Source: Methylomarinovum tepidoasis (lineage in GTDB: Bacteria > Pseudomonadota > Gammaproteobacteria > Methylococcales > Methylothermaceae). From it: a stretch of DNA of 64,000 nt. Positions 1-64,000 of this stretch are shown here, piece after piece; within the stretch, counting starts at the first letter, position 1; every line of letters starts with the position of its first letter. The stretch is taken from assembly GCF_030294985.1 (NCBI RefSeq), contig NZ_AP024718.1, forward strand, positions 310,001 through 374,000. The letters run 5' to 3'. The position numbers and the translations under genes are program-made. Under the pieces are notes generated by a model, which saw only the letters and a program-made list of their open reading frames with translations, ran no database searches and was not told where the DNA came from.

Positions 1-1
1 G

Positions 2-601
2 AAATTGGGCTTCGATCTCCTGGAGCACGATGTCCGCTTCGTGGAGGACAACTGGGAATCCCCCACCCTCGGAGCCTGGGGCCTGGGCTGGGAGGTGTGG
101 CTCGACGGCATGGAGATCACCCAATTCACCTACTTCCAGCAGGTAGGCGGGCTCGACTGCCGCCCCGTGTCCGGCGAGATCACCTACGGCCTGGAACGCA
201 TCGCCATGGTGCTGCAGAACGTCGAAAGCGTCTTCGATCTGATCTGGGCCAGAAACGGCGACCAGGTCATCACCTACGGCGACGTGTTCCACCAGAACGA
301 GGTGGAGATGTCGGCCTACAATTTCGAATACGCCGACGTGGATTTCCTACTGCGTGCCTTCGACCATTACGAGGCCGAATGCAAAAAACTGCTGCAAGCC
401 GAGCTTCCCCTGCCGGCCTACGACCAAGTCCTCAAGGCGTCCCACACCTTCAACCTGCTCGACGCCCGTCACGCCCTGTCGGTGACCGAACGTCAGCGCA
501 CCATCCTGCGGGTGCGGGAACTGGCCCGCGGGGTCGCCCACGCCTATTACGAGCGCCGCAAGGCGCTGGGGTTCCCCATGTTGCGGGAAGAAACGGCATG
601 A
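2..601 (+). CDS. glyQ: Glycyl-tRNA synthetase alpha subunit (5' truncated by window edge)
   Basis: This is the C-terminal two thirds of the alpha subunit of the heterotetrameric bacterial glycyl-tRNA synthetase, which forms Gly-AMP and charges tRNA-Gly in the cytoplasm. The visible part carries family-typical blocks such as [29 protein letters not shown] and [12 protein letters not shown], which belong to the class II catalytic core. The frame is open from base 2, so the true start lies before the window; the family is about 300 residues and about 199 are seen. It is followed by glyS after 151 bases that hold a large palindromic element. The identification is secure. Confidence 0.97.
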
Positions 602-623
602 TCACCACGCTTGCTGGCCTTGG

Positions 624-724
624 GGAAGCAGGTGCAGCACTTCGGGGTGTAAGCGGCCTGGACGGCCGCTTTCAAGCCTCCAGGGAAGGATTCACGGCCT
701 CCCCGAAGTGTTGTACCTGCTTCC
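624..724 (+). repeat. Palindromic element, copy 1 (conserved core, unique arms)
   Basis: A 24-nt arm at 624-647 pairs with 701-724, with all positions paired if two G-U pairs are allowed in RNA. The arms enclose a 53-nt core (648-700) that holds an inner hairpin GGCCTGG/GGCC and the block CCAGGGAAGGATTCAC. The core matches the core of copy 2 (32610-32663, minus strand) almost base for base, while the arms are unrelated. It fills most of the glyQ-glyS gap and reads in the same direction as those genes. It could act as an RNA hairpin that stabilises or partly attenuates the message; no U-tract follows it, so it is not a standard terminator. Confidence 0.8.
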
Positions 725-752
725 ACACCCCTTCTGCTATCCGAGGATTGGT

Positions 753-2831
753 ATGAACACCCGCGACCTGCTGTTCGAACTGGGCACCGAGGAACTGCCG
801 CCCAAAGCTCTGCACCGCCTGATGACCGCCCTGCGCGACGAAACCGCCTCCCGCCTGGAGCAGGCCGATCTCGCCTTCACCACCATCGACGCCTACGCCG
901 CCCCCCGCCGCCTGGCCCTATTGGTCCACGACCTGGCCGAACGCCAGCCGGACAAGACCGTCGAACGCCGCGGCCCGGCCCTCAAGGCCGCCTTCGACGC
1001 CGACGGCAAACCGACTCCGGCGGCGCTGGGCTTCGCCAAAAGCTGCGGCGTCGCCGTCGAGGACCTGGAGACTTTGGAAAACGCCAAGGGTGCCTGGCTG
1101 CTGTGCCGCATTCACCAGCCCGGCAAAGCGGCGGCGGAACTGATCCCCGACATCCTGCGCCAGGTTCTGGCCACCCTCCCCATTCCCAAGCGCATGCGCT
1201 GGGGAGCCGGCGAGGCCGAGTTCGTGCGTCCGGTTCACTGGGCGGTGCTGCTGTTCGGCGAGGCCGTGATCGAAACGGAGATGCTCGGCGTCGCTACCGG
1301 CAACGCCACCCGTGGTCACCGCTTCCACTGCCCCTGGCCGCTGACCGTGACCCAACCGGATCACTACGCCCAGCTGCTGCTCGGGGAAGGCCGGGTGATC
1401 GCCGATTTCGGGGAACGCCGTGAGCACATCCGCCAGCAGGCGGAAAAGCTGGCCCGGGAACACGGCGGCTGCGCCCACATCGACCCGAACCTGCTCGACG
1501 AAGTCACTGCCCTGGTGGAATGGCCGGTGGGACTGGTGGGCGCGTTCGAGGAGCGCTTCCTCGAACTGCCCAAGGAAGTGCTGATCACGGTGATGCAGTC
1601 GCACCAGAAATACTTTCCGGTGTTGGACTCCAGCGGCGCCCTGCTGCCCAGGTTCGTCACTTTCGCCAATCTCGACAGCAGGAACCCGGACACGGTCCGG
1701 GCCGGCAACGAGCGCGTCATCCGCCCGCGCCTGAGCGACGCCGAGTTCTTCTGGAACCAGGATCGGAAGATTCCCCTGGAACGGCGCCTGGACAAGCTCG
1801 CCGGCATCATTTTCCAGAAGCGCCTGGGCACCCTGCTGGACAAGACCCGGCGGCTGGAGAAACTGGCCGAATGGCTCGCCCCTCACGTGGGTGCCGATCC
1901 CGCCAAGGCCCGCCGCGCCGCCCGGCTGGCCAAGACCGACCTGGTCACCGACATGGTGGGGGAATTTCCGGAGCTGCAGGGCATCATGGGGCGTTATTAC
2001 GCCCAGGCCCAGGGGGAAGACCCGGAAGTCGCCGCCGCCCTGGAAGAGCAGTACCTGCCCCGCTTCGCCGGCGACCGGCTGCCCAAGACCCCGGCCGGAC
2101 GCACCCTGGCGCTGGCGGACAAGCTCGACACCCTGGTGGGCATCTTCAGCATCGGCCAGGTGCCGACCGGCACCAAGGATCCTTACGCCCTGCGCCGCGC
2201 CGCTCTCGGCATCATCCGCATCGTCATCGAAGGTGGGCTGGAACTGGATCTGAAACAGATACTCGGTGAGACGGCCAATCTCTACCGCCACGATTTCGAT
2301 CCCGAGGCCACCACCGCCCAGGTCTTCGACTTCATCCTCGAGCGCCTGCGCGGCTATCTGGCCGAGCGCGGTTTCCGTCCCGACGAGTTCGAGGCCGTGG
2401 CCGCGGTGGCGCCGGCCGGTTTGCTCGACTTCCTGCGCCGCATCGAGGCGGTCCACGCCTTCCGCCGGCTGCCGGAGGCCGAAGCCCTGGCCGCCGCCAA
2501 CAAGCGTATCCGCAACATTCTGCGCCAGGCACAGCTGCCGCTGGACCAAGCAGGCAACCCGGACCCCGGGCGCTTCGACACCGAGGCCGAGCAGGCCCTT
2601 TACCGGGAACTGCTGGCCGCCCGCACCGACGTCGAGCCGCTGCTGGCCAAACACGACTACACCGCCGCCCTCAAGCGCCTGGCCCGGCTGCGCGATGCGG
2701 TCGATGCCTTCTTCGACCAGGTGATGGTGATGGTGGAGGACGCTCAGGTGCGCCGCAACCGCCTCGATCTTCTGGCCCAGGTAGCACGCTTGTTCCTACG
2801 GATCGCCGACATTTCGAGGCTTCAGGGATGA
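753..2831 (+). CDS. glyS: Glycyl-tRNA synthetase beta subunit
   Basis: The beta subunit of glycyl-tRNA synthetase, partner of glyQ in the alpha2-beta2 enzyme; it carries tRNA-binding and anticodon-recognition regions. The start chosen (MNTRDLLFELGTEELPPKAL) is the canonical N-terminus of the family and gives 692 residues, close to the E. coli length of 689. An upstream in-frame ATG at 708 lies inside the palindromic element and is rejected. The central block QSHQKYFPVLD and the segment around YALRRAALGIIRI are conserved in GlyS. The stop overlaps the plsC start (ATGA at 2828). The sequence looks intact. Confidence 0.97.
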   Translation: MNTRDLLFELGTEELPPKALHRLMTALRDETASRLEQADLAFTTIDAYAAPRRLALLVHDLAERQPDKTVERRGPALKAAFDADGKPTPAALGFAKSCGVAVEDLETLENAKGAWLLCRIHQPGKAAAELIPDILRQVLATLPIPKRMRWGAGEAEFVRPVHWAVLLFGEAVIETEMLGVATGNATRGHRFHCPWPLTVTQPDHYAQLLLGEGRVIADFGERREHIRQQAEKLAREHGGCAHIDPNLLDEVTALVEWPVGLVGAFEERFLELPKEVLITVMQSHQKYFPVLDSSGALLPRFVTFANLDSRNPDTVRAGNERVIRPRLSDAEFFWNQDRKIPLERRLDKLAGIIFQKRLGTLLDKTRRLEKLAEWLAPHVGADPAKARRAARLAKTDLVTDMVGEFPELQGIMGRYYAQAQGEDPEVAAALEEQYLPRFAGDRLPKTPAGRTLALADKLDTLVGIFSIGQVPTGTKDPYALRRAALGIIRIVIEGGLELDLKQILGETANLYRHDFDPEATTAQVFDFILERLRGYLAERGFRPDEFEAVAAVAPAGLLDFLRRIEAVHAFRRLPEAEALAAANKRIRNILRQAQLPLDQAGNPDPGRFDTEAEQALYRELLAARTDVEPLLAKHDYTAALKRLARLRDAVDAFFDQVMVMVEDAQVRRNRLDLLAQVARLFLRIADISRLQG

Positions 2832-3562
2832 AAAAACGCCCCACGCCCCTCATCCTCCTTCGCTCGGCCCTGTTCCTGCTGGTCCAAACTGCGATCACCG
2901 TGGCGCTGACACCGGTGGTGCTGGCGGTTTCCACCCTGCCCCGCTACGAATACCGCTACCGCCTGGCGCGCCTCTGGGCCGGTTCGATCCTCGCCGCCCT
3001 GCGCTGGATCTGCGGCATCGACTGGGACATCCGGGGGCTGGAGAACATTCCGCAGCGAGGTGGCATCGTCCTCAGCAAGCATCAGTCCGCCTGGGAAACC
3101 CTGATGCTGTTCCTGCTGTTTCCCCGTGCGGTCTTCGTCCTCAAACAGGAACTTCTGAAGATCCCCTTCTTCGGCTGGTGCCTGGCCCGCTACCATCACA
3201 TCGCCATCGACCGCAGCAAACCGAAAAAGGCGATGGTGGCGTTGATGAAACAGGGATTGCAACGCCTCAGGGAAGGCCACTGGATCATCATCTTCCCCGA
3301 GGGCACCCGGGTCGCGCCCGGGGAGCGGCGCCGCTACGCCGGTTCCGGCGGGGCGCTGGCGGCCCGCGCCAAGACGCCCGTAGTGCCGGTGGCCCACAAC
3401 GCCGGCGAATTCTGGCCCCGCAACAGCTTCGTCAAATATCCCGGCACCATCACCCTGGTCATCGGCCCGGTGCTGGACGGGGCCGAACTGCCGGCCGAGG
3501 AGATCAACCGAAGGGCGGAGGAATGGATCGAGGCGACCATGGAGGAAATCTCCCACCCATGA
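2828..3562 (+). CDS. plsC: 1-acyl-sn-glycerol-3-phosphate acyltransferase
   Basis: Transfers an acyl chain to lysophosphatidic acid to make phosphatidic acid at the inner membrane. The 244-residue protein has a hydrophobic N-terminus (about residues 9-35), the acyltransferase motif HQSAWE at residues 85-90 (the HX4E variant of HX4D) and the FPEGTR substrate-binding motif starting near residue 156. It begins inside the glyS stop (ATGA), and its own stop overlaps the next gene the same way, so the three genes are probably co-transcribed and translationally coupled. Placement of plsC directly after glyS is common in Gammaproteobacteria, often with gmhB between them; gmhB is absent here. Confidence 0.93.
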   Translation: MKKRPTPLILLRSALFLLVQTAITVALTPVVLAVSTLPRYEYRYRLARLWAGSILAALRWICGIDWDIRGLENIPQRGGIVLSKHQSAWETLMLFLLFPRAVFVLKQELLKIPFFGWCLARYHHIAIDRSKPKKAMVALMKQGLQRLREGHWIIIFPEGTRVAPGERRRYAGSGGALAARAKTPVVPVAHNAGEFWPRNSFVKYPGTITLVIGPVLDGAELPAEEINRRAEEWIEATMEEISHP

Positions 3563-4182
3563 CTCGCATCCAGAAACAGACGCTCCTTTACACGCTGCTG
3601 ACTGCCATTATCTTCGTCGGCGGTTATTTTTTTCTGCGCGCCGCCTACCATCTGGCCGAACCGATGCCCTTCACCCAGGAAATCGTCCTGGTAGTGCTCG
3701 GCACCCTGGCCACCATTCTCATCACCGCCATCCTGCTCAACAAGCAGACCGAGGTGGAGCTGACCAAGGAACAGAACATCAAGTTCCTGGAGCTCAAATC
3801 CTCCATTTACATGGATCTGCTCCACTATCTGGAAGGACTGTTCCACCAGCCGCAGGTGACCGAAGACGACGTCGTCCGCCTCCAGTTCCTGACCCACAAA
3901 CTGGCCATCTCCGCCAGTCCGGGCGTGCTGCAACGCTTCCAGCAGGTGCTGCGGATCTTTGCCGCCGCCGTCCGCGACCACCGCTTCGACCACCGCGAGC
4001 GGGACGATCTCCACGAGGCCCTAGCGGAGCTGACCATCGCCATCCGCCGCGACCTGATCGGCGAACTGGATGCGGAAAGCTGCATCAGCGCCCAGGAAAT
4101 CGAGCGCAGGGTACGGGCCAACAATGCCGCCACGGCGGAGACGTACGACCATTATCAGAACGATTACAAGACATCCAAATAG
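3559..4182 (+). CDS. Two-TM membrane protein of unknown function
   Basis: A 207-residue protein that I do not recognise. Two hydrophobic segments near residues 8-28 and 40-62 are followed by a soluble, mostly helical region rich in acidic, basic and Leu residues, so the protein is probably an inner-membrane anchor with a cytoplasmic helical domain. The ATG at 3559 overlaps the plsC stop (ATGA), which places it at the end of the glyS-plsC operon. Its 3' end overlaps the convergent Uma2 gene by 19 bases. No catalytic motif is visible. Confidence 0.75.
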   Translation: MTRIQKQTLLYTLLTAIIFVGGYFFLRAAYHLAEPMPFTQEIVLVVLGTLATILITAILLNKQTEVELTKEQNIKFLELKSSIYMDLLHYLEGLFHQPQVTEDDVVRLQFLTHKLAISASPGVLQRFQQVLRIFAAAVRDHRFDHRERDDLHEALAELTIAIRRDLIGELDAESCISAQEIERRVRANNAATAETYDHYQNDYKTSK

Positions 4183-4733
4183 ATCTCCGCCAACGGCAAC
4201 CGAACATCCACTGAGGCGAGCGCCACAGCCTCGTCCCCGGCTTCATAGACATCCAGTTCCGCCCATCCCCCGCGGCCGCGGCGGTAGACCTCCACCCGGA
4301 TTTCCTCGGGAGAAACCAGCACGTATTCCCGCAGGCTGGACAGTTTTTGATAATTGAGGCGCTTCTCGCGCCGGTCGATGTTTTCGGTCGAGGGGGACAG
4401 CACCTCCACGATCAGCACCGGCTCGCTGAGAAACACCCCCTGGGGCGGCAGCGGCTCACAGCTGACCGCCACATCCGGATAATAAAAGGTATCGGCGGCC
4501 TCGACGTGGACCTTCATGTCGCTCATGTAGGCGGTGCAGGGCGTGCCGCGCAGGTGGTTGCGCAGGGCGGCGGCAATGTTGAGGGTCACCACGTTGCGGG
4601 CCCGGGTCGCCCCCACCATGGCGAACACCTGGCCGGCGACGTACTCGTGGCGGATGGCGCTGGCTTGTTCCCCGCTCAGGTAGTCCGCCACGGAAACCGT
4701 TTCGATCAAGGCATGTTGCGTCATCGCTGGCAT
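4164..4733 (-). CDS. Uma2-family (DUF820) putative endonuclease
   Basis: A 189-residue member of the Uma2/DUF820 family, which has a PD-(D/E)XK nuclease-like fold; its biological role is not established. Family blocks are visible: IRHEYVAGQVFAMVGAT, the LRGTPC segment, YYPDVAV (the putative catalytic Asp) and PVLIVEVLSPST (the Glu-x-Leu strand). A start at 4724 (MTQHAL) is equally possible. It is a paralogue of the gene at 58682-59242, and a broken relative lies at 61213-61436. It follows the small gene at 4736 closely, on the same strand. Confidence 0.85.
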   Translation of the reverse strand: MPAMTQHALIETVSVADYLSGEQASAIRHEYVAGQVFAMVGATRARNVVTLNIAAALRNHLRGTPCTAYMSDMKVHVEAADTFYYPDVAVSCEPLPPQGVFLSEPVLIVEVLSPSTENIDRREKRLNYQKLSSLREYVLVSPEEIRVEVYRRGRGGWAELDVYEAGDEAVALASVDVRLPLAEIYLDVL

Positions 4734-4735
4734 CC

Positions 4736-4981
4736 TCAGGCGAAAAACTGCTTGAGCATCTTCTCCACCATCCCCCAGGTGACGAACGGCGGCTTTCTGG
4801 CGACGCTGACCACCAGCACGTCCTCTTCGAAGCGGTAGGTTCCTTCCAACCCCTTGCCGGCGAAGTGCCCCTCCACCTGGTCGGCGACGAAATGGACCGC
4901 ATTCTCCCGCGCCATGCGGGCAGCCTTGTTGAGAAGGATTTCCGGATGCTCTTTGAGTGGAATCTGGAAGGTGCGTGCCAT
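4736..4981 (-). CDS. Small conserved-looking protein, unknown
   Basis: An 81-residue soluble protein starting MARTFQIPLKEHPEILLNKA. The start at 4981 is preferred because the codons upstream (to 5062) are poor in family-like character and would run into the divergent moaB promoter region; 4993 is an alternative. The first half is a predicted helix, and the second half, with GTYRFEEDVLVVSVARKPPF, looks like beta strands followed by a helix (MVEKMLKQFF). I do not recognise a family. It is divergent from moaB and precedes the Uma2 gene by two bases, so the two are probably co-transcribed. Confidence 0.65.
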   Translation of the reverse strand: MARTFQIPLKEHPEILLNKAARMARENAVHFVADQVEGHFAGKGLEGTYRFEEDVLVVSVARKPPFVTWGMVEKMLKQFFA

Positions 4982-5046
4982 GATCTCGCGCATGTGGTTG
5001 AATTTAACGCTAGCATAATCATTCCCGACCGGAGTGCAACCACGAC

Positions 5047-5562
5047 ATGAACGACCGTCCATTCATTCCCCTTGCCATCGCCGTCCTCACCGTCTCCGAC
5101 ACCCGCACCGAGGAAACCGACACCTCCGGCCGGCTGCTGGCAGAACGGCTGCAAAGCGCCGGCCACCGGCTGGCGGAGAAGCGCATCGTCCCCGACGACA
5201 TCTACCGCATCCGGGCGGCGGTCTCAGGCTGGATCGCCGATCCCGAGGTCAACGCCGTCCTCACCACCGGCGGCACCGGCGTCACCGGCCGCGACGGCAC
5301 CCCCGAGGCGGTCGCCCCCTTGCTGGACAAGGTGCTCGACGGCTTCGGCGAGGTGTTCCGCATGATTTCCTATCGGCAGATCGGCACCTCCACCATCCAG
5401 TCCCGGGCCCTGGCCGGGGTGGCCAACGGCACCTACGTCTTCTGCCTGCCGGGATCGAGGAACGCCTGCGCCACCGCCTGGGACGAGCTGATCCAGGCGC
5501 AACTGGACTACCGCACCCGGCCCTGCAATCTGGTAGAGTTGATGGACCGCCTGCACGAATAA
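5047..5562 (+). CDS. moaB: Molybdenum cofactor biosynthesis protein MoaB
   Basis: A 171-residue MoaB/Mog-type protein of the MoCF-binding fold, linked to adenylylation of molybdopterin during molybdenum cofactor synthesis. Visible signatures are the N-terminal strand AVLTVSDTRTEETDTSG, the TTGGTGVTGRDGTPEAV loop that binds molybdopterin, and CLPGSRNACATAWDELI near the C-terminus. The length matches the family. The NnrU-family gene follows 20 bases later on the same strand. No other cofactor genes are in the window, so assignment to MoaB rather than MogA rests on length and motif pattern. Confidence 0.92.
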   Translation: MNDRPFIPLAIAVLTVSDTRTEETDTSGRLLAERLQSAGHRLAEKRIVPDDIYRIRAAVSGWIADPEVNAVLTTGGTGVTGRDGTPEAVAPLLDKVLDGFGEVFRMISYRQIGTSTIQSRALAGVANGTYVFCLPGSRNACATAWDELIQAQLDYRTRPCNLVELMDRLHE

Positions 5563-5582
5563 CACGAATACGGAGGGCCGCC

Positions 5583-6266
5583 ATGCTCCTGTTGATTCTC
5601 GCTTCCCTGTTCTTCCTGGGACTTCACTTCGGCGTCGCCGCCACCCCGCTGCGCGACCGGCTCATCGAACGCTTCGGCCCGGTCCCCTACCGCATCGGCT
5701 TTGCGGCCTTGGCGCTGCTGGGACTGGTCTTCCTGGTCTATGCCTGGCGCCAGGCGCCTTTCATCAACCTGTGGGGGTCGCCGGCGATCTTCCGCTATCT
5801 GGCGGTGGCGCTGATGCCGCTGGCTTTCTTTTGCATCGTCGCCGGCCTCACCACCCCAAACCCCGCGCGCCTGGGACAGGAAAACGCCCTGACCGAGGAT
5901 TTCCGACCCACCGGCATCCTGCGCATCACCCGCAATCCGGTGCTGTGGGGCATCGCTCTGTGGGCCCTGCTGCACCTGCTCGCCAACGGCGACGTGTCCT
6001 CGGTGATCTTCTTCGGCACCTTCCTGGCGCTGGCCGTGGGCGGCAGCTTCGACATCGACCGCAAGCGCCTCAGGCGGTTCGGTGAGCGCTGGCGGCGGTA
6101 CATGGAACAGACCTCGAACCTGCCGCTCCAGGCCGTCCTCCAGGGCAGGCAGAAGCTGGTCTGGAAGGAGATCGGCGGGTGGCGCATCGCCCTCGCCCTG
6201 GTGCTGTACTTCGGCTTCCTCCACGGGCACGCGCGCCTGTTCGGCGTCTCACCCCTGGGGTTGTGA
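5583..6266 (+). CDS. NnrU-family membrane protein
   Basis: A 227-residue integral membrane protein of the NnrU family (associated in some bacteria with nitrite/nitric oxide reduction and related to isoprenoid methyltransferase-like membrane folds). Five or six hydrophobic segments are visible, with typical blocks LFFLGLHFG near the start and RITRNPVLWGIALWALLHL in the middle. ATG 5583 has a good GGAGG site seven bases upstream. It lies 20 bases after moaB. The stop codon (6264-6266) directly abuts the end of the TnpB element, so the insertion has not changed the protein. Confidence 0.88.
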   Translation: MLLLILASLFFLGLHFGVAATPLRDRLIERFGPVPYRIGFAALALLGLVFLVYAWRQAPFINLWGSPAIFRYLAVALMPLAFFCIVAGLTTPNPARLGQENALTEDFRPTGILRITRNPVLWGIALWALLHLLANGDVSSVIFFGTFLALAVGGSFDIDRKRLRRFGERWRRYMEQTSNLPLQAVLQGRQKLVWKEIGGWRIALALVLYFGFLHGHARLFGVSPLGL

Positions 6267-6500
6267 TTGACATCCTCCCCGCCCTAAAGGGCGGGGATTC
6301 CTGACACCCAAGGCATCAGGATGGTTCACGCTTCACAGACAGCCGCCCAATCAGGCCGGAGCCGGATCAGGTCTTACGCCGTCTCCACGTGCGGTCACGG
6401 CCTGCCCGGCCGCCAAAATATTGATGGCCGCGTTAAGGTCGCGGTCCATCACGTTGCCGCAGTCACATTCCATCTGCCGTTTCTCAAGCGGCATGGAGTA
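6267..6500 (-). ncRNA. Candidate TnpB guide RNA (omega RNA)
   Basis: In characterised TnpB elements the guide RNA scaffold overlaps the 3' part of tnpB and ends at the right end of the element, and the flanking DNA supplies the guide. Here the minus strand past the tnpB stop holds two stem-loops: CCTGA/TCAGG (6300-6304 with 6316-6320) and the 8-bp GC stem 6277-6284/6289-6296, ending near TCAA at 6267. The guide would then be the minus-strand sequence entering the 3' end of the NnrU-family gene (TCACAACCCCAGGGG...). The 5' limit given is an estimate; the function is inferred from family knowledge. Confidence 0.45.
6277..6296. repeat. Terminal hairpin of TnpB element, right end
   Basis: An 8-bp perfect GC stem, CCCCGCCC, with loop TAAA. 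It starts ten bases after the boundary with the NnrU-family stop and is the expected subterminal palindrome of an IS605-like right end. It may also terminate transcription coming from moaB-nnrU. Confidence 0.8.
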
Positions 6501-7472
6501 AAGCTGACCACAGCGGCAGCACATTTTCGTGCTCGGAAAGAAACGATCCACCTTGACCACCTGCTTGCCGTGCATGATCGCCTTGGCTTCGATGGTTCGA
6601 ATGTACCCACCAATGGCGGCGTCCTGAAGGCTGCGGGCCAGGTTGTGGTTTTTAACCAAACCGCGCAGGTTCAGGTCCTCCAGGTAGATGACATCGAAGC
6701 GATTGACGAGCATCCACGCCAGCTGGTTTTGATGGTCTTTCCGGCAGTTGGCGATCTTTTCGTGGACTTTGGCCACGCGTCTTTTTGCCCTTTCGTAGCA
6801 CTTGCTACCCTTTTGCTTGCGGGCCAGAAGCCGTTGGACCCTGGCGAGCTTCTTCAGGTAGCGCTTGAGATAGCGGGGGTTGTCGATCTTTTCGCCGTTG
6901 GCGAGGGTCGCCAGCTTCTCAAGACCGAAGTCCAGGGCGGTCTCCTTGCCGGTCTTGGGGAGCGGGGCCGGGGTCAAGTCCAGCACCAGCGAGACGAAGT
7001 AATGCCCGGATGGTTTGCGGATGAGCGTCACCGTGGTCGGCTCGACCGGCACCCTGCGGGACCATTTGACCTTGAGCCGTCCCAGCTTGGCGATCAAAAG
7101 CCTTTGATTGCCGACCTCGAACCGGAAAGCCGAACGGGTGTATTCAGCAGACTGGGTGCCGGTCTTGCGCTTGAAGGACGGATATCCGCTGCGTTTCTCG
7201 AAGAAGTTACGGAAGGCGGTTTGTAGATGGCGCAGCGACTGCTGCAAGGGGACCGAGGAGACTTCGCTTAGCCAAGCAAAATCCGGGTCGCGCTTGAGCC
7301 GAGTCAAAGCGGCGCTGGTCTGGGAATAGGTCATCCGCTCACCTCTGGTGAAGGCGGCGTTGCGTTCGTGCAGGAAATGGTTGTAGACGAAACGCACGCA
7401 GCCGAATGTCCGGGCCAGGAGGCATTCCTGTTCCGGAGTCGGGTAGCAGCGGAAAGTCCAGCGCAACTTCAT
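6351..7472 (-). CDS. tnpB: RNA-guided nuclease TnpB (IS605 OrfB family)
   Basis: A 373-residue TnpB, ancestor-type relative of Cas12. It has the N-terminal helix-turn-helix/OrfB region (residues 1-60), the RuvC acidic residues D181 (in ALDFGLEKL), E265 (in IYLEDLNLRG) and the DRDLNAAINI motif at 343-352. A zinc ribbon uses C318/C321 and C336/C338; the second pair is CxC rather than the usual CxxC, a variant seen in some relatives. All catalytic residues are present and the frame is intact, so it is probably active as an RNA-guided nuclease that preserves its own element. No tnpA is adjacent. Confidence 0.95.
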   Translation of the reverse strand: MKLRWTFRCYPTPEQECLLARTFGCVRFVYNHFLHERNAAFTRGERMTYSQTSAALTRLKRDPDFAWLSEVSSVPLQQSLRHLQTAFRNFFEKRSGYPSFKRKTGTQSAEYTRSAFRFEVGNQRLLIAKLGRLKVKWSRRVPVEPTTVTLIRKPSGHYFVSLVLDLTPAPLPKTGKETALDFGLEKLATLANGEKIDNPRYLKRYLKKLARVQRLLARKQKGSKCYERAKRRVAKVHEKIANCRKDHQNQLAWMLVNRFDVIYLEDLNLRGLVKNHNLARSLQDAAIGGYIRTIEAKAIMHGKQVVKVDRFFPSTKMCCRCGQLYSMPLEKRQMECDCGNVMDRDLNAAINILAAGQAVTARGDGVRPDPAPA

Positions 7473-7523
7473 GGTTTACGTTCTAACTCAGGAGATTGTA
7501 AGATGCAACAACTTAACGGAGGC

Positions 7524-7565
7524 CGCGCTTTCCTCCCCCGCCTGAAGGCGGGGGAGGAAAGCGCG
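7524..7565. repeat. Perfect 20-bp inverted repeat, left end of TnpB element
   Basis: Bases 7524-7543 and 7546-7565 are perfectly complementary around a 2-base loop. This is the subterminal palindrome at the tnpB start side of the element. It ends eight bases before the DUF423 start codon, and its right arm contains GGGGGAGGAAA, which could pair with 16S rRNA or be hidden inside the hairpin. Confidence 0.85.
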
Positions 7566-7573
7566 GGAAACAG

Positions 7574-7945
7574 ATGAACCGGCAGCTGTTGGGACTGGCG
7601 GCCGGGCTGGCGGGCGTGGCGGTGATGCTGGGGGCTTTCGGCGCTCACGGCCTGCAGGCGCGGGTGTCGGAACATTTCCTGAGCGTGTGGCAGACCGCGG
7701 TGCGCTATCAGATGTGGCACGCCCTGGGGCTGGGCCTGATCGCCGTGGCGGAACCGGAACTGCCAGGGCTGCGCTGGAGCGTGCGCTTGATGCTGCTGGG
7801 AATCGTGGTATTCTGCGGCACCCTGTATCTTCTGGTGCTCAGCGGCTGGCGCTGGCTGGGGATGATCACCCCCCTCGGCGGCCTGGCGCTGATCGCCGCC
7901 TGGTTGTGGTTGGCCTGGCAATGTTGGAGAGGAAACGATGCGTGA
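7574..7945 (+). CDS. DUF423 family membrane protein
   Basis: A 123-residue small integral membrane protein of the DUF423 family (YwdK-like), role unknown. Four hydrophobic segments and the family blocks LGAFGAHGLQ near the N-terminus and WQTAVRYQMWHALGL are clear. The ATG at 7574 lies eight bases beyond the TnpB terminal hairpin; the nearest purine run (GGGAAA) borders that hairpin. Its 3' end overlaps pepN by eight bases, implying coupling to pepN. Confidence 0.9.
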   Translation: MNRQLLGLAAGLAGVAVMLGAFGAHGLQARVSEHFLSVWQTAVRYQMWHALGLGLIAVAEPELPGLRWSVRLMLLGIVVFCGTLYLLVLSGWRWLGMITPLGGLALIAAWLWLAWQCWRGNDA

Positions 7946-10571
7946 AGGGACCCCCAAAGCGATCCGCCTTGAAGACTATCGCCCACCGGCCTACTGGGTG
8001 GACCGGGTCGCGCTGGAATTCGATCTCGACGCCGACACCACCCGGGTGCGGGCCCACCTGGAAGTGCGCCGGAATCCGGCATCAAGCGACCCCAATGATC
8101 TGATCCTCGACGGCGAGGATCTGGAACTCAGGGCCATCCGCCTCGACGGCCGGCCGCTGGAACCGGACCGCTATCGCCTCGAAGCCGACCGCCTGATCCT
8201 GCCCGGGGCGCCCGAACGCTTCCACCTGGAAACCGAGGTACTGATCCACCCGGCGGCCAACACCCGCCTGGAAGGGCTGTACCTCTCCGAAGGGATGCTC
8301 TGCACCCAGTGCGAGGCCGAGGGATTCCGCCGCATCACCTGGTTTCCCGACCGCCCCGACGTCATGGCCCGTTACCGGGTCACCCTGAAGGCCGACAAGG
8401 CCCGCTATCCGGTGCTGCTGGCCAACGGCAACCTGCTCGATGCGGGAGATCTCGACGACGGCCGCCACTTCGCCGTCTGGGAAGACCCCTTCCCCAAGCC
8501 CAGCTATCTGTTCGCCCTGGTGGCCGGAAGGCTGGAGAAACAGACCGACACCTTCATCACGATGTCGGGCCGTGAGGTGCTGCTGGAACTGTACGTCGAA
8601 TCCCACGATCTGGACAAGTGCGCCCACGCCCTGGACAGCCTCAAACGGGCGATGGCCTGGGACGAGCGGAAATACGGGCGTGAGTACGATCTGGACCGCT
8701 ACATGATCGTCGCCGTCAGCCATTTCAACATGGGGGCGATGGAGAACAAAGGGCTCAACCTGTTCAACAGCCAGTGCGTCCTCGCCCGCCCGGAAACCGC
8801 CACGGACGACGACTTCGAGCACGTTCTCGCCGTGGTCGGCCACGAATACTTCCACAACTGGACCGGCAACCGCATCACCCTCAGGGACTGGTTTCAGCTC
8901 TCCCTCAAGGAAGGATTGACAGTCTTCCGCGAGCAGCAGTTCTGCGCCGACGAGGCATCAAAGGCGGTGCGCCGAATCGAGGACGTCGATCTGCTGCGCA
9001 CCCGCCAGTTTCCCGAGGACGAGGGCCCCCTCGCCCATCCGGTGCGGCCGGATTCGTACATCGAGATCAACAACTTTTACACCATGACGGTGTACGAGAA
9101 GGGCGCGGAAGTCGTCCGCATGCTCTGCACCCTGCTGGGATGGGAACGCTTCCGCAAGGGCATGGACCTCTATTTCGAACGCCACGACGGTCAGGCGGTC
9201 ACCTGCGAGGATTTCCTCAAGGCGATGGAGGATGCAGGCGGCGTCGATCTCTCCCAATTCCTGCGCTGGTACACCCAGGCCGGCACCCCGCATCTGGAGG
9301 TAGCCTGCCATTACGACGCCGAAGCCCGCACCTTCCAGCTCGACATCAACCAGTGGTGCCCGCCGACCCCGGGACAGCCGGAGAAGGAACCGTTCCTGAT
9401 TCCGGTCACCGTCGCCCTGCTCGATCCCGAGGGGCGGGAGCTGCCATTGCAGCTGGAGGGGGAGACCGCCCCTCAGGGAAGCGAACGGGTATTGGCCTTG
9501 TCCGAGGCCCATCACGCCTTTCGCTTCGTCAACGTGGACCGGCCGCCGGTGCTGTCGATCCTGCGCGACTTTTCCGCCCCGGTGAAGCTGGTTCTCGACC
9601 GGCCTCTGGATCAGTGGCACTTCCTCTGGCGCCATGACACCGACCCCTTCAACCGCTGGGACGCGGGCCAGACCCTGATCTCACAGGTGTTGCTGGCGCA
9701 GATCGCACGCAAGGCCGCCGTTCTCGATCCCCGCCTGGTGGAAGGCTTCGCGCCTCTGCTCCAGCAGCCGCTGGCAGACCGCGCCTACACCGCCCTGCTG
9801 CTGCGGCTGCCGGAGGAAGACTATCTGGCCGAACAGATGGACGTGATCGACGTGGACGGCATCCACCGGGCACGGGAAACCGCCCGCCGGGAACTGGCCG
9901 CCACGCTGCGGGAAGACTGGCTGACCTGCTATCACGCCCACCACCGCCCCGAGGAATGGGCCGACACCTCGACCGCTGCCATCGGCCGGCGGCGGCTGAA
10001 GAACACCTGCCTGGCCTATCTGGCATCCCTGGACGATCCGGCCAGCCACGACCTGGCCCTGCAGCAGTACCGCACCGCCCGCTGCATGACCGACCAGCTG
10101 GCCGCGCTGCGGGCCATCGTCTTCGACGCCCATCCGGCCAAGGCGGAAACCCTGGCGGATTTCTACGAGCGCTGGCGGCACGAGCCGCTGGTCATCGATA
10201 AGTGGTTCGCCCTCCAGGCCGCCGATCCCTCCCCCGGCGCCCTGGAACGGGTCAGGAAATTGCTGGCCCATCCGGATTTCGATCTCAAGAACCCCAACCG
10301 GGTGCGCGCGGTGCTGGGGGTGTTCGCGCGCCAGAATCCGGTTCACTTCCACGCCAGGGACGGCGCCGGTTATCAGCTGCTGGCCGACTGGCTGCTGAAA
10401 CTGGACCGGATCAATCCCCAGGTCGCCGCCCGCCTGGCCCAACCGCTCACCGCCTGGCGCCGCTACGATCCCCAGCGGGTGCGACGGATGCAGCAGGCGC
10501 TGGAACGGCTGCGCCAGGCCGACATTTCCAAGGATCTGTTCGAGATCGTCACCAAGGCCCTGGAGGGCTGA
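7938..10571 (+). CDS. pepN: Aminopeptidase N
   Basis: An 877-residue M1-family zinc aminopeptidase that removes N-terminal residues from peptides in the cytoplasm. It shows the exopeptidase motif GAMEN at about residues 266-270 and the zinc site HEYFH (about 302-306) followed 18 residues later by the third ligand Glu in SLKEGLTVF. The length is close to E. coli PepN (870), and the C-terminal helical domain ends as expected. The start overlaps DUF423. The GTG start of the next gene is five bases downstream, with its GGAGG site inside the last codons of pepN. Confidence 0.97.
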   Translation: MREGTPKAIRLEDYRPPAYWVDRVALEFDLDADTTRVRAHLEVRRNPASSDPNDLILDGEDLELRAIRLDGRPLEPDRYRLEADRLILPGAPERFHLETEVLIHPAANTRLEGLYLSEGMLCTQCEAEGFRRITWFPDRPDVMARYRVTLKADKARYPVLLANGNLLDAGDLDDGRHFAVWEDPFPKPSYLFALVAGRLEKQTDTFITMSGREVLLELYVESHDLDKCAHALDSLKRAMAWDERKYGREYDLDRYMIVAVSHFNMGAMENKGLNLFNSQCVLARPETATDDDFEHVLAVVGHEYFHNWTGNRITLRDWFQLSLKEGLTVFREQQFCADEASKAVRRIEDVDLLRTRQFPEDEGPLAHPVRPDSYIEINNFYTMTVYEKGAEVVRMLCTLLGWERFRKGMDLYFERHDGQAVTCEDFLKAMEDAGGVDLSQFLRWYTQAGTPHLEVACHYDAEARTFQLDINQWCPPTPGQPEKEPFLIPVTVALLDPEGRELPLQLEGETAPQGSERVLALSEAHHAFRFVNVDRPPVLSILRDFSAPVKLVLDRPLDQWHFLWRHDTDPFNRWDAGQTLISQVLLAQIARKAAVLDPRLVEGFAPLLQQPLADRAYTALLLRLPEEDYLAEQMDVIDVDGIHRARETARRELAATLREDWLTCYHAHHRPEEWADTSTAAIGRRRLKNTCLAYLASLDDPASHDLALQQYRTARCMTDQLAALRAIVFDAHPAKAETLADFYERWRHEPLVIDKWFALQAADPSPGALERVRKLLAHPDFDLKNPNRVRAVLGVFARQNPVHFHARDGAGYQLLADWLLKLDRINPQVAARLAQPLTAWRRYDPQRVRRMQQALERLRQADISKDLFEIVTKALEG

Positions 10572-10575
10572 CGCC

Positions 10576-11025
10576 GTGCCCAGCCTCCCGCTCAAGGCGT
10601 TTTTCCGCTTCACCGACGCGGTGTTCGCGGTGATGCTGGCCTTCCTGTCCCTGGCGATCCTGCTCGGGGTCGGCAAGCTGTTCCTGCACCTGTGGCCGCT
10701 CATCAAAAGCGGGGCCATCACCGGCAGCTACATCGACATCATCACCGACGTGCTGTCGCTGTTCGTGATCATCGAACTGGCCCGTTCCCTGGCCGAATAC
10801 TTCCACGTCCAGCGCCTGCGCCTGACCTTCATCGCCGACGCCGCCATCGTCTCGGTGCTGCGCGACGTGATGATCGGCCTGTTCCAGAAGAGCCTCACCA
10901 TCGAACTGATCCTGTCCTTGAGTGCTCTGCTGCTGGTGCTGGGGGCGCTTAGAACCTCGGCGGTACTGGTGTTCCAGCGCGAGCGGATGATCGATCGATC
11001 TTTGAGAGGCGAGAATAAGTGTTGA
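10576..11025 (+). CDS. psiE: PsiE-family membrane protein (phosphate-starvation-inducible type)
   Basis: A 149-residue protein with four predicted membrane helices that resembles the PsiE family, a phosphate-starvation-induced protein of unknown biochemical role. It starts with GTG at 10576, behind GGAGG at 10562-10566 within the pepN end. Helices fall near residues 12-36, 52-74, 85-103 and 112-131. Family assignment is by overall pattern, without a diagnostic catalytic motif. The pst operon begins about 1.4 kb downstream, a suggestive but not adjacent context. Confidence 0.65.
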   Translation: MPSLPLKAFFRFTDAVFAVMLAFLSLAILLGVGKLFLHLWPLIKSGAITGSYIDIITDVLSLFVIIELARSLAEYFHVQRLRLTFIADAAIVSVLRDVMIGLFQKSLTIELILSLSALLLVLGALRTSAVLVFQRERMIDRSLRGENKC

Positions 11026-11084
11026 ACCAAATACCGATGATGGCCAAGTCTCCCTTGAGGCAGGACTTGCATAACGCAATTCGG

Positions 11085-12236
11085 TCAAATATCTCCGCAG
11101 GACAACTTCCAGTCATCCAAATCCCACGTCCTGATCTGCCAAAGGAAACCTAAACGCTGCGCCTCAGGACAGATAGCACGAGCTTGCCACCGTCCTTGTC
11201 TGCGCCGGTCAACATACGTGACACCCCATACGGCCTTGCCTGCCGTCACGAAAGGCAGCAAGCGGTCGCACTCATCGTATTCGAAACATTGTTCGTTGAG
11301 GGCCCAGTCGAAGTCGGGTTCCAGTTCCTCCACCAGCTCCAAGGCATTCTTCAGCGCCACCGCCAATCCCCGCTCATGGGCCCAACGGGCAAGAAAACGG
11401 TTGTAACGAAGCTGATCCTCCCGGGTCAAAGGAAAACCGGAGCTATTGCCGTAAGCATCCACGTTGTCCGGTTCCACTCCGTCACAGCCTTTGGCCTTGG
11501 CTAAATCCAAGCGTCGCTGCATGATAGAGGCAAGCACGTCGATCTGACGGACGTCCAACCACCATTCCCCGTACCAACCTTCCAGAGGCTCCCCCTTGAC
11601 CGAATCAGGAAAAGAGCCGGCATCGGGACGCCAGTTCTCAAAGCTACCGGCACTGAAATAACAGACGACCTTTTTCCCCTCGCGATGCAGCGCTGCGATT
11701 GTTGTCGTCGGTGTATCGAACAAATCGATATCGAAGATCTGACTGTCGTCATCTGTATCGAGCTGACCGGTCAATTGCCAGTGCCACGTATCCTGGGGAC
11801 CAGGACGCCAGATAGGCCCTTGATTCACTGTAGGGGCAGACGACCTAACCATATTCCAATCTGCGTCTAAATCCATAGCTACCGCTACCATGGAGTCTGC
11901 TCCCGCCAGATCCGACTTTGCCACCTGCCAATCTATGAACAAATCATTCCCGAAAACCTCCACAACACCGACATATTCCCACTGCCACCCGTCTCCTAGA
12001 TAGCGGTATAACAATCCGTTTTCCAGCAAGTACTCTGCTCCGATTTCCCCTAGGGGGAAACCCGTCGTGGCATCCGCATCGCTGTCCACATAAACTTGAT
12101 GATGGCGGGCAACCTCACCCTCCTCTGTAATCGAAAACCGATAGAATGCGCCTATCTGCCTAACCTGGAGCGAAAGGCTGGCAGCCTGAACCGAAGCCAC
12201 TCCCCAAAGACACAACCACAACCACCGTTGACGCAT
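11085..12236 (-). CDS. Secreted GH114 family protein (endo-alpha-1,4-polygalactosaminidase-like)
   Basis: A 383-residue exported protein. Residues 1-19 form a signal peptide ending near VQAAS. Residues about 20-160 look like a beta-sandwich with an acidic DSDADATTGF turn. The rest matches the GH114 (DUF297) TIM barrel, with blocks VVCYFSAGSFENWRPDAG, GCDGVEPDNVDAYG and NEQCFEYDEC. Relatives cleave galactosamine-containing polymers such as fungal galactosaminogalactan; the substrate here is unknown. ATG 12236 is preferred over 12251 because it starts the signal peptide. Base composition is clearly less GC-rich than pepN or pst, which suggests transfer. It is divergent from pstS. Confidence 0.85.
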   Translation of the reverse strand: MRQRWLWLCLWGVASVQAASLSLQVRQIGAFYRFSITEEGEVARHHQVYVDSDADATTGFPLGEIGAEYLLENGLLYRYLGDGWQWEYVGVVEVFGNDLFIDWQVAKSDLAGADSMVAVAMDLDADWNMVRSSAPTVNQGPIWRPGPQDTWHWQLTGQLDTDDDSQIFDIDLFDTPTTTIAALHREGKKVVCYFSAGSFENWRPDAGSFPDSVKGEPLEGWYGEWWLDVRQIDVLASIMQRRLDLAKAKGCDGVEPDNVDAYGNSSGFPLTREDQLRYNRFLARWAHERGLAVALKNALELVEELEPDFDWALNEQCFEYDECDRLLPFVTAGKAVWGVTYVDRRRQGRWQARAICPEAQRLGFLWQIRTWDLDDWKLSCGDI

Positions 12237-12340
12237 GATCCTGACCTGCAATGTTGTTAACGCTGCGTGATTAATATTCTAACTTACTGATAAGCAACGG
12301 TTGTGATGCATTTCCCAATTTCAAAAGTACCCTGGCATTT

Positions 12341-12374
12341 CTGTCACAATCCAGTAACAGAAGCGCTTTATCCT
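12341..12374 (+). promoter_or_regulatory. Candidate Pho box and -10 of the pst operon
   Basis: CTGTCAC-AATC-CAGTAAC at 12341-12358 resembles the PhoB direct repeat (CTGTCAT, 4-base spacer, CTGTCAT): the first half matches 6 of 7 and the second 5 of 7. A -10-like TATCCT (12369-12374) follows ten bases later, the spacing expected when a Pho box replaces the -35. pstS starts 38 bases further on with an AGGAGG site. PhoB itself is outside the window. Confidence 0.55.
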
Positions 12375-12412
12375 GTGTGCTCTCAAGATCGACTGACAGC
12401 AGGAGGCAGACG

Positions 12413-13459
12413 ATGAAACTGCTCAAGACCGCAACCGTTGCCGCCGTGGGGCTGCTGGCGGTGCAAGCCCTGGCCGCCGGCCGCGATTACATCTACGTGG
12501 TCGGGTCCTCGACCGTCTATCCCTTTACCACCACGGTGGCCGAACACTTCGGCAAGGCGACCGGATTTCCCACCCCTAAGGTGGAGTCCACCGGCACCGG
12601 CGGCGGTATGAAGCTGTTCTGCGCCGGCGTCGGCGTCCAGCACCCGGACATCGAGGACGCCTCGCGCCGGATCAAGAAATCCGAATTCGAGCGCTGCCAG
12701 AAGAACGGTGTCAAGGACATCGTCGAGGTCAAGATCGGCTACGACGGCATCGTTCTGGCCCACTCGCGCAAGGCGCCGCTCAAGTGGGACCTGACCCGCC
12801 GTCAGATCTTCCTGGCCCTAGCCAAGCAGATTCCCAACCCCGAACAACCGGGCAAGCTGATTCCCAACCCCTATCAGAAGTGGAGCCAGATCGACCCCTC
12901 CCTGCCTAACATCGCCATCAAGGTTTACGGCCCGCCGCCCACCTCCGGCACCCGTGACGCCTTCGTGGAACTGGCCATGGAAGGCGGCTGCAAGACCTTC
13001 GGCTGGATCAAGGCCCTCGAACACGAGGACAAGAAACGTTACAAGGCCATCTGCCACGGCATCCGCGAGGATGGCGCCTACGTGGAGGCGGGCGAGAACG
13101 ACAACCTGATCGTGCAGAAACTGGAGGCCGATCCCAACACCCTCGGCATCTTCGGCTACAGCTTCCTCGACCAGAACATCGACAAGATCGCCGGCGCCCG
13201 GGTGGACGGTGTGGCACCGACCTTCGAGAACATCGCCGAGAGCAAATATCCGGTGTCGCGGCCGCTGTTCATCTACGTGAAGAAGGCCCACGTGGGCCTG
13301 ATCCCCGGCATTCCCCAGTTCCTGAACGAGTACACCAGTGAAAAGGCCTGGGGCGACGAGGGTTATCTGACTGACAAGGGCCTGATTCCGATGCCCCAGG
13401 AAGAACGGGAGAAATACCGCAAGATCGCCCGGGAACTGATCCCGCTCAAGTCACTGTAA
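12413..13459 (+). CDS. pstS: Phosphate ABC transporter substrate-binding protein
   Basis: A 348-residue periplasmic phosphate-binding protein for the high-affinity Pst importer. The signal peptide spans about residues 1-23 (MKLLKTATVAAVGLLAVQAL...A). The mature part has the phosphate-loop region YVVGSSTVYPFTTTVAEHF, STGTGGGMKLFC, and the PPPTSGTRDAF motif that binds phosphate. ATG 12413 sits eight bases after AGGAGG; an upstream ATG-like frame start is rejected because it would bury the signal peptide. It begins pstSCAB, divergent from the GH114 gene. It belongs to the PstS subtype that accompanies DUF3708/DUF3333 permeases. Confidence 0.95.
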   Translation: MKLLKTATVAAVGLLAVQALAAGRDYIYVVGSSTVYPFTTTVAEHFGKATGFPTPKVESTGTGGGMKLFCAGVGVQHPDIEDASRRIKKSEFERCQKNGVKDIVEVKIGYDGIVLAHSRKAPLKWDLTRRQIFLALAKQIPNPEQPGKLIPNPYQKWSQIDPSLPNIAIKVYGPPPTSGTRDAFVELAMEGGCKTFGWIKALEHEDKKRYKAICHGIREDGAYVEAGENDNLIVQKLEADPNTLGIFGYSFLDQNIDKIAGARVDGVAPTFENIAESKYPVSRPLFIYVKKAHVGLIPGIPQFLNEYTSEKAWGDEGYLTDKGLIPMPQEEREKYRKIARELIPLKSL

Positions 13460-13485
13460 ACCTCGGCCGTTCCCGTGGGCCCTCG

Positions 13486-13520
13486 GCGGGGATGCGTCCA
13501 GCATTCCCGCTGTTTGCTTT
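13486..13520 (+). terminator. Hairpin between pstS and pstC (attenuator-like)
   Basis: GCGGGGATG (13486-13494) pairs with CATTCCCGC (13502-13510) through nine pairs including one G-U, followed by TGTTTGCTTT. This looks like an intrinsic terminator or a stabilising hairpin and could let pstS be expressed above pstCAB, as seen for binding-protein genes of other ABC operons. Confidence 0.55.
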
Positions 13521-13554
13521 ACAATAGCGACTCCCGTTCAACACCATCGCAGCC

Positions 13555-14937
13555 ATGCAACCACAAACCCTGTTCTGGCTTCTTCTGGCGCTGTCCGCCT
13601 ATGGCTACTATCTTGGCCGCAAGCAGGCGCTGACGGTCAGCGGCGGCAAGATCCGCACGCTCCATTCGCTGCCGGACTATTACGGTTACTACGTCGCCCT
13701 CTGGTGCGCCCTGCCGGCGTTGGCGATCCTCAGTCTGTGGCTGTTGCTCGACGACAAACTCATCCTCCAGTGGGTTCTGGCGGAACTGCCGCCAGCCTAC
13801 CGGAATCTCCCGCAGGACCGCCTCTCCCTGACGGTGAACGTGATCTACAATCTCCTCGCCGGGGAACGTCAGGCCGGCGACGTGGACCCGGCCTTGGTTC
13901 AGGCGGCGGAACACTACCGCCAACTCAAAAGCCTGGGATACCAGGCCCTGACGGTGCTGGTCCTGGCCGGCGCCACTGCGGCCCTGACTTGGGCCCGCCG
14001 GCGCATCTCCCCCAAGCTTCGGGCCCGCAACCGGGTGGAAACCGTCATCCGCATCGCCCTGCTGCTCAGCTCGGTGCTGGCCATTTTCACCACCATCGGC
14101 ATCGTCCTGTCGGTGCTGTTCGAAGCGCTGCGCTTCTTCGAAATGGTGTCGCCGCTGGAATTCCTCTTCGGCCTCAAGTGGAGCCCGCAGATCGCCCTCC
14201 GCGCCGACCAGGTGGGCGCCTCCGGCAGCTTCGGCTTCATTCCCCTGTTGGTGGGCACCTTGCTGATCACCGCCATCGCCATGGCGGTGGCCGCGCCGCT
14301 GGGACTGTTGTCGGCCGTCTATCTGTCGGAATTCGCCCGCACCCGCACCCGCGCCATCGTCAAACCCCTGTTGGAGGTGCTCGCCGGCATCCCCACCGTG
14401 GTGTACGGTTTTTTCGCCGCACTGGTGGTCGCCCCCTGGCTGCGAGACTTCGGCGCCCAGCTGGGCCTGACCATCTCCTCGGAAAGCGCTCTGGCCGCCG
14501 GTCTGGTGATGGGGATCATGATCATCCCCTTCGTGTCCTCGCTCGCCGACGACGCCCTCACCGCCGTCCCCCGCTCCTTGCGGGAGGGGGCTTACGGCCT
14601 GGGGGCGACTCAAGCGGAAACCATCACCGGGGTGTTGCTGCCGGCGGCGCTGCCGGGGATCGTCAGCGGCATGCTGCTGGCGGTGTCGCGCGCCATCGGC
14701 GAGACCATGATCGTGGTGATGGCCGCCGGCATGACCGCCAAACTCACCCTCAACCCCCTGGACTCGGTCACCACCATCACGGTGCAGATCGTCTCCCTGC
14801 TGGTGGGCGACCAGGAATTCGACAGCCCCAAAACGCTGGCGGCCTTCGCCTTGGGGTTGACCCTGTTCGTCATCACCCTGGGGCTCAACCTCGTCGCCCT
14901 TCACGTGGTCAGAAAGTACCGGGAGCAATATGAATAA
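13555..14937 (+). CDS. pstC: Phosphate ABC transporter permease PstC (DUF3708 extension)
   Basis: A 460-residue inner-membrane permease that forms the phosphate channel with PstA. The C-terminal 300 residues are the standard MetI-like permease, with GIMIIPFVSSLADDALTAVP and the EAA loop REGAYGLGATQAET...LPAALPGIVSG. The N-terminal 150 residues form an extra region with three hydrophobic segments that corresponds to the DUF3708 domain known on long PstC proteins; E. coli PstC has 319 residues. It overlaps pstA by eight bases. The extended permease pair defines a distinct Pst subtype. Confidence 0.94.
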   Translation: MQPQTLFWLLLALSAYGYYLGRKQALTVSGGKIRTLHSLPDYYGYYVALWCALPALAILSLWLLLDDKLILQWVLAELPPAYRNLPQDRLSLTVNVIYNLLAGERQAGDVDPALVQAAEHYRQLKSLGYQALTVLVLAGATAALTWARRRISPKLRARNRVETVIRIALLLSSVLAIFTTIGIVLSVLFEALRFFEMVSPLEFLFGLKWSPQIALRADQVGASGSFGFIPLLVGTLLITAIAMAVAAPLGLLSAVYLSEFARTRTRAIVKPLLEVLAGIPTVVYGFFAALVVAPWLRDFGAQLGLTISSESALAAGLVMGIMIIPFVSSLADDALTAVPRSLREGAYGLGATQAETITGVLLPAALPGIVSGMLLAVSRAIGETMIVVMAAGMTAKLTLNPLDSVTTITVQIVSLLVGDQEFDSPKTLAAFALGLTLFVITLGLNLVALHVVRKYREQYE

Positions 14938-16201
14938 CACCCTGGAAACCGTCCGCGCGGGTCTGGCGCACCGGCGCCGCCGGGAAACCCGCTTCCGCTG
15001 GTACGGCCGCATCGCCATTTTCGTTTCCCTGGCCTTCCTGGCCCTGCTGCTGACCAGCATCTTCGCCCGCGGCTACAAGGCCTTCTGGCAGACCGAAATC
15101 GCCGTCGATGTCCATCTCGATCCCGGCGAACTGGTGCCCCCGACGCCGGAACACTTGGCCCAGGCCGACCTGACGGGCCTGGTCAAACGCGCCTTGCGGG
15201 AAGCGTTTCCGGCAGTGAAAAGCCGGCGTCAGAAGCGCGCCCTCTACCGCCTGGTCAGCTCCGCCGCGCCCTACCAGCTGCGCGACTACGTCCTCGCCCA
15301 TCCGCAGGCGATCGGCCGCACCGTGCGCCTGTGGCTCCTGGCGGGGGCGGACGTGGACATGTACATGAAAGGCTATTTCGACGCCAGCGCCCCGGAATCC
15401 GAGCGCCGTCTCAAGGATTACCAGATCGCCTGGCTGGAAAGGCTGAAACGGGAAAACCGCCTGCGGCTGCGTTTCAACCGCTGGTTCTTCCTCAACGGCG
15501 ATTCGCGCGAACCGGAACAGGCGGGCATCCAGGTCGCCCTCAGAGGCTCGATCTACATGATGCTGGTCACCTTCGCCCTGTCGTTCCCCCTCGGCATCGC
15601 CGCCGCCGTCTATCTGGAGGAATTCGCGCCGCGCAACAACGTCTGGGTGGACCTGATCGAAATCAACATCAACAACCTGGCGGCGGTGCCCTCGATCGTC
15701 TTCGGCCTGCTGGGGCTGGCGGTGTTCCTGGGATGGTTCGGTCTGCCGCGTTCCACGCCGCTGGTGGGCGGGCTGACCCTGACCCTGATGACCCTGCCCA
15801 CGGTCATCATCGCCAGCCGCGCCGCCCTCAAGGCGGTGCCGCCGTCGATCCGCTACGCCGCGCTGGGGATCGGGGCCTCGCCGGTGCAGACGGTGTTTCA
15901 CCACGTCCTGCCCCTGGCGCTACCGGGCATGCTCACCGGCGCCATCATCGGCATGGCCCGGGCCCTGGGCGAGACCGCGCCGCTGCTGATGATCGGCATG
16001 GTGGCCTTCATCGTCGATCCGCCCCGGGGACTGCTCGATCCGGCCACCGCCCTGCCGGTGCAGATCTATCTGTGGGCCGACAGCCCGGAACGGGGCTTCG
16101 TGGAGCGCACCTCGGCGGCGATCGTCATCCTGCTGGTGTTTTTGGGTATCATGAACCTGGCCGCCATTCTGCTGCGCAAACGACTGGAACGTCGCTGGTA
16201 A
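14930..16201 (+). CDS. pstA: Phosphate ABC transporter permease PstA (DUF3333 extension)
   Basis: A 423-residue inner-membrane permease and partner of PstC. Residues from about 15 to 200 hold one membrane helix and a periplasmic DUF3333 region; residues from about 200 on are the MetI-like permease with five further helices and the EAA loop [22 protein letters not shown]. coli PstA has 296 residues, so the extension parallels that of PstC. The start overlaps the end of pstC; pstB follows after an 11-base gap with a GGGAG site. Confidence 0.95.
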
Positions 16202-16212
16202 GGGAGATTTCA

Positions 16213-17046
16213 ATGAGCACCGTGATCGCCGAACGCCATACCGCCCCGGAAACCGACGGCCACCGCACCGTCGGCGACTACACCATCGCCGATCCGCGCA
16301 TCGCCTGCCGCAACGTCAACGTCTTCTACGGCGACAAACAGGCGCTGTTCGACATCAACCTCGACATCGGCCAGCGCGAGGTCATCGCCCTCATCGGCCC
16401 CTCCGGCTGCGGCAAATCCACTTTCCTGCGCTGTCTCAACCGCATGAACGACATCATCGAGGGCTGCCGGGTCGAAGGCGACATCCGCCTCGACGGTCAG
16501 GACATCTACGCCCGGGAGATGGACCCGGTGCTGCTGCGGGCCCAGGTGGGCATGGTGTTCCAAAAGCCCAATCCGTTCCCCAAATCGATCTACGACAACG
16601 TCGCCTACGGCCCACGCATCCACGGCCTGGCGAAGAACCGCACCGAACTGGACGAGATCGTCGAAACCTCCCTGAAACGCGCCGGTCTGTGGAAGGAGGT
16701 GAAGGAGCGCCTCGACCATCCCGCCACCGGCCTGTCCGGCGGCCAGCAGCAGCGCCTGTGCATCGCCCGCACCATCGCGGTCAATCCCGAGGTGGTGCTG
16801 ATGGACGAGCCCTGCTCGGCCCTCGATCCCATCGCCACCGCCACCATCGAGCAGCTGATCGACGAACTGAGCGAGCGCTACACCATCGTCATCGTCACCC
16901 ACTCGATGCAGCAAGCCGCCCGCGTGTCCCAACGCACCGCCTATTTTCACATGGGCAAGCTGATCGAAGTGGGCGAAACCTCGCGAGTCTTCACCAACCC
17001 GCGCCATCCCCTGACCGAGGATTACATCACCGGGCGGTTCGGCTGA
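16213..17046 (+). CDS. pstB: Phosphate ABC transporter ATP-binding protein
   Basis: A 277-residue ATPase of the Pst importer, attached to PstCA on the cytoplasmic face. It shows Walker A (GPSGCGKST), the ABC signature ([14 protein letters not shown]), Walker B ([13 protein letters not shown]) and the switch histidine (VTHSM). An N-terminal tail of about 30 residues precedes the ABC domain. The ATG at 16213 has GGGAG upstream. phoU, which often follows pstB, is absent; a palindromic spacer and a convergent PilZ gene follow instead. Confidence 0.97.
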
Positions 17047-17047
17047 G

Positions 17048-17096
17048 GGCCGGTGACACCACGACCCGACATGTCGGTAGCGGAAGTGGTCCGGCC
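17048..17096. terminator. Palindromic spacer between convergent pstB and PilZ genes
   Basis: Nested inverted repeats are visible: GGCCGG (17048-17053) with CCGGCC (17091-17096), ACCAC (17058-17062) with GTGGT (17086-17090), and the perfect 12-bp palindrome CCGACATGTCGG (17066-17077). Its location between convergent genes suggests a bidirectional terminator, although there is no strong U-tract on either side. Confidence 0.45.
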
Positions 17097-17102
17097 GAAG
17101 GC

Positions 17103-17762
17103 CTAAACCTGCTTCCCCAGCGTCTGGCGCAGATATTCCAACACGTCGAACACGGTGGCGAAATACTGCCCCTGGGCGCTGGCATAGCCGCTGCGGCCCG
17201 GCACGGCGGCGATGGTCAGCGGCTCCGGGCCGTCGATGCGCACCGCGCCCTGACGATCCACCAGCACCTGCGCCGGCAGGCGATGGTTCAATTCCGCCAA
17301 CCGGCCCAGCCAGGCATCGACCGCCTCCCGCAGCAGCCATTGACGGCGCAGCAGCTCGCGTTCCCCGGCGTCACGGCAGCCTGCCAACACCATTTCCTCA
17401 GCCATCGAGCGGGCCGCCGCCTTCACTTCCGCCGGGTCTTGTTCGGCCTCGCGCAGCAGTTCTTCCACTTCCGGCGTAACGCTCAAAAACATCGCGCCAT
17501 AACGCCACAACCCGGCGGCCTGCTGACGCCGGTAACAGATCACTGCCCGGCCTTCCACCTCACAGCCACTGACCCGTAATCTGAAGCCTACCCTGGCGGT
17601 GGGCTTCAGATCGTCATGATGGGCGACGAACGCCATGCCGTTCGGGCTCAGATCCTCCAGGCGACACCACTGCTGAGCGGAAGCAGGTTTCCAGCCGCTG
17701 CGGTGGACTTCAACCTGCAAGCCCGGCAGAGGAAGCCGAGGATCGTGGCGTTGATCGCTCAT
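17103..17762 (-). CDS. PilZ-domain protein at the end of the pilus operon
   Basis: A 219-residue cytoplasmic protein. The N-terminal 110 residues form a PilZ domain with both c-di-GMP-binding motifs: RHDPR at residues 5-9 (RxxxR) and DLSPNG at 37-42 (DxSxxG). The remaining half is helical and unrecognised. The start ATG at 17762 overlaps the pilin stop (ATGA), so it is translationally coupled to the last pilin gene. This implies that pilus assembly or function responds to cyclic di-GMP. Confidence 0.88.
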   Translation of the reverse strand: MSDQRHDPRLPLPGLQVEVHRSGWKPASAQQWCRLEDLSPNGMAFVAHHDDLKPTARVGFRLRVSGCEVEGRAVICYRRQQAAGLWRYGAMFLSVTPEVEELLREAEQDPAEVKAAARSMAEEMVLAGCRDAGERELLRRQWLLREAVDAWLGRLAELNHRLPAQVLVDRQGAVRIDGPEPLTIAAVPGRSGYASAQGQYFATVFDVLEYLRQTLGKQV

Positions 17763-18364
17763 AACCTTACACAAGGCACATAGGTCTTTTCCAGGTGGTA
17801 AGCCGCGTCTTCGATGCTGACCCGAACATCACCAGAGTTGGCCTTGCCGTCGTCGAGCTTGTTATCCAGAATGGTTGCCACATCCCCGGGAACCCCCTGA
17901 AAGCAAAGCACAGGACCACGCATGTTCCAGACGCTATGCTGGATCCCCATCAACCCCCCAAAAGCATGAGTCGGCTGATCCGTGCCCGATCCCGCCAGCA
18001 ATCCGGCCGCCCGCAGATGCTTCCAGAACAGGCGGGATTCATCGCTTTCATTCGTACTGTTCCACTTCCCATTGATGTAACCATCACCTCCATTTTTTCC
18101 GGCATTGAATCTCTTGTCTATCCCCAAATGCTCCGAAGCCTTTTTGTCATCGCCCGGCAAGGCTTTGTAGCGGTCCTGGTAAGCCAGCACCGCCGCGGAG
18201 ACCTCCTTGACGGCGTTTTGCAGACTGGCGATCTTGGCGTTCTTGACGATCTCCTGGCCTTTCATGACGCCGCCGAGCAGCAATCCGACGACGACCAGCA
18301 CGATGGCGATTTCCACCAGCGTGAAGCCACCCTGCCCGCCTTTCGTTCCCAAGCTCGTTTTCAT
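17759..18364 (-). CDS. Type IV prepilin-like protein (major pilin candidate)
   Basis: A 201-residue prepilin. The class III signal ends at G13 and the mature protein starts FTLVEIAIVLVVVGLLLGG, with Glu at mature position 5. The block KGQEIVKNAKIASLQNAVKE and the DRYKALPGDD segment are typical of MSHA/type II-like pilins; two Cys residues (in VLCFQG and VPCVRL) could form the C-terminal disulfide loop. ATG 18364 is chosen because AGAGGTGAG precedes it; further upstream Met codons would place the signal too far in. It has its own ribosome site after a 40-base gap, consistent with higher expression than the upstream genes. Confidence 0.88.
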   Translation of the reverse strand: MKTSLGTKGGQGGFTLVEIAIVLVVVGLLLGGVMKGQEIVKNAKIASLQNAVKEVSAAVLAYQDRYKALPGDDKKASEHLGIDKRFNAGKNGGDGYINGKWNSTNESDESRLFWKHLRAAGLLAGSGTDQPTHAFGGLMGIQHSVWNMRGPVLCFQGVPGDVATILDNKLDDGKANSGDVRVSIEDAAYHLEKTYVPCVRL

Positions 18365-18404
18365 CGTACTCACCTCTTTGATTGTCAGAATGACGATTAA
18401 CGGA

Positions 18405-18974
18405 TCAGCCTCCCTGACCACTTTCTGCTCCATCTTTCGCACACAGCCCTGCCAGAACCGCCCGGTTCTTCAACACGGCGGGGTTCACCCAGGCGACGAC
18501 GTCGTCGAAGCGCTCCGGCCGGGGGAACGCCTTGACGAAATCGGCGTCCCCGTCGCGGTTTTCCCGCTCGGCTCCGCTGTCGTAGCGGAACCTGCCTTCC
18601 GAAACCACGACCGCCGTTACCTGCGCCGCCAAAGCGCCCTTTTCGTCTCTCACCCGAATGTCGTTTCCTGGATCGCAGGGATTGGTCTTGGGCGCGGTCC
18701 GGTAGCGCCAGGGACGCCCCCAGGGATCGGTCTCCGGGACGCCCAACGCCTGCCAGGGAAGCGTGTCTTTGCCGACAGGGCCGGGAAGCGTTTCATGGAT
18801 GAGGGCATAGCCGTACAGCGCTTCGGTGATGACGGCCAGCTGCCGTTTGGCTTCCCGTTCCTTCTGGAACCGGGACTGTTTGGCCAGGGGAACCAGCATC
18901 CCCCCCATCATCAGGCCGAACGCCGTCAGCACGATGGCCATCTCCACCAGGGAAAAACCCGTCTGCCTATTCAT
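18405..18974 (-). CDS. Prepilin-like pseudopilin (minor pilin candidate)
   Basis: A 189-residue prepilin with a very short leader: MNRQTG, then FSLVEMAIVLTAFGLMMGG, with Glu at mature position 5. The globular part contains DPWGRPWRYRTAP, a segment common in type II secretion pseudopilins. It overlaps the upstream gene by eight bases. It is probably a minor pilin that works with the 201-residue pilin downstream. Confidence 0.85.
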   Translation of the reverse strand: MNRQTGFSLVEMAIVLTAFGLMMGGMLVPLAKQSRFQKEREAKRQLAVITEALYGYALIHETLPGPVGKDTLPWQALGVPETDPWGRPWRYRTAPKTNPCDPGNDIRVRDEKGALAAQVTAVVVSEGRFRYDSGAERENRDGDADFVKAFPRPERFDDVVAWVNPAVLKNRAVLAGLCAKDGAESGQGG

Positions 18975-19347
18975 CCGTCAGATCCTTCACGACCAGGGCG
19001 CCGCCAGCCCGCAAACGGGCCGTCTGTCCGGGGCGCAGCCGGAGACGGCGGCCGCGCCACAACAGCGTCTCGGCGCCTGCTTCCAATCTGGGACGCAACG
19101 CCGGCTCTCCCTCCCGATAGAGCCGCCCATCGAACCAGAACAACGGCTGCCTGCCTTCCGCCCGTAGCCAGCCGTTGGCGCGCAATCCGACCGCTGCGGC
19201 AGCCTCCCCAGCCTCTGGTGAAACAGGAGAGGATTCCAACTGTTGGCGTTGAGCCGGGGTGAAGAACAGCCGTCCCAGCGCCTGCACCTCAGGGGCCGTC
19301 TGCAGGATCATCAGGCCCATCATCAGCGTCGTTCTTATCGGTTTCAT
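18967..19347 (-). CDS. Small periplasmic pilus assembly protein (MshK/PilP-position)
   Basis: A 126-residue protein with a signal-like hydrophobic N-terminus (MKPIRTTLMMGLMILQTAP) and a small beta-rich domain starting LGRLFFTPAQRQQLE. Proteins with this opening occur beside type IV pilus-like genes, and the position after the PilO-like gene fits MshK/PilP, which links inner-membrane proteins to the secretin. The start lies inside the preceding gene (overlap of 59 bases), which is unusually long; a later start is not obvious because the signal begins here. Confidence 0.65.
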   Translation of the reverse strand: MKPIRTTLMMGLMILQTAPEVQALGRLFFTPAQRQQLESSPVSPEAGEAAAAVGLRANGWLRAEGRQPLFWFDGRLYREGEPALRPRLEAGAETLLWRGRRLRLRPGQTARLRAGGALVVKDLTDE

Positions 19348-19906
19348 AACGGGAAAACCCATACCACTCCAACTGGCATCTACCCTCCAGATTGACCGCC
19401 AACGGGGCCGGCGGGTCGCTGCGGCGAACGATCCGGCAGGCACGCAGGTCGAAGATCCCGAGATTCGACGATTCCAACGCCTGCCAAAAAGCCAGCAAGA
19501 TACCTTCATGCACCAGCCCCAGTTGCAAATCGATATCGACGCGCCACAACCGAATGCCTTCTTGCTCTTCAATGGATGCCTGCGGTTTCAGGGTATATTT
19601 CAGTACCGGCACCTGCAGTTCCGGCACCAGCGCTTCGACCGTCGCGATCCAGTCCAGACGCCTGCCGCTCCCGCCGCTTCGGGGCCACAAGCGCTGAAAT
19701 CGCGCCCCGGAGGATTCAACGATGGCCAGAGCTTCGGTCCTTTCTTCCAGGGTATCTTCCAATGATTCCAGCACATGTTGCTGACGCCGCAGCTGGTCTT
19801 CGGCCCGCTGTAACCGCCCCCAGGCGCCATAACCCACCATTCCCGCGACCGTCAGTGCTGTCAGCGCCACGACCCAGGGAAACCAGCGTTTCCTACTCCC
19901 CTTCAT
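19289..19906 (-). CDS. PilO/MshJ-like inner-membrane protein
   Basis: A 205-residue bitopic protein: basic start MKGSRKRW, one membrane helix at about residues 9-28, a coiled coil (about 30-65) and a periplasmic ferredoxin-like domain. This is the plan of PilO, GspM and MshJ. The ATG at 19906 lies in the last codons of the upstream gene (14-base overlap), chosen over 19972 because it puts the positive residues just before the helix. It is expected to form a heterodimer with the upstream GspL-like protein. Confidence 0.75.
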   Translation of the reverse strand: MKGSRKRWFPWVVALTALTVAGMVGYGAWGRLQRAEDQLRRQQHVLESLEDTLEERTEALAIVESSGARFQRLWPRSGGSGRRLDWIATVEALVPELQVPVLKYTLKPQASIEEQEGIRLWRVDIDLQLGLVHEGILLAFWQALESSNLGIFDLRACRIVRRSDPPAPLAVNLEGRCQLEWYGFSRYETDKNDADDGPDDPADGP

Positions 19907-21326
19907 CGGCAGAAACCAGGGAAACTTGAATCTTGAAGGTCGCCATCCCTGCATTTCCTTCCTGCCCGGCACCGATTTCCCCGGACAGGGAAACCCCCTC
20001 CGTCAGGGGCGGATCGCTTTCCAGCAACCGGGCGGCGGTCAATCCGGGCTGGCTCGCCAGCGCCTGAAGCAGGTGGTTCAGGCCAAGGGCAAGACGGCGC
20101 GGATCTGCGGTGGAAGGATGGGTCAGGGTCAAGATCACGCGCATCTCCTCTTCCTCTTCTTCCTCCCCCTGCTTTTCCGGCTCCCAGACCAGATCGGTCA
20201 GCGTCCAGCGGGGAAAGCGGTCCAGCACCTGCGCCAAGGGTTCCAACACGCGCTCCGGCGTGATGCGCTCCTGCCGGAGGCGGTCGTAACGCGTCAGAAA
20301 ATCCTCTATCTGCCGGGGGGTGAAGCCATCCACCGAAGGAACGGGGGGCATGCGTTCCAGACTGCGCCGCAGCGCCCCCTGCTCGCGCGCCAAACGCGCG
20401 GCTTCCTGCGCCAGCGTCTGCGACCGCTCCCAGGCATATCCGGCATAGAGGCCCGATCCCAGCAGCGCCAACAGGGACACGCCATAGGCGCCGGCGGGGA
20501 AAAACGCCGCGCCTTGCCGACAGCGATAATAATGGGGTCGCCGCCAGATCTGTCTCCCCAGCAGGCAGGCGGCCGCACCGGGCAGGTCGTTTGCCGCCAG
20601 CGGATATTCTTCCACCTGCCAACCGGGGGCTTCGGTGGCTGCAGCGAGTTCCTCAAGCAGGGCCGGCGCGGCCGCAAACTGAATCTTCTTCTCCTCCGGA
20701 AGATGCAGCAGGCGGCTCAGATAGCGCCAGGTGCGATCGCTCTCCTCGACGACCTCCTCCACCAGCGCCTCCCGGCGGGAGACCAGGGTCAGGCGGCTGA
20801 AGGCAAGCCGTCCGCCCCGGATGAAATCGTGGCGCAAGGCCAGGGCTTCGGCATGGGCATAAACCAGCAGCCGCAACCCCTCGAAACGCTTCGGCAACAG
20901 CGCATCTTCCACCAGCTGCGGCAGCGACCAGAGCCCCAAGACCTGCACCCGCCAGTCCGCTAGGCATGCCAACCATCCTTCCAGCACCCGGGAGCCACGA
21001 ATGGCGGTGAACAACATCTGATCGTCGCGCCGCCCGGAAGACTCTCGCCCCAATTTCTCAGTCCGCACCCAAGCCACATCCTGGAACAGCTGACGCGCCC
21101 TGCGCCTGGCCAATGCCTGATGGTCCCTGCCGCCCACATGGGGTAAATGCTCCAGACGGAACTCCTCTTCGATCAGGTCCACCACCAGCCTCAGCTTTCG
21201 CACCGATTTCCAAGCAGGGGGACGCCGAGCCGGAGCTTCCCGGCCTTCCCATACGCACGCCCAACGACCCAGGCCGGTCCGATACAACCGCTGACAGTCG
21301 TTGCCGAGATACAGCACCCAGGCCAT
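19893..21326 (-). CDS. GspL/MshI-like assembly protein (PilM-PilN-type fusion layout)
   Basis: A 477-residue protein. Residues 1-270 are cytoplasmic (MAWVLYLGND... resembling the actin-like N-terminal domain of GspL/PilM), a membrane helix spans about 279-299, a coiled coil follows (about 300-325), then a small periplasmic domain. This is the GspL layout, equivalent to PilM fused to PilN, and the position between MshG- and PilO-like genes supports it. A run of seven Glu residues (388-394) interrupts the periplasmic domain. The start overlaps the previous stop (TGATG). Sequence similarity to named MshI is weak by eye, so the family name is tentative. Confidence 0.7.
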   Translation of the reverse strand: MAWVLYLGNDCQRLYRTGLGRWACVWEGREAPARRPPAWKSVRKLRLVVDLIEEEFRLEHLPHVGGRDHQALARRRARQLFQDVAWVRTEKLGRESSGRRDDQMLFTAIRGSRVLEGWLACLADWRVQVLGLWSLPQLVEDALLPKRFEGLRLLVYAHAEALALRHDFIRGGRLAFSRLTLVSRREALVEEVVEESDRTWRYLSRLLHLPEEKKIQFAAAPALLEELAAATEAPGWQVEEYPLAANDLPGAAACLLGRQIWRRPHYYRCRQGAAFFPAGAYGVSLLALLGSGLYAGYAWERSQTLAQEAARLAREQGALRRSLERMPPVPSVDGFTPRQIEDFLTRYDRLRQERITPERVLEPLAQVLDRFPRWTLTDLVWEPEKQGEEEEEEEMRVILTLTHPSTADPRRLALGLNHLLQALASQPGLTAARLLESDPPLTEGVSLSGEIGAGQEGNAGMATFKIQVSLVSADEGE

Positions 21327-22534
21327 CAGAACTCCAGTTGACTGATGAGATCGTAAATCGGCCCCATCACCGAGAGCATCACCCAGCCCATGAGAGCGCC
21401 GATAAGCAGGTTGAGCGTCGGTTCGATCAGGGCTTGCATACGCTCGATGGCTTCGTCCACATTGCGGTGATAGAAATAATCCACATTGGCCAGCGCCTTT
21501 CCCAGATCGCCGGTGCGCTCGCCGATCTTGATCAGGCGGATCACCAGACGGGGGAACAGACCGGTATCCTCCAGCGCCTGGCTGACCGCCTCGCCGCGGG
21601 CGATCGCCTCCCGGGCCTGGGCCAGTCCCCTGGCCACGCAGGCGTTGCCCACCACGCCGACACACAATTCGAAGCATTCCAGCACCGGCACCCCCGCCTG
21701 GAACAGCAGGGCCAGGTAATGCGCGAAGCGGGCCATGACCAACTTTTCCAGCACCGGTCCGAGCAGCGGCAGGCGCAGTTTGAGGGCATCGAACCGGAGA
21801 CGGGCCGAAGCGCTCCTGGCCAGGATGAAACGCGCCAACACCAGGCACGCTACCGGCACGCCGAGCAACCAGGGCCAGTAGGCCGCCATGGCGTGGGAGA
21901 CGGCGATCAAAAGCCGGGTATGCCAGGGGATCTCTCCTTCCATCGACAGGATGAAGCCGGTCACCTGGGGAACCACATACACCATCATGAAAGTCACCGC
22001 TCCCAGAACGATGAGGCTGGAGAACGCAGGATAGGCGAGCGCCTTCTTGGTGCGGGCGATCATCTCGTCCTGCCATTTGAGGGATTCGGTCAAATGGGCG
22101 AGCACCGATCCCAGCTCACCGCTATGTTCCCCGGCACGGATCAGGTCGACGAACAGCGCCGAGAACACCTGAGGATAAGCGGCCAGCGCATCGGAGAAGG
22201 CGCTGCCCGCCTCGATTCTCTCCGCCACCCCGCTGACCACGTCACGCAGCTTCCCCGGCGGCAGGGTCTCGGCGTAGTCCCGCAGGGCCTCGAGCACGCC
22301 GATACCGGCATTGACCATCTGTTCCAACTGGAAGCAAAAGTGGATCAACTCGCGTCGCCCCACCCGCGCCCTGAAACCCGGAGAACCGCGCCGCTCGCGC
22401 ACGACCCGGGCGCGGATCAGGGTCAGCCGCCGGGCGCTCAGGCGCGCTTCGAGCATGTCCTCGTTATCGGCCTCCGCCAGACCATGGCAACGGCTGCCTT
22501 GGGAATCGACGGCGGTATAGCGGTAACGGGGCAT
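21326..22534 (-). CDS. mshG: Pilus inner-membrane platform protein (GspF/PilC/MshG family)
   Basis: A 402-residue polytopic platform protein on which the ATPase acts. It has two tandem T2SSF domains (about residues 65-190 and 265-390) with family blocks FCFQLEQMVNAGIGVLEAL and RFAHYLALLFQAGVPVLE, and three hydrophobic segments near 170-190, 212-235 and the C-terminus. It starts one base after the mshE stop. The length and order after the ATPase match MSHA and type II systems. Confidence 0.92.
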   Translation of the reverse strand: MPRYRYTAVDSQGSRCHGLAEADNEDMLEARLSARRLTLIRARVVRERRGSPGFRARVGRRELIHFCFQLEQMVNAGIGVLEALRDYAETLPPGKLRDVVSGVAERIEAGSAFSDALAAYPQVFSALFVDLIRAGEHSGELGSVLAHLTESLKWQDEMIARTKKALAYPAFSSLIVLGAVTFMMVYVVPQVTGFILSMEGEIPWHTRLLIAVSHAMAAYWPWLLGVPVACLVLARFILARSASARLRFDALKLRLPLLGPVLEKLVMARFAHYLALLFQAGVPVLECFELCVGVVGNACVARGLAQAREAIARGEAVSQALEDTGLFPRLVIRLIKIGERTGDLGKALANVDYFYHRNVDEAIERMQALIEPTLNLLIGALMGWVMLSVMGPIYDLISQLEF

Positions 22535-22535
22535 C

Positions 22536-24233
22536 TCATCCTGCCGGAGTCAGATTGGTCACCCGGCGCACCTCCGCCAGGGAGGTCACCCCTGCGGCCA
22601 CCTGGCGCAGGCCGTCTTCGGCCAGCGAACGGTAGCCCTTACGCCGGGCGGCCTGTTCGATTTCCGGCATCGACGCCCCTTTGGCCACCAAGGCATCGAG
22701 TTCGGCATCGAAGGGAATCGCCTCCATGATCAGAGTACGCCCCCGGTATCCGTGAAATCGACAGTCGGCGCAGCGTCCGGCCTCATAGATGACCCTGGCC
22801 TCATCCGGCTCCCAGCCCCAGCGGGCCTGATCCTCCAGGGAAGGGAGCACCGGCCGGCGGCACTTGGCACAAAGCCGCCGCACCAGACGCTGCGCGACGA
22901 CGCCGATGAGGTTGCCTGCGATCAGCTCGGTGGAAACCCCGATGTCCCGCAGGCGGACCAGCGCCCCCACGGCCGAGTTGGTATGCAGCGTGGAAAACAC
23001 CTGGTGTCCGGTCATGGCGGCCCGAAGCGCCATGGTAGCGGTCTCCTGATCGCGGATCTCGCCCACCAGGATCACGTCCGGGTCCTGGCGCAACAATGAA
23101 CGAATCCCGCCGGCGAAATCCAACTTGGCCGCTGAATTCAGGGAAGTCTGCCGCGCCCCGGGCAGCGGATATTCCACCGGATCCTCCAGAGTCATGATGT
23201 TGACCCCTTCATTGTTGATGTAAGCGAGCAGGGAATAGAGCGTCGTGGTCTTGCCGCTGCCGGTAGGCCCGGTGAGCAGCAGCAGCCCCTCGGGGCGACC
23301 GGCCATGGCTTTCAGGAGCGCCAGGGTATCGGCGGCCACGTCTAGCCGGTCCAGGGGCACGATCCCTTTGCGCTTGTCGAGAATGCGCAGCACCAGGTTT
23401 TCGCCATGAAGGGTGGGATGGGTGGCGGCGCGGAAATCGATCTCACGGCCGGCGACGATGAGCTGGATGTGGCCGTCCTGGGGGCTGCGGGTTTCGGCGA
23501 TATTCATCTGCGCCATCACCTTGAGCCGCACCAGCATGCCCGACCAATAGCGCTTGTGCAGCACCCGCACCTGATGCAGCACCCCGTCGATGCGGTAACG
23601 GATACGGAGGAAGCCTTCCTCCGGCTCGAAGTGGATATCGGAGGCGCCCTGGCGCACCGCATCCGCCAGCAGAGCGTCCACCAGGCGCACCAGCGGGTGA
23701 CTGTAGCGCTCGCCGTCCAGCCCCAGCTCGGTCTCCTGGTCACCGGTTTCCAACTCACGGAGAATGCCGCCAAGGGACAATTCGTAGCCGTAAAAGCGGT
23801 CGATCGCCTCTTCCAGTTCGGCTTCTCCGGCCAGCACCGGTTCGATTTCCACCCGTCCTCCCAGAAGCACGCTAAGACGGTCGAGGGTGACGATGTCGAA
23901 TACGTCCACCATTGCCACCTTGAGCGTGCCCGCCTCGGCGTCATAGGCCATCGGCACCACCCGCAGACGACGAGCGGTTTCCTGGTCTATCAGCTTGAGG
24001 GCTTCGGCGTCCGGCACCCAGGTCTTCAAATCGACGCTTTCCTGCCCCAGAGAGCGTCCCAAGTGGTCGCGGATGACCTCTTCCGTGACGAAACCGAGCC
24101 GGACGAGGATCTTGCCCAAGGGCTCTCGCCCAGGGCTGTTCTTCTGTTCCAGCAGGGCGATCTCCAGCTGATCGGGCGTGAGGATGCCTTCCTCGATCAG
24201 CAATTCCCCCAAGCGCTTCTTCTGTTGGGTCAC
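22536..24233 (-). CDS. mshE: Pilus assembly ATPase (GspE/PilB/MshE family)
   Basis: A 565-residue hexameric ATPase that powers pilus extension. An N-terminal MshEN-type region spans about residues 1-165; MshEN domains can bind cyclic di-GMP. The catalytic part shows Walker A GPTGSGKT (322-329), the Asp box TLEDPVEY (348-355), Walker B DPDVILVGEIRD (384-395), the His box GHQVFSTLHTN (409-419) and a tetracysteine zinc site (C455, C458, C488, C491). It starts with GTG, overlapping the TPR gene stop (GTGA). No retraction ATPase (PilT type) is present in the window. Confidence 0.95.
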   Translation of the reverse strand: MTQQKKRLGELLIEEGILTPDQLEIALLEQKNSPGREPLGKILVRLGFVTEEVIRDHLGRSLGQESVDLKTWVPDAEALKLIDQETARRLRVVPMAYDAEAGTLKVAMVDVFDIVTLDRLSVLLGGRVEIEPVLAGEAELEEAIDRFYGYELSLGGILRELETGDQETELGLDGERYSHPLVRLVDALLADAVRQGASDIHFEPEEGFLRIRYRIDGVLHQVRVLHKRYWSGMLVRLKVMAQMNIAETRSPQDGHIQLIVAGREIDFRAATHPTLHGENLVLRILDKRKGIVPLDRLDVAADTLALLKAMAGRPEGLLLLTGPTGSGKTTTLYSLLAYINNEGVNIMTLEDPVEYPLPGARQTSLNSAAKLDFAGGIRSLLRQDPDVILVGEIRDQETATMALRAAMTGHQVFSTLHTNSAVGALVRLRDIGVSTELIAGNLIGVVAQRLVRRLCAKCRRPVLPSLEDQARWGWEPDEARVIYEAGRCADCRFHGYRGRTLIMEAIPFDAELDALVAKGASMPEIEQAARRKGYRSLAEDGLRQVAAGVTSLAEVRRVTNLTPAG

Positions 24234-24949
24234 CGGGCTGCCTCCTCCAATTGGCGCAAGCGCCGGACCGCTACCTCCGGGTCGAAGGCGGCCTTGCGCC
24301 GCCGGGCCGACTGCAAGGCTTCGGTGTAGAAACGGCGCGCCAGGCGATACTGTCCCAAGTGATCCAGGCTCACCGCCAGATCGTAGCTGTAATCCGGATG
24401 GGTCAGATCGATGCGATGGGCATGGAAGTAGGCTTGCTGGGCCCTTGGCCAGTCGTTGCGGCGAGCATACAAGTCGCCGAGCACGGCGTACAACCAGGCG
24501 GTGTCGTTCCGCTCCGAAGCCGACTGTTCCAGTGCCGCCAGCAGAGGCTCATCTTGCGGATGCAATACCGCCAGGCCCGCCAGTGCCAGCAGTTCGCCCG
24601 GTCGCAACACGAGCGCCTGGCGATAACCCCGATCGGCCACGTCCCAGCGCCCCAGTTTCAGGGCGGCCGCAGCCAGCCCCAACCAGGCATCGACGGCATC
24701 CTGCCGCCACCTGAGGGCTTGGGAAAATGCCCGGTACGCCGTCTTCCAATCCCCCCGCCCATAAGCCGCCCGTCCCTGCCCGACCCAGCAAGCCGCCGTT
24801 TCCGCCCGGGGCGAACGCACGATCTTCAAGGTACCAGCACGGATCTCCTCCTCGGCTGCGCTTTCTTCAAGCGGCGGCGGGCAGTCAGCCTGAGCGGGCG
24901 ATGCCCCCCAAACCACCAACAACAGCAGCAGTACCTTCACCCTGTTCAT
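24230..24949 (-). CDS. Exported TPR protein (MshN position)
   Basis: A 239-residue protein with a signal peptide (MNRVKVLLLLLVVWGASPAQA) and several tetratricopeptide-like repeats from about residue 50 to 215, for example GDWKTAYRAFSQALRWRQD and LYARRNDWPRAQQAYFHAH. In MSHA operons a TPR protein (MshN) lies between the secretin and the ATPase, as here, though MshN is a membrane-anchored protein and this one appears secreted. It overlaps both neighbours (ATGA and GTGA). Confidence 0.8.
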   Translation of the reverse strand: MNRVKVLLLLLVVWGASPAQADCPPPLEESAAEEEIRAGTLKIVRSPRAETAACWVGQGRAAYGRGDWKTAYRAFSQALRWRQDAVDAWLGLAAAALKLGRWDVADRGYRQALVLRPGELLALAGLAVLHPQDEPLLAALEQSASERNDTAWLYAVLGDLYARRNDWPRAQQAYFHAHRIDLTHPDYSYDLAVSLDHLGQYRLARRFYTEALQSARRRKAAFDPEVAVRRLRQLEEAAR

Positions 24950-26514
24950 GGCGCCGAAGTCGCCTTCAGAAATCCGCGGTAATCCTTGAGATCCCCCTTG
25001 AGGCTGGCGCTGCGGATCACTGTGGGGCGAATGAAGATCACCAGCTCGGACTTGCGGCTTTGATCGTTCTTGTAACTGAACAACGACCCCACATAGGGAA
25101 TGTTCGAGAGTCCGATGACGCCCTGGGTCGTGCGGTCGACATCGTCCTGCATCAACCCGCCGATGATACCGATGTGACCGTTATGGAGACGCAGCATCGA
25201 CTCCATTTCCTGCACCTCGATCCGTGGCACCTGGCTTTCGGTGCCTGCCTGGGCCAGCATGGGGTTCGGATCTTTGACGAAACCCGTAATACGGGAAATG
25301 GTGGGACGCACGTGCAACAACACGTTGTCCTGGTCGTCGATGGCCGGGGTGACGCTCATCACGAAACCCACCGGCACCGTATGAGGCGTGGTTTCGGTGG
25401 TGGTGACGCTGACCCCCTGGGTCTGATTGGTGTCCACCTCGACGGTGAAATAAACCTGGTTCTCCACCACCCGCAACACCGCCGTCTGATTGTTGACCAC
25501 CATCAGCTTGGGACTGGAAATGACCCGGGTGTCCCCGAATTCACTCAGCAGTTTGACCGTGGCGGCCAGATCCTTGCCGGCATAGGCGACAGTCAACGCC
25601 GGCGGGCCGGAAAGGGCCTGCCCGAGCATGTTCTGGACGATGTCGATCTTGCGCTTGTCGCTGCCCAGTTTGACGTTGACCGCCTCCCAATCGACCCCGG
25701 CCTGATAACGGTCGTTGAGACTCACGTCCACCACGGTGGCCTCGATCAACACCTGGCGCTGCGCCCGGCGCAAAACCTGATTCAGATAACGGCGGATCTT
25801 GCGGTGCTGGCGGGCGGTGGCCTTGATACTGAGCAGGCCGCTTTCGGGATGGGCGATGATCGGCGCCTGTCCCGGTGCTTTTCCACCGCCCTGCTGCGGC
25901 AGCGCGACCCCGAGGATGGCGGCGATGTTGGCCACCAGCCGATCCCAGAAATGATTCTTGGACTGACTGGCCACCTTGGTGGCGGATTCGTTGTCGCTTT
26001 CGCCGTCCTGTCCCTCGTCCTCGCTTCCGATCTTGTTGGAAACGCTGACCTGGTTGACGCTATCGCGGACGATGTTCACGTAAGGAACGGGATAGTGCTC
26101 GAAATAGGGAGTATCCGGCTCTACCTTGAGATAATTTCCTTGCAGCCGGTAACGCAGACCCAACTGATCAGCGATGCGGGCGAGGATCTGCTCCAGAGTC
26201 TGGTCAATGGCATTGAGGGTCACCTGACCTTCCACACCGGGCACCAAGTCCAGATTCAATCGGGCGTCACGCGCCAGGGCAAACAAGAACCGGCGTACCG
26301 GCACGTCGGTCACCACCGCGGAAAATCGCCTCGATGGAGGACGTCCCGTCGCTTCCGGCAGCGGCGGCAATGGCGTTACCGGCACCGGCGCCTCACCCGC
26401 CGCCACCGCAGGCGACTGCAGATGGCGGGCCGGTTGCGGCCCCAGCGCCTGCTGCCCGGCACAACCGGCCAAAAAACCTGTAAACAGGAACCCGATCACA
26501 ATTTTGCCTTTCAT
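24946..26514 (-). CDS. mshL: Outer-membrane secretin lipoprotein (MshL family)
   Basis: A 522-residue secretin, the outer-membrane channel of the pilus system. The lipobox FLAGC gives a lipidated C18. Residues about 70-155 hold an STN-like N0 domain, about 190-250 an N1-type domain interrupted by an acidic DEGQDGESDNE stretch, and about 260-510 the secretin core with VPVGFVMSVTPAIDDQDN and SELVIFIRPTVI. The ATG at 26514 is chosen over a GTG two codons upstream; neither has a clear ribosome site. It is the first gene of the ten-gene operon and is divergent from the DUF2959 gene. Confidence 0.92.
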   Translation of the reverse strand: MKGKIVIGFLFTGFLAGCAGQQALGPQPARHLQSPAVAAGEAPVPVTPLPPLPEATGRPPSRRFSAVVTDVPVRRFLFALARDARLNLDLVPGVEGQVTLNAIDQTLEQILARIADQLGLRYRLQGNYLKVEPDTPYFEHYPVPYVNIVRDSVNQVSVSNKIGSEDEGQDGESDNESATKVASQSKNHFWDRLVANIAAILGVALPQQGGGKAPGQAPIIAHPESGLLSIKATARQHRKIRRYLNQVLRRAQRQVLIEATVVDVSLNDRYQAGVDWEAVNVKLGSDKRKIDIVQNMLGQALSGPPALTVAYAGKDLAATVKLLSEFGDTRVISSPKLMVVNNQTAVLRVVENQVYFTVEVDTNQTQGVSVTTTETTPHTVPVGFVMSVTPAIDDQDNVLLHVRPTISRITGFVKDPNPMLAQAGTESQVPRIEVQEMESMLRLHNGHIGIIGGLMQDDVDRTTQGVIGLSNIPYVGSLFSYKNDQSRKSELVIFIRPTVIRSASLKGDLKDYRGFLKATSAP

Positions 26515-26555
26515 ATCCACAAACGTAGTCCAGTCCCGCAGGTTTGCAAGACGCC

Positions 26556-26585
26556 TTGCCCGCCTCCCGATCTATGGGCTATAGT
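26556..26585 (+). promoter_or_regulatory. Candidate sigma-70 promoter for the DUF2959 gene
   Basis: TTGCCC (26556-26561), an 18-base spacer and TATAGT (26580-26585) lie 36 bases before the ATG. It sits in the 107-base divergent gap shared with the pilus operon. Confidence 0.45.
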
Positions 26586-26621
26586 CCGGGCTGATCCCTC
26601 GTTGTCATCTACGCCACAGCC

Positions 26622-27251
26622 ATGCCTTATCTGTTCCTGCTTTTCCTGCTGACGTCCTGCTCCACCGCCTATTACGGGGCCATGGAGCAGATCGGCTTCC
26701 ACAAGCGCGACATCCTGGTCCACCGGATCGAAAAGGCCCGGGAGGAGCAGGCGGAGACCAAGGAACAGTTCAAGACCGCACTGGAGAAATTCGCCGCCCT
26801 GACCGACTTCCACGGCGGCGACCTGCAAGACAAATACGAGGAACTGAACGCCGCCTACGAGGCCAGCGCGGAGAAGGCCGAGGCGGTCAGGCGGCGCATC
26901 GCCGACATCGAGGACGTGGCCGAAGCCCTGTTCGAGGAGTGGGAGGAAGAACTCGGGCAGTACCACAACGCCGCCATGCGGGCCCAAAGCGCCCGTCAGC
27001 TGGCGGAAACCAAACACCGCTACCGGCGCCTGATCACGGCGATGAAACGGGCCGCCGCCAAAATGGACCCGGTCCTGGCGATGTTCCACGACCGGGTGCT
27101 GTTCCTCAAACACAATCTCAACGCCCGCGCCATCGCCTCCCTGCAGGGAGAGCTGGACCAGATTCAGGACAACGTCGCCAGTCTCATCCGGGAGATGGAA
27201 CGCGCCATCGCCGAGGCCGACACCTTCATCCGCGCCATGCAGCAAAGCTGA
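26622..27251 (+). CDS. DUF2959 family lipoprotein
   Basis: A 209-residue lipoprotein: the signal MPYLFLLFLLTSC ends in a lipobox with C13, followed by the family block STAYYGAMEQIGFHKRDILV. The rest is a long, almost uninterrupted helix with heptad character (coiled coil). DUF2959 proteins are found across Gammaproteobacteria and their function is unknown; periplasmic localisation is inferred from the lipobox. It is followed by a small hairpin and the von Willebrand operon. Confidence 0.88.
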   Translation: MPYLFLLFLLTSCSTAYYGAMEQIGFHKRDILVHRIEKAREEQAETKEQFKTALEKFAALTDFHGGDLQDKYEELNAAYEASAEKAEAVRRRIADIEDVAEALFEEWEEELGQYHNAAMRAQSARQLAETKHRYRRLITAMKRAAAKMDPVLAMFHDRVLFLKHNLNARAIASLQGELDQIQDNVASLIREMERAIAEADTFIRAMQQS

Positions 27252-27252
27252 A

Positions 27253-27273
27253 CGGCGGTGTTTCCGCCGCTTT
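27253..27273 (+). terminator. Small hairpin after the DUF2959 gene
   Basis: CGGCGG-TGTTT-CCGCCG followed by CTTTC, just after the stop codon. The stem is six base pairs and the U-tract is short, so termination would be weak and some read-through into the von Willebrand operon is likely. Confidence 0.4.
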
Positions 27274-27321
27274 CACCGTTCTAGTCTATGCTTCAGTAAA
27301 AAACCGAAGGATGGACCATTC

Positions 27322-29025
27322 GTGCGTTCGCTTGCCGTACTGCTGCTTCTGCTCTGGTCGGCCGCCGTCTCTGCAGCCGACGAGGTGCGCGTTCTCATCG
27401 ACGTCTCCGGCAGCATGAAACAGACCGACCCGCAGAACCTGCGGGTCCCGGCCCTCAAGCTGCTGCTGGAGCTGCTGCCGCCGGGGACCCGCGCCGGGGT
27501 ATGGCTGTTCGCCGACCACCCCGAACCGCTGCTGCCGCCGGCCCTGGTCGATGACGCCTGGAAACGGCAGGCGACCGCCGCCAGCGCCAGGATCCATTCC
27601 CGCGGCCGTCACACCGATATCGAGGCCGCCCTGCGAGCCGCCACCGCCGGCTGGGACAAAGCCCCCGAAGACGGCCACCGCCATCTGATCCTGCTCACCG
27701 ACGGCATGGTGGACGTGGAAGGCGATGCGGCCGCCGACCAGGCCTCCCGTGAGCGCCTGCTGGGCCGGTTGCTGCCCGGACTGCAAAACCGGCAGGTTCA
27801 CCTCTACACCATCGCCCTGTCCGACCAGGCCGACCATGCGCTGCTCAAACAGCTGGCGGTGGCCACCGACGGCTGGAACGAAACCACCCGCTCGGCCGAA
27901 CAGTTGCAGCGTGTCTTTCTCAAGATTTTCAGGAAGGCGCTCCCCCGCGATGCCGTACCGCTGGAGGGAAACCGGTTCAAGGTGGACACCAGCGTGCGGG
28001 AATACACCTTGCTGGTGTTCCATCAGCCGGACAGCCCGGAAACCGAACTGGTCAAGCCCAGCGGCGAGCGCTGGACCGCCGCCCGACATCCCGACAACGT
28101 TCGCTGGCACCGGGAAAGCGGCTACGATCTCGTCACCGTCACCAACCCCATGCCCGGGGAATGGCAGCTGGTGGCCAAGGCCGATCCCGACAACCAGGTC
28201 ATGATCGTCACCGATCTCAAGCTCAAAGTGCCCCCCCTGCCCAACTACGTGCTCGCCGGGGATTCCCTCTCCCTTGTCGCCGAGCTGACCGAGCACGGCA
28301 AACGCATCACAGCGGCCAATTTCCTGCGCCTGGTCGATTTCCAGTTCCGACGGGACGCCGCGGCAGAACCCGTCCCCCTGTTCCCGGGCGAGGAGACGGG
28401 CACCTACACCCAGACGGTGACGGATCTGGAATCGGGCACCTACACCCTACAGGTCACCGCCAGCAGCAGGACTTTCGAACGCCGCTGGGAACAGAGCGTG
28501 GAGGTCATCGCCAATCCGGTGCGCCTGGAAACCACCCTGCCCCACCGCCCCGGCGAAGACGCCGTGCTGCGCCTGATTCCCGATCCCACGGTGATCGATC
28601 TGCACAGCTTTCACGCCACCGCCGTGTTGGGGAACGGCGACAGCCGGCCATTCCAAGCCATCGGCGAAGGCCAGTGGGAAAGCAGGATTCCCGTGGGAGA
28701 AACCCCGGTCACCGTCAACCTGCAGGTGGAAGCCACAGACAGCCAGGGACACTCCCTGCCGGTCGCCTTCCCTCCCCTGAGCCTCGAAGTGCAGCCGGAG
28801 GAAACCCCCGCCGAAGAGGAAGCCACGGCGGAGGAGGAAATGGACGAGGAAGCCCTGGAAGAAGAACTGCTGGAGGAGGAGACGGAAAGCGGGCGCTGGT
28901 GGGCTGCGGCCGCCATCGCCGGCGGCGCCAATCTGACCCTCGCCCTCGTCGGCTTTCTGCTCTGGCGCTGGCTGCAACGCCGGACCAGGAAACGACATGA
29001 AGCGCTGCTGCAACGACTGGCCTGA
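27322..29025 (+). CDS. Membrane-anchored von Willebrand factor A protein (TIGR03503-like)
   Basis: A 567-residue protein resembling the TIGR03503 family of unknown role. It has a signal peptide (1-18) and a VWA domain (about 20-200) with an intact metal-ion site: D27, S29, S31 in DVSGS and a later TDG loop in LLTDGMVD. Beta-sandwich-like regions follow (about 215-490), then a strongly acidic segment rich in EEE, one membrane helix (about 525-548) and a basic tail. It starts with GTG at 27322, with GAAGGA ten bases upstream. The two following genes overlap or nearly touch it, forming one operon. Confidence 0.8.
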   Translation: MRSLAVLLLLLWSAAVSAADEVRVLIDVSGSMKQTDPQNLRVPALKLLLELLPPGTRAGVWLFADHPEPLLPPALVDDAWKRQATAASARIHSRGRHTDIEAALRAATAGWDKAPEDGHRHLILLTDGMVDVEGDAAADQASRERLLGRLLPGLQNRQVHLYTIALSDQADHALLKQLAVATDGWNETTRSAEQLQRVFLKIFRKALPRDAVPLEGNRFKVDTSVREYTLLVFHQPDSPETELVKPSGERWTAARHPDNVRWHRESGYDLVTVTNPMPGEWQLVAKADPDNQVMIVTDLKLKVPPLPNYVLAGDSLSLVAELTEHGKRITAANFLRLVDFQFRRDAAAEPVPLFPGEETGTYTQTVTDLESGTYTLQVTASSRTFERRWEQSVEVIANPVRLETTLPHRPGEDAVLRLIPDPTVIDLHSFHATAVLGNGDSRPFQAIGEGQWESRIPVGETPVTVNLQVEATDSQGHSLPVAFPPLSLEVQPEETPAEEEATAEEEMDEEALEEELLEEETESGRWWAAAAIAGGANLTLALVGFLLWRWLQRRTRKRHEALLQRLA

Positions 29026-29027
29026 AG

Positions 29028-29699
29028 ATGATCGACACCCAAACCCTGACCCTCGCCTTTCTCGTCGAATCGGTCGCCCTGCTGCTTCTGGTCCTGGGCT
29101 GGATCCTGCACACCTGGCTGCGGCACCAGCGCCAGGAAACCGAAGCCGCCCGCCGCCTGATCTCCCAGGTGGAAAAAACCGCACCGGATCATTCCGCCGC
29201 CCTGGGGGAGCTGCTGGCGGCCTTCGAACAACTGCCGCAAGACCAGCAGGAGGCGCTAACCGGCGAACTGATCGAGCGCGAGAAAGCCCTTTATCACCAG
29301 ATCCTCCAGCTTTTTCTCACCCGCGACAGCCGCAGGCTGGGCCAGCTGGAAGGCCGCATCCGCGCCCTCCAGGAGCCCTACCGGCAACTGCTGAAGGAAG
29401 TCGCCGCCGCCCCGAAACCCGAGGCCGATCCCCGCCCCCTGCAGGAGGCCCAACGGCGAATCGAAGCGCTTCAGGCAGAGACGCAGCAACTCGCCGACCA
29501 GCTGCAGACGGCGCTGGAAACCATCGACGCGCTGTCGTCCGAATACACCCGCATGTTCGCCCCCGACCGCAGCCGCGAGGAGCTGGAGGCCAGCCGCCGG
29601 CGCATCGTGGAGATGTTGAAACGCAACGAAGCCAGGACGCAGCCACGACCGGTGACGACAGAGGATGACGACCTGATCATTGAGGTGAGCGAATCATGA
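29028..29699 (+). CDS. Membrane-anchored coiled-coil protein, VWA operon
   Basis: A 223-residue protein: one N-terminal membrane helix (about residues 8-30) and then a long helical, Glu/Gln/Arg-rich stretch with coiled-coil character (about 35-200) ending in a short acidic tail ([12 protein letters not shown]). No family is recognised. It starts two bases after the VWA gene and overlaps the next gene (ATGA). The layout suggests a structural or scaffolding partner of the VWA protein. Confidence 0.7.
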   Translation: MIDTQTLTLAFLVESVALLLLVLGWILHTWLRHQRQETEAARRLISQVEKTAPDHSAALGELLAAFEQLPQDQQEALTGELIEREKALYHQILQLFLTRDSRRLGQLEGRIRALQEPYRQLLKEVAAAPKPEADPRPLQEAQRRIEALQAETQQLADQLQTALETIDALSSEYTRMFAPDRSREELEASRRRIVEMLKRNEARTQPRPVTTEDDDLIIEVSES

Positions 29700-30352
29700 A
29701 CGCAACGACCTGGATTCTGGCGGCCGAGCTGGGCCTGCTGCTGATTCTGGCCCCCGGCGGGCTGCTGTTTCTGACGTTGCGGCGCAAACGACGCCGGGAC
29801 GCCGCCCTGGAAGCCCTGCTCAACCGGCTCGAAACCACCCTGCCGCAACGCCGCGCCCATTACCAGGCATGGCTGCAGCGGCATCTGGCGCTGGACGAAT
29901 CCAATGCCGACGCCATCGCCGGCCAGTGGCTCGAAGCGGAAAGGCAATTCTGGCACGCGGCGGTCGCCACCCAACTGCAGCAGGACACCGGGGCGCTCGA
30001 CCAGCTGCCCGATCCCCTCCACCGCTGTCTCGACCGGTGGCTGGAAAGCCTCTCGCAACATTTGCCCCTCTCTGCCGGAGAAGCAGAGAAAGCGGCGCCT
30101 GAAGAAACCATCTCCGAAACGGTGGAAAACGCTGCAGCGCCTCCCCCGGCGGAGGAGCCTTCCCTGGAAGACGACGAAGAAATCGAAGTTTTCTCAGATA
30201 CGAGCGAACCGCCGGAGGAAACGCCCGCCGTCCCGGACGAACCCGCGCCGGAAGACGAGGCTGAAGCCGATAGCGAAAACGAGCCGCCAGAAACGGAACC
30301 CAACCCTGCCATTGCGGCCGAGGTTGATCAGTCCGATCCCCCCTCCCAATAG
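29696..30352 (+). CDS. Membrane protein with acidic disordered tail, VWA operon
   Basis: A 218-residue protein: an N-terminal membrane helix (about 7-27), basic RRKRRR stop-transfer, a helical region to about residue 130, and then about 90 residues dominated by Glu, Asp, Pro and Ala, probably disordered. No family is recognised. The start overlaps the previous stop (ATGA), and its 3' end overlaps ubiB on the other strand by 25 bases. The shared acidic character with the first protein of the operon hints at a common electrostatic role. Confidence 0.68.
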
Positions 30353-31965
30353 GCGCGCAGCACCATCACGCCTCCCAGCCCGGCCAACCCCAGGGTCAGG
30401 GGCGACAGCAGCCCCACCCCGATGAGCACGCTGGCGGAAATCATCATCGCCCCGCCGCCGATGGCGGCGACGGTGCGGCGCTGCTGGCGACGCTGATGGC
30501 GCTGCCAGGACTCCAGCTGGGGCAGTTGCAAAGGCAGCTGGCCATGGCTGGCCTGATCCAGCAGACGCAGGGCCCAGGTGGGCATTTCCGGCAACTGCTC
30601 GGCCCACTGCGGCAGCTGCCGCCAGGTCTTGTGCAGCAGGGTACGGGGATGGACACGACGCCTGAACCAGTCCTCCAGGAACGGCTTGGCGGTCTGCCAC
30701 AGGTCCAGTTCCGGATAGAGCTGGCGTCCCAGGCCCTCGATCTGGAGCAGGGTCTTCTGCAACAGCACCAGCTGGGGCTGGACTTCCATGCGGAAACGGC
30801 GCGCGGTCTGGAACAGGCGCAGCAGCAGCTGGCCATAGGAAATCTCCCCCAGGGGTTTGGCGAAAATGGGCTCGCACACCGCCCGGATCGCCCCCTCGAA
30901 CGCCTCCACCCGCACGTCCGCCGGCACCCAGCCCGAGGCCACGTGCATTTCGGCCACCCGGCGATAGTCACGGTTGAAGAAGGCCAGCAGGTTGGCGGCG
31001 AGATAATACTGATCGGCTTCCGACAGGCTGGCGACGATGCCGAAGTCCACCGCCATGTACCTGGCCGGGAAACGGGGATCGACGAACACGTTGCCCGGGT
31101 GCATGTCGGCGTGGAAGAAATTGTCGCGGAACACCTGGGTGAAGAAGATCTCCACCCCGCGCTCGGCCAGCAGCTTGAAATCCACCCCCGCTTCTCGCAG
31201 CGCACCGACATCGGTGACCGGGATGCCGTGAATGCGCTCGATCACCAGCACCTGCGGCCGGGTCCAGTCGAAATACACCTTGGGAACGTAGAGGATCTCC
31301 GAATCCTCGAAATGACGCCGTAGCTCCGCGGCGTTGGCGGCCTCGCGCACCAGATCGAGCTCGTCGTGAAGGGTCTTGTCGAACTCGGCCACCACCGCCC
31401 GGGGGCGCAGCCGCCGGGCCTCGGGGATGAAACGTTCCACCAGGGCGGCGAACAGCGCCATCAACGCCACGTCTTCCCGGATGCGGGCTTCGATACCGGG
31501 GCGCAGCACCTTGACCACGACCTCCTCCCCGCTGTGGAGCCGGGCGGGATGGACCTGAGCGATGGAGGCCGAGGCCAGCGGGGTTTCATCGAACTCGGCG
31601 AAGATCTCGGCGACCGGGCGGCCCAGCTGCGCCTCGACAACGGCGCGCGCCTGACTGCCGGGAAACGGCGGCACGCGGTCCTGGAGCTTTTCCAGTTCGT
31701 CGGCGATGTCGTCGGGGAGCAGATCGCGGCGGGTGGACACCGCCTGGCCGAACTTGACGTAGATCGGCCCCAGCTCTTCCAGAACCCGGCGGATGCGCTC
31801 GCCACGCGGCCCCCGATGACGGCGGCGCCAGGCATTGGGGGACAGCCAGCGCAGAAAACGCACCGGCCGCAGCCACGGCAGGCCAAGGATCAATTCGTCC
31901 AGACCGTAGCGCAGCAGGATGCGCTGGATCTGCAGCAGACGCCAGAAGGAACGCAGCGGATTCAC
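30328..31965 (-). CDS. ubiB: Ubiquinone biosynthesis regulatory ATPase/kinase UbiB
   Basis: A 545-residue ABC1/UbiB-family atypical kinase needed for aerobic ubiquinone synthesis. The family-specific KxGQ motif ([10 protein letters not shown]) is present, with the Ala-rich nucleotide loop ([12 protein letters not shown]), the catalytic region [11 protein letters not shown] and metal motif VDFG. The C-terminus has two membrane helices (about 500-540). It starts with GTG, overlapping the ubiJ stop (GTGA), so ubiE-ubiJ-ubiB form one unit as in other Gammaproteobacteria. Confidence 0.95.
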
Positions 31966-32564
31966 GCCGTCCTTTTCTCCTGCAGACGTCGGATGCGCGC
32001 CTCCAGGCGCTCCACGTCATCGCGCAGCGCCCCGATCTGGCGGTACAGGTTTTCCGCTTCCAGCGGCGCCGGCAGGACGCGGGTTTCCTCCTGGAGGAAG
32101 TCGGCCAGGTTCCACTGGAAACTGCGCCAGGCATGGCGGTGCCAGGCAACGACGCCCCGCAGCAGGTCGGCAGGCCTTTCCCCGGCCAGGTCGGTAAGCC
32201 AGCGTTCCCAATCCAGATCGAGACGGCGCAACAGGTTCTGCAGGCGCTTGGCGGTGTCCATGTCCCCCTCGACCTGCACCGCACCCTGGAACAGGCCGGT
32301 TTCCGGGCGCTCGGCCAGCAGCAGGCGCAGGAAACCGAAGGGGGTGCCGCGCAGGATCACCTCGGGATCGCTGGGGGATTCGGCCAACACCAACACGGTT
32401 TCATCGGTCGGACTGAAGCAGAAACGCAGCGGAAACGGCCGCAGCTCCACCACGATGATCTTGCCCGCCAGCGGCTCGAGCAGCCGCGAAGCCCTGGGAT
32501 CGAGCGCCAGCAGCCGGGCGACTGCCGCTTCCAGGGTCTGGGAGGCCAAAGCGCGGGCCAGCAT
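31962..32564 (-). CDS. ubiJ: Ubiquinone biosynthesis accessory factor UbiJ (SCP2 domain)
   Basis: A 200-residue protein with an SCP2-like lipid-binding domain in the N-terminal half and a coiled coil at the C-terminus ([17 protein letters not shown]). UbiJ binds ubiquinone intermediates in the soluble Ubi complex with UbiK. ATG 32564 has GGGAGAG upstream; the open frame before it is the palindromic element and is not coding. Its position between ubiE and ubiB is diagnostic. Confidence 0.9.
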
Positions 32565-32583
32565 GTCACGCTCTCCCCGGCAC

Positions 32584-32689
32584 GGGTGGCGGGAGCGTGG
32601 TCCGGGGGGACGCTGTGAATCCATCCCTGGACGCTCGATATTCGGCCACCCAGGCCGAATACGCCCCCCGGACCACGCTCCCGCCACCC
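32584..32689 (-). repeat. Palindromic element, copy 2 (conserved core, unique arms)
   Basis: A perfect 26-bp inverted repeat (32584-32609 with 32664-32689) encloses a 54-nt core. Read on the minus strand, the core holds a 9-bp inner hairpin (TATTCGGCC/GGCCGAATA) and CCAGGGATGGATTCAC. Most core bases match copy 1 (648-700), whereas the arms share nothing with those of copy 1. It fills the gap between ubiE and ubiJ, with the core in the direction of transcription, as in copy 1. Confidence 0.85.
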
Positions 32690-32702
32690 ACTACCGCCGA
32701 CA

Positions 32703-33455
32703 TCAGAACTTGTACCCCCGGTGGATGGCCACCACCCCTTGGGTGAGATTGAAGTATTCGACCCGCTTGAAACCGGCCTTGCTCATCATGCCCTTGAGGG
32801 TGTTCTGATCCGGGTGCATACGGATGGATTCGGCCAGATAACGGTAACTGTCGGAATCGCCGGCCACCAGCTTGCCCATCAGCGGCAACAGCTTGAAGGA
32901 ATAGACGTCGTAAACCTTGCTGAACCATTCGGTGGTAGGCTTGGAGAATTCCAGCACCAGCAGACGGCCGCCGGGTTTGAGCACCCGGTACATGGAAGCC
33001 AGAGCCTTGTCCTTGTCGGTGACGTTGCGCAAGCCGAAGGCGATGGTGATGCAGTCGAAGGTGTCGTTTTCGAAGGGCAGACACTGGGCGTCCACCTGAA
33101 CGTAGCGCACGCCGCGGACGATCCCTTCGTCGGTGAGGCGGTCGCGGCCGCGGCGCAGCATGGCGGCGTTGATGTCAGCCAGCACCACCTCGCCTTTGTC
33201 CCCCACCCGGGGGTGGAACAGCCGGGTCAGGTCGCCGGTGCCTCCGGCCAGATCCAGCACCCGCTCGCCGTAACGCACCTGGCTGAGAAAGATGGTCAGG
33301 CGCTTCCACAGGCGGTGGATGCCGAAGGACATCAGATCGTTCATCAGATCGTACTGGTCCGCCACCGAATCGAACACGTTGCGGACCAGCCTGGCCTTTT
33401 CCGTGACCGGAACCTGGCGGAAGCCGAAGTGGGTGGTTTGCTTGTCGTCGCTCAT
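32703..33455 (-). CDS. ubiE: Demethylmenaquinone/ubiquinone C-methyltransferase
   Basis: A 250-residue SAM-dependent methyltransferase that methylates the quinone ring in ubiquinone and menaquinone synthesis. It shows the SAM-binding motif [11 protein letters not shown], the UbiE signature [16 protein letters not shown] near the N-terminus, and [21 protein letters not shown] 33455 ([12 protein letters not shown]) matches usual family starts; 33470 is an alternative. It heads ubiE-ubiJ-ubiB, with a palindromic element between the first two genes. Confidence 0.97.
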
Positions 33456-33470
33456 TCGTTCCTCGATCAA

Positions 33471-33740
33471 TCACGCCGCGTGTTCGCGGCTAGACAGTGG
33501 CACGCCATGACGCCACAGTTCGTATTCACTGATATCCGCCTCGTCGTTCCAGCTGACCGCATAGCCACCCGGTTCGATTCGCACCTGCCGGAAAAAATCC
33601 GGGTCCTGAAGACGGCGAAAGGCCGGCAGCTCCAACAATGGTCTTACATCGTAAAGACGCACGCTTCCATCGGTGAAAATCACTTTGAGACGGAAATCCT
33701 CACAGGGCTCAACGGCCGTGATTCTGGGAATCCTATTCAT
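33471..33740 (-). CDS. DUF2442 family small protein
   Basis: An 89-residue protein of the DUF2442 family: MNRIPRITAVEPCEDFRLKV, then FTDGSVRLYDVRPLL and the SWNDEADISEYELW block. DUF2442 genes are usually paired with a DUF4160 gene, as here, and the pair has been proposed to act as a toxin-antitoxin-like module; this is unproven. The start overlaps the DUF4160 stop (ATGA). It ends 15 bases before the ubiE start. Confidence 0.85.
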   Translation of the reverse strand: MNRIPRITAVEPCEDFRLKVIFTDGSVRLYDVRPLLELPAFRRLQDPDFFRQVRIEPGGYAVSWNDEADISEYELWRHGVPLSSREHAA

Positions 33741-33985
33741 GGCAACGGAGGCAACTTCTCGAAAGTCTGGCGTTCCCACATGCGTTTCAATGCCATCCGA
33801 TGCATGCGACCCCATTCCGCGATCAAGCGAACCGCCCGCGACGGCAAATTGCCCTCCATCATCTCCAACGTGTCGATAGTGATCAAACCATGGCGATCAC
33901 CATAAACAGCGTGAAAATGCGGCGGCGGATGATCCCGAAAATACATTTTGATCACAATGCCATAAAAACGGCTGATCTCCGGCAC
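33737..33985 (-). CDS. DUF4160 family small protein
   Basis: An 82-residue DUF4160 protein: PEISRFYGIVIKMYFRDH, followed by PPHFHAVYGD and the C-terminal helix WGRMHRMALKRMWE. A GTG start is used, two bases after the hslU stop; no ATG is available in the right place. It overlaps the DUF2442 gene. Being so close to hslU it may depend on read-through translation from that gene. The lower GC of the pair relative to hslU suggests a later insertion behind hslVU. Confidence 0.83.
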   Translation of the reverse strand: MPEISRFYGIVIKMYFRDHPPPHFHAVYGDRHGLITIDTLEMMEGNLPSRAVRLIAEWGRMHRMALKRMWERQTFEKLPPLP

Positions 33986-33987
33986 AG

Positions 33988-35313
33988 CTACAGAATATAC
34001 CGGCTCAGATCCTCGTCCTGGGCCAATTCCCCCAGATGCCCGTCCACGTAGGCGGCGTCGATGGTCACCGTCTCGCCGGCCAGCTCGGGAGCCTTGAAGG
34101 AAATTTCCTCCAGCAGTTTCTCCAGCACCGTGTGCAGGCGGCGGGCGCCGATGTTTTCCACCGTTTCGTTGACCTGCCAGGCGATCTCGGCGATGCGGGC
34201 GATGCCGTCGGCGGTGAATTCCAGCCCCACCCCCTCGGTGGCCATCAGTGCCTTGTATTGCTCGGTGAGGGATGCGTCGGGCTCGGTGAGAATGCGGACG
34301 AAATCCTCCACCGACAGGGCGCTCAGCTCCACCCGGATGGGGAAGCGGCCCTGGAGTTCGGGAATCAGATCCGAGGGCTTGGCCAGATGGAAGGCGCCGG
34401 AGGCGATGAAGAGGATGTGATCGGTCTTGACCATGCCGTACTTGGTGGTCACCGTGCTGCCCTCCACCAGCGGCAACAGGTCGCGCTGCACCCCCTCGCG
34501 GGAGACGTCGGCGCTGGCGCCCATCTCCGAGCGGCGGCAGATCTTGTCGATCTCGTCGAGGAAGACGATGCCGTGCTGTTCCACCCGCTCCAGGGCGCGG
34601 AACTTGATCTCCTCCTCGTTGACCAGCTTGGCGGCCTCCTCCTCCCTTAACGCTTCGAGGGCATCCCGAATCTTCATCTTGCGGCGCTTGGTCTTGCCGC
34701 CGGCCAGATTCTGGAACAGGCCCTGGAGCTGGCTGGTCATCTCCTCCATCCCCGGCGGGGCCATGATCTCCACCCCCATGCGCGGGGCCTGGACCTCGAT
34801 CTCGATCTCCATGTCGTCGATCTCCCCGGCCCGCAAGCGGTCGCGGAAACGCTGACGGGCGGCCGATTCCCTGTCCGCCGGGGTTTCCGTCCAGCTCGAC
34901 GGCGGCGGCACCAGCACGTCGAGGATGCGCTCCTCGGCGGCGCGTTCGGCCCGCGCCCGGACCTTCTCCATCTCCGCCTCGCGGGTCTGCTTGACGGCCA
35001 CTTCCACCAGATCGCGGATGATGGATTCCACGTCGCGGCCCACGTAGCCCACCTCGGTGAACTTGGTCGCCTCCACCTTGATGAAAGGGGCGTTGGCCAG
35101 CCGCGCCAGGCGACGGGCGATCTCGGTCTTGCCCACCCCGGTGGGGCCGATCATGAGGATGTTCTTGGGGGTGATCTCGTCGCGCAGCGCCTCCGGCACC
35201 TGGCTGCGGCGCCAGCGGTTGCGCAGGGCGATGGCCACGGCGCACTTGGCCTCCTGCTGGCCGATGATGTGCTTGTCGAGCTCGTGGACGATTTCGCGGG
35301 GGGTCATGGTCAT
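33988..35313 (-). CDS. hslU: ATP-dependent protease ATPase subunit HslU
   Basis: A 441-residue AAA+ unfoldase that feeds proteins into HslV. The starting block [16 protein letters not shown] is typical. Walker A GPTGVGKT is at residues 56-63, Walker B is [11 protein letters not shown], and the C-terminal LSRYIL tail, which docks into HslV, is intact. ATG 35313 overlaps the hslV stop (ATGA); a second in-frame ATG lies two codons later. The length is nearly that of E. coli HslU (443). Confidence 0.97.
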
Positions 35314-35855
35314 GGGCGCGACTCCAGCTCCTCGATGGTGAGGTTGTGGTTGGTGTAGATGCAGATGTCGGCGGCGATGTGGAGGGATTTTTCCACGATC
35401 TCGCGCGCCGGAAGCTCGGTGTTCTCCAGCAGGGCCCGGGCCGCCGACAGGGCGTAGAAACCGCCGGAGCCGATGGCGATGAGATCGTGCTCGGGCTGGA
35501 TCACGTCGCCGGTGCCGGAGATGATCAGCGAGGACTTGGCGTCGGCGATGGCCAACAGCGCCTCCAGCCGCCGCAGGGCGCGGTCGGTGCGCCAGTCCTT
35601 GGCCATCTCCACCGCCGCCCGCACCAGATTGCCGCGGTGCTTTTCCAGCTTGCCCTCGAAATGCTCGAACAGGGTGAAGGCATCGGCGGTGGCGCCGGCG
35701 AAACCCGCCAGCACCTGATCGTGATACAGGCGCCGGATCTTGCGGGCGTTGCCCTTCATCACCGTGTTGCCCATGGAAACCTGGCCGTCGCCGCCGATGA
35801 CCACGCGGTCGCCGCGGCGGACGGAGAGGATGGTGGTGCCTCGGATGGGGTCCAT
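35310..35855 (-). CDS. hslV: ATP-dependent protease peptidase subunit HslV
   Basis: A 181-residue proteasome-like threonine peptidase. Removal of the first six residues would expose the nucleophile T7 in [11 protein letters not shown], a slightly longer propeptide than in E. coli. [20 protein letters not shown] and [14 protein letters not shown] are family blocks. The start at 35855 is chosen because upstream Met codons lie in the promoter and the neighbouring gene. It is co-transcribed with hslU. Confidence 0.96.
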
Positions 35856-35883
35856 CAGTTTTCCTGAAAGTGTGCAAAGCATC

Positions 35884-35889
35884 ATTATA
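35884..35889 (-). promoter_or_regulatory. Candidate -10 element of hslVU
   Basis: A perfect TATAAT on the minus strand 28 bases before the hslV start, in the 52-base gap after the glycosyltransferase gene. No convincing -35 or heat-shock -35 was found in front of it. Confidence 0.4.
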
Positions 35890-35907
35890 CCTTCACCAAG
35901 GGGAGGA

Positions 35908-36732
35908 TCAGAGCCACTTCCAGCCGTAATGACGGAAGAAACGCCAAGCGGAACGGACGAACCACCAGCGGTGGCGCCAGCCCTTGCGTGCCGCACCACC
36001 TCCCAGATGGGTGACGATAAAATCCGGAACGTAAGCGATCCGCGTCACCTGATGGGCTCGGAGCGAGAAATCGAAATCCTCAAAATACATGAAATAATCC
36101 GGATCGAAACCGCCTGTCCTGTGCCAGACCTCGCCACGCATCAGCATGCAGCAGCCGCTGACCAGTTCCAGATCGAATCGCGGCAGATCCCAGTCGAGAT
36201 CCCGCATTTCATATCGGTCCAGGATATGGACGAAATACTGCTGCAACCACACTGGGAAGAACCCCCTGAGCGCCAGCACCAGAAGAGATGGATGACGCTT
36301 ACATAGATAAAGCGGTTTTCCCTCTGCGTCCAGGGCCCGAGGAACCACCAGCCCGACAGCAGGATGATCATCCAGAAAATCCAAAGCGGCTGTCAGCGCA
36401 TCAAGCTGAAGATACACATCCGGGTTGAGGATCAGTCGATAATCCTTCTTCGCCGTGCCTACCATGTTGTGGCCACGGCCGTAACCCAGATTGGCTCCGT
36501 TGCAACGCAGCCTCACCGCCAGTCCGTTCGCTTGCCAACGATCGACCAGTGCCTGGAGACCGGCAACATAGGCGCCGCCAGAATCGTTGTCGACGATCAC
36601 TACATCGACCGCTGCCACCAGTCGCCCAACCACTTTCTGGGCCGCCTGCTTCAAACACACCAACGTCTGTTCCAGAACGGGCAACGGAGAGCGATGAACC
36701 ACAATGGACACCACTAGATTCGGTTTGACCAT
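35908..36732 (-). CDS. GT2 glycosyltransferase (WbbL/rhamnosyltransferase-like)
   Basis: A 274-residue GT-A-fold transferase of family 2. It has the nucleotide-binding start [28 protein letters not shown], the LGYGRGHNM block, the metal motif region [10 protein letters not shown] and the ED of FEDFDFSLR. This pattern is seen in WbbL-like rhamnosyltransferases, but the sugar cannot be deduced. ATG 36732 is chosen so that the first beta strand begins ten residues in. It is divergent from glf (140-base gap) and reads towards hslVU. Confidence 0.88.
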
Positions 36733-36871
36733 GGCCTCCTTATGCCGCTCTCTGACTTGCCAGCTTGTCAAACGCACGCAAAACTCCGACAATGAAACGC
36801 TGCTCTGTCTGCACTCCCCATCCGACCCGACTCCTGAGATCACCAGCAACAACTTGGCCCTATCATCCAGA

Positions 36872-38038
36872 ATGTTCGACTACATCATCATAGGGGCTGG
36901 TTTCGCCGGCGCCGTAATCGCCGAACGGCTGGCCTCGGAACGAAATGCCAGTGTACTCCTCGTTGAGAAGCGGCCTCACATCGGTGGCAACTGCTACGAT
37001 CGTTATGATGACCACGGTGTTCTGATTCATGAATACGGCCCGCATCTGTTCCACACGTCCAATGCCGAAGTGTTCCACTATCTCAGCCGTTTCACCGACT
37101 GGATCGAATATCAACACCGGGTACTCGCCGTGGTCGACGGGCAGAAAGTTCCCTTGCCGTTCAACCTGAACGCATTACATCGTCTGTTTCCCGCATCCCT
37201 GGCAGATTCACTCGAACGCAAGCTCATCAAGCGTTACGGATTCGATATCAAGGTTCCTATTTTGGAATTGAAAAAGGAAGAAGATCCTCAACTCAAGTTT
37301 CTAGCTGACTTCATTTACAACAAGGTTTTTCTAAAATACACAGTCAAACAATGGGCCTGCCCCCCCGAAGATATCGCCCCTGAAGTCACTGCGCGAGTGC
37401 CTGTCTTTATTTCCCGAGATGATCACTATTTCCAGGACAAATATCAGGTCGTTCCCAAGCACGGTTATACTCGGCTGTTCGAACGCTTGCTCGGTCACCC
37501 CAATATCAAGCTGTTGCTTAACACTGATTACAGAGAAATCTTACGACTCGATTTCGACACCGCTGAAATCCAACTGTTTGGCCAGTCGTTTTCCGGACAC
37601 CTGATCCATACAGGGATGATCGACGAATTGTTCGATTACCGCTTCGGCGAACTTCCTTACCGCTCACTCAAATTCCGTTTCGAACACTTGCCGCAAGATC
37701 TTTTCCAGGAAGTCACCACCGTAAATTATCCGGAAAATTACGATTTCACCCGGATCACCGAATTCAAACACATCACCCGGCAAAAACTACCCGGAACCAC
37801 GATTGTCAGAGAATACCCCCAGGATTACGACCGTTTGAAAAATGGGCGGAATATCCCCTACTATCCCATATTCAAGGACGAGAATACCGCAAGATATCGG
37901 CAATATGCCAATTTCGCCCGCCGTTTTCCGAAAATCACGTTGGTAGGGCGCCTGGCAGAATATCGCTATTATGACATGGACGATATCGTCGCCCGCGCGC
38001 TGGAGGTCTACCGTACCCGGTTCGCCACCCAAACATGA
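36872..38038 (+). CDS. glf: UDP-galactopyranose mutase
   Basis: A 388-residue FAD enzyme that converts UDP-galactopyranose to UDP-galactofuranose in the cytoplasm. The FAD-binding motif GAGFAGAVIAERLA is at the N-terminus, followed by VEKRPHIGGNCYD and the substrate-region block HEYGPHLFHT. ATG 36872 (MFDYIIIGAGF) is the usual start; the open frame extends upstream without similarity. It overlaps the next glycosyltransferase gene (ATGA). Its presence predicts galactofuranose in the surface glycan. Confidence 0.97.
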   Translation: MFDYIIIGAGFAGAVIAERLASERNASVLLVEKRPHIGGNCYDRYDDHGVLIHEYGPHLFHTSNAEVFHYLSRFTDWIEYQHRVLAVVDGQKVPLPFNLNALHRLFPASLADSLERKLIKRYGFDIKVPILELKKEEDPQLKFLADFIYNKVFLKYTVKQWACPPEDIAPEVTARVPVFISRDDHYFQDKYQVVPKHGYTRLFERLLGHPNIKLLLNTDYREILRLDFDTAEIQLFGQSFSGHLIHTGMIDELFDYRFGELPYRSLKFRFEHLPQDLFQEVTTVNYPENYDFTRITEFKHITRQKLPGTTIVREYPQDYDRLKNGRNIPYYPIFKDENTARYRQYANFARRFPKITLVGRLAEYRYYDMDDIVARALEVYRTRFATQT

Positions 38039-38928
38039 GCACTGGAAAGCGCCTCAGCATCGTCTTTCTCAATTACAATCGTCTCCATGAGACCAAACAG
38101 ACGGTGGAGCACCTACTGGCTCTATGTCAAGGTCGCGATGACGTGGAGATCATCGCCGTGGACAATGGCTCCACCGACGGGACTGCTGAATATCTGCATG
38201 CCCAAGATTGTATCCGCACACTGCTCCTGAGCGCCAATCGGGGAATTGCCGGTTATAATGAGGGTTTCCGATTGGCCCGTGGTGATTATCTACTGGTGTT
38301 GGACGACGATTCCTGTCCCCGGGATGCCGCCACGCTCGACCGGATCATCCAAACAATGGATGACAATCCCGACCTGGGCGTGCTCGCCTGTCATATCGAG
38401 ACACCGGCCGGTGCCCCTCAAAACAGTTGGCACCTGCCGGACTCAACAACCCCGGCTCCCTCCCCTTTCTTCATCGGTTGCGGCTTCGCTATCCGTCGCC
38501 AGTTGTTCGAAGCCATCGGCTGGTACCCGACTTCGTTCTTTCTCTACCAGAACGAAATCGAGGTCAGCTTCCAGGTACGCCAACGCGGCTACCGGATCGA
38601 ATACCGACCGGACTGTCGGGTGATTCACCGGGGTACTCCCTGTCAACGTCCCGGTTGGCGGCGTGTCTATTTTCCCACCCGTAACACCTTGTGGCTGATT
38701 ATGCGTTATTACCCCGGACCGCAAGCCGGCTATTTGCTGGTTTCGCGCCTGCTCATCGGCCTGGGACGCGCGCTGCAGTTCGGCGAACTTGGCGCCTATT
38801 TCAAAGCCGTCAGAGACGCGTTCGCACAACCGGTCATCCGCAGCTCCCTTCCTCCTGACGTGCGTCGGCAAAGTCGAGCATTCTGGCGCCAAAACAGCAT
38901 TCTGCACCATTTGCTTGGAAAAGCCTGA
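38035..38928 (+). CDS. GT2 glycosyltransferase
   Basis: A 297-residue family 2 glycosyltransferase: LSIVFLNYNRLHETKQTV, IIAVDNGSTDGT, NRGIAGYNEGF and the DxD-type LVLDDDSCP motif. The C-terminal helical part resembles rhamnosyl- and galactofuranosyltransferases. It is coupled to glf by ATGA overlap and followed after nine bases by another GT2 gene, so the three probably act on the same sugar pathway. Confidence 0.9.
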   Translation: MSTGKRLSIVFLNYNRLHETKQTVEHLLALCQGRDDVEIIAVDNGSTDGTAEYLHAQDCIRTLLLSANRGIAGYNEGFRLARGDYLLVLDDDSCPRDAATLDRIIQTMDDNPDLGVLACHIETPAGAPQNSWHLPDSTTPAPSPFFIGCGFAIRRQLFEAIGWYPTSFFLYQNEIEVSFQVRQRGYRIEYRPDCRVIHRGTPCQRPGWRRVYFPTRNTLWLIMRYYPGPQAGYLLVSRLLIGLGRALQFGELGAYFKAVRDAFAQPVIRSSLPPDVRRQSRAFWRQNSILHHLLGKA

Positions 38929-38937
38929 TCCGACTTT

Positions 38938-40329
38938 ATGAAATCTTCCCCAAAGGTTCTGGTCATCATCGTGACCTGGAACAAAAAAGATCATGTCCTC
39001 GCACTATTGGATTCCTTGGGAAACTTGGATTATCCTCGTGAATTGCTGGATATCGTGGTCGTGGACAATGCCAGTCACGACGGAACAGTGGAGGCATTAC
39101 AGGATCGCCGGGATCTGCACTTGATCCGCAATCCGGAAAATCTCGGGGGCAGCGGCGGTTTCAATACCGGCTTGGCTTGGGCTTTCTCCCAACCTCCGGG
39201 CAGCTATGACTATCTTTGGCTGCTGGATAACGACGTTCAGGTCCATAAACATGCCCTCTCGGCCCTCGTCGAGCTGCTGGAAAATCAAGATGAAATCGCC
39301 GTGGCAGGCTCCACCATGATGCAGCTCGACTATCCTTGGCGCATCAACGAAATGGGGGCGGACGTGGATCGAACCTACGGCACGCTCATTCTCCATCGCC
39401 ACATGCATGACTTGCCAGCCTGGAAAGACATCCCGATAGAAACGCTCCGCGGCAGCGATCTTGATCTCGTGGATCATTTGAGCGATTGCCCGCCGTGGAC
39501 CACGGTGGATTACGTCGCCGCCGCCTCACTGCTGGTTCGCGAACCGGTCGCCCGTCGAGCTGGACTTTGGGACGACTTTTTTATCCATTACGACGATGTG
39601 GAATGGTGTCTGCGCATCGCCAATGCAGGTCATAAAATCGCCGTGGCGACAAACTCGATCATTTGGCATCTTTCCGCCTTGGCCAAAGTTCCCACATGGG
39701 TACTCTATTACGACAACAGGAATGTGCTCTACCTATTGGAAAAGCATGGTGTCCCTGGTGCCATAACAAAAACGAAACACCGAATCCGCCTGAAATCGTT
39801 TTACTATGCCGTCATCGGCAAATTGGACCTCGCCGACCTTCACATCCAGGCGTTGCGGGATTACCGTCAGCGCATAAAGGGCAAACGAGACATTCGCCTG
39901 AACGAGTGCTATTACCCTATCGGCGAGCTGGAAGATCTGTTGCTACGCGCCGACTTCAAAAAGATTCTGATCCCCTGGAATCTGCAACTGAACGCGCTGG
40001 ATCTTCCCGCATGCATCAGCCGCATCCAACGGCAACGGCCCGATCTGGAAATCACCATTCTGACACCCGATCACGCCCCTCACAGTCCTTGGGCGGGCCG
40101 ATTCACGAACCATAAGAAACTATTCCGGTTCAGACCGATCCGTTGGATCGGTTACCTGAATCCTAGAAAAAAATACGATCTGATCCTGCAAAGCGATTAC
40201 GAAATCCATCCCGCCTGGTCTTGGTTCGCAAAGCGGGTTCTGTTTGTCAACAACGAACATTGCAGTTTACGGGAATCCCCCTCCCCTTCTCAGCTTGCCC
40301 GGCATTTGTTATCCCTGGCCAGAAACTGA
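38938..40329 (+). CDS. GT2 glycosyltransferase, GlfT-like candidate galactofuranosyltransferase
   Basis: A 463-residue protein: residues 1-270 form a GT2 domain (VLVIIVTWNKKDHVLALLDSL, VVDNASHDGT, LGGSGGFNTGL, WLLDNDVQ, and the FIHYDDVEWCLR acceptor region). The block NPENLGGSGGFNTG is characteristic of galactofuranosyltransferases such as GlfT2 homologues, consistent with adjacent glf. Residues about 300-460 form an additional region of unknown role. Its 3' end overlaps the convergent glycosyltransferase gene by 21 bases. Confidence 0.85.
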   Translation: MKSSPKVLVIIVTWNKKDHVLALLDSLGNLDYPRELLDIVVVDNASHDGTVEALQDRRDLHLIRNPENLGGSGGFNTGLAWAFSQPPGSYDYLWLLDNDVQVHKHALSALVELLENQDEIAVAGSTMMQLDYPWRINEMGADVDRTYGTLILHRHMHDLPAWKDIPIETLRGSDLDLVDHLSDCPPWTTVDYVAAASLLVREPVARRAGLWDDFFIHYDDVEWCLRIANAGHKIAVATNSIIWHLSALAKVPTWVLYYDNRNVLYLLEKHGVPGAITKTKHRIRLKSFYYAVIGKLDLADLHIQALRDYRQRIKGKRDIRLNECYYPIGELEDLLLRADFKKILIPWNLQLNALDLPACISRIQRQRPDLEITILTPDHAPHSPWAGRFTNHKKLFRFRPIRWIGYLNPRKKYDLILQSDYEIHPAWSWFAKRVLFVNNEHCSLRESPSPSQLARHLLSLARN

Positions 40330-41976
40330 GCTCACGGCCAACTCATAGTACTCACTGGATTGGGATAGATTGGGGTTATAGGCGGGGTCCCCTTTCCGTA
40401 ACCATTGGCCCCAGCGGGCTAAAAATTTGCGGCGTTCGCTTTCGGTAAAGGTGACATCTGAAAGTTTCTCTCCACGAAACACAGCTGAAGGCACAAAGAC
40501 AATGCGCCACCCTCGCGCCAATGCCCGGAGAGCGAAATCCAGCAGTGCATATGGCCCCTGGAAATCCGGATCTAACCCTTCCAGCTGATTCCATACCTCA
40601 CGGCGGATAGCGACGCAGTAAGGATCAGGTGCGCTGAGATTGCGTTCGATAGCCGTCACGGCCATATACCCGGGTTCGGTCACGGGAAAACCTCGATAAG
40701 GACGCAATATCCGACCTGCGGCGGTCAAAACCGCACCGGCGTAGACCAAACGATCCGCAGCATCCACGGTTTTCCCGGTCACTATCCCGACACCTTCCAA
40801 TGCCAGCCAACTGACCAGCTTCTGTTCCGTTTCCGGCTTGACGGGCACAACAGTGGCGCGACGGATCAGCAGATACGGACTTCTGCCGCTGGAATCCACC
40901 ATCGCCATCACCGCATTCCGGTATCCTCCCGGTATCTTCTCCGGTGGCAGGAGAATCCGCTGTATGGATTTCTGTGACGGCAATGGCAGACGAACCTGAT
41001 AATGGCCACGCCACAAATCATGCCTTTCGATGACCTTCGCCGTAATACCGCGCCGCTGCAAGGCATCTTGCAAAGCCCGCCTTCCCGCATCGAAAGCATA
41101 AGCCTTGGATTCATCGTTCAATGCCACCGAGGCGCCGTGTTGGCGCCAGTGATATAACACCCTAGGAATATGGCGAATCCGGTCGGTATATTCCATGCAG
41201 CGCAGGATCAAATCGTAATCCTGGGAACCGTCATAAGCGCTGCGCAGACCGCCCACCTGCTGGACCAAACGTCTGCGATAGGCCATCAGGTGAAAGATAT
41301 AATTGCCCGACAACAACGTCTCCGGCGACCAGTCCGGCTTCATCAAGTGCATGAACCGTTTGTTTCCAGGTGACAACATGTCACGGTCGGAATAGATGAT
41401 GTCCACTCCCGGGTCGGTGTCGAGCACCTCCGCCACTGACTGAACGGCGTCCCAAGCCAGGCGGTCGTCGTGGTCCAGAAAGACGATAAATTCCCCACGA
41501 GCCTGGGCGATGCCCAGATTGGTGGCACCGGAAATGCCTAAGGGAGACGCCGCGGAAAAGATCCGGATTCGGGGATCGCGACACAGCGGCGATGCCAAGA
41601 CCGCTTTGGTTTCAGGTCTGCGGGAAGCGTCGTCAACCAGAATCCATTCCCAATAGGGCGAAGTCTGCATGCGCACCGAGAGGATGCATTGCCTGAGGAT
41701 TTCCGCCGGCGTGTCGCGTACCGGCGTGACGATGGAAATCGCCGCATTGGGTGCTGTAGCCTGCCGATGGCGCTCAAACCACTGTGTCTGCGTGACAATA
41801 GTGTTGTGCTCGATCCAGAGCTGATAATCGGGCCATTCACTCTCCGCCCAATGCCGCAACAAGGTTTCATTGGGCACCGCCGATGGATATAAGCGCAACC
41901 AGCGCCACTGCGATGGTGAAGCTGTCAGCGGACGCAGGCAGGCGCCGATGAAACGGCGGCAGGCGCGACGGAACAC
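40309..41976 (-). CDS. Large GT2 glycosyltransferase
   Basis: A 555-residue protein with a GT2 domain from about residue 78 to 300: ISIVTPVRDTPAEILRQC, WILVDDASRRPE, GISGATNLGIAQARGEFI and FLDHDDRL. The C-terminal 230 residues resemble a second, degenerate glycosyltransferase-like region ending GDPAYNPNLS, a tail it shares with the 1167-residue enzyme encoded upstream (DPAYNPNLTLE). It starts with GTG at 41976. A 103-base gap separates it from the phosphoglycerol transferase gene. Confidence 0.87.
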   Translation of the reverse strand: MFRRACRRFIGACLRPLTASPSQWRWLRLYPSAVPNETLLRHWAESEWPDYQLWIEHNTIVTQTQWFERHRQATAPNAAISIVTPVRDTPAEILRQCILSVRMQTSPYWEWILVDDASRRPETKAVLASPLCRDPRIRIFSAASPLGISGATNLGIAQARGEFIVFLDHDDRLAWDAVQSVAEVLDTDPGVDIIYSDRDMLSPGNKRFMHLMKPDWSPETLLSGNYIFHLMAYRRRLVQQVGGLRSAYDGSQDYDLILRCMEYTDRIRHIPRVLYHWRQHGASVALNDESKAYAFDAGRRALQDALQRRGITAKVIERHDLWRGHYQVRLPLPSQKSIQRILLPPEKIPGGYRNAVMAMVDSSGRSPYLLIRRATVVPVKPETEQKLVSWLALEGVGIVTGKTVDAADRLVYAGAVLTAAGRILRPYRGFPVTEPGYMAVTAIERNLSAPDPYCVAIRREVWNQLEGLDPDFQGPYALLDFALRALARGWRIVFVPSAVFRGEKLSDVTFTESERRKFLARWGQWLRKGDPAYNPNLSQSSEYYELAVSSVSGQG

Positions 41977-42079
41977 GATCTATCGCTCCGGCAAGCGTCG
42001 CCGGGGACCCTCCGCCTCCAAGCGCAGGAGGATCCCATCCTCAACGAGAGTCAAGCCTTCCACTACACGCCCCCGTCGG

Positions 42080-43969
42080 TCAATGCCAGATCCTGTCCTC
42101 GACTTCCAATTGATGGACATGGGCCATGAAAGCATGCAATGCCTTGAGGTCGGCAGCGTAACTGCCGGTGAAAAAACGGGGCAGCCCTCCATGGATACCC
42201 TGCTCGTCGATGATAAACGTCTCATCGCCAAACGAAGCCACGCCGTTCTCACCTTTTTCTAAACCGAAAGGAGGATCGAACAGGGAATGTCCCATGAAAG
42301 GATTTTCCGGTATGGTGATGCCCAAATAATGGAGAAGGGTCGGGGTAAAGTTGACGCTGGTCGCATAACGGGCGTCGAAACGGGAAGGCAATTCCCGGCC
42401 TGGATCGTAGATGATTAGCGGAATCTGATCCACGAACGTCTTGACATAGGGATGTTTGAACCGGCTATCTTTGCGGTCAAACGCGGCAACGAAGGGACGG
42501 TCATGGAAATGGGCATGGTCGGCGGTGAAGATTACGATAGTGTCGTCAAAATACTGTGATTGTCTGAAATATTGCCAAAACGTTCCAAATGCATCATCGA
42601 GGTTATGAATGGTGTTCAGTGACGCATTTTTCCCGTCTCCATAGACGACCCCATCCTCGGGCACGTCCAGGAAGGCATGGGTTCCCAAATTGTAAATGCC
42701 GATGAAAAAGGGCCTGGTGGTTTTGTCATTCTCCACGGATGCCAGCAGCGCAACAAGCGCGCGAAACAACTGATGATCCGAAATCGCATTGGGGCGGATC
42801 GGTTTTTCCCCGGGCAAATAGCGACCGAGGAATTCATCGGCCATGAACACATGGTCAAAGCCCAAGGTGTAGAGCATCTCGTCCAGGAAAGTCGTTTTCT
42901 TCAACTGTGAAGTTGCAAAGGCGGTAACATAACCGGCCGTCCTTAGAATCTCCGGAAGGCACAGATAGTGGCTGCGGGGAAGGTTCTCGTAATTGTCGTG
43001 CCAGCCACCGACCCCACCGTATTTGGGATAGAGAGAGCACAACTGACCATGCAGTCCCCGGTACGTGGCCGCAGTGTGGTTGTAATAATTGTCCACGACC
43101 ATTGCGTTTTGGGAAAAATCGACCAAATTGGGAGTCAAACCGGGATAGTCCTGGCTGTACACGTTGGTATTGCGGGCGGAGTAGCCTTCCGTGAAAAAAA
43201 CGATGATGTTGGGCGGCCTGATACCCGTTCCCACAGATGGAAAGGGCGGAGGCGGATGGCTTCCCTTTCTGATCAGCGGATATTCACGACCGTCGTCGTA
43301 GTGAAAGCCATACCGTGCCGCAACGGCCAGAATGTCTGTATCGATCTTTTCACCCTGATGCGGGCTGGCCATTGTCTGCCAGATGGTACTGATCAGTGCG
43401 GTAAGTGGCGGTGTTTCGGTAAGGCGGTTCTCCCGAAGCAGACGCTGTGCTGCTGTAGAAGGGGACCTCTTGGCCTCCAAGACGGGCAGCAAGGGCACGG
43501 TAATGAGGACGGCAACAGAGAACAGGGGAACCATCGCCAGCGGGCGCGGGCGGCGGCCGTATTTCTCCAGCAAGTAGAGGACGGCTGTCAAACACAGCCC
43601 CACGACACCCACCAACAAAAACAAATTTGCATTTCTTTGCAGTAACAGGTCGATATGGTTGATGTTTTCCAGTGCCAACGGTGGCAAGAAACTGCCGGAT
43701 TTATAATAGGAAACGATCTGCACCAGATAGCCGGCGAATACCAGGGCCACCAAAGCGTATCCCAACAACCGCAGCAGGAGCCGCGCTGCCAATAGATTTC
43801 TCAGGATCAGAATGAGTGCCAAATACTCGGCCACATAAGGATAAAAAGCGCCTAAGGCCGCTTTCCCCTTCTCATACCAACCAGAAAATTCAGCAGGCCA
43901 TGTCAGCTGGGATAAAAACACAGCCATCCAAATGCCGAAGATAATGGCTGCGAAAAACGATGATTTCAT
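42080..43969 (-). CDS. LtaS-like membrane sulfatase/phosphoglycerol transferase
   Basis: A 629-residue protein with five hydrophobic segments in the first 170 residues and a periplasmic alkaline-phosphatase-fold sulfatase domain from about 255 on: NIIVFFTEGYSARNTNVYS (metal site), a Thr-rich catalytic segment HTAATYRGLHGQ, and IVIFTADHAHFHD with further metal ligands. This resembles lipoteichoic acid synthase/OpgB-type enzymes that transfer phosphoglycerol or phosphoethanolamine to glycans. In this locus it may decorate the exported polysaccharide. The start overlaps the stop of the giant glycosyltransferase (ATGA). Confidence 0.87.
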   Translation of the reverse strand: MKSSFFAAIIFGIWMAVFLSQLTWPAEFSGWYEKGKAALGAFYPYVAEYLALILILRNLLAARLLLRLLGYALVALVFAGYLVQIVSYYKSGSFLPPLALENINHIDLLLQRNANLFLLVGVVGLCLTAVLYLLEKYGRRPRPLAMVPLFSVAVLITVPLLPVLEAKRSPSTAAQRLLRENRLTETPPLTALISTIWQTMASPHQGEKIDTDILAVAARYGFHYDDGREYPLIRKGSHPPPPFPSVGTGIRPPNIIVFFTEGYSARNTNVYSQDYPGLTPNLVDFSQNAMVVDNYYNHTAATYRGLHGQLCSLYPKYGGVGGWHDNYENLPRSHYLCLPEILRTAGYVTAFATSQLKKTTFLDEMLYTLGFDHVFMADEFLGRYLPGEKPIRPNAISDHQLFRALVALLASVENDKTTRPFFIGIYNLGTHAFLDVPEDGVVYGDGKNASLNTIHNLDDAFGTFWQYFRQSQYFDDTIVIFTADHAHFHDRPFVAAFDRKDSRFKHPYVKTFVDQIPLIIYDPGRELPSRFDARYATSVNFTPTLLHYLGITIPENPFMGHSLFDPPFGLEKGENGVASFGDETFIIDEQGIHGGLPRFFTGSYAADLKALHAFMAHVHQLEVEDRIWH

Positions 43970-46900
43970 GATCCGATCGCTCCGCCTTCGCTAGAAACAC
44001 GCCAGGGTCTGGTCACCCGCGGCTGGAAGCTCAGGGAAAAATCACACCGCTCCAGCGTGAGATTGGGATTGTAGGCCGGATCGGCGCGTAACAGAGAACC
44101 CCAGCGCCGCTGCATGATCTCGATTTCCCGTTGGAAACGGCGTTGTTTTTCCGGCGTGTCCTCATAGCCGCGGGTGGCCGACTCGTGATGAAACAGCCGC
44201 GCCAATGGCGTCCAGACATTGCGGTAACCGCGATTGTGGATCTTCAGACACAGATCCACGTCGTTGAACGCGACTTTGAGTCCCTTTTCGTCGAAACCAC
44301 CCACTTCCAGGAATACATCCCGCCGCACCAGCAGACAGGCGGCCGTCACCGCCGTCAGATGTTGGGCCAGACGCAATCGCCCCATCTGCCCCGGCGTCTC
44401 CGGAGGCCACCCGACCCACGGATGACCGGCCACGCCTCCGATTCCCAGGATAATGCCAGCGTGCTGGATGCGCCCGTCCGGATAATAGAGCATCGCCCCT
44501 ACCGCGCCGGTTTCAGGATGGAGGGCATGAGCAACCATTTCCTGCAGCCATTCACGCTCGAGTATCTCCAGATCGTTGTTGAGAAAGCCAAGGATTTCTC
44601 CCTGCGCATGGCGAACGGCAAAATTGTTGATGGCGGAAAAGTTGAAAGGTTCATCATACCGCAATACCTGAAAGCCCTGGCGCCGGGACAACTCATCAAG
44701 ATAGGCCAGGGATTGCGGGTCCTGCGAACGGTTGTCGACCACGATCACTTCATAATCGGGATACTCGGTTTTCTCCACCAGCGTTTCCACACAGCGGGAC
44801 AGCAACTCATAACCGTCGCGGGTGGGAATGATCAGGCTGACTTTTGGGGGGTGCGTCGGCACACGGAAACGAACCCGGCAATGGCCGCCAGGCAAGGATT
44901 CCACCTCAGCGGGCAAAGAAAGGCGTTGCAAATGCTCCTGCACCGCCCGCACCGCCGCCCGGGCAGGATAGGACTTCTCGTCCGGCGCTTTGGCGGTGGA
45001 ACCGGAAACAGCCCGCCAGTGATAGAGAATGAAGGGGACATGGCGAATTTGCTCAGGCGACAGCGTTTCCGTGACCCGCAATGCCAGATCCCAATCCTGA
45101 CTGCCTTCGAATCCCTCCCGAAAGCCGCCACAGGCACGGACCGCATCAGCCCGATAAACACTTAGATGATTGAAATAATTTTGGCCCAGCAACAGCAAGG
45201 GATTCCAATCCGGTTTGAAATATGGATCGAAGTGGCGGCCCAGCTCATCAAGCTTATCCTCGTCGCTGTAGAGCAGCACTGCATGGGGATGAGCCGTGAT
45301 CTCCTCGGCCATCAGATAAAGGGCATGCTCCGCTAGCTCGTCATCGTGATCCAGCAGCGCGATGTAGTCGCCTGTCGCCATCGCCAGCGCATCGTTCGAG
45401 GCTACGGAAATATGTCCATTGCAGTCCCGATAGCGGACCCGGATGCGCGGGTCCCGACGCCGATATTCCTCCAACACCCGCCTGACCTTGGGGGAGTGGG
45501 AGGCATCATCCACAATGCACAACTCCCAATGAGGATAGAGCTGATTCAGTACCGAATCGAGTGCGGCCCGCAACCAATGCACATCCGGATCATGCACCGG
45601 CATCAGGATGGAAAATGTTGGTATATTCCGCATCGAAATGATGCGCTTGCGGATTGCCTCACGGTCCGCCTCGGTCAGCCGACCGTACAGGCGGAACCAG
45701 GATTGGTACGCATCCCAATGTCGTCTTTGAACGGACTCGACCAACTGCCGCCTGGCCTCCAGCTTGCCGGGGCCGCACCAGGCACGGATCAGACGCACCG
45801 TCTCCCGGGCCCATGTGTCCGGTTGTCTCAACCACGAGTCCATCTCAGGCCTGAACAGCCTGGTTGCAGCAAGCAGACTGCCGATCTCGGTCACTTCCAG
45901 CCGCTTGATACGGAACTCCCCCGGCGCATGGCGGGGGTCGAATCGCCAGCCCTGCACCGCATCCGGCAAACGCACCACCCGCTCGAACCGGTTCCCGGAT
46001 CCTGTCGGCAGCAGCGTGAAACACTGACACTCGTTGAAACCGTCACCAGTATCGTAATAGATCGTCGGCGGGGAGTCGCTATTGCCTGCCATCGTCAGGC
46101 TGACCCGCACCCAGCGGGAGGGAATCGGGCCGGGAAATCCAAGGTGAAAATGAGGGTCCGGCCCCTGGGCACGGAATCGTCCGCCGCCAAGGTCTTCGAC
46201 CTGGTGCACCGGCATCAGGTGAGGTATGCAAGAACGGTGACGGACGAGCTGGTGCAGCCGCCTCAGCCTACGTCCAAGCATCCGCACCGGGGCGGATATC
46301 CGCCAGCTGGTGGATTGCATGACCTCCCGGTACGCCGTCTGCCAGTGCGCAATCTCCCGGCGCGACGCCGCCAACATCGCCTCCATGTCCTCGATCCGGC
46401 GCTGACGCGCTTCCAGCTCCTTCTCGCGCTCTGCCAGCAATCGTTTCAGATTGTCGGCATGGGTCTGGGTCATGGCCTGGATACGGTCCTTTTCCGCCAG
46501 CAGCTTCTCCAGATTCTCCCCGTGAATCCGGGCCTGGGCCAGCGACCGATCCCGCTCCGCCAGCAGCTTCTCCAGATTCTCCCCGTGGACCCGGGCCTGG
46601 GCCAGCGACCGCTCCCGCTCCGCCAATAGCTTCTCCAGATTCTCTCCGTGAATCCGGGCCTGGGCCAGCGACCGTTCCCGCTCCGCCAACAGCTTCTCCA
46701 GGTTGCGGATATGGGCTTCGGTCGCCTCGAATCCCCGGTGGGCATGGACCAGCAGCGCCACCCGGCTTTCCGCCGACCAACGGCGATCCCATTTGGCGTA
46801 CAAAAGCCGCAGCGCGGTGTAACGCTTGTCATCCTTGCCGTGAACGCCGGAACCGTCGTCGGCCGTCAAGCGGTAGAAAGCCGTCACCCGATCCAAATGG

Positions 46901-47469
46901 TAGAAATCGGTATGGCGGGCCACCTGCAGCCAGAAATCCCAATCCTCATAGACTTCGAACGCTTCATCGAAGCGGCAGCCATCCAGAAGGGCTCTATCGA
47001 ACAGAACCGCATGGATGGGAATGAAATTAACCCCCATCAACTTCACCGGTTCATACGGCTCGTTGTAGACATGGGTTTCCCGCCATTCGCCATTGATCCG
47101 CTCGACGCACTGGACACCCGCATAGGCGGCCTTTTCCCGGTGCTGGGTCAGGGCCTCCACCAAACCGGCCACGTGTTCCGGAGCGAGCCAATCGTCATCA
47201 TCGAGAAACCCGAGATACCGCCCCCGGGCGGCACCCAACCCCGCGTTGGCAGCAGCGGCCCGCCCGCGCCCCGGTTGCAGATCGAGATACCGCATCTCCG
47301 TAAACCGGGAACGGAAAGGTTCGAGCACTTCCCTCACGTCACAACCGCCATCGTTGACGACGATCACTTCCAAGCGAGGATAGGTCTGCCCAGCCAGGGA
47401 ACCAAGCGCCTGCCGCAGCAGTTGGGGGCGGTCCTTGGTTCTGACAATTATAGAAACGGGATAAGACAT
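43966..47469 (-). CDS. Giant multidomain GT2 glycosyltransferase with repeat-built coiled coil
   Basis: An 1167-residue cytoplasmic enzyme. Domain 1 (about residues 1-250) is a GT2 domain (VSIIVRTKDRPQLLRQAL, YLGFLDDDDW). A coiled coil (about 250-380) is built from near-identical 21-residue repeats of the type NLEKLLAERERSLAQAR. A carbohydrate-binding-like region follows, then GT2 domain 2 (FSILMPVHDPDVHWLRAAL, LLDHDDELAEH) and GT2 domain 3 (VSLIIPTRDGYELLSRCVE, GFLNNDLEIL, FNDVDLCLKI). Such enzymes can add alternating sugars; the coiled coil could set chain length, as in WbdD-type rulers. Start 47469 is preferred over 47493 because the GT strand begins there. Confidence 0.88.
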   Translation of the reverse strand: MSYPVSIIVRTKDRPQLLRQALGSLAGQTYPRLEVIVVNDGGCDVREVLEPFRSRFTEMRYLDLQPGRGRAAAANAGLGAARGRYLGFLDDDDWLAPEHVAGLVEALTQHREKAAYAGVQCVERINGEWRETHVYNEPYEPVKLMGVNFIPIHAVLFDRALLDGCRFDEAFEVYEDWDFWLQVARHTDFYHLDRVTAFYRLTADDGSGVHGKDDKRYTALRLLYAKWDRRWSAESRVALLVHAHRGFEATEAHIRNLEKLLAERERSLAQARIHGENLEKLLAERERSLAQARVHGENLEKLLAERDRSLAQARIHGENLEKLLAEKDRIQAMTQTHADNLKRLLAEREKELEARQRRIEDMEAMLAASRREIAHWQTAYREVMQSTSWRISAPVRMLGRRLRRLHQLVRHRSCIPHLMPVHQVEDLGGGRFRAQGPDPHFHLGFPGPIPSRWVRVSLTMAGNSDSPPTIYYDTGDGFNECQCFTLLPTGSGNRFERVVRLPDAVQGWRFDPRHAPGEFRIKRLEVTEIGSLLAATRLFRPEMDSWLRQPDTWARETVRLIRAWCGPGKLEARRQLVESVQRRHWDAYQSWFRLYGRLTEADREAIRKRIISMRNIPTFSILMPVHDPDVHWLRAALDSVLNQLYPHWELCIVDDASHSPKVRRVLEEYRRRDPRIRVRYRDCNGHISVASNDALAMATGDYIALLDHDDELAEHALYLMAEEITAHPHAVLLYSDEDKLDELGRHFDPYFKPDWNPLLLLGQNYFNHLSVYRADAVRACGGFREGFEGSQDWDLALRVTETLSPEQIRHVPFILYHWRAVSGSTAKAPDEKSYPARAAVRAVQEHLQRLSLPAEVESLPGGHCRVRFRVPTHPPKVSLIIPTRDGYELLSRCVETLVEKTEYPDYEVIVVDNRSQDPQSLAYLDELSRRQGFQVLRYDEPFNFSAINNFAVRHAQGEILGFLNNDLEILEREWLQEMVAHALHPETGAVGAMLYYPDGRIQHAGIILGIGGVAGHPWVGWPPETPGQMGRLRLAQHLTAVTAACLLVRRDVFLEVGGFDEKGLKVAFNDVDLCLKIHNRGYRNVWTPLARLFHHESATRGYEDTPEKQRRFQREIEIMQRRWGSLLRADPAYNPNLTLERCDFSLSFQPRVTRPWRVSSEGGAIGS
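46498..46706 (-). repeat. 63-bp tandem repeats inside the giant glycosyltransferase gene
   Basis: Units at 46498-46560, 46561-46623 and 46624-46686, with a partial fourth to about 46706, differ at only a few positions. Each encodes 21 residues of coiled coil (three heptads), and the unit length keeps both frame and heptad phase. High DNA identity points to recent expansion and a copy number able to vary. Confidence 0.92.
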
Positions 47470-47473
47470 GAGG

Positions 47474-48604
47474 TCAACGCCTGCGCAAAACAAACACTAG
47501 TTCATGCGTCCTAAGTGACTTTTCATTACCGAAACCGGAATCCACTAGCATCCGAATAAGGCGTTCCCCCAAAGGCGTCGCCGGCATTTGATTCCTAATT
47601 ACATGCTCTATACGCATCCCAGAATCCTCAAATAAATGGGCAATGGAATCCTCTGTAAACCAACGAAGATGCGTTACACACTTCAGACCATAGGGGATAT
47701 AATCCCATCTACCTCTTGCCTGATCCATAATCACGGACCAATGCCCAACATTAGGAATACTGATGAGCATCGATCCTTTCTGAGACAGAAGATTCCTAAG
47801 AGAAGACAATACGCGCCATGGATTTATGGTATGCTCAAGGACATCACCACATAAAATAAAATCGAACTGATTCTGTTTCATGCTGGAAGAGAAGGATTCT
47901 ATTGAAACTGTATGAACCTCGTGATAAAAGGGCATAGCCTGTTGCGCCAGCACTGGATTAGGCTCGATACCAACCACTATTGAATGTGGATACCGCTTCT
48001 CCTGCTTCAGCCAACGACCGAATGCCCCTCCTCCACAACCAACGTCCAGAATCGTCCTGGCGCTAAGGGGAACCAGTCCCCAAAGGTCAGGACGGGGCTG
48101 ACTCGCATATCCGCAAAACCGATGCACAAGCGCCCCTTTGCAAACAACCACAGGAACGTCAGCGTTTACATGTCGATCACAGCGATAAAGAATACAACCT
48201 GTATCATGAGCCGATTTCAACAACATTGGCTTATACGGATGAAGCGCCAGCAGCTCTGATACTTCAAGGAATGTGGTAATCGTTGTATAATTAACAGGCA
48301 AATCCGCCACTTGTTCTTCGGAAGATGTGACATTATAAACAGGAACAGCAGCAACGGCATCACTGTCTTCCTTTAAAGTCCGCAACATTTTGTTCAGCGC
48401 CATTCGGGAAACGATTACCTGAGGATCTTTGACCAATAATAAATATTCACCCGATGACGAGGGAAGCGGCTTCCCGGGAAGGTAGTCGTGCCACACCACC
48501 CCTTTCAACTGCTTACGAGTTATGTTCCTACAGAAACGATAAGAAAACTCAACTTCCTCGATTTCGGATGAATACCCAATAGGCCAAAAAACCTGTATTG
48601 ACAT
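47474..48604 (-). CDS. Class I SAM-dependent methyltransferase with extra N-terminal domain
   Basis: A 376-residue protein. The C-terminal half is a Rossmann methyltransferase (TILDVGCGGGAFGRWL, FDFILCGDVLEHT, SISIPNVGHW-like region), of the type that methylates sugars in glycan loci. The N-terminal 170 residues are unrecognised (ending near SQPRPDLWGL). ATG 48604 has GGAG six bases upstream; alternatives at 48610 and 48622 lack spacing. The start codon overlaps the divergent gene's start (shared CATG). Base composition is markedly AT-richer than the window average. Confidence 0.85.
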   Translation of the reverse strand: MSIQVFWPIGYSSEIEEVEFSYRFCRNITRKQLKGVVWHDYLPGKPLPSSSGEYLLLVKDPQVIVSRMALNKMLRTLKEDSDAVAAVPVYNVTSSEEQVADLPVNYTTITTFLEVSELLALHPYKPMLLKSAHDTGCILYRCDRHVNADVPVVVCKGALVHRFCGYASQPRPDLWGLVPLSARTILDVGCGGGAFGRWLKQEKRYPHSIVVGIEPNPVLAQQAMPFYHEVHTVSIESFSSSMKQNQFDFILCGDVLEHTINPWRVLSSLRNLLSQKGSMLISIPNVGHWSVIMDQARGRWDYIPYGLKCVTHLRWFTEDSIAHLFEDSGMRIEHVIRNQMPATPLGERLIRMLVDSGFGNEKSLRTHELVFVLRRR

Positions 48605-49661
48605 GGACATCTCCATCATCACTGTGAATTATTACACAGACCAGCTTCTACCAGGACTCATAAACTCACTGTCCAGCCAATCCGGCACGACCGAATGTAT
48701 AATCGTCGACAATAGCAGATCAATCCATCCTGATTCATTGCCCAACTCCCCTCTATCCATACGAATCATAAAATCAAAAAACATCGGATATGGGCGAGCT
48801 ATTAACATAGCCTTGGAACAGTCAAGAACAAAATGGGTGCTTCTTATTAACCCGGATGCACGTCTACTTCCCGGATGCCTTGAAAACATGGCAAATGCCA
48901 CAAAACTCCTTGACACTCCACTACTGGGACCAAGATTTTACTGGGACGATAACTGCGATTTTCGCATGCCGCCAGCACTTGGGGACCATCCAAGCCTGTA
49001 TGCATCCTGCTGCATGGCACAGCAGAACAAACTTGAGGCAAGCCTACTAGATTCCGAATGGCAAATCCACCATGATTATTTTTGGAAGCAAACCTCCCCC
49101 TTTCAAGAGCCATTTCTTTCAGGCGCATGTATGCTCGTGAATACCGATTGGTTCCAGAAAGCCAATGAACCAGTATTCGATGAAGATTATTTCTTATATT
49201 ATGAGGACACTGATTTATGTTTAAGAATCATGAAGCACGATATGATGCCGATCGTCGTCCCAAGCGCCGGGGCCGTGCATTATTTCAATCAAGCCCCGGA
49301 CTCCGAAGAAAAAAAACAAGATTTAATGGAAAAGTCAAGAATAACATATTATAAAAAGCATTTTGGGAGCATACCTCGCCTTCCTAAAATCAACTGGCTT
49401 CCCGCAAAACCAATCCCAGACCTTGACATTGCAGGGACTCCCCCGGAATTTCCGTGCAACTTCCCGCTTAACCCCTTAACTTTGGAACTCGCAATGAATC
49501 CATGGTTTGTTCCCTTCATACAGACGGATATTTCCCCTCCGGGGCTTCGGCTTCCGAATGAAGTTTGGAAACGGCTGGCCCCTGGACCCTATTTTGCCAG
49601 GATACGCCATCCGCAACTTGGGACATTAAAAAAATGGCGATTTGTTAAACCTACCATTTGA
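48603..49661 (+). CDS. GT2 glycosyltransferase, AT-rich
   Basis: A 352-residue GT2 protein: DISIITVNYYTDQLLPGLI, CIIVDNSRS, NIGYGRAINIALEQ, LLINPDARLLPG and the acceptor-side YYEDTDLCLRI. The first codon is followed directly by the first beta strand, so the start is well placed, although no ribosome site precedes it. It is divergent from the methyltransferase with overlapping start codons. GC content is low, with codon use unlike ubi or pst genes. A 152-base AT-rich gap without a recognisable hairpin follows. Confidence 0.87.
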   Translation: MDISIITVNYYTDQLLPGLINSLSSQSGTTECIIVDNSRSIHPDSLPNSPLSIRIIKSKNIGYGRAINIALEQSRTKWVLLINPDARLLPGCLENMANATKLLDTPLLGPRFYWDDNCDFRMPPALGDHPSLYASCCMAQQNKLEASLLDSEWQIHHDYFWKQTSPFQEPFLSGACMLVNTDWFQKANEPVFDEDYFLYYEDTDLCLRIMKHDMMPIVVPSAGAVHYFNQAPDSEEKKQDLMEKSRITYYKKHFGSIPRLPKINWLPAKPIPDLDIAGTPPEFPCNFPLNPLTLELAMNPWFVPFIQTDISPPGLRLPNEVWKRLAPGPYFARIRHPQLGTLKKWRFVKPTI

Positions 49662-49813
49662 TAAAATCAACCCAAACCCAACTAAAACTCGTTACCGCTT
49701 TTTACCTAAATAGTTTGACCGTCTTCGGCACATTGAAATAATCAAGGACCTAGAAAAACAATAATTTGCCCGCATATCGTTCATTAAAAAGTCAGCAGGC
49801 CAACAACTTTATT

Positions 49814-50821
49814 CTAAAATAAATCGGAATCCGCCATGGTGTAATATAAATTGTTAAGCATCCATACGCTTTTCATGGAAGGATCGAAGCATCTGCCGGC
49901 GGGAATGATTCCTAGCGGATCTTCAATGACCTTAAAACCCACCCACCTCAGAACGGTGTGGCAATTGCCTGCACTAGACACCCATGTCTTTACCCTTGAC
50001 CATCCGTAAAATTTCCATTCCTGAATCAGGCTGGATATAAACGACAAAGCTTCCCCCACACCGGATGGCAATACCAAGTCCACAAGAACCCCTTCGTCAC
50101 CGTTATCCAGTGCGACAGAATAACCTGAAATAAAACGGGACCACCACCTCCCGGCACCCCATATATGATAATTCTTTTTAGGATGACTCAAAAAGCGCCA
50201 TTGAACAAACCGGCGGTCACGGCGCATCCAGAAAGGGAGTATACTATCCATCTCGGCTGCCAAACGGTCAAGTCTGGCATCCCCCTGTTCCATATAACGG
50301 ATCACACCCGGCCTCTTCAATAACAGGGGCTTTTCTCTCAAATCAATCTCAAGACAAACCGGGCGATTCAATTCATTGTATTGGAGCATGTACCGGCCTA
50401 ACAGAAAATGCCTAACCCCTGGAAACCCATAAAGAAAAACCGCACGACCCGGACCACAAAAACAATGGATGAAATGCTCTACAGTGCGCACATATACGCC
50501 ACGCCGCCCGCCAATCCGGCCCCGATAAGAAGGATGGGACATATTGTCCACCATGTGGACAACCTCGTGGCGCGATCCGGAAATGGAGGCGACATATGGA
50601 ATACCACCAAACATGGCAGCCAAATCACCGGAAACATGTTCAGCCACAATCGCACGATGACCGAACTCTCCAAAGAACTTCCACCGCAACATTTCGGCAT
50701 CAGCATCCGATCCGAAGGCCGCCCGCCACAACGCCAACACCTTTGGTTCATCTTCCGGCGTTAAAGGTCGCAAACAAAACTGTGACAGTTCAATCGCCCG
50801 GGAAGACGGATCATCCCTCAT
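49814..50821 (-). CDS. GNAT-family acetyltransferase
   Basis: A 335-residue protein with GNAT character: an N-terminal LRPLTPEDEPKVLALWRAAF entry, MVDNMSHPSYRGRIGGRRGVY resembling the acetyl-CoA loop, and a second domain in which ADLVL-type strands recur (VLVDLVLPSG). Relatives sit in polysaccharide loci and may acylate amino sugars. It overlaps the PIG-L gene by 11 bases, which suggests that deacetylation and re-acylation act on the same substrate. The gene is less GC-rich than flanking housekeeping genes. Confidence 0.75.
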   Translation of the reverse strand: MRDDPSSRAIELSQFCLRPLTPEDEPKVLALWRAAFGSDADAEMLRWKFFGEFGHRAIVAEHVSGDLAAMFGGIPYVASISGSRHEVVHMVDNMSHPSYRGRIGGRRGVYVRTVEHFIHCFCGPGRAVFLYGFPGVRHFLLGRYMLQYNELNRPVCLEIDLREKPLLLKRPGVIRYMEQGDARLDRLAAEMDSILPFWMRRDRRFVQWRFLSHPKKNYHIWGAGRWWSRFISGYSVALDNGDEGVLVDLVLPSGVGEALSFISSLIQEWKFYGWSRVKTWVSSAGNCHTVLRWVGFKVIEDPLGIIPAGRCFDPSMKSVWMLNNLYYTMADSDLF

Positions 50822-51590
50822 AGGCCTCCCTACTCCAGAACGGTGCCAGCATTTTTTTCACCACGCCCGGAAATGCCGTACCAAGATAAGCAGAAAAATC
50901 AAAAAATGCCTCCACATAACGCACCTCAGCAGGCAACGTGTAGGTTCTCATGCGGTTAAGGGAAAGGATTTTTCCCGCATAATCGTTCTCAGCCATCTGG
51001 CTACTGTAAACCTCCATCAAACGTCGCTTTTCATCGATGACCGGGGAAATGTCGATCAGGCGGTTGACCCGGCCTGCGGCAGTGATCTCATACGACCACA
51101 AATTGCCCTTCCACCTTTTGGCCGCCTCCCACACCGCATATGCAGCGACCCGATGGTCCGGGTGATATTCCATCGGCGAAGGAAAGAGAATCGTCCGGGG
51201 TGCATAGCGGTGCACCGCCATGCCTATCTTCTCGATCAACTGCGGATCGGCGCGCAGCCCTCTGTCAGGCAGACGCCAGAATTCTAGCGCCGAAACCCTC
51301 AAATCGCGCGCCACCTTGCGGGCCTCCTTCTCTCTGCGCAGAATCAGGTCGGACCGGTTCCCTTCCCCCCCTAGCGCACCGTCAGTCAGCACCACTATGA
51401 CAACCGGAATGCCATGCTCCCGGGCTAACAACAGGCTCCCTCCCATACCGAACGTCTCATCATCCGGGTGGGGCGCAAATATCAACCAGGGGCCGGAAGG
51501 CAGCGGGGAGACGGAATAAGGAATCAAATCTTGCTCTACCAGCACGATAGATCTCCAGATCCTACCATCATTCAGGAGAGCGCCATTCAT
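50811..51590 (-). CDS. PIG-L/LmbE-family N-deacetylase
   Basis: A 259-residue zinc-dependent deacetylase of the PIG-L family, acting on GlcNAc-type substrates. Zinc-site motifs: APHPDDETFGMGG near residue 40 and EYHPDHR near 150. ATG 51590 lies inside the end of wzt (23-base overlap); a Met six codons upstream is an alternative. Together with the GNAT gene it could exchange an N-acetyl group for another acyl group in the exported glycan. Confidence 0.88.
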   Translation of the reverse strand: MNGALLNDGRIWRSIVLVEQDLIPYSVSPLPSGPWLIFAPHPDDETFGMGGSLLLAREHGIPVVIVVLTDGALGGEGNRSDLILRREKEARKVARDLRVSALEFWRLPDRGLRADPQLIEKIGMAVHRYAPRTILFPSPMEYHPDHRVAAYAVWEAAKRWKGNLWSYEITAAGRVNRLIDISPVIDEKRRLMEVYSSQMAENDYAGKILSLNRMRTYTLPAEVRYVEAFFDFSAYLGTAFPGVVKKMLAPFWSREAYEG

Positions 51591-52776
51591 GCGCCATCCA
51601 GCAGACACCGACAGCCTTCATCGGCTGACGCACCTGGAAAGGCAGACAGGAAAGACGGCTGTCGTAAACATGCACCCCCGTTGCATCAATCAACCATACA
51701 TCCAAGGAATACTCCCCGGACAACAGGGGCAACGAAGGAATCTCATAGATGATTCCAACCCGCCCGTTGCCCATATCGATCAGGATTCTGTCATCCGCCT
51801 CGGTACTGGCGCCAAAACACTGAATGCCATCATTGCGTTTGAGCACCACCCCGACATGTACGTCCTCAAGCGGCAGATCTCCACGATAAGCCACTATCTC
51901 CACGGAGAAGGGTTCCCCTGTCTTGAAACGGGGCGGCTCCCCACGTAGTTCCTTCCCAATCAGACGGACGGTTTCCAGCCAGGCGCGTTTCCCCGCGGCG
52001 GTTTCCTCAGCCACATCGACTTCGCAGGCCGGATTCGGTGTAGCCCCTTCCCGGCTTCGCACATAATCCTGATAGGCATCCACCACCTCGTCCGCCGGAC
52101 CGGCCAGGCGGATTCGCCCGTGGTCCAGCCATATGGCGCGGTCACAGAGATGGCGCACTTGATACAGCACATGGGAGCAAAACAGCAAGGCCTTGCCCCG
52201 CCGACGGAAATCGGTCATCCGGTCCATGCACTTCTTCTGAAAATGCACATCCCCCACCGCCAGGGCCTCGTCGACGATGAGAATGTCAGGATCGGTGCAG
52301 GTCAAGACCGAAAAAGCCAACCGGACATACATGCCCGAGGAATAAGTCTTCAAGGGCTGGTCGATGAATGCCGCCAATTCGGAAAACTCGATGATTTCAG
52401 GTATGAGCGCTTCGGCTTCGGCCTCATCCAGTCCTTGCAGCGCCAAGCCCAAACGAATGTTCTCCAGACCGCTGAAATCCGGATGGAACCCCGTCCCTAG
52501 TTCAAGTATCGCAGATACCCGCCCCTGCACCGTCAGGCGACCGCTCGAGGGAGAAATGGTTCCGGCCAGTATTTTCAACAAGGTGCTCTTGCCGGCGCCG
52601 TTGTCACCGACCACACCCATGGTCTCACCCCGGTGCAGTTCGAAATTGATGTCCTGTAACGCCACAAAAGGGGTATGACGGGGCCGTCGAAACAGCATCT
52701 CCAGCAGGCTGTCGAGGGGACGGGCATAACGGCGGTACACCTTCCCCAGGTGCTCAGCGACGATCATGGCGGTCAC
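51568..52776 (-). CDS. wzt: Polysaccharide ABC exporter ATPase (Wzt) with glycan-binding domain
   Basis: A 402-residue protein: the ABC domain (about 1-245) has Walker A GDNGAGKST, signature YSSGMYVRLAFS and Walker B ILIVDEALAVGD; the C-terminal 150 residues form the beta-sandwich found in Wzt proteins that recognise a modified O-antigen end. This implies an ABC-transporter-dependent O-polysaccharide with a terminal cap. It starts with GTG (GTGA overlap with wzm) or an ATG three codons later. Confidence 0.94.
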   Translation of the reverse strand: MTAMIVAEHLGKVYRRYARPLDSLLEMLFRRPRHTPFVALQDINFELHRGETMGVVGDNGAGKSTLLKILAGTISPSSGRLTVQGRVSAILELGTGFHPDFSGLENIRLGLALQGLDEAEAEALIPEIIEFSELAAFIDQPLKTYSSGMYVRLAFSVLTCTDPDILIVDEALAVGDVHFQKKCMDRMTDFRRRGKALLFCSHVLYQVRHLCDRAIWLDHGRIRLAGPADEVVDAYQDYVRSREGATPNPACEVDVAEETAAGKRAWLETVRLIGKELRGEPPRFKTGEPFSVEIVAYRGDLPLEDVHVGVVLKRNDGIQCFGASTEADDRILIDMGNGRVGIIYEIPSLPLLSGEYSLDVWLIDATGVHVYDSRLSCLPFQVRQPMKAVGVCWMAHEWRSPE

Positions 52777-53582
52777 AGGAAATCCTTGGCCCGTTCCAAC
52801 GCCTTGTCAAAGAACCACGCCGACAACAAAATCAGGACGATGCAGGCAAGCGACAGCCACCAGAACCCCTCCGGCGGGGCCGTCCCTTCCAGCAAAATGG
52901 CACGATAGGCCGAAACGAGCCAAAAAAAGGGATTGATGCGCTCCACCCATAACCACCGCTCGGGGATCATATTGGCGGGATAGATGATCGGGGTGGCGAA
53001 AAACGTCAGCGTCAGCCCCATCTGCAGGAGTTTCGGCAGGTCCTGGATGAAAACCGCCAGAATACTCAAAATCCAGACCAGACTGGTGGTCAGCGCCAAG
53101 CGCACGAGCACCAGCAGCGGCAGCAAAAACCACCACCCGGAGGGGAACCCGCCCGCCAGCCAGACCGCCCCCAACACCAACGCCAGTCCGATAGACTCGG
53201 TCACTAGGGTGTTCAGCACCTCCACCAGGGGCAGCAAGATACCCGGAAAACGTACGTGCAGCAGGAGCGCCCGATTCGCCCGCAGGACATGGACACTCCC
53301 CAGAAGCGACTGCTGCAACGCGTTGAAAGGCAACAACCCCGCCATTAGATAAAGCGCGAACCCTCCGATCCCGGCATCGCTGTCGAAACGCACTTTGAGC
53401 AAATAACCGAATACGATGGTATAAAGCCCCAGCAGAAACAGGGGCTCTACCAGTAACCATCCCGCGCCCAGCAAAGTGCCCTGGGTCTGCTGACGCAGAT
53501 GGCGCACGCTCAGCTGCCAGAGCGCCCGGCGGAAACGCCATGAAGAAACCGCCAGGTCACGCAGAAAACCGGGATATCTCAT
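52773..53582 (-). CDS. wzm: Polysaccharide ABC exporter permease (Wzm)
   Basis: A 269-residue ABC-2-type permease with six hydrophobic segments; the block GWLLVEPLFLLGLYTIVFGYLL and the C-terminal YPANMIPERWLWVERINPF are typical of Wzm/KpsM transporters. ATG 53582 (TGATG overlap with the ppi gene stop) is used; an in-frame GTG lies one codon upstream. With Wzt it exports lipid-linked glycan across the inner membrane. Confidence 0.94.
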   Translation of the reverse strand: MRYPGFLRDLAVSSWRFRRALWQLSVRHLRQQTQGTLLGAGWLLVEPLFLLGLYTIVFGYLLKVRFDSDAGIGGFALYLMAGLLPFNALQQSLLGSVHVLRANRALLLHVRFPGILLPLVEVLNTLVTESIGLALVLGAVWLAGGFPSGWWFLLPLLVLVRLALTTSLVWILSILAVFIQDLPKLLQMGLTLTFFATPIIYPANMIPERWLWVERINPFFWLVSAYRAILLEGTAPPEGFWWLSLACIVLILLSAWFFDKALERAKDFL

Positions 53583-54535
53583 CACTCCTGTGGATGCAGA
53601 GGCTTGGCCAGCGATTCAGCCGGCCCTGGGGACGCCATGCCCAGCTCCCCTCGCAAGGACTCCAGCTTCTCCTGCACATAGGGTTCCAACACCTTCTTCT
53701 CCACCGCAATGGGGCGGCGCTTGCGAAGGGATTCCAGATACTGCCTGACCCGGTCCTCCCGGTAGTCCCGCTCCAGTTTCCGCAGAATGGCCGCTTTGGC
53801 TTCCTCGAAAGGAATGGGTTCGGCCGGCTTTTTGGCCTCCACCCTGGCCACATGGAAACCGTAGCGGCTTTCGAAGACGGGGCTGATCTGCCCCGGCTTC
53901 AGGCCGAACACGACCTTGGCGAATTCGGGAACCACCTGCTCCGACGACACCCATCCCAAATCGCCGTGATTGTGCTGCGCCGACGGATCCTCCGAGTAAC
54001 GATCCGCCAGCGCGGCAAAGTCCTCGCCGGCCAGCAGCCGGGTACGGATTTCTTCGGCCAGTTTGCGGGCTTCCTCCTTGGAGCGCTTACCCTTCCAGCG
54101 GATGAGAATGTGGGCGACCCGCACCCGCGCCGGACGCACGAAATCGTCATAGTGCGCCTTGTGGTATTCGCGCGCCGCCTGGGTCAGATCGGGGACCGGC
54201 TGCCTGCGGAGGGCGTCCAGCCTGGCCAGGGCCAGACGCCGCTCGATGAAATTCTCGATCTCCGCCTGCAGGCGCTCGTCCCGGTCCAACCCCAGTTCAC
54301 GGGCCTCCGCCGCCAGAACCCGGTTGAGATACAGGTGAGAGAGCACCTCGCGCGTGCGCTCCGGATCCTTCAGCAGCTGGTATTGCCCCCGGGGGGGGGC
54401 CGAGGAAATATGCACGTCGAAATTCAGCAAGGGGACGTTGATCTGACCGTCGCCGATGACCTCGGCCTGCCAATCGGCGGCTGTTCCCAGGGTGCACCAG
54501 GCCAGCAGACACATCGTCAATCCCGTTTTAACCAT
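53582..54535 (-). CDS. Exported PpiC-type peptidyl-prolyl isomerase
   Basis: A 317-residue protein with a signal peptide (MVKTGLTMCLLAWCTLGTAA), an N-terminal SurA/PrsA-like helical region and a parvulin domain (about 140-245) with VAHILIRWKGKRSKEEA, ADRYSEDPSAQHNHGDLGWV and PVFESRYGFHVARV. EpsD-type isomerases of this kind occur in some exopolysaccharide loci. It opens the wzm-wzt-PIG-L-GNAT operon, its stop overlapping wzm. A terminator for the upstream surface-protein gene precedes it. Confidence 0.9.
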   Translation of the reverse strand: MVKTGLTMCLLAWCTLGTAADWQAEVIGDGQINVPLLNFDVHISSAPPRGQYQLLKDPERTREVLSHLYLNRVLAAEARELGLDRDERLQAEIENFIERRLALARLDALRRQPVPDLTQAAREYHKAHYDDFVRPARVRVAHILIRWKGKRSKEEARKLAEEIRTRLLAGEDFAALADRYSEDPSAQHNHGDLGWVSSEQVVPEFAKVVFGLKPGQISPVFESRYGFHVARVEAKKPAEPIPFEEAKAAILRKLERDYREDRVRQYLESLRKRRPIAVEKKVLEPYVQEKLESLRGELGMASPGPAESLAKPLHPQE

Positions 54536-54556
54536 AGCAACTCCGGTTTCCACGTT

Positions 54557-54594
54557 CACAAAAGGGGGAAGGCGGGCCCTCGGGCCCGCCTTCC
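54557..54594 (-). terminator. Strong intrinsic terminator after the surface-protein gene
   Basis: GGAAGGCGGGCCC (54567-54579) pairs with GGGCCCGCCTTCC (54582-54594); on the minus strand the stem is followed by CCC TTTTG. This ends the transcript of the surface-protein gene just before the ppi-wzm-wzt operon. Confidence 0.85.
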
Positions 54595-54628
54595 TCGCAA
54601 GGGATTCCCTCTATTCGGGAATTTGTCA

Positions 54629-56320
54629 TTAAGGAGCAGTAGGCACAGTAGGCAGATACCGGACGAAACGGTGGTCAATGGTCTCGCCGAAGCTCGAACC
54701 AACGGGGTTGTTGCCCCGCAGGGCGGCAAAGCCGATCACAGGAACTCCACAGTAGTTTTCCATCGCAGTCCCTGTGAGGTTATCCGCTGTACCATCGGTG
54801 GAGCTGAAGAATACTGTATCGTCGCTCAAGTTAGTCTCGGTGAGGCAATAGGTCTTAGAGCTGTCGCCGAAGCTCAGGCTCATCCAGCCGGCGACGAAGT
54901 CCGTGCCTGTGTTGACCAGCTGGTTGTTGTCCGAACCCAGCACCGAGCTGGCCTGACCGTTGAAAGTCAGAACGTTGACCTCACGGGTCAGCACCGTACC
55001 GGTGGTCAGGACCGGAGAGACGCCGAATTTCGATTCCGCTTCCTGCTCCTCGCGGTCATAGGCGGCGATGGTCACGGCCACATCCTTATCCTGATTGATG
55101 AAGCAGGTATCCTTCCCTTCTTTTGTAGGGTCCGTCGAAGTGCCGTTCTTGTCAGTACCGTCCTGATTGCAGTCTTCCGTGTACTGGCCGTTGAAAATGC
55201 CATGCTTGCGCATCGGGAAGGTGATCACCCAGTCGGTGGCGCCGTCATACTGCGGGTCGATGAAGTAATCGTTGACCACCGTCTGGGCCATCAGCACGTG
55301 GGAGATGGGGAAAGGATTGTTGCCGGAAGCGGGGGTGTTGCTGTCCCCGTCGTTGAGCGTCGCATCGACAGCCTGGGGCCAGGTCGTCACCGTCGCCCCT
55401 GCAGCAACCGCCGGATTGAGGATCAACGAATCCGTCACATTACCGGAAGCCAGAGAGGGCCTCAGGAAGTTCTGCGCATCGTCCGGGCGATAGTGCTGGT
55501 CTTGGGTGCTCCAGTCGTCGATGGCCGTCACCTGGGCCACATAGGCCGCACCGGTGGCGTTGTTCAGAAAGATGGCATGGCCGTACAGGCCGCCGGTCGG
55601 CGCGCTCAAACCGGCAACGTTATCCGTACCGCCCCAGTTGGCAACAGATGCATTGTTTCCCGTGCCACCGGCGGTGACTCCGTTGGTCCAGGCCGCAGTG
55701 ACGACGCTGCAGTCGGCGGGCTTGCCGTCGCTGCCATGTTTCAGGCCGGAAACTACCTTTTTGTCATTGGTCGTGTCAGTTTGACCATCACCGTTCATGT
55801 CGACCCAGGTATCGTTCGGGATGACGCCGACTTCCAGCACTTCGATGTAGCCTTCCCGCGCGTCCGCATCGGTCACGTCGGGATAGGCAGTGTTCATGGG
55901 CCAACCACGGGTGGGATCGTTGAGCACGCCGGTAACCTGCCCTTGGTCGGTGTTGAAGGTCACCTCGGCGTCATTGGCGGGCAGCGTACAGGTGTTGTCG
56001 TCGCTGGTCAGGTTGGCCTTGCCGTCCACGTTGCGGATAACCCCGGTCCATACGTCGTAAGGCGACATATAAATGTTGAAATCGAGAACGTCCTGGGAAT
56101 TGCCGCTTTCACGGAAGCGGATCTTGACGATCTTGTATTCGTTTTTGGTGTTGACGAGGTGGATGTTGGTCTGGAAGTTGTTGTTGACGTTGTAATAGGG
56201 ATAGAGCAGTACCTGCCCCAGGCCATCCGGGTTCACATGCACCGCCTGGGCATTGACGCCCCCGGTGGCACCTGCCACCAACATTGCTGCTGCAAGCTTG
56301 GTCAGTTTCAGCTTTTTCAT
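54629..56320 (-). CDS. Large secreted surface protein (S-layer-like), unknown function
   Basis: A 563-residue protein with a signal peptide (MKKLKLTKLAAAMLVAGATGGVNAQA). The mature part starts GLGQVLLYPYYNVNNNFQTN, a pattern seen in abundant gammaproteobacterial surface proteins, followed by VRFRESGNSQDVLDFN-like strands. It is rich in Asn, Asp, Thr and Gly and poor in Lys and Arg, with a few Cys pairs and acidic turns (VDMNGDGQTDTTND, a calcium-loop-like motif). A GAGGAGAG ribosome site, a long leader and a strong terminator suggest a monocistronic, highly expressed gene. It could be an S-layer subunit, but no anchoring domain is visible. Confidence 0.8.
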   Translation of the reverse strand: MKKLKLTKLAAAMLVAGATGGVNAQAVHVNPDGLGQVLLYPYYNVNNNFQTNIHLVNTKNEYKIVKIRFRESGNSQDVLDFNIYMSPYDVWTGVIRNVDGKANLTSDDNTCTLPANDAEVTFNTDQGQVTGVLNDPTRGWPMNTAYPDVTDADAREGYIEVLEVGVIPNDTWVDMNGDGQTDTTNDKKVVSGLKHGSDGKPADCSVVTAAWTNGVTAGGTGNNASVANWGGTDNVAGLSAPTGGLYGHAIFLNNATGAAYVAQVTAIDDWSTQDQHYRPDDAQNFLRPSLASGNVTDSLILNPAVAAGATVTTWPQAVDATLNDGDSNTPASGNNPFPISHVLMAQTVVNDYFIDPQYDGATDWVITFPMRKHGIFNGQYTEDCNQDGTDKNGTSTDPTKEGKDTCFINQDKDVAVTIAAYDREEQEAESKFGVSPVLTTGTVLTREVNVLTFNGQASSVLGSDNNQLVNTGTDFVAGWMSLSFGDSSKTYCLTETNLSDDTVFFSSTDGTADNLTGTAMENYCGVPVIGFAALRGNNPVGSSFGETIDHRFVRYLPTVPTAP

Positions 56321-56627
56321 GTCTTGACTCTCCTCAAGTTCAAGGTTTCAGGATCCTTAAAAAGTTCCCCAATTTCACTTGACCCCCACGCCATGCCGGA
56401 CGGCACACGCAGGCAATCTCATGAGCTCATAGCTCTGCCGCACGAGCCTCCTTCCCCTGCAGCAGATTCAGTTCCCAGCATGGTGGTTCCAAAAAGCGCC
56501 TCATGCATTGATTTTCATCCTAGCACAGTTAGGCCAAAACGCAACAAGTACTCCATGACAATTGCCAGAATGCCCCTGCTCAGTCAAAATCCTATCCCTG
56601 CCGACTAGTTGCGAAATAACAACACCT
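56321..56627 (-). promoter_or_regulatory. Long leader and candidate promoter of the surface-protein gene
   Basis: These 307 bases hold no gene. A possible promoter on the minus strand is TTGCGT (56539-56544), a 16-base spacer and TAGGAT (56517-56522), which would give a leader of about 190 nt. GAGGAGAG lies just before the ATG. No riboswitch class was recognised. Confidence 0.4.
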
Positions 56628-57053
56628 TTATTGTCCAGGCAGGTACCACCAGTCCCCACCTTCATAAACCCAGCGTTCATACACCGGGGTGGTGGAAACC
56701 ATCGGCTTGCCGATGCGGGGCACCATCAGCCGACTGGTGACCAGGACGGTCACGTCGCAAACGTCTGCCTTGGGGCAGGCGACCTTGTCAACCCTGGCGT
56801 CCTGCCAGATACCGACACCGAAAATACCGCGCTTCCAGCGTTCGAAGGGCTTCAGCCGGCGGTAACCGGGTGACAGATAGCCGTAAGCTGCCTTCAGATC
56901 CCCCTTCACAAGCGCATCCCAGCGAGCCTGCGCCCGACGGGAAACCATCTCTGCCGGATTGCCACTGGAATGCAACGAAGCGCATCCCCCCATGACCAGT
57001 GTCATGACGAGCAAAACGCCCGCTTTCCCTTTTTTCAGCCGTCTATCCCTCAT
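56628..57053 (-). CDS. Lipoprotein of unknown function
   Basis: A 141-residue lipoprotein: a basic N-terminus (MRDRRLKKGK), a hydrophobic stretch and lipobox VMGGC with the lipidated Cys at about residue 24. The mature domain (ARWDALVKGDLKAAYGYLSP... ERWVYEGGDWWYLP) resembles small NTF2-like/DUF4440-type folds. Two further Cys (ACPKADVCD) may form a disulfide. It ends 307 bases before the surface-protein start, on the same strand. Confidence 0.8.
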   Translation of the reverse strand: MRDRRLKKGKAGVLLVMTLVMGGCASLHSSGNPAEMVSRRAQARWDALVKGDLKAAYGYLSPGYRRLKPFERWKRGIFGVGIWQDARVDKVACPKADVCDVTVLVTSRLMVPRIGKPMVSTTPVYERWVYEGGDWWYLPGQ

Positions 57054-57360
57054 CCTCGACTTGCCTCAGTTTAACCGGCCGAAGATTCTAACACCAATTC
57101 TCAGGAAGTGATGAATCGGCGATCACGCAAGCAAGCCCCAGCTTCCAAACAATGGTAGACCAAACCCTGTGTCAATTCCATGAAACGGCGGACCAATGTT
57201 CCGCTCGGCATACTGGATTCACAAGTATAGCGCCTCAGCGCAACTTTTCCACCCAGCGCCCGGCAGCCCCCGCCGCCGACAGGGAGCTATGAGAATGATG
57301 CCGCCCCGAAAAGCATACGGGGTATACTTTCTCACTTCCCAACCTCACCAAGGAACCCCC
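57054..57360. other. Intergenic region between the lipoprotein gene and rph
   Basis: A 307-base divergent region without a gene. A -10-like TATACT (57323-57328) lies 32 bases before rph, without a good -35. An imperfect inverted repeat (CATACT...AAGTAT, around 57210-57228) is the only other structure noticed. Confidence 0.4.
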
Positions 57361-58085
<725 letters not shown>

Positions 58086-58089
<4 letters not shown>

Positions 58090-58685
58090 GCGCCGTGCGT
58101 CTGGTCCTGGCCAGCGGCAACCGCGGCAAGCTCCGCGAGATTCAGGCCCTGCTCGCCCCGCACGGGGTCAGGGTGCTGCCCCAGACCGCCTTCGCGGTGA
58201 CCGAAGTGGAGGAAACCACCCCCACCTTCGTGGAGAACGCCCTCCTCAAGGCCCGCAACGCCGCCCGATACACCGGTCTGCCGGCCCTGGCGGACGATTC
58301 CGGCCTGGAAGTGGAGGCCCTGGCCGGCGCCCCCGGGGTGCATTCGGCCCGCTATGCCGGCCCCGGCGCCGACGACCGCCTTAACAATACCAAACTGCTG
58401 GAGGCGCTGGCGGAATTCCGGGGCGAGGAGCGCCGCGCCCGGTTCCGCTGCGTGCTGGTGCTGGTGCGCCACCCCTTCGATCCCAGCCCGCTGATCGCCG
58501 AAGGCACCTGGGAAGGCCGGATCGCCGAGGAGCCCAGGGGGGAAGGCGGCTTCGGCTACGACCCGCTGTTCTGGCTGCCGGACCGCGGCTGCACCGCCGC
58601 CGAACTGCCGCCGGAGGAGAAGAACCGCCTCAGCCACCGGGGCCAGGCGCTGCGCCAGTTGCTGGCCCGCTGGCCGGCGCTCTAG
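58086..58685 (+). CDS. rdgB: dITP/XTP pyrophosphatase (HAM1/RdgB)
   Basis: A 199-residue non-canonical purine NTP pyrophosphatase that cleanses ITP, dITP and [15 protein letters not shown] near the start, [28 protein letters not shown] and LSHRGQAL are the family motifs; the Asp in DDSG is catalytic. Coupled to rph by ATGA; its stop overlaps the convergent Uma2 gene by four bases. Confidence 0.97.
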
Positions 58686-59242
58686 CCGCTGCTGCAACGC
58701 ACGCCCCGGTACGCCTCGTCCAGCGCCAGGCTCAGACCGACCGAAGCCAGCTCCATCCGCTCCCCGGGACCGTAGATCGCCAGATCCCAGCCCGTGACAC
58801 TGCGGCGGTACAGTTCCGCCCGCGGCCGCGCCTGCTCCAGCAGCAGGTATTCCCGCAGCGTCGGGATGGCCTGATAGGCCAGGCGCTTGACGGTGCGGTC
58901 GCGCTGGGCGGTGGTTTCCGACAGCACCTCGACGATCAGCACCGGCCGCTCCAGATAGAAATCGTGGTCGTCGCCGGGATCGCAGCCGACCACCACGTCG
59001 GGGTAGAAGAAGCAGCCGTCCACGTGGACCTTCATGTCGGCCATGAACACTTCGCAGGGGGTGCCCCGCAGATGGGCGTGCAGCAGGCCGAACACGTTCC
59101 CGGCGATGCGGCCGTGGTTGCGGCTGGCGCCGACCATGGCCACCACGTCCCCGTGTTCGTACTCGTGGCGGATGTCGGAATACCGCTCGCCCTCCAGGTA
59201 TTCCTCGACGCTCAGCCTGACGTTGCGTTTGACGATGGGCAT
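58682..59242 (-). CDS. Uma2-family (DUF820) putative endonuclease, second copy
   Basis: A 186-residue paralogue of the gene at 4164-4733, with IRHEYEHGDVVAMVGAS, HLRGTPCEVFMADMKVHV, the putative catalytic FYPDVVVGCDP and PVLIVEVLSETT. The fold is predicted to be PD-(D/E)XK nuclease-like; no function is established. It is the last gene of the minus-strand run from uvrD and lies 13 bases after the YdjM-like gene. Confidence 0.86.
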   Translation of the reverse strand: MPIVKRNVRLSVEEYLEGERYSDIRHEYEHGDVVAMVGASRNHGRIAGNVFGLLHAHLRGTPCEVFMADMKVHVDGCFFYPDVVVGCDPGDDHDFYLERPVLIVEVLSETTAQRDRTVKRLAYQAIPTLREYLLLEQARPRAELYRRSVTGWDLAIYGPGERMELASVGLSLALDEAYRGVRCSSG

Positions 59243-59255
59243 GGGCCGTCTTCCG

Positions 59256-59759
59256 TCAGCGGATGGACCGCCCCAGTATAAACGCGCCCAGACAGGGCAG
59301 CCAGATCCACGCCAGCTCGCTTTTCAGCACCGTCCAGCCGCGCGGGCCGAAGAAGGCCCGCACCCCCAGCGGCGGCACCTCCAGGGGACGGAAAGGAAAG
59401 AAAAAGCGCTCGTTGCTAAACGGCGACAGAAAGGCGATCCCCAGACCGCCGTTGGTCATGGCGTCCAGCAGCGGATGGGACAGGGTGGAGAGGAACAGAA
59501 ACAGAAACACGGTGGCCCCGCCCCCAAGCAGCCCGGTCAACCCAGCCGCGAGCAACAGCGCGAAAACGACCGAATGACTGAAACCGCGGTGGCCGAACAG
59601 GTGACCGTAGGGAATGCCGAGGAAGTAGCCGAGGGCATCCAGGTCCGGCGCCACCGCGCAGAGCATCCCCAAAGCGACCGTCTGCGGCGTCAGGGCGCCG
59701 GCGGGGAACCAGGCGCTGAGGGCCAGGGGGACCGCCGGATGGGAGAAGACGCTGGCCAT
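59256..59759 (-). CDS. YdjM/DUF457-type membrane-bound metal-dependent hydrolase
   Basis: A 167-residue membrane protein of the LexA-regulated hydrolase YdjM/DUF457 family. MASVFSHPAVPLAL, CAVAPDLDALGYFL, HRGFSHSVVFALL and LSHPLLDAMTNGG carry the conserved His and Asp residues expected to bind metal. Four hydrophobic segments are seen. ATG 59759 overlaps the aldehyde dehydrogenase stop (TGATG). Substrate unknown. Confidence 0.9.
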   Translation of the reverse strand: MASVFSHPAVPLALSAWFPAGALTPQTVALGMLCAVAPDLDALGYFLGIPYGHLFGHRGFSHSVVFALLLAAGLTGLLGGGATVFLFLFLSTLSHPLLDAMTNGGLGIAFLSPFSNERFFFPFRPLEVPPLGVRAFFGPRGWTVLKSELAWIWLPCLGAFILGRSIR

Positions 59760-61216
59760 CACTCGAGCCCGAGGCAGACGTACTTGATCTCTAGATATTC
59801 CTCCAGGCCGTATTTCGAACCCTCGCGTCCGAAACCCGACTGCTTCATGCCGCCGAACGGGGCGACTGGCGTGGAGATCACGCCAGCGTTGACGCCTACC
59901 AGCCCGCATTCCAGCGCTTCGGCAACCCGCCAGACCCGGCCCAGGTCGCGGGAATAGAAGTAGCCCGCCAGGCCGTAGTCGGTGGCGTTGGCCAGTTCGA
60001 TCGCTTCCGCCTCGTCGCGGAAGGGGATCAACGGCGCGACCGGGCCGAAGATCTCCTCCCGGAAGAGCGCCATCTCCGGCGTCACCCCGGCCAGCACCGT
60101 GGGCGCATAGAAATTGCCGCCCAGGGGATGACGCCCGCCGCCGACCAGAATCTCCGCCCCCTTGGCCACGGCATCGGCGACCAGGCGCTCCACCTTGGCG
60201 ACCGCCGCCGCGCTGATCAGGGGGCCGACCCGAGTCCGGGGATCGAAACCGTCACCCACCCGCAGCTTCGCCACCTCGGCGCTGAAACCCGCGGCGAAGG
60301 CGTCGTAAACCGCCTCGTGAACGAAGATCCGGTTGGCGCACACGCAGGTCTGGCCGCTATTGCGGAACTTGGCCTGCAGCGCCCCCCGCACCGCCGCTTC
60401 CGGATCGGCGTCTTCGAACACGATGAAGGGCGCGTTGCCGCCCAACTCCAGCGACAGGCGCTTGAGGCTCGGCGCCACCTGGGCCATCAGCTGCCTGCCG
60501 ACAGCGGTGGAGCCGGTGAAGCTGAGCTTGCGGATGAGAGGATGGCGCACCAGTTCCCCGCCGACCACCTGCGCCGGCCCGGTGACCACGTTGAACACGC
60601 CCGCCGGCAGACCGGCGCGCTCGGCCAGTTTCGCCAGCGCCAGGGCGGTCAGAGGGGTCTCCGCCGCCGGCTTGACCACCACGGTGCAGCCTGCCGCCAG
60701 GGCCGGGGCACACTTGCGGGTGATCATCGCCAGGGGAAAGTTCCACGGCGTGATGGCGGCGCAGGGACCGACCGGCTGCTTCAGCACCACGATCCGGCGC
60801 CCCGGCCAGGGGGAAGGAACGGTGTCACCGCAGGCCCGCTCGGCCTCGGCCGCGAACCAGTCCACGAAACCGGCGCCGTAGGCCACCTCGGCGCGCGCTT
60901 CCGCCAGCGGCTTACCGCATTCCGCGGTCATGATCCGGGCCAGGTCGTCGGCGTGCGCCTGGATCACCCCGTGCCACCGCAGCAGCCGTTCCTTGCGCGC
61001 GGCGGCGGTCAAATCGCGCCAGGCCGGCCAGGCGGCCGCCGCCGCTTCGACGGCGCGGCGGGTTTCCGCCGCACCCAGCGCCGGCACCCGGCCGATCTCA
61101 CCGCCGTCGGCCGGATTGTGGACCGCCAGGGTGGCACCATTGTCGGCACCGACCCAGCGGCCGCCGACGTAGCAATGGTCGCGCACCAGGGCAGGATCCT
61201 GCAGGGTCAGGTTCAC
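59759..61216 (-). CDS. gabD: NAD(P)-dependent aldehyde dehydrogenase (succinate-semialdehyde type)
   Basis: A 485-residue aldehyde dehydrogenase. The cofactor and active-site blocks are clear: ITPWNFPLAMITRK, FTGSTAVGRQLM, the general base ELGGNAPFIVF and the nucleophile Cys in NSGQTCVCANR. The pattern with KQPVGPCAAITPWNFP and the C-terminal FGGMKQSGFGREGSKYGLEEY is that of GabD, which oxidises succinate semialdehyde; related semialdehydes cannot be excluded. It starts with GTG, overlapping the stop of the broken Uma2 gene (GTGA), and has no other clear ribosome site. No gabT is nearby. Confidence 0.9.
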   Translation of the reverse strand: MNLTLQDPALVRDHCYVGGRWVGADNGATLAVHNPADGGEIGRVPALGAAETRRAVEAAAAAWPAWRDLTAAARKERLLRWHGVIQAHADDLARIMTAECGKPLAEARAEVAYGAGFVDWFAAEAERACGDTVPSPWPGRRIVVLKQPVGPCAAITPWNFPLAMITRKCAPALAAGCTVVVKPAAETPLTALALAKLAERAGLPAGVFNVVTGPAQVVGGELVRHPLIRKLSFTGSTAVGRQLMAQVAPSLKRLSLELGGNAPFIVFEDADPEAAVRGALQAKFRNSGQTCVCANRIFVHEAVYDAFAAGFSAEVAKLRVGDGFDPRTRVGPLISAAAVAKVERLVADAVAKGAEILVGGGRHPLGGNFYAPTVLAGVTPEMALFREEIFGPVAPLIPFRDEAEAIELANATDYGLAGYFYSRDLGRVWRVAEALECGLVGVNAGVISTPVAPFGGMKQSGFGREGSKYGLEEYLEIKYVCLGLE

Positions 61217-61436
61217 GGCCAGATTCGGGAAAAGTCGAACGCGATGCGGCAGTCGCCTGCCAGATCGAAATCGAGGGTTTCGTTCACCGCGTCGGCCCGC
61301 TTGACGAAACGGCCATCCCGGAGCCGCCAGACCCTGGCTGTTCTGAGATCGGGATAGACCAGCACGTAATGCGCCACCCCTCCCAGCGGCGGTAGTCCTC
61401 CCAGGTGTAATGGGGCAGCAGTTCCGGTGCGATCAT
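61213..61436 (-). pseudogene. Broken Uma2-family gene (internal deletion and frameshift)
   Basis: The minus strand encodes a Uma2-like start (MIAPELLPHYTWEDYRRWEG), and then, after a shift of frame at about 61376, a Uma2-like C-terminus (HYVLVYPDLRTARVWRL... CRIAFDFSRIWP). The nuclease core between them, about 100 or more residues in intact relatives, is missing. Reading straight on, the first frame stops after 50 residues. The C-terminal fragment still ends in TGA overlapping the gabD GTG. Third member of this family in the window. Confidence 0.75.
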
Positions 61437-61446
61437 CTCCACCTCC

Positions 61447-63597
61447 TCAGGCAGCCGGTTCCAGGTTAGCATACGCCAGCATCAGCCACTTGACGCCTGC
61501 GCCGTCGAAGTTCACCTGCACCCGGGCGTTTTTGCCTTCCCCCTCGCACTGCAGCACCGTGCCTTCACCGAAGGCTGCGTGGACCACCCGCTGCCCCAGC
61601 CGCAGACCGCTCGCTTCGGCGGCTGCCGGAGTGACGGCCGCAGGACGGGTGATGCGGGCGGTTTCGCGGATCTGCTCCAGGTGTGCGGCGGGGATCTCGC
61701 GCAGGAAGCGGGATTCGCGCGGATAGGTCTCCCGGCCGTAGAGGCGGCGGCATTCGGCGTGGGTCAGGTACAGCTTTTCCATCGCCCGGGTCATGCCGAC
61801 GTAACACAGGCGGCGCTCCTCCTCCAGGCGGCCGGCGTCCTCGAGCGACTGCAGGGAGGGAAACAGCCCCTCCTCCATCCCCACCATGAACACCAGGGGG
61901 AATTCCAGCCCCTTGGCCGCGTGCAGGGTCATGAGCTGCACGCTGTCCTCGTTCTCACCGGCCTGGGTTTCACCGGCTTCGAGGGCGGCGTTGGCGAGAA
62001 ACGCCTCCAGGGGCGACAGGTCCTCGTCCTCGTGGCCGAGGGCGAACTGGCGGGCGGCGTTGACCAGTTCCTTGAGGTTCTCCACCCGCACCTCGCCCTG
62101 ATCGCCCTTTTCCCTGGCGTAGTGGGCCAGCAGCCCCGTTCCCTCCACCACCTGCCTGACCTGATCCGGCAGGGACAGAGCGGCGGTGGCTGCGTCGAGG
62201 GCATCGACCAGCTGCAGGAATTTCCCCAGGGCGTTGCGGGCCCGGGCCGGCAGGTCATGGGAGCGGCACAGGGATTCGGCGGCCCGCCACAGGGAGAGGC
62301 CCTGGGCGCGGGCGTGTTCGCGCACCGCATCGAGGGTGCGGGGGCCGATGCCGCGGGTGGGCAGGTTCACCACTCGTTCGAAGGAGGGATCGTCGTCGCG
62401 GCTGGCGAGCAGGCGCAGATAGGCCAGGGCGCTCTTGATCTCGGCGCGCTCGAAGAAGCGCAGGCCGCCATAGACCCGGTAGGGGATGCCGGCGGCGAGC
62501 AGTTGTTCCTCGAACAGGCGCGACTGGGCGTTGGAACGGTAGAGGATCGCCGCCTCGCTGCCGCGGCGGCCGGATTCCAGCCACTGCTGGATGCGGCCGA
62601 CGACGAAACGGGCCTCGTCGAGGTCGTTGAAGGCGGCATAGACCGAAATCGGCTCGCCCCTGGCGCCGGCGGTCCACAGCTTCTTGCCCAGGCGACCGGC
62701 ATTATGGGCGATGAGGGCGTTGGCGGCATCGAGAATATGGCCGGTGGAACGGTAGTTCTGCTCCAGCCGCACCAGGCGGTGACCGGGGCAGTCGGCCTGG
62801 AAGCGGCGGATGTTCTCGACCCGGGCCCCGCGCCAGCCGTAGATGGACTGGTCGTCGTCGCCGACCACGAACAGGTTGTCGCGCGTCTCGGTCAGCAGGC
62901 GCAGCCAGGCGTACTGGATGGTGTTGGTGTCCTGGAATTCGTCCACCAGCACGTGGCCGAAGCGACGGCGGTAGTGTTCCAGCAGCGACGGGCGGTCGCG
63001 CAGCAGCTCGTGGGCCCGCAGCAGCAGCTCGCCGAAGTCCACCAGACCGGCGCGCCGGCACTGGCGCTCGTATTCCTGGTAGATGTCGAGCATCTGGCGC
63101 TCGAACAGGTCGCCGGCGACGATGTGCTCGGGGCGGCGGCCTTCGTCCTTCTGGGCGTTGATGTACCACTGGATCTGCCGCGGCGGCCAGCGGCCCTCGT
63201 CCAGCTTCATTTCCCGCAGGATGCGGCGGATCAGGCGGTACTGGTCGTCGCTGTCGAGCACCTGGAAGCCGTCGGGCAGGCCGGCCTCGGCGGCGTGGCG
63301 GCGCAGCAGGCGGTGGGCGAGGCCGTGGAAGGTGCCCAGCCACATGCCGCGGGTGTCGATGCCCAGCAGGTCCTCCACCCGGCCGCGCATCTCCCGCGCC
63401 GCCTTGTTGGTGAAGGTGACCGCCATCAAGGCGTGGGGGCGCATGCCCTCCACCTGCATCAGCCAGGCCAGACGGTGGACCAGCACCCGGGTCTTGCCGC
63501 TGCCGGCGCCGGCCAGCACCAACACCGGCTGCAGGGGGGCGGAGACGGCTTCGCGCTGGGCGTCGTTGAGGGGATCGAGGATTGCGGTGATGTCCAT
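61447..63597 (-). CDS. uvrD: DNA helicase II, UvrD
   Basis: A 716-residue superfamily 1A 3'-5' helicase for nucleotide excision and mismatch repair. It shows Walker A AGAGSGKTRVL, motif II LVDEFQDTN, motif III GDDDQSIYGWRGA, motif IV LEQNYRST, motif V LMTLHAAKGLEFPLVF and motif VI YVGMTRAMEKL. The C-terminal LRLGQRVVHAAFGEGTVL is the Tudor-like RNA-polymerase-interacting domain of UvrD/PcrA. ATG 63597 is the standard start. It is divergent from the DUF2892 gene across 83 bases. Confidence 0.97.
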   Translation of the reverse strand: MDITAILDPLNDAQREAVSAPLQPVLVLAGAGSGKTRVLVHRLAWLMQVEGMRPHALMAVTFTNKAAREMRGRVEDLLGIDTRGMWLGTFHGLAHRLLRRHAAEAGLPDGFQVLDSDDQYRLIRRILREMKLDEGRWPPRQIQWYINAQKDEGRRPEHIVAGDLFERQMLDIYQEYERQCRRAGLVDFGELLLRAHELLRDRPSLLEHYRRRFGHVLVDEFQDTNTIQYAWLRLLTETRDNLFVVGDDDQSIYGWRGARVENIRRFQADCPGHRLVRLEQNYRSTGHILDAANALIAHNAGRLGKKLWTAGARGEPISVYAAFNDLDEARFVVGRIQQWLESGRRGSEAAILYRSNAQSRLFEEQLLAAGIPYRVYGGLRFFERAEIKSALAYLRLLASRDDDPSFERVVNLPTRGIGPRTLDAVREHARAQGLSLWRAAESLCRSHDLPARARNALGKFLQLVDALDAATAALSLPDQVRQVVEGTGLLAHYAREKGDQGEVRVENLKELVNAARQFALGHEDEDLSPLEAFLANAALEAGETQAGENEDSVQLMTLHAAKGLEFPLVFMVGMEEGLFPSLQSLEDAGRLEEERRLCYVGMTRAMEKLYLTHAECRRLYGRETYPRESRFLREIPAAHLEQIRETARITRPAAVTPAAAEASGLRLGQRVVHAAFGEGTVLQCEGEGKNARVQVNFDGAGVKWLMLAYANLEPAA

Positions 63598-63680
63598 GGC
63601 ACCTTATTTTACCGGATCGGTCCCCCACCATTTGCGATATACTAGCGGGCAGTTTCACAACCGCTTGTGGAGGCACCGCT

Positions 63681-64000
63681 ATGGAATTCGATTTCAAGCG
63701 CATGTTCCAGTACGAACGCAACGTCGGCGACCGGGACCGCCAGATCCGCTACGGCGTCGGCGCCCTGTCCATCCTGATCTCGCTGTTTCTGGGCAGCATC
63801 CCGCTGCTGCTGCTGGGCATCGGCCTGCTGGCATCCGGCTTCACCCGCTTCTGCCCGATCTACGCCGCGATGGGCAAGAGCACCCTGCCGCCGTGCTGCG
63901 CCGGCAAGATGAAAGAGGAAGAGTCCCACGGCTGCTGCGGCGGCGAGGAAAAGAAAGCCGAAGCCGGTCAGCACGGCTGCTGCGGCGGCGAAGGCCACGG
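63681..64000 (+). CDS. DUF2892 membrane protein with Cys-rich tail (3' truncated by window edge)
   Basis: The first 106 residues of a protein that runs off the window. Residues about 12-60 match the DUF2892 (YgaP-type) pattern with RNVGDRDRQIRYGVGALSI and two membrane helices (about 27-52). It continues with FCPIYAAMGKSTLPPCC and a hydrophilic tail with repeated GCCGGE units at about residues 84-89 and 99-104, giving at least seven Cys so far. The tail may bind metal. The start has TGGAGG ten bases upstream. The downstream end and any further repeats are not visible. Confidence 0.8.
   Translation, partial: MEFDFKRMFQYERNVGDRDRQIRYGVGALSILISLFLGSIPLLLLGIGLLASGFTRFCPIYAAMGKSTLPPCCAGKMKEEESHGCCGGEEKKAEAGQHGCCGGEGH

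Follow-up and report, generated by a model that had tools for sequence, protein, structure and literature searches.

Methylomarinovum tepidoasis IN45, a heat-loving, methane-eating bacterium, carries a compact ten-gene operon. From its sequence we read it as encoding a pared-down type IV filament machine, of a family that is related to the MSHA pilus yet lies outside it. This reading, in which the product would be a c-di-GMP-gated filament, is given a probability of roughly 60%. We coined the label class 2 for the clade that holds this locus; the window is the whole 64,000-nucleotide stretch that was analyzed. The operon lies on the minus strand at 17103-26514, where the initial annotation had described ten mostly overlapping genes. 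All ten frames were open in an ORF check, and with the chosen starts neighboring genes overlap or are 1 bp apart throughout, the sole exception being the 40 bp between pp1 and pp2. The genes are as follows:

24946..26514, minus strand: MshL-type secretin with a lipoprotein-like signal, 522 aa, alternative GTG start at 26520 (TIGR02519, PF00263)
24230..24949, minus strand: MshN-type TPR protein, 239 aa (TPR models; conserved L-N-E position)
22536..24233, minus strand: MshE-type assembly ATPase with MshEN c-di-GMP domain, 565 aa, GTG start (T2SSE, MshEN, NF053729, trees)
21326..22534, minus strand: MshG/GspF/PilC-type inner-membrane platform, 402 aa (T2SSF, tree)
19893..21326, minus strand: MshI, predicted GspL architecture (PilM/GspL actin-like part plus GspL-type periplasmic domain), 477 aa (predicted fold)
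19289..19906, minus strand: MshJ, PilO-like, 205 aa (position, profile match to the genome's own PilO)
18967..19347, minus strand: MshK-like small periplasmic protein, 126 aa, start uncertain (same-position homologues)
18405..18974, minus strand: pp1, GspG-related prepilin, 189 aa (N_methyl, hhalign to GspG)
17759..18364, minus strand: pp2, second prepilin and candidate major subunit, 201 aa, longer start possible (N_methyl)
17103..17762, minus strand: PilZ-domain protein with RxxxR, DxSxxG and a C-terminal extension, 219 aa (PF07238)

Pfam and NCBIfam cut-offs bore out the annotated part list of secretin, MshE with MshEN, platform, prepilins and PilZ. MshL carries the Secretin domain PF00263, is 88% identical to its counterpart in genome G003, and scored 262.3 bits against the NCBIfam MshL equivalog TIGR02519 (cut-off 250.2). 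Against the GspD model it reached 138.5 bits (cut-off 351.35) and is not of the GspD type. Since the NCBI MshL model fires on this secretin, such loci are probably labelled "MSHA". MshN matched TPR models, and its L-N-E position was conserved among the loci compared. MshE has T2SSE and MshEN domains and, as read from the sequence, an intact Walker A motif (GPTGSGKT); MshG matched T2SSF.

The initial annotation had also proposed a possibly distinct machine, and in the trees of MshE, MshG and MshL, set beforehand as the refuting test, the window genes fell outside classical MSHA. The class 2 clade comprised 31 rows in the MshE tree (support 100/100), 31 in the MshG tree (SH-aLRT 100), 30 in the MshL tree (SH-aLRT 99) and 22 when MshE and MshG were joined (100/100). 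MshE and MshG also fell outside the PilB/GspE and PilC/GspF rows. These trees contained no named Vibrio row, and class 1 was taken as MSHA by gene order and by the match to V. cholerae MshE (5htl; 107.9 bits for L179 versus 63.2 for the window). Classes 1 and 2 are possibly sisters (86/90, unstarred, in the MshE tree), so that a reader may prefer to name both MSHA. Secretin scores across 274 gammaproteobacterial genomes were nearly bimodal: class-2-like secretins (at least 437 bits) occurred in 55 of the genomes, MSHA-type places scored 209-257 bits, and intermediate scores (271-386 bits) came from ten places in nine genomes. Class 2 loci were also found in Betaproteobacteria and Desulfobulbaceae.

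These results bear on whether the operon encodes a classical MSHA pilus minus MshM and the minor pilins, which we consider most improbable. That reading can draw on the MshL score above the MSHA equivalog cut-off, the homologous L-N-E-G gene set and the GspL-like MshI of V. cholerae (according to a table in PMC4624765). However, forcing the window ATPase and platform to group with the MSHA rows was rejected by the AU test (p = 3e-49), the I-J-K genes follow G rather than preceding L, and both score ranges are represented among the secretins of 17 of the 274 genomes. The MshE motifs published for MSHA operons (RLGDLLV, ARRxRAL, SDPADL and DxxYRRT; PMC4624772) point the same way, as the window MshE failed this motif set and DxxYRRT was present in 0/31 class 2 versus 14/19 class 1 proteins. 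Strict ARRxRAL (2/19) and SDPADL (1/19) are rare in class 1 also, and the window MshE contains the relaxed form ARRxR.

For the 477-residue MshI a Pfam search gave no match. Residues 1-260 of its predicted model (pLDDT 83.1) matched PilM with a Z score of 16.9 and residues 1-272 matched EpsL (Z 15.2), in line with the actin-like fold for which a structure prediction had been suggested as a check. FtsA scored almost the same as PilM (Z 16.6), so the fold alone tells only that this part is actin-like. Residues 355-470 matched XcpY (Z 10.1 over 80/80 residues), and the model thus predicts a complete GspL architecture, with an actin-like N-terminus and a GspL-like periplasmic domain. The initial annotation had treated a single GspL-like protein as an oddity; one protein does occupy this place, but it is the usual state of the class 2 family, and PMC4624765 lists MshI of V. 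cholerae, too, among the GspL homologues. Separate PilM-like and PilN-like genes were present in 14 of the 19 MSHA-type loci viewed. An MshI match was missing in two of nine same-genus genomes, which counts against our preferred explanation. MshJ matched the PilO of its own genome in a profile comparison (75.4% probability, E 2.4e-5). MshK had no family match in Pfam or NCBIfam; a homologue occupies the same position in 49 of the 80 loci of one comparison, as well as in Methylothermaceae and further loci.

Both prepilins passed the Pfam N_methyl cut-off. By hhalign the globular part of pp1 matched the genome's own GspG (93.5%, E 2.3e-7) and none of the ten other prepilins, pp2 included (GspI, 0.3%); twelve prepilin-like N-termini were counted genome-wide. 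In the pp1 family, 32 of 34 members matched the GspG model at E <= 0.001, and 28 of 34 also matched the GspH model, probably through the N-terminal helix. Against the GspG NCBIfam model itself, pp1 scored 27.1 bits (cut-off 88.85). A Foldseek search with pp1 returned nothing at E <= 0.001, and none of the matches listed for its profile against solved structures reaches past position 81 of 224, so far as they go covering mainly the N-terminal helix. The pp1 model (pLDDT 90.2) was closer to a pseudopilin than to MshA (Z 7.4 versus 2.8), making a short periplasmic filament possible. Searches with pp2 gave nothing significant. Of the 22 class 2 loci in which 900 bp or more follow pp1, 15 have pp2, including 12/12 from Methylothermaceae and Cycloclasticus, and seven lack it.

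The two GspL domains of MshI, the exclusive match of pp1 to GspG and the seven loci that lack pp2 would suit a type II-like pseudopilus machine in which pp1 pushes or exposes proteins via MshL and no long pilus forms. We regard this as rather unlikely, because the genome already encodes GspD, GspE and GspG of a T2SS separate from this locus, the secretin is MshL-type and pp2 is constant in the Methylothermaceae and Cycloclasticus loci. The hybrid proposed in the initial annotation survives in the GspL architecture and the GspG-related pp1; the locus is no private hybrid and belongs, in reduced form, to a widespread family.

MshE exceeded the cut-off of the NCBIfam c-di-GMP motif model NF053729 (60.9 bits, cut-off 38). 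Judged against the 24-residue MshEN pattern given in PMC5013675, its first motif fits in full and its second lacks the Arg (P38) and the Gln (S61), a point against our preferred reading. The first-motif Arg is kept in 8/8 Methylothermaceae (window included), 6/6 Cycloclasticus and 32/65 other class 2 ATPases. The PilZ protein matched PF07238 (31.1 bits, cut-off 22.5), and its binding motifs, annotated as intact, are present in the sequence as R5-x3-R9 (RHDPR) and DLSPNG. We regard MshE and the PilZ protein as putative c-di-GMP receptors, and their motifs as signs of c-di-GMP control. PilZ as a general class 2 part was rejected, as among the loci viewed it occurred only in Methylothermaceae and Cycloclasticus.

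Neither MshM nor PilT nor any further prepilin is encoded in the operon. In class 2 the genes usually run M-L-N-E-G-I-J-K-X-pilin (M, MshM/ExeA-like; X, a large pilin-like protein). Methylothermaceae loci lack M and X; the PilZ gene is present in them and in the loci of Cycloclasticus. The ten genes stand in order in four of seven Methylothermaceae loci, the other three being interrupted by contig ends. With a profile built from ten sequences, an MshM/ExeA-like gene immediately preceding mshL was found in 65 of the 91 class 2 loci that have at least 1200 bp upstream. Among the 26 others, L132, L190 and L217 have a match beyond the distance rule, and L093 and L096 have one on the opposite strand. 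No MshM was found in the window or genome-wide, the only ExeA-like match being an XrtA-associated ATPase. Three same-genus genomes (G002, G005 and G007) have a 160-172-bit match to the MshM profile on a contig other than that of the operon. Absence of MshM as a defining trait of class 2 was rejected, as 65/91 loci carry it. Because M stands upstream of mshL in most class 2 loci, its absence from Methylothermaceae points to loss in that lineage. The missing MshM and minor pilins noted initially are indeed absent from the operon, but by sequence comparison they are lineage losses and no founding trait.

A decaying, non-working remnant left after the loss of M and X is very unlikely. The window pp1 does lack the conserved LPCP cysteine and its loop, but the ten frames are open and lie close together, Walker A is intact, and MshE and MshG are 95.8% and 93.5% identical to those of M. 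caldicuralii, which has the same ten genes. A horizontal island was rejected, as GC shows no shift (0.60-0.67), and no MshE relatives were found on plasmids at E 1e-100. A sigma-70 scan of the locus gave no clear promoter (2 sites, 1.5 expected), which counts against the reading we prefer, and a terminator scan gave no excess over chance.

The locus has no PilT, as the initial annotation stressed, but this is normal for MSHA: V. cholerae uses a PilT from outside the msh operon genes (PMC7096442 and PMC4624765). In this genome PilT (C1:69123) and PilU (C1:70167), named by length and pairing without a PilT model, lie elsewhere, as does a type IVa set (PilB, PilQ at L067 and others). The single prepilin peptidase genome-wide is PilD at C1:265150.

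By sequence, the ten genes listed above, from the secretin to PilZ, are conserved as a block. For the c-di-GMP-gated filament that we favor, MshE and MshG would assemble prepilins cleaved by the cell's sole PilD, and MshI, MshJ and MshK would connect the platform to the MshL channel. GspG-like pp1 would be the conserved subunit and pp2 the likely major pilin in the Methylothermaceae lineage. Binding of c-di-GMP to the MshEN domain may favor assembly, with PilZ as a second input, so that the filament would appear as cells turn to surface life. The type IVa PilT and PilU may retract the filament, which most likely serves in adhesion or attachment.

More tentatively, class 2 could be an undescribed branch of bacterial type IV filament machines next to type IVa, MSHA and T2SS, in which an MSHA-type channel goes with an assembly protein of the GspL type and a subunit of the GspG type, and which often coexists with MSHA. 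Methylothermaceae would have cut it to a minimal form with two pilins, dropping both the MshM-like ATPase and the large pilin-like subunit, with PilZ added as a second c-di-GMP control there and in Cycloclasticus. We found no description of the family in the open PMC literature, and class 2 is common yet apparently unstudied; it may be among the systems that PMC6668835 classes as generic or MSH. If it is a separate machine, an unstudied device for filament building or secretion is present in about one fifth of the sampled gammaproteobacterial genomes (55/274 with a class-2-like secretin). Because it mixes parts of pili and of type II systems, it is relevant to the interconversion of secretion pseudopili and pili, and the reduced form suggests which machine parts are dispensable.

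The locus shares with MSHA the homologous L-N-E-G set (MshL-type secretin, MshN-type TPR protein, MshE with a c-di-GMP N-domain, and MshG) and the absence of a peptidase or pilT gene. Unlike MSHA, class 2 E, G and L form their own clade, I-J-K come after G instead of before L, MshM and the set of further minor-pilin genes are missing from the operon, and a GspG-related prepilin and a terminal PilZ gene are present. Denise et al. (PMC6668835) list mshM as mandatory for their MSH type, but a quorum of three mandatory genes permits its absence. With the T2SS the locus has in common the predicted GspL architecture of MshI, the GspG-related pp1 and homologues of the ATPase and platform, whereas its secretin is MshL-type, none of its genes passes a GspH, I, J or K model, and the T2SS of this genome is encoded elsewhere. 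The type IVa pilus likewise has an ATPase, a platform and a PilO-like protein, and PilD, PilT and PilU are perhaps common to both, but here one GspL-like protein stands in place of PilM and PilN, and MshL in place of PilQ.

ORF reading located the ten initially annotated genes of the operon within 17103-26514 of the minus strand, and family scans agreed with the assignment.

17103-26514, minus strand: operon transcribed in the order mshL, mshN, mshE, mshG, mshI (477 aa), mshJ, mshK, pp1, pp2, pilZ
26622-29025: genes for a DUF2959 protein and a von Willebrand A protein, transcribed divergently from mshL
42080-47493: a sulfatase-family protein beside a protein of 1175 aa in which three stretches match glycosyltransferase family 2

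MshL scored above the MshL equivalog cut-off, MshE matched T2SSE, MshEN and the c-di-GMP motif model, MshG matched T2SSF, both prepilins (pp1 and pp2) passed the N_methyl cut-off, and the last gene was above the PilZ model cut-off. The Pfam scan gave no family match for MshI, MshJ or MshK. GC content is uniform through the region. Tail-to-tail with the operon lie frames that we take, from reading alone, to be pstC, pstA and pstB. The pair at 42080-47493 suggests surface polysaccharide genes.

Trees were used to ask whether the genes fall inside classical MSHA, which would have contradicted the hybrid proposed initially. The trees of MshE, MshG and MshL all gave a separate clade, here called class 2, with classical MSHA-type loci as class 1. 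In the careful MshE tree (70 rows) class 2 was a single clade (100/100), and a branch joining class 1 and class 2 on one side had 86/90 and was unstarred. The quick MshE tree placed class 1 and three Massilia/Duganella rows in a clade of their own. Quick trees supported class 2 at 100 for MshG and 99 for MshL, the MshL outgroups being flagged as long-branch, and a joined MshE and MshG tree (53 rows) gave 100/100 for class 2 and 97/95 for the PilB/GspE rows. Constraining the window to class 1 was 228.7 log units worse (p-AU 3e-49). The trees were built without named Vibrio rows, class 1 being taken as MSHA from gene order, the match to V. cholerae MshE (5htl) and the DxxYRRT motif. The 5htl match reached 107.9 bits in locus L179; the window scored 63.2 and locus L203 56.9. 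DxxYRRT, a motif found in the available text of PMC4624772, was present in MshE of 14/19 class 1 loci versus 0/31 in class 2.

Among 274 genomes of the class Gammaproteobacteria, 106 passed the MshL cut-off. Forty loci were taken for layout (the top scorers of the list and genomes with two), and scores and gene order divided them into 26 classical, 12 window-type and 2 of a third form. Immediately after mshL, 20 of the 26 classical loci carry a ~300-aa Walker-A ORF (pattern search). The genes preceding mshL in 19 classical loci formed a clear row of ~315, 205 and 230 aa in 14, five being unclear; the first two of that row match PilM (96.7%) and PilN (92.2%), and one classical locus was above the Pfam PilM_2 and PilN cut-offs. 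The third form (L182, L209) combines several pp1-like prepilins with an ORF of 516-532 aa that resembles an ATPase, and sits unplaced on long branches in the trees.

A class 2 MshL profile gave at least 437 bits in 55/274 genomes (the window's own counted), 209-257 bits at classical places and 271-386 bits at ten intermediate places in nine genomes. The profile derives from relatives of the window, which makes these scores alone partly circular, so the trees are the test. Secretins in both the class 2 and classical ranges occur in 17/274 genomes. Classical MSHA and class 2 operons are close neighbours in genomes G140 (L191), with two secretins ~13 kb apart, and G214 (L189, L190), with two ~23 kb apart. 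Secretins between the classes, in genomes G269, G156, G111, G249, G254, G107, G113 and G118, are possibly further types. In five Massilia/Duganella loci (L134, L141, L127, L128, L145) a second MshE/MshG pair, accompanied by up to four pp2-type prepilins, adjoins the class 2 operon on the opposite strand; the three such pairs put in trees group with classical MSHA.

The 477-aa protein was matched in 7/9 same-genus genomes, with none in G001 and G006. BLAST recovered all ten genes in the same order in 4/7 Methylothermaceae loci, the other three running off contig ends. The Cycloclasticus family keeps mshL to pilZ in 4/6 loci (two run off contig ends); in three inspected loci of this family, mshK and one additional gene separate mshJ from pp1. 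The 80 best loci kept from a collection scan with an MshL alignment belong to Gammaproteobacteria, Betaproteobacteria and Desulfobulbaceae; incomplete loci counted, they have mshL in 80, mshN 66, mshE 66, mshG 62, mshI 56, mshJ 53, mshK 49, pp1 47, pp2 13 and pilZ 2. Eight loci (L079, L083, L094, L096, L103, L121, L122, L139) have a class 2-like mshL with none of the other operon genes in 3.9-10 kb downstream, and all but L094 are labelled Thiotrichaceae, Thiotrichales, Thiomargarita or Thioploca.

The mshK-pp1 interval measures 759-3032 bp in 41/49 class 2 loci; no gene-sized interval was present in 6/6 Methylothermaceae counted, in the window itself, or in two Oxalobacteraceae. Pattern recognition found X, a large protein with a pilin-like N-terminus lacking the usual Glu, among the genes past mshJ in 19/34 inspected loci. 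A gene for an MshM-like (ExeA-like) ATPase stands immediately upstream of mshL in 65/91 loci with room, including 4/4 Cycloclasticus, and in 0/5 Methylothermaceae loci with room. Methylothermaceae have neither room for X nor the upstream MshM-like gene, so the machine in the window is a reduced one. A Methylomonas MAG, the closest outside relative, carries X and no MshM-like gene upstream; reading by eye placed transposase-like frames after its X gene (L077, 20175-21317). Of 49 class 2 loci checked, PilZ was present in 12/12 from Methylothermaceae and Cycloclasticus; the remaining 37 gave no PilZ match, many of them stopping shortly past pp1. The first MshEN Arg is retained in 14/14 Methylothermaceae and Cycloclasticus ATPases versus 32/65 in other class 2.

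MshM was also reported missing in the initial annotation. An AAA_22 search and a class 2 MshM-like query found none in the genome, bearing this out: the top AAA_22 hit scores above the cut-off of the XrtA-associated ATPase model, and the query reached only that protein (139.5 bits), compared with 279-284 bits adjoining mshL in three Cycloclasticus-type genomes. For strain IN45, Table 1 of PMC10950024 gives a chromosome of 2,421,873 and a plasmid of 20,514 bases (total 2,442,387). The genome also encodes PilB, PilQ, GspE and GspD, all at curated cut-offs, two ATPases of PilT/PilU size, one prepilin peptidase and 12 prepilin-like N-termini.

An alignment of 34 identified pp1 as the conserved prepilin of class 2; pp2 was present in 15/22 loci with at least 900 bp past pp1. 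The pp1 model (pLDDT 90.2) was closest to PulG and EpsG (Z 7.4, 88 aligned; Z below 8 is weak alone) and distant from MshA (Z 2.8). Without the N-terminal helix, the pp1 profile matched the genome's own GspG (93.5%, E 2.3e-7) and the ten other prepilins, including pp2, at no more than 1%. The GspG model was matched by 32/34 family members at E <= 0.001; the window's pp1 scored 27.1 bits versus a cut-off of 88.85. We take pp1 as GspG-related.

The AlphaFold model of MshI (39-row alignment; pLDDT 83.1, pTM 0.59) has the predicted actin-like fold: Foldseek returned PilM (1.4e-11) and the GspL cytoplasmic domain (2e-6), and VIA-align matched residues 1-260 to PilM 2ych (Z 16.9, rmsd 3.9, 252 aligned) and 1-272 to EpsL 1yf5 (Z 15.2, rmsd 3.3, 226/238). 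Since FtsA reaches Z 16.6, this domain alone is only actin-like. At residues 355-470 the periplasmic domain of XcpY aligned over 80/80 residues (Z 10.1, rmsd 2.6), and the two modelled domains together are the GspL plan. The GspL-like fusion, initially read as part of a hybrid layout, is by itself no hybrid marker, because V. cholerae MshI is likewise listed as a GspL homologue in the available text of PMC4624765.

The analysis shows the parts, gene order, clade and predicted domain plans. In the inferred mechanism, pp1 and pp2 would be cleaved by PilD and assembled by MshE and MshG, and the product, a long pilus or a pseudopilus, would pass through MshL. Gating by c-di-GMP may act at MshE and via PilZ, PilT and PilU might retract the filament, and attachment is the probable role. 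According to the portions available of PMC7096442, PMC4624765 and PMC5013675, MSHA extension is driven by c-di-GMP bound to MshE and retraction by PilT, and V. cholerae mshM or mshN deletions have surface pili similar to wild type.

No description of the class 2 family was found in the open-access PMC literature searched. The window's form differs from classical MSHA in the placement of I, J and K after G. Class 2 as a family counts as a variant among type IV filament machines. The MSH model in the available text of PMC6668835 lists mshM as mandatory, and 884 systems remained generic there; class 2 may therefore sit among them unnamed.
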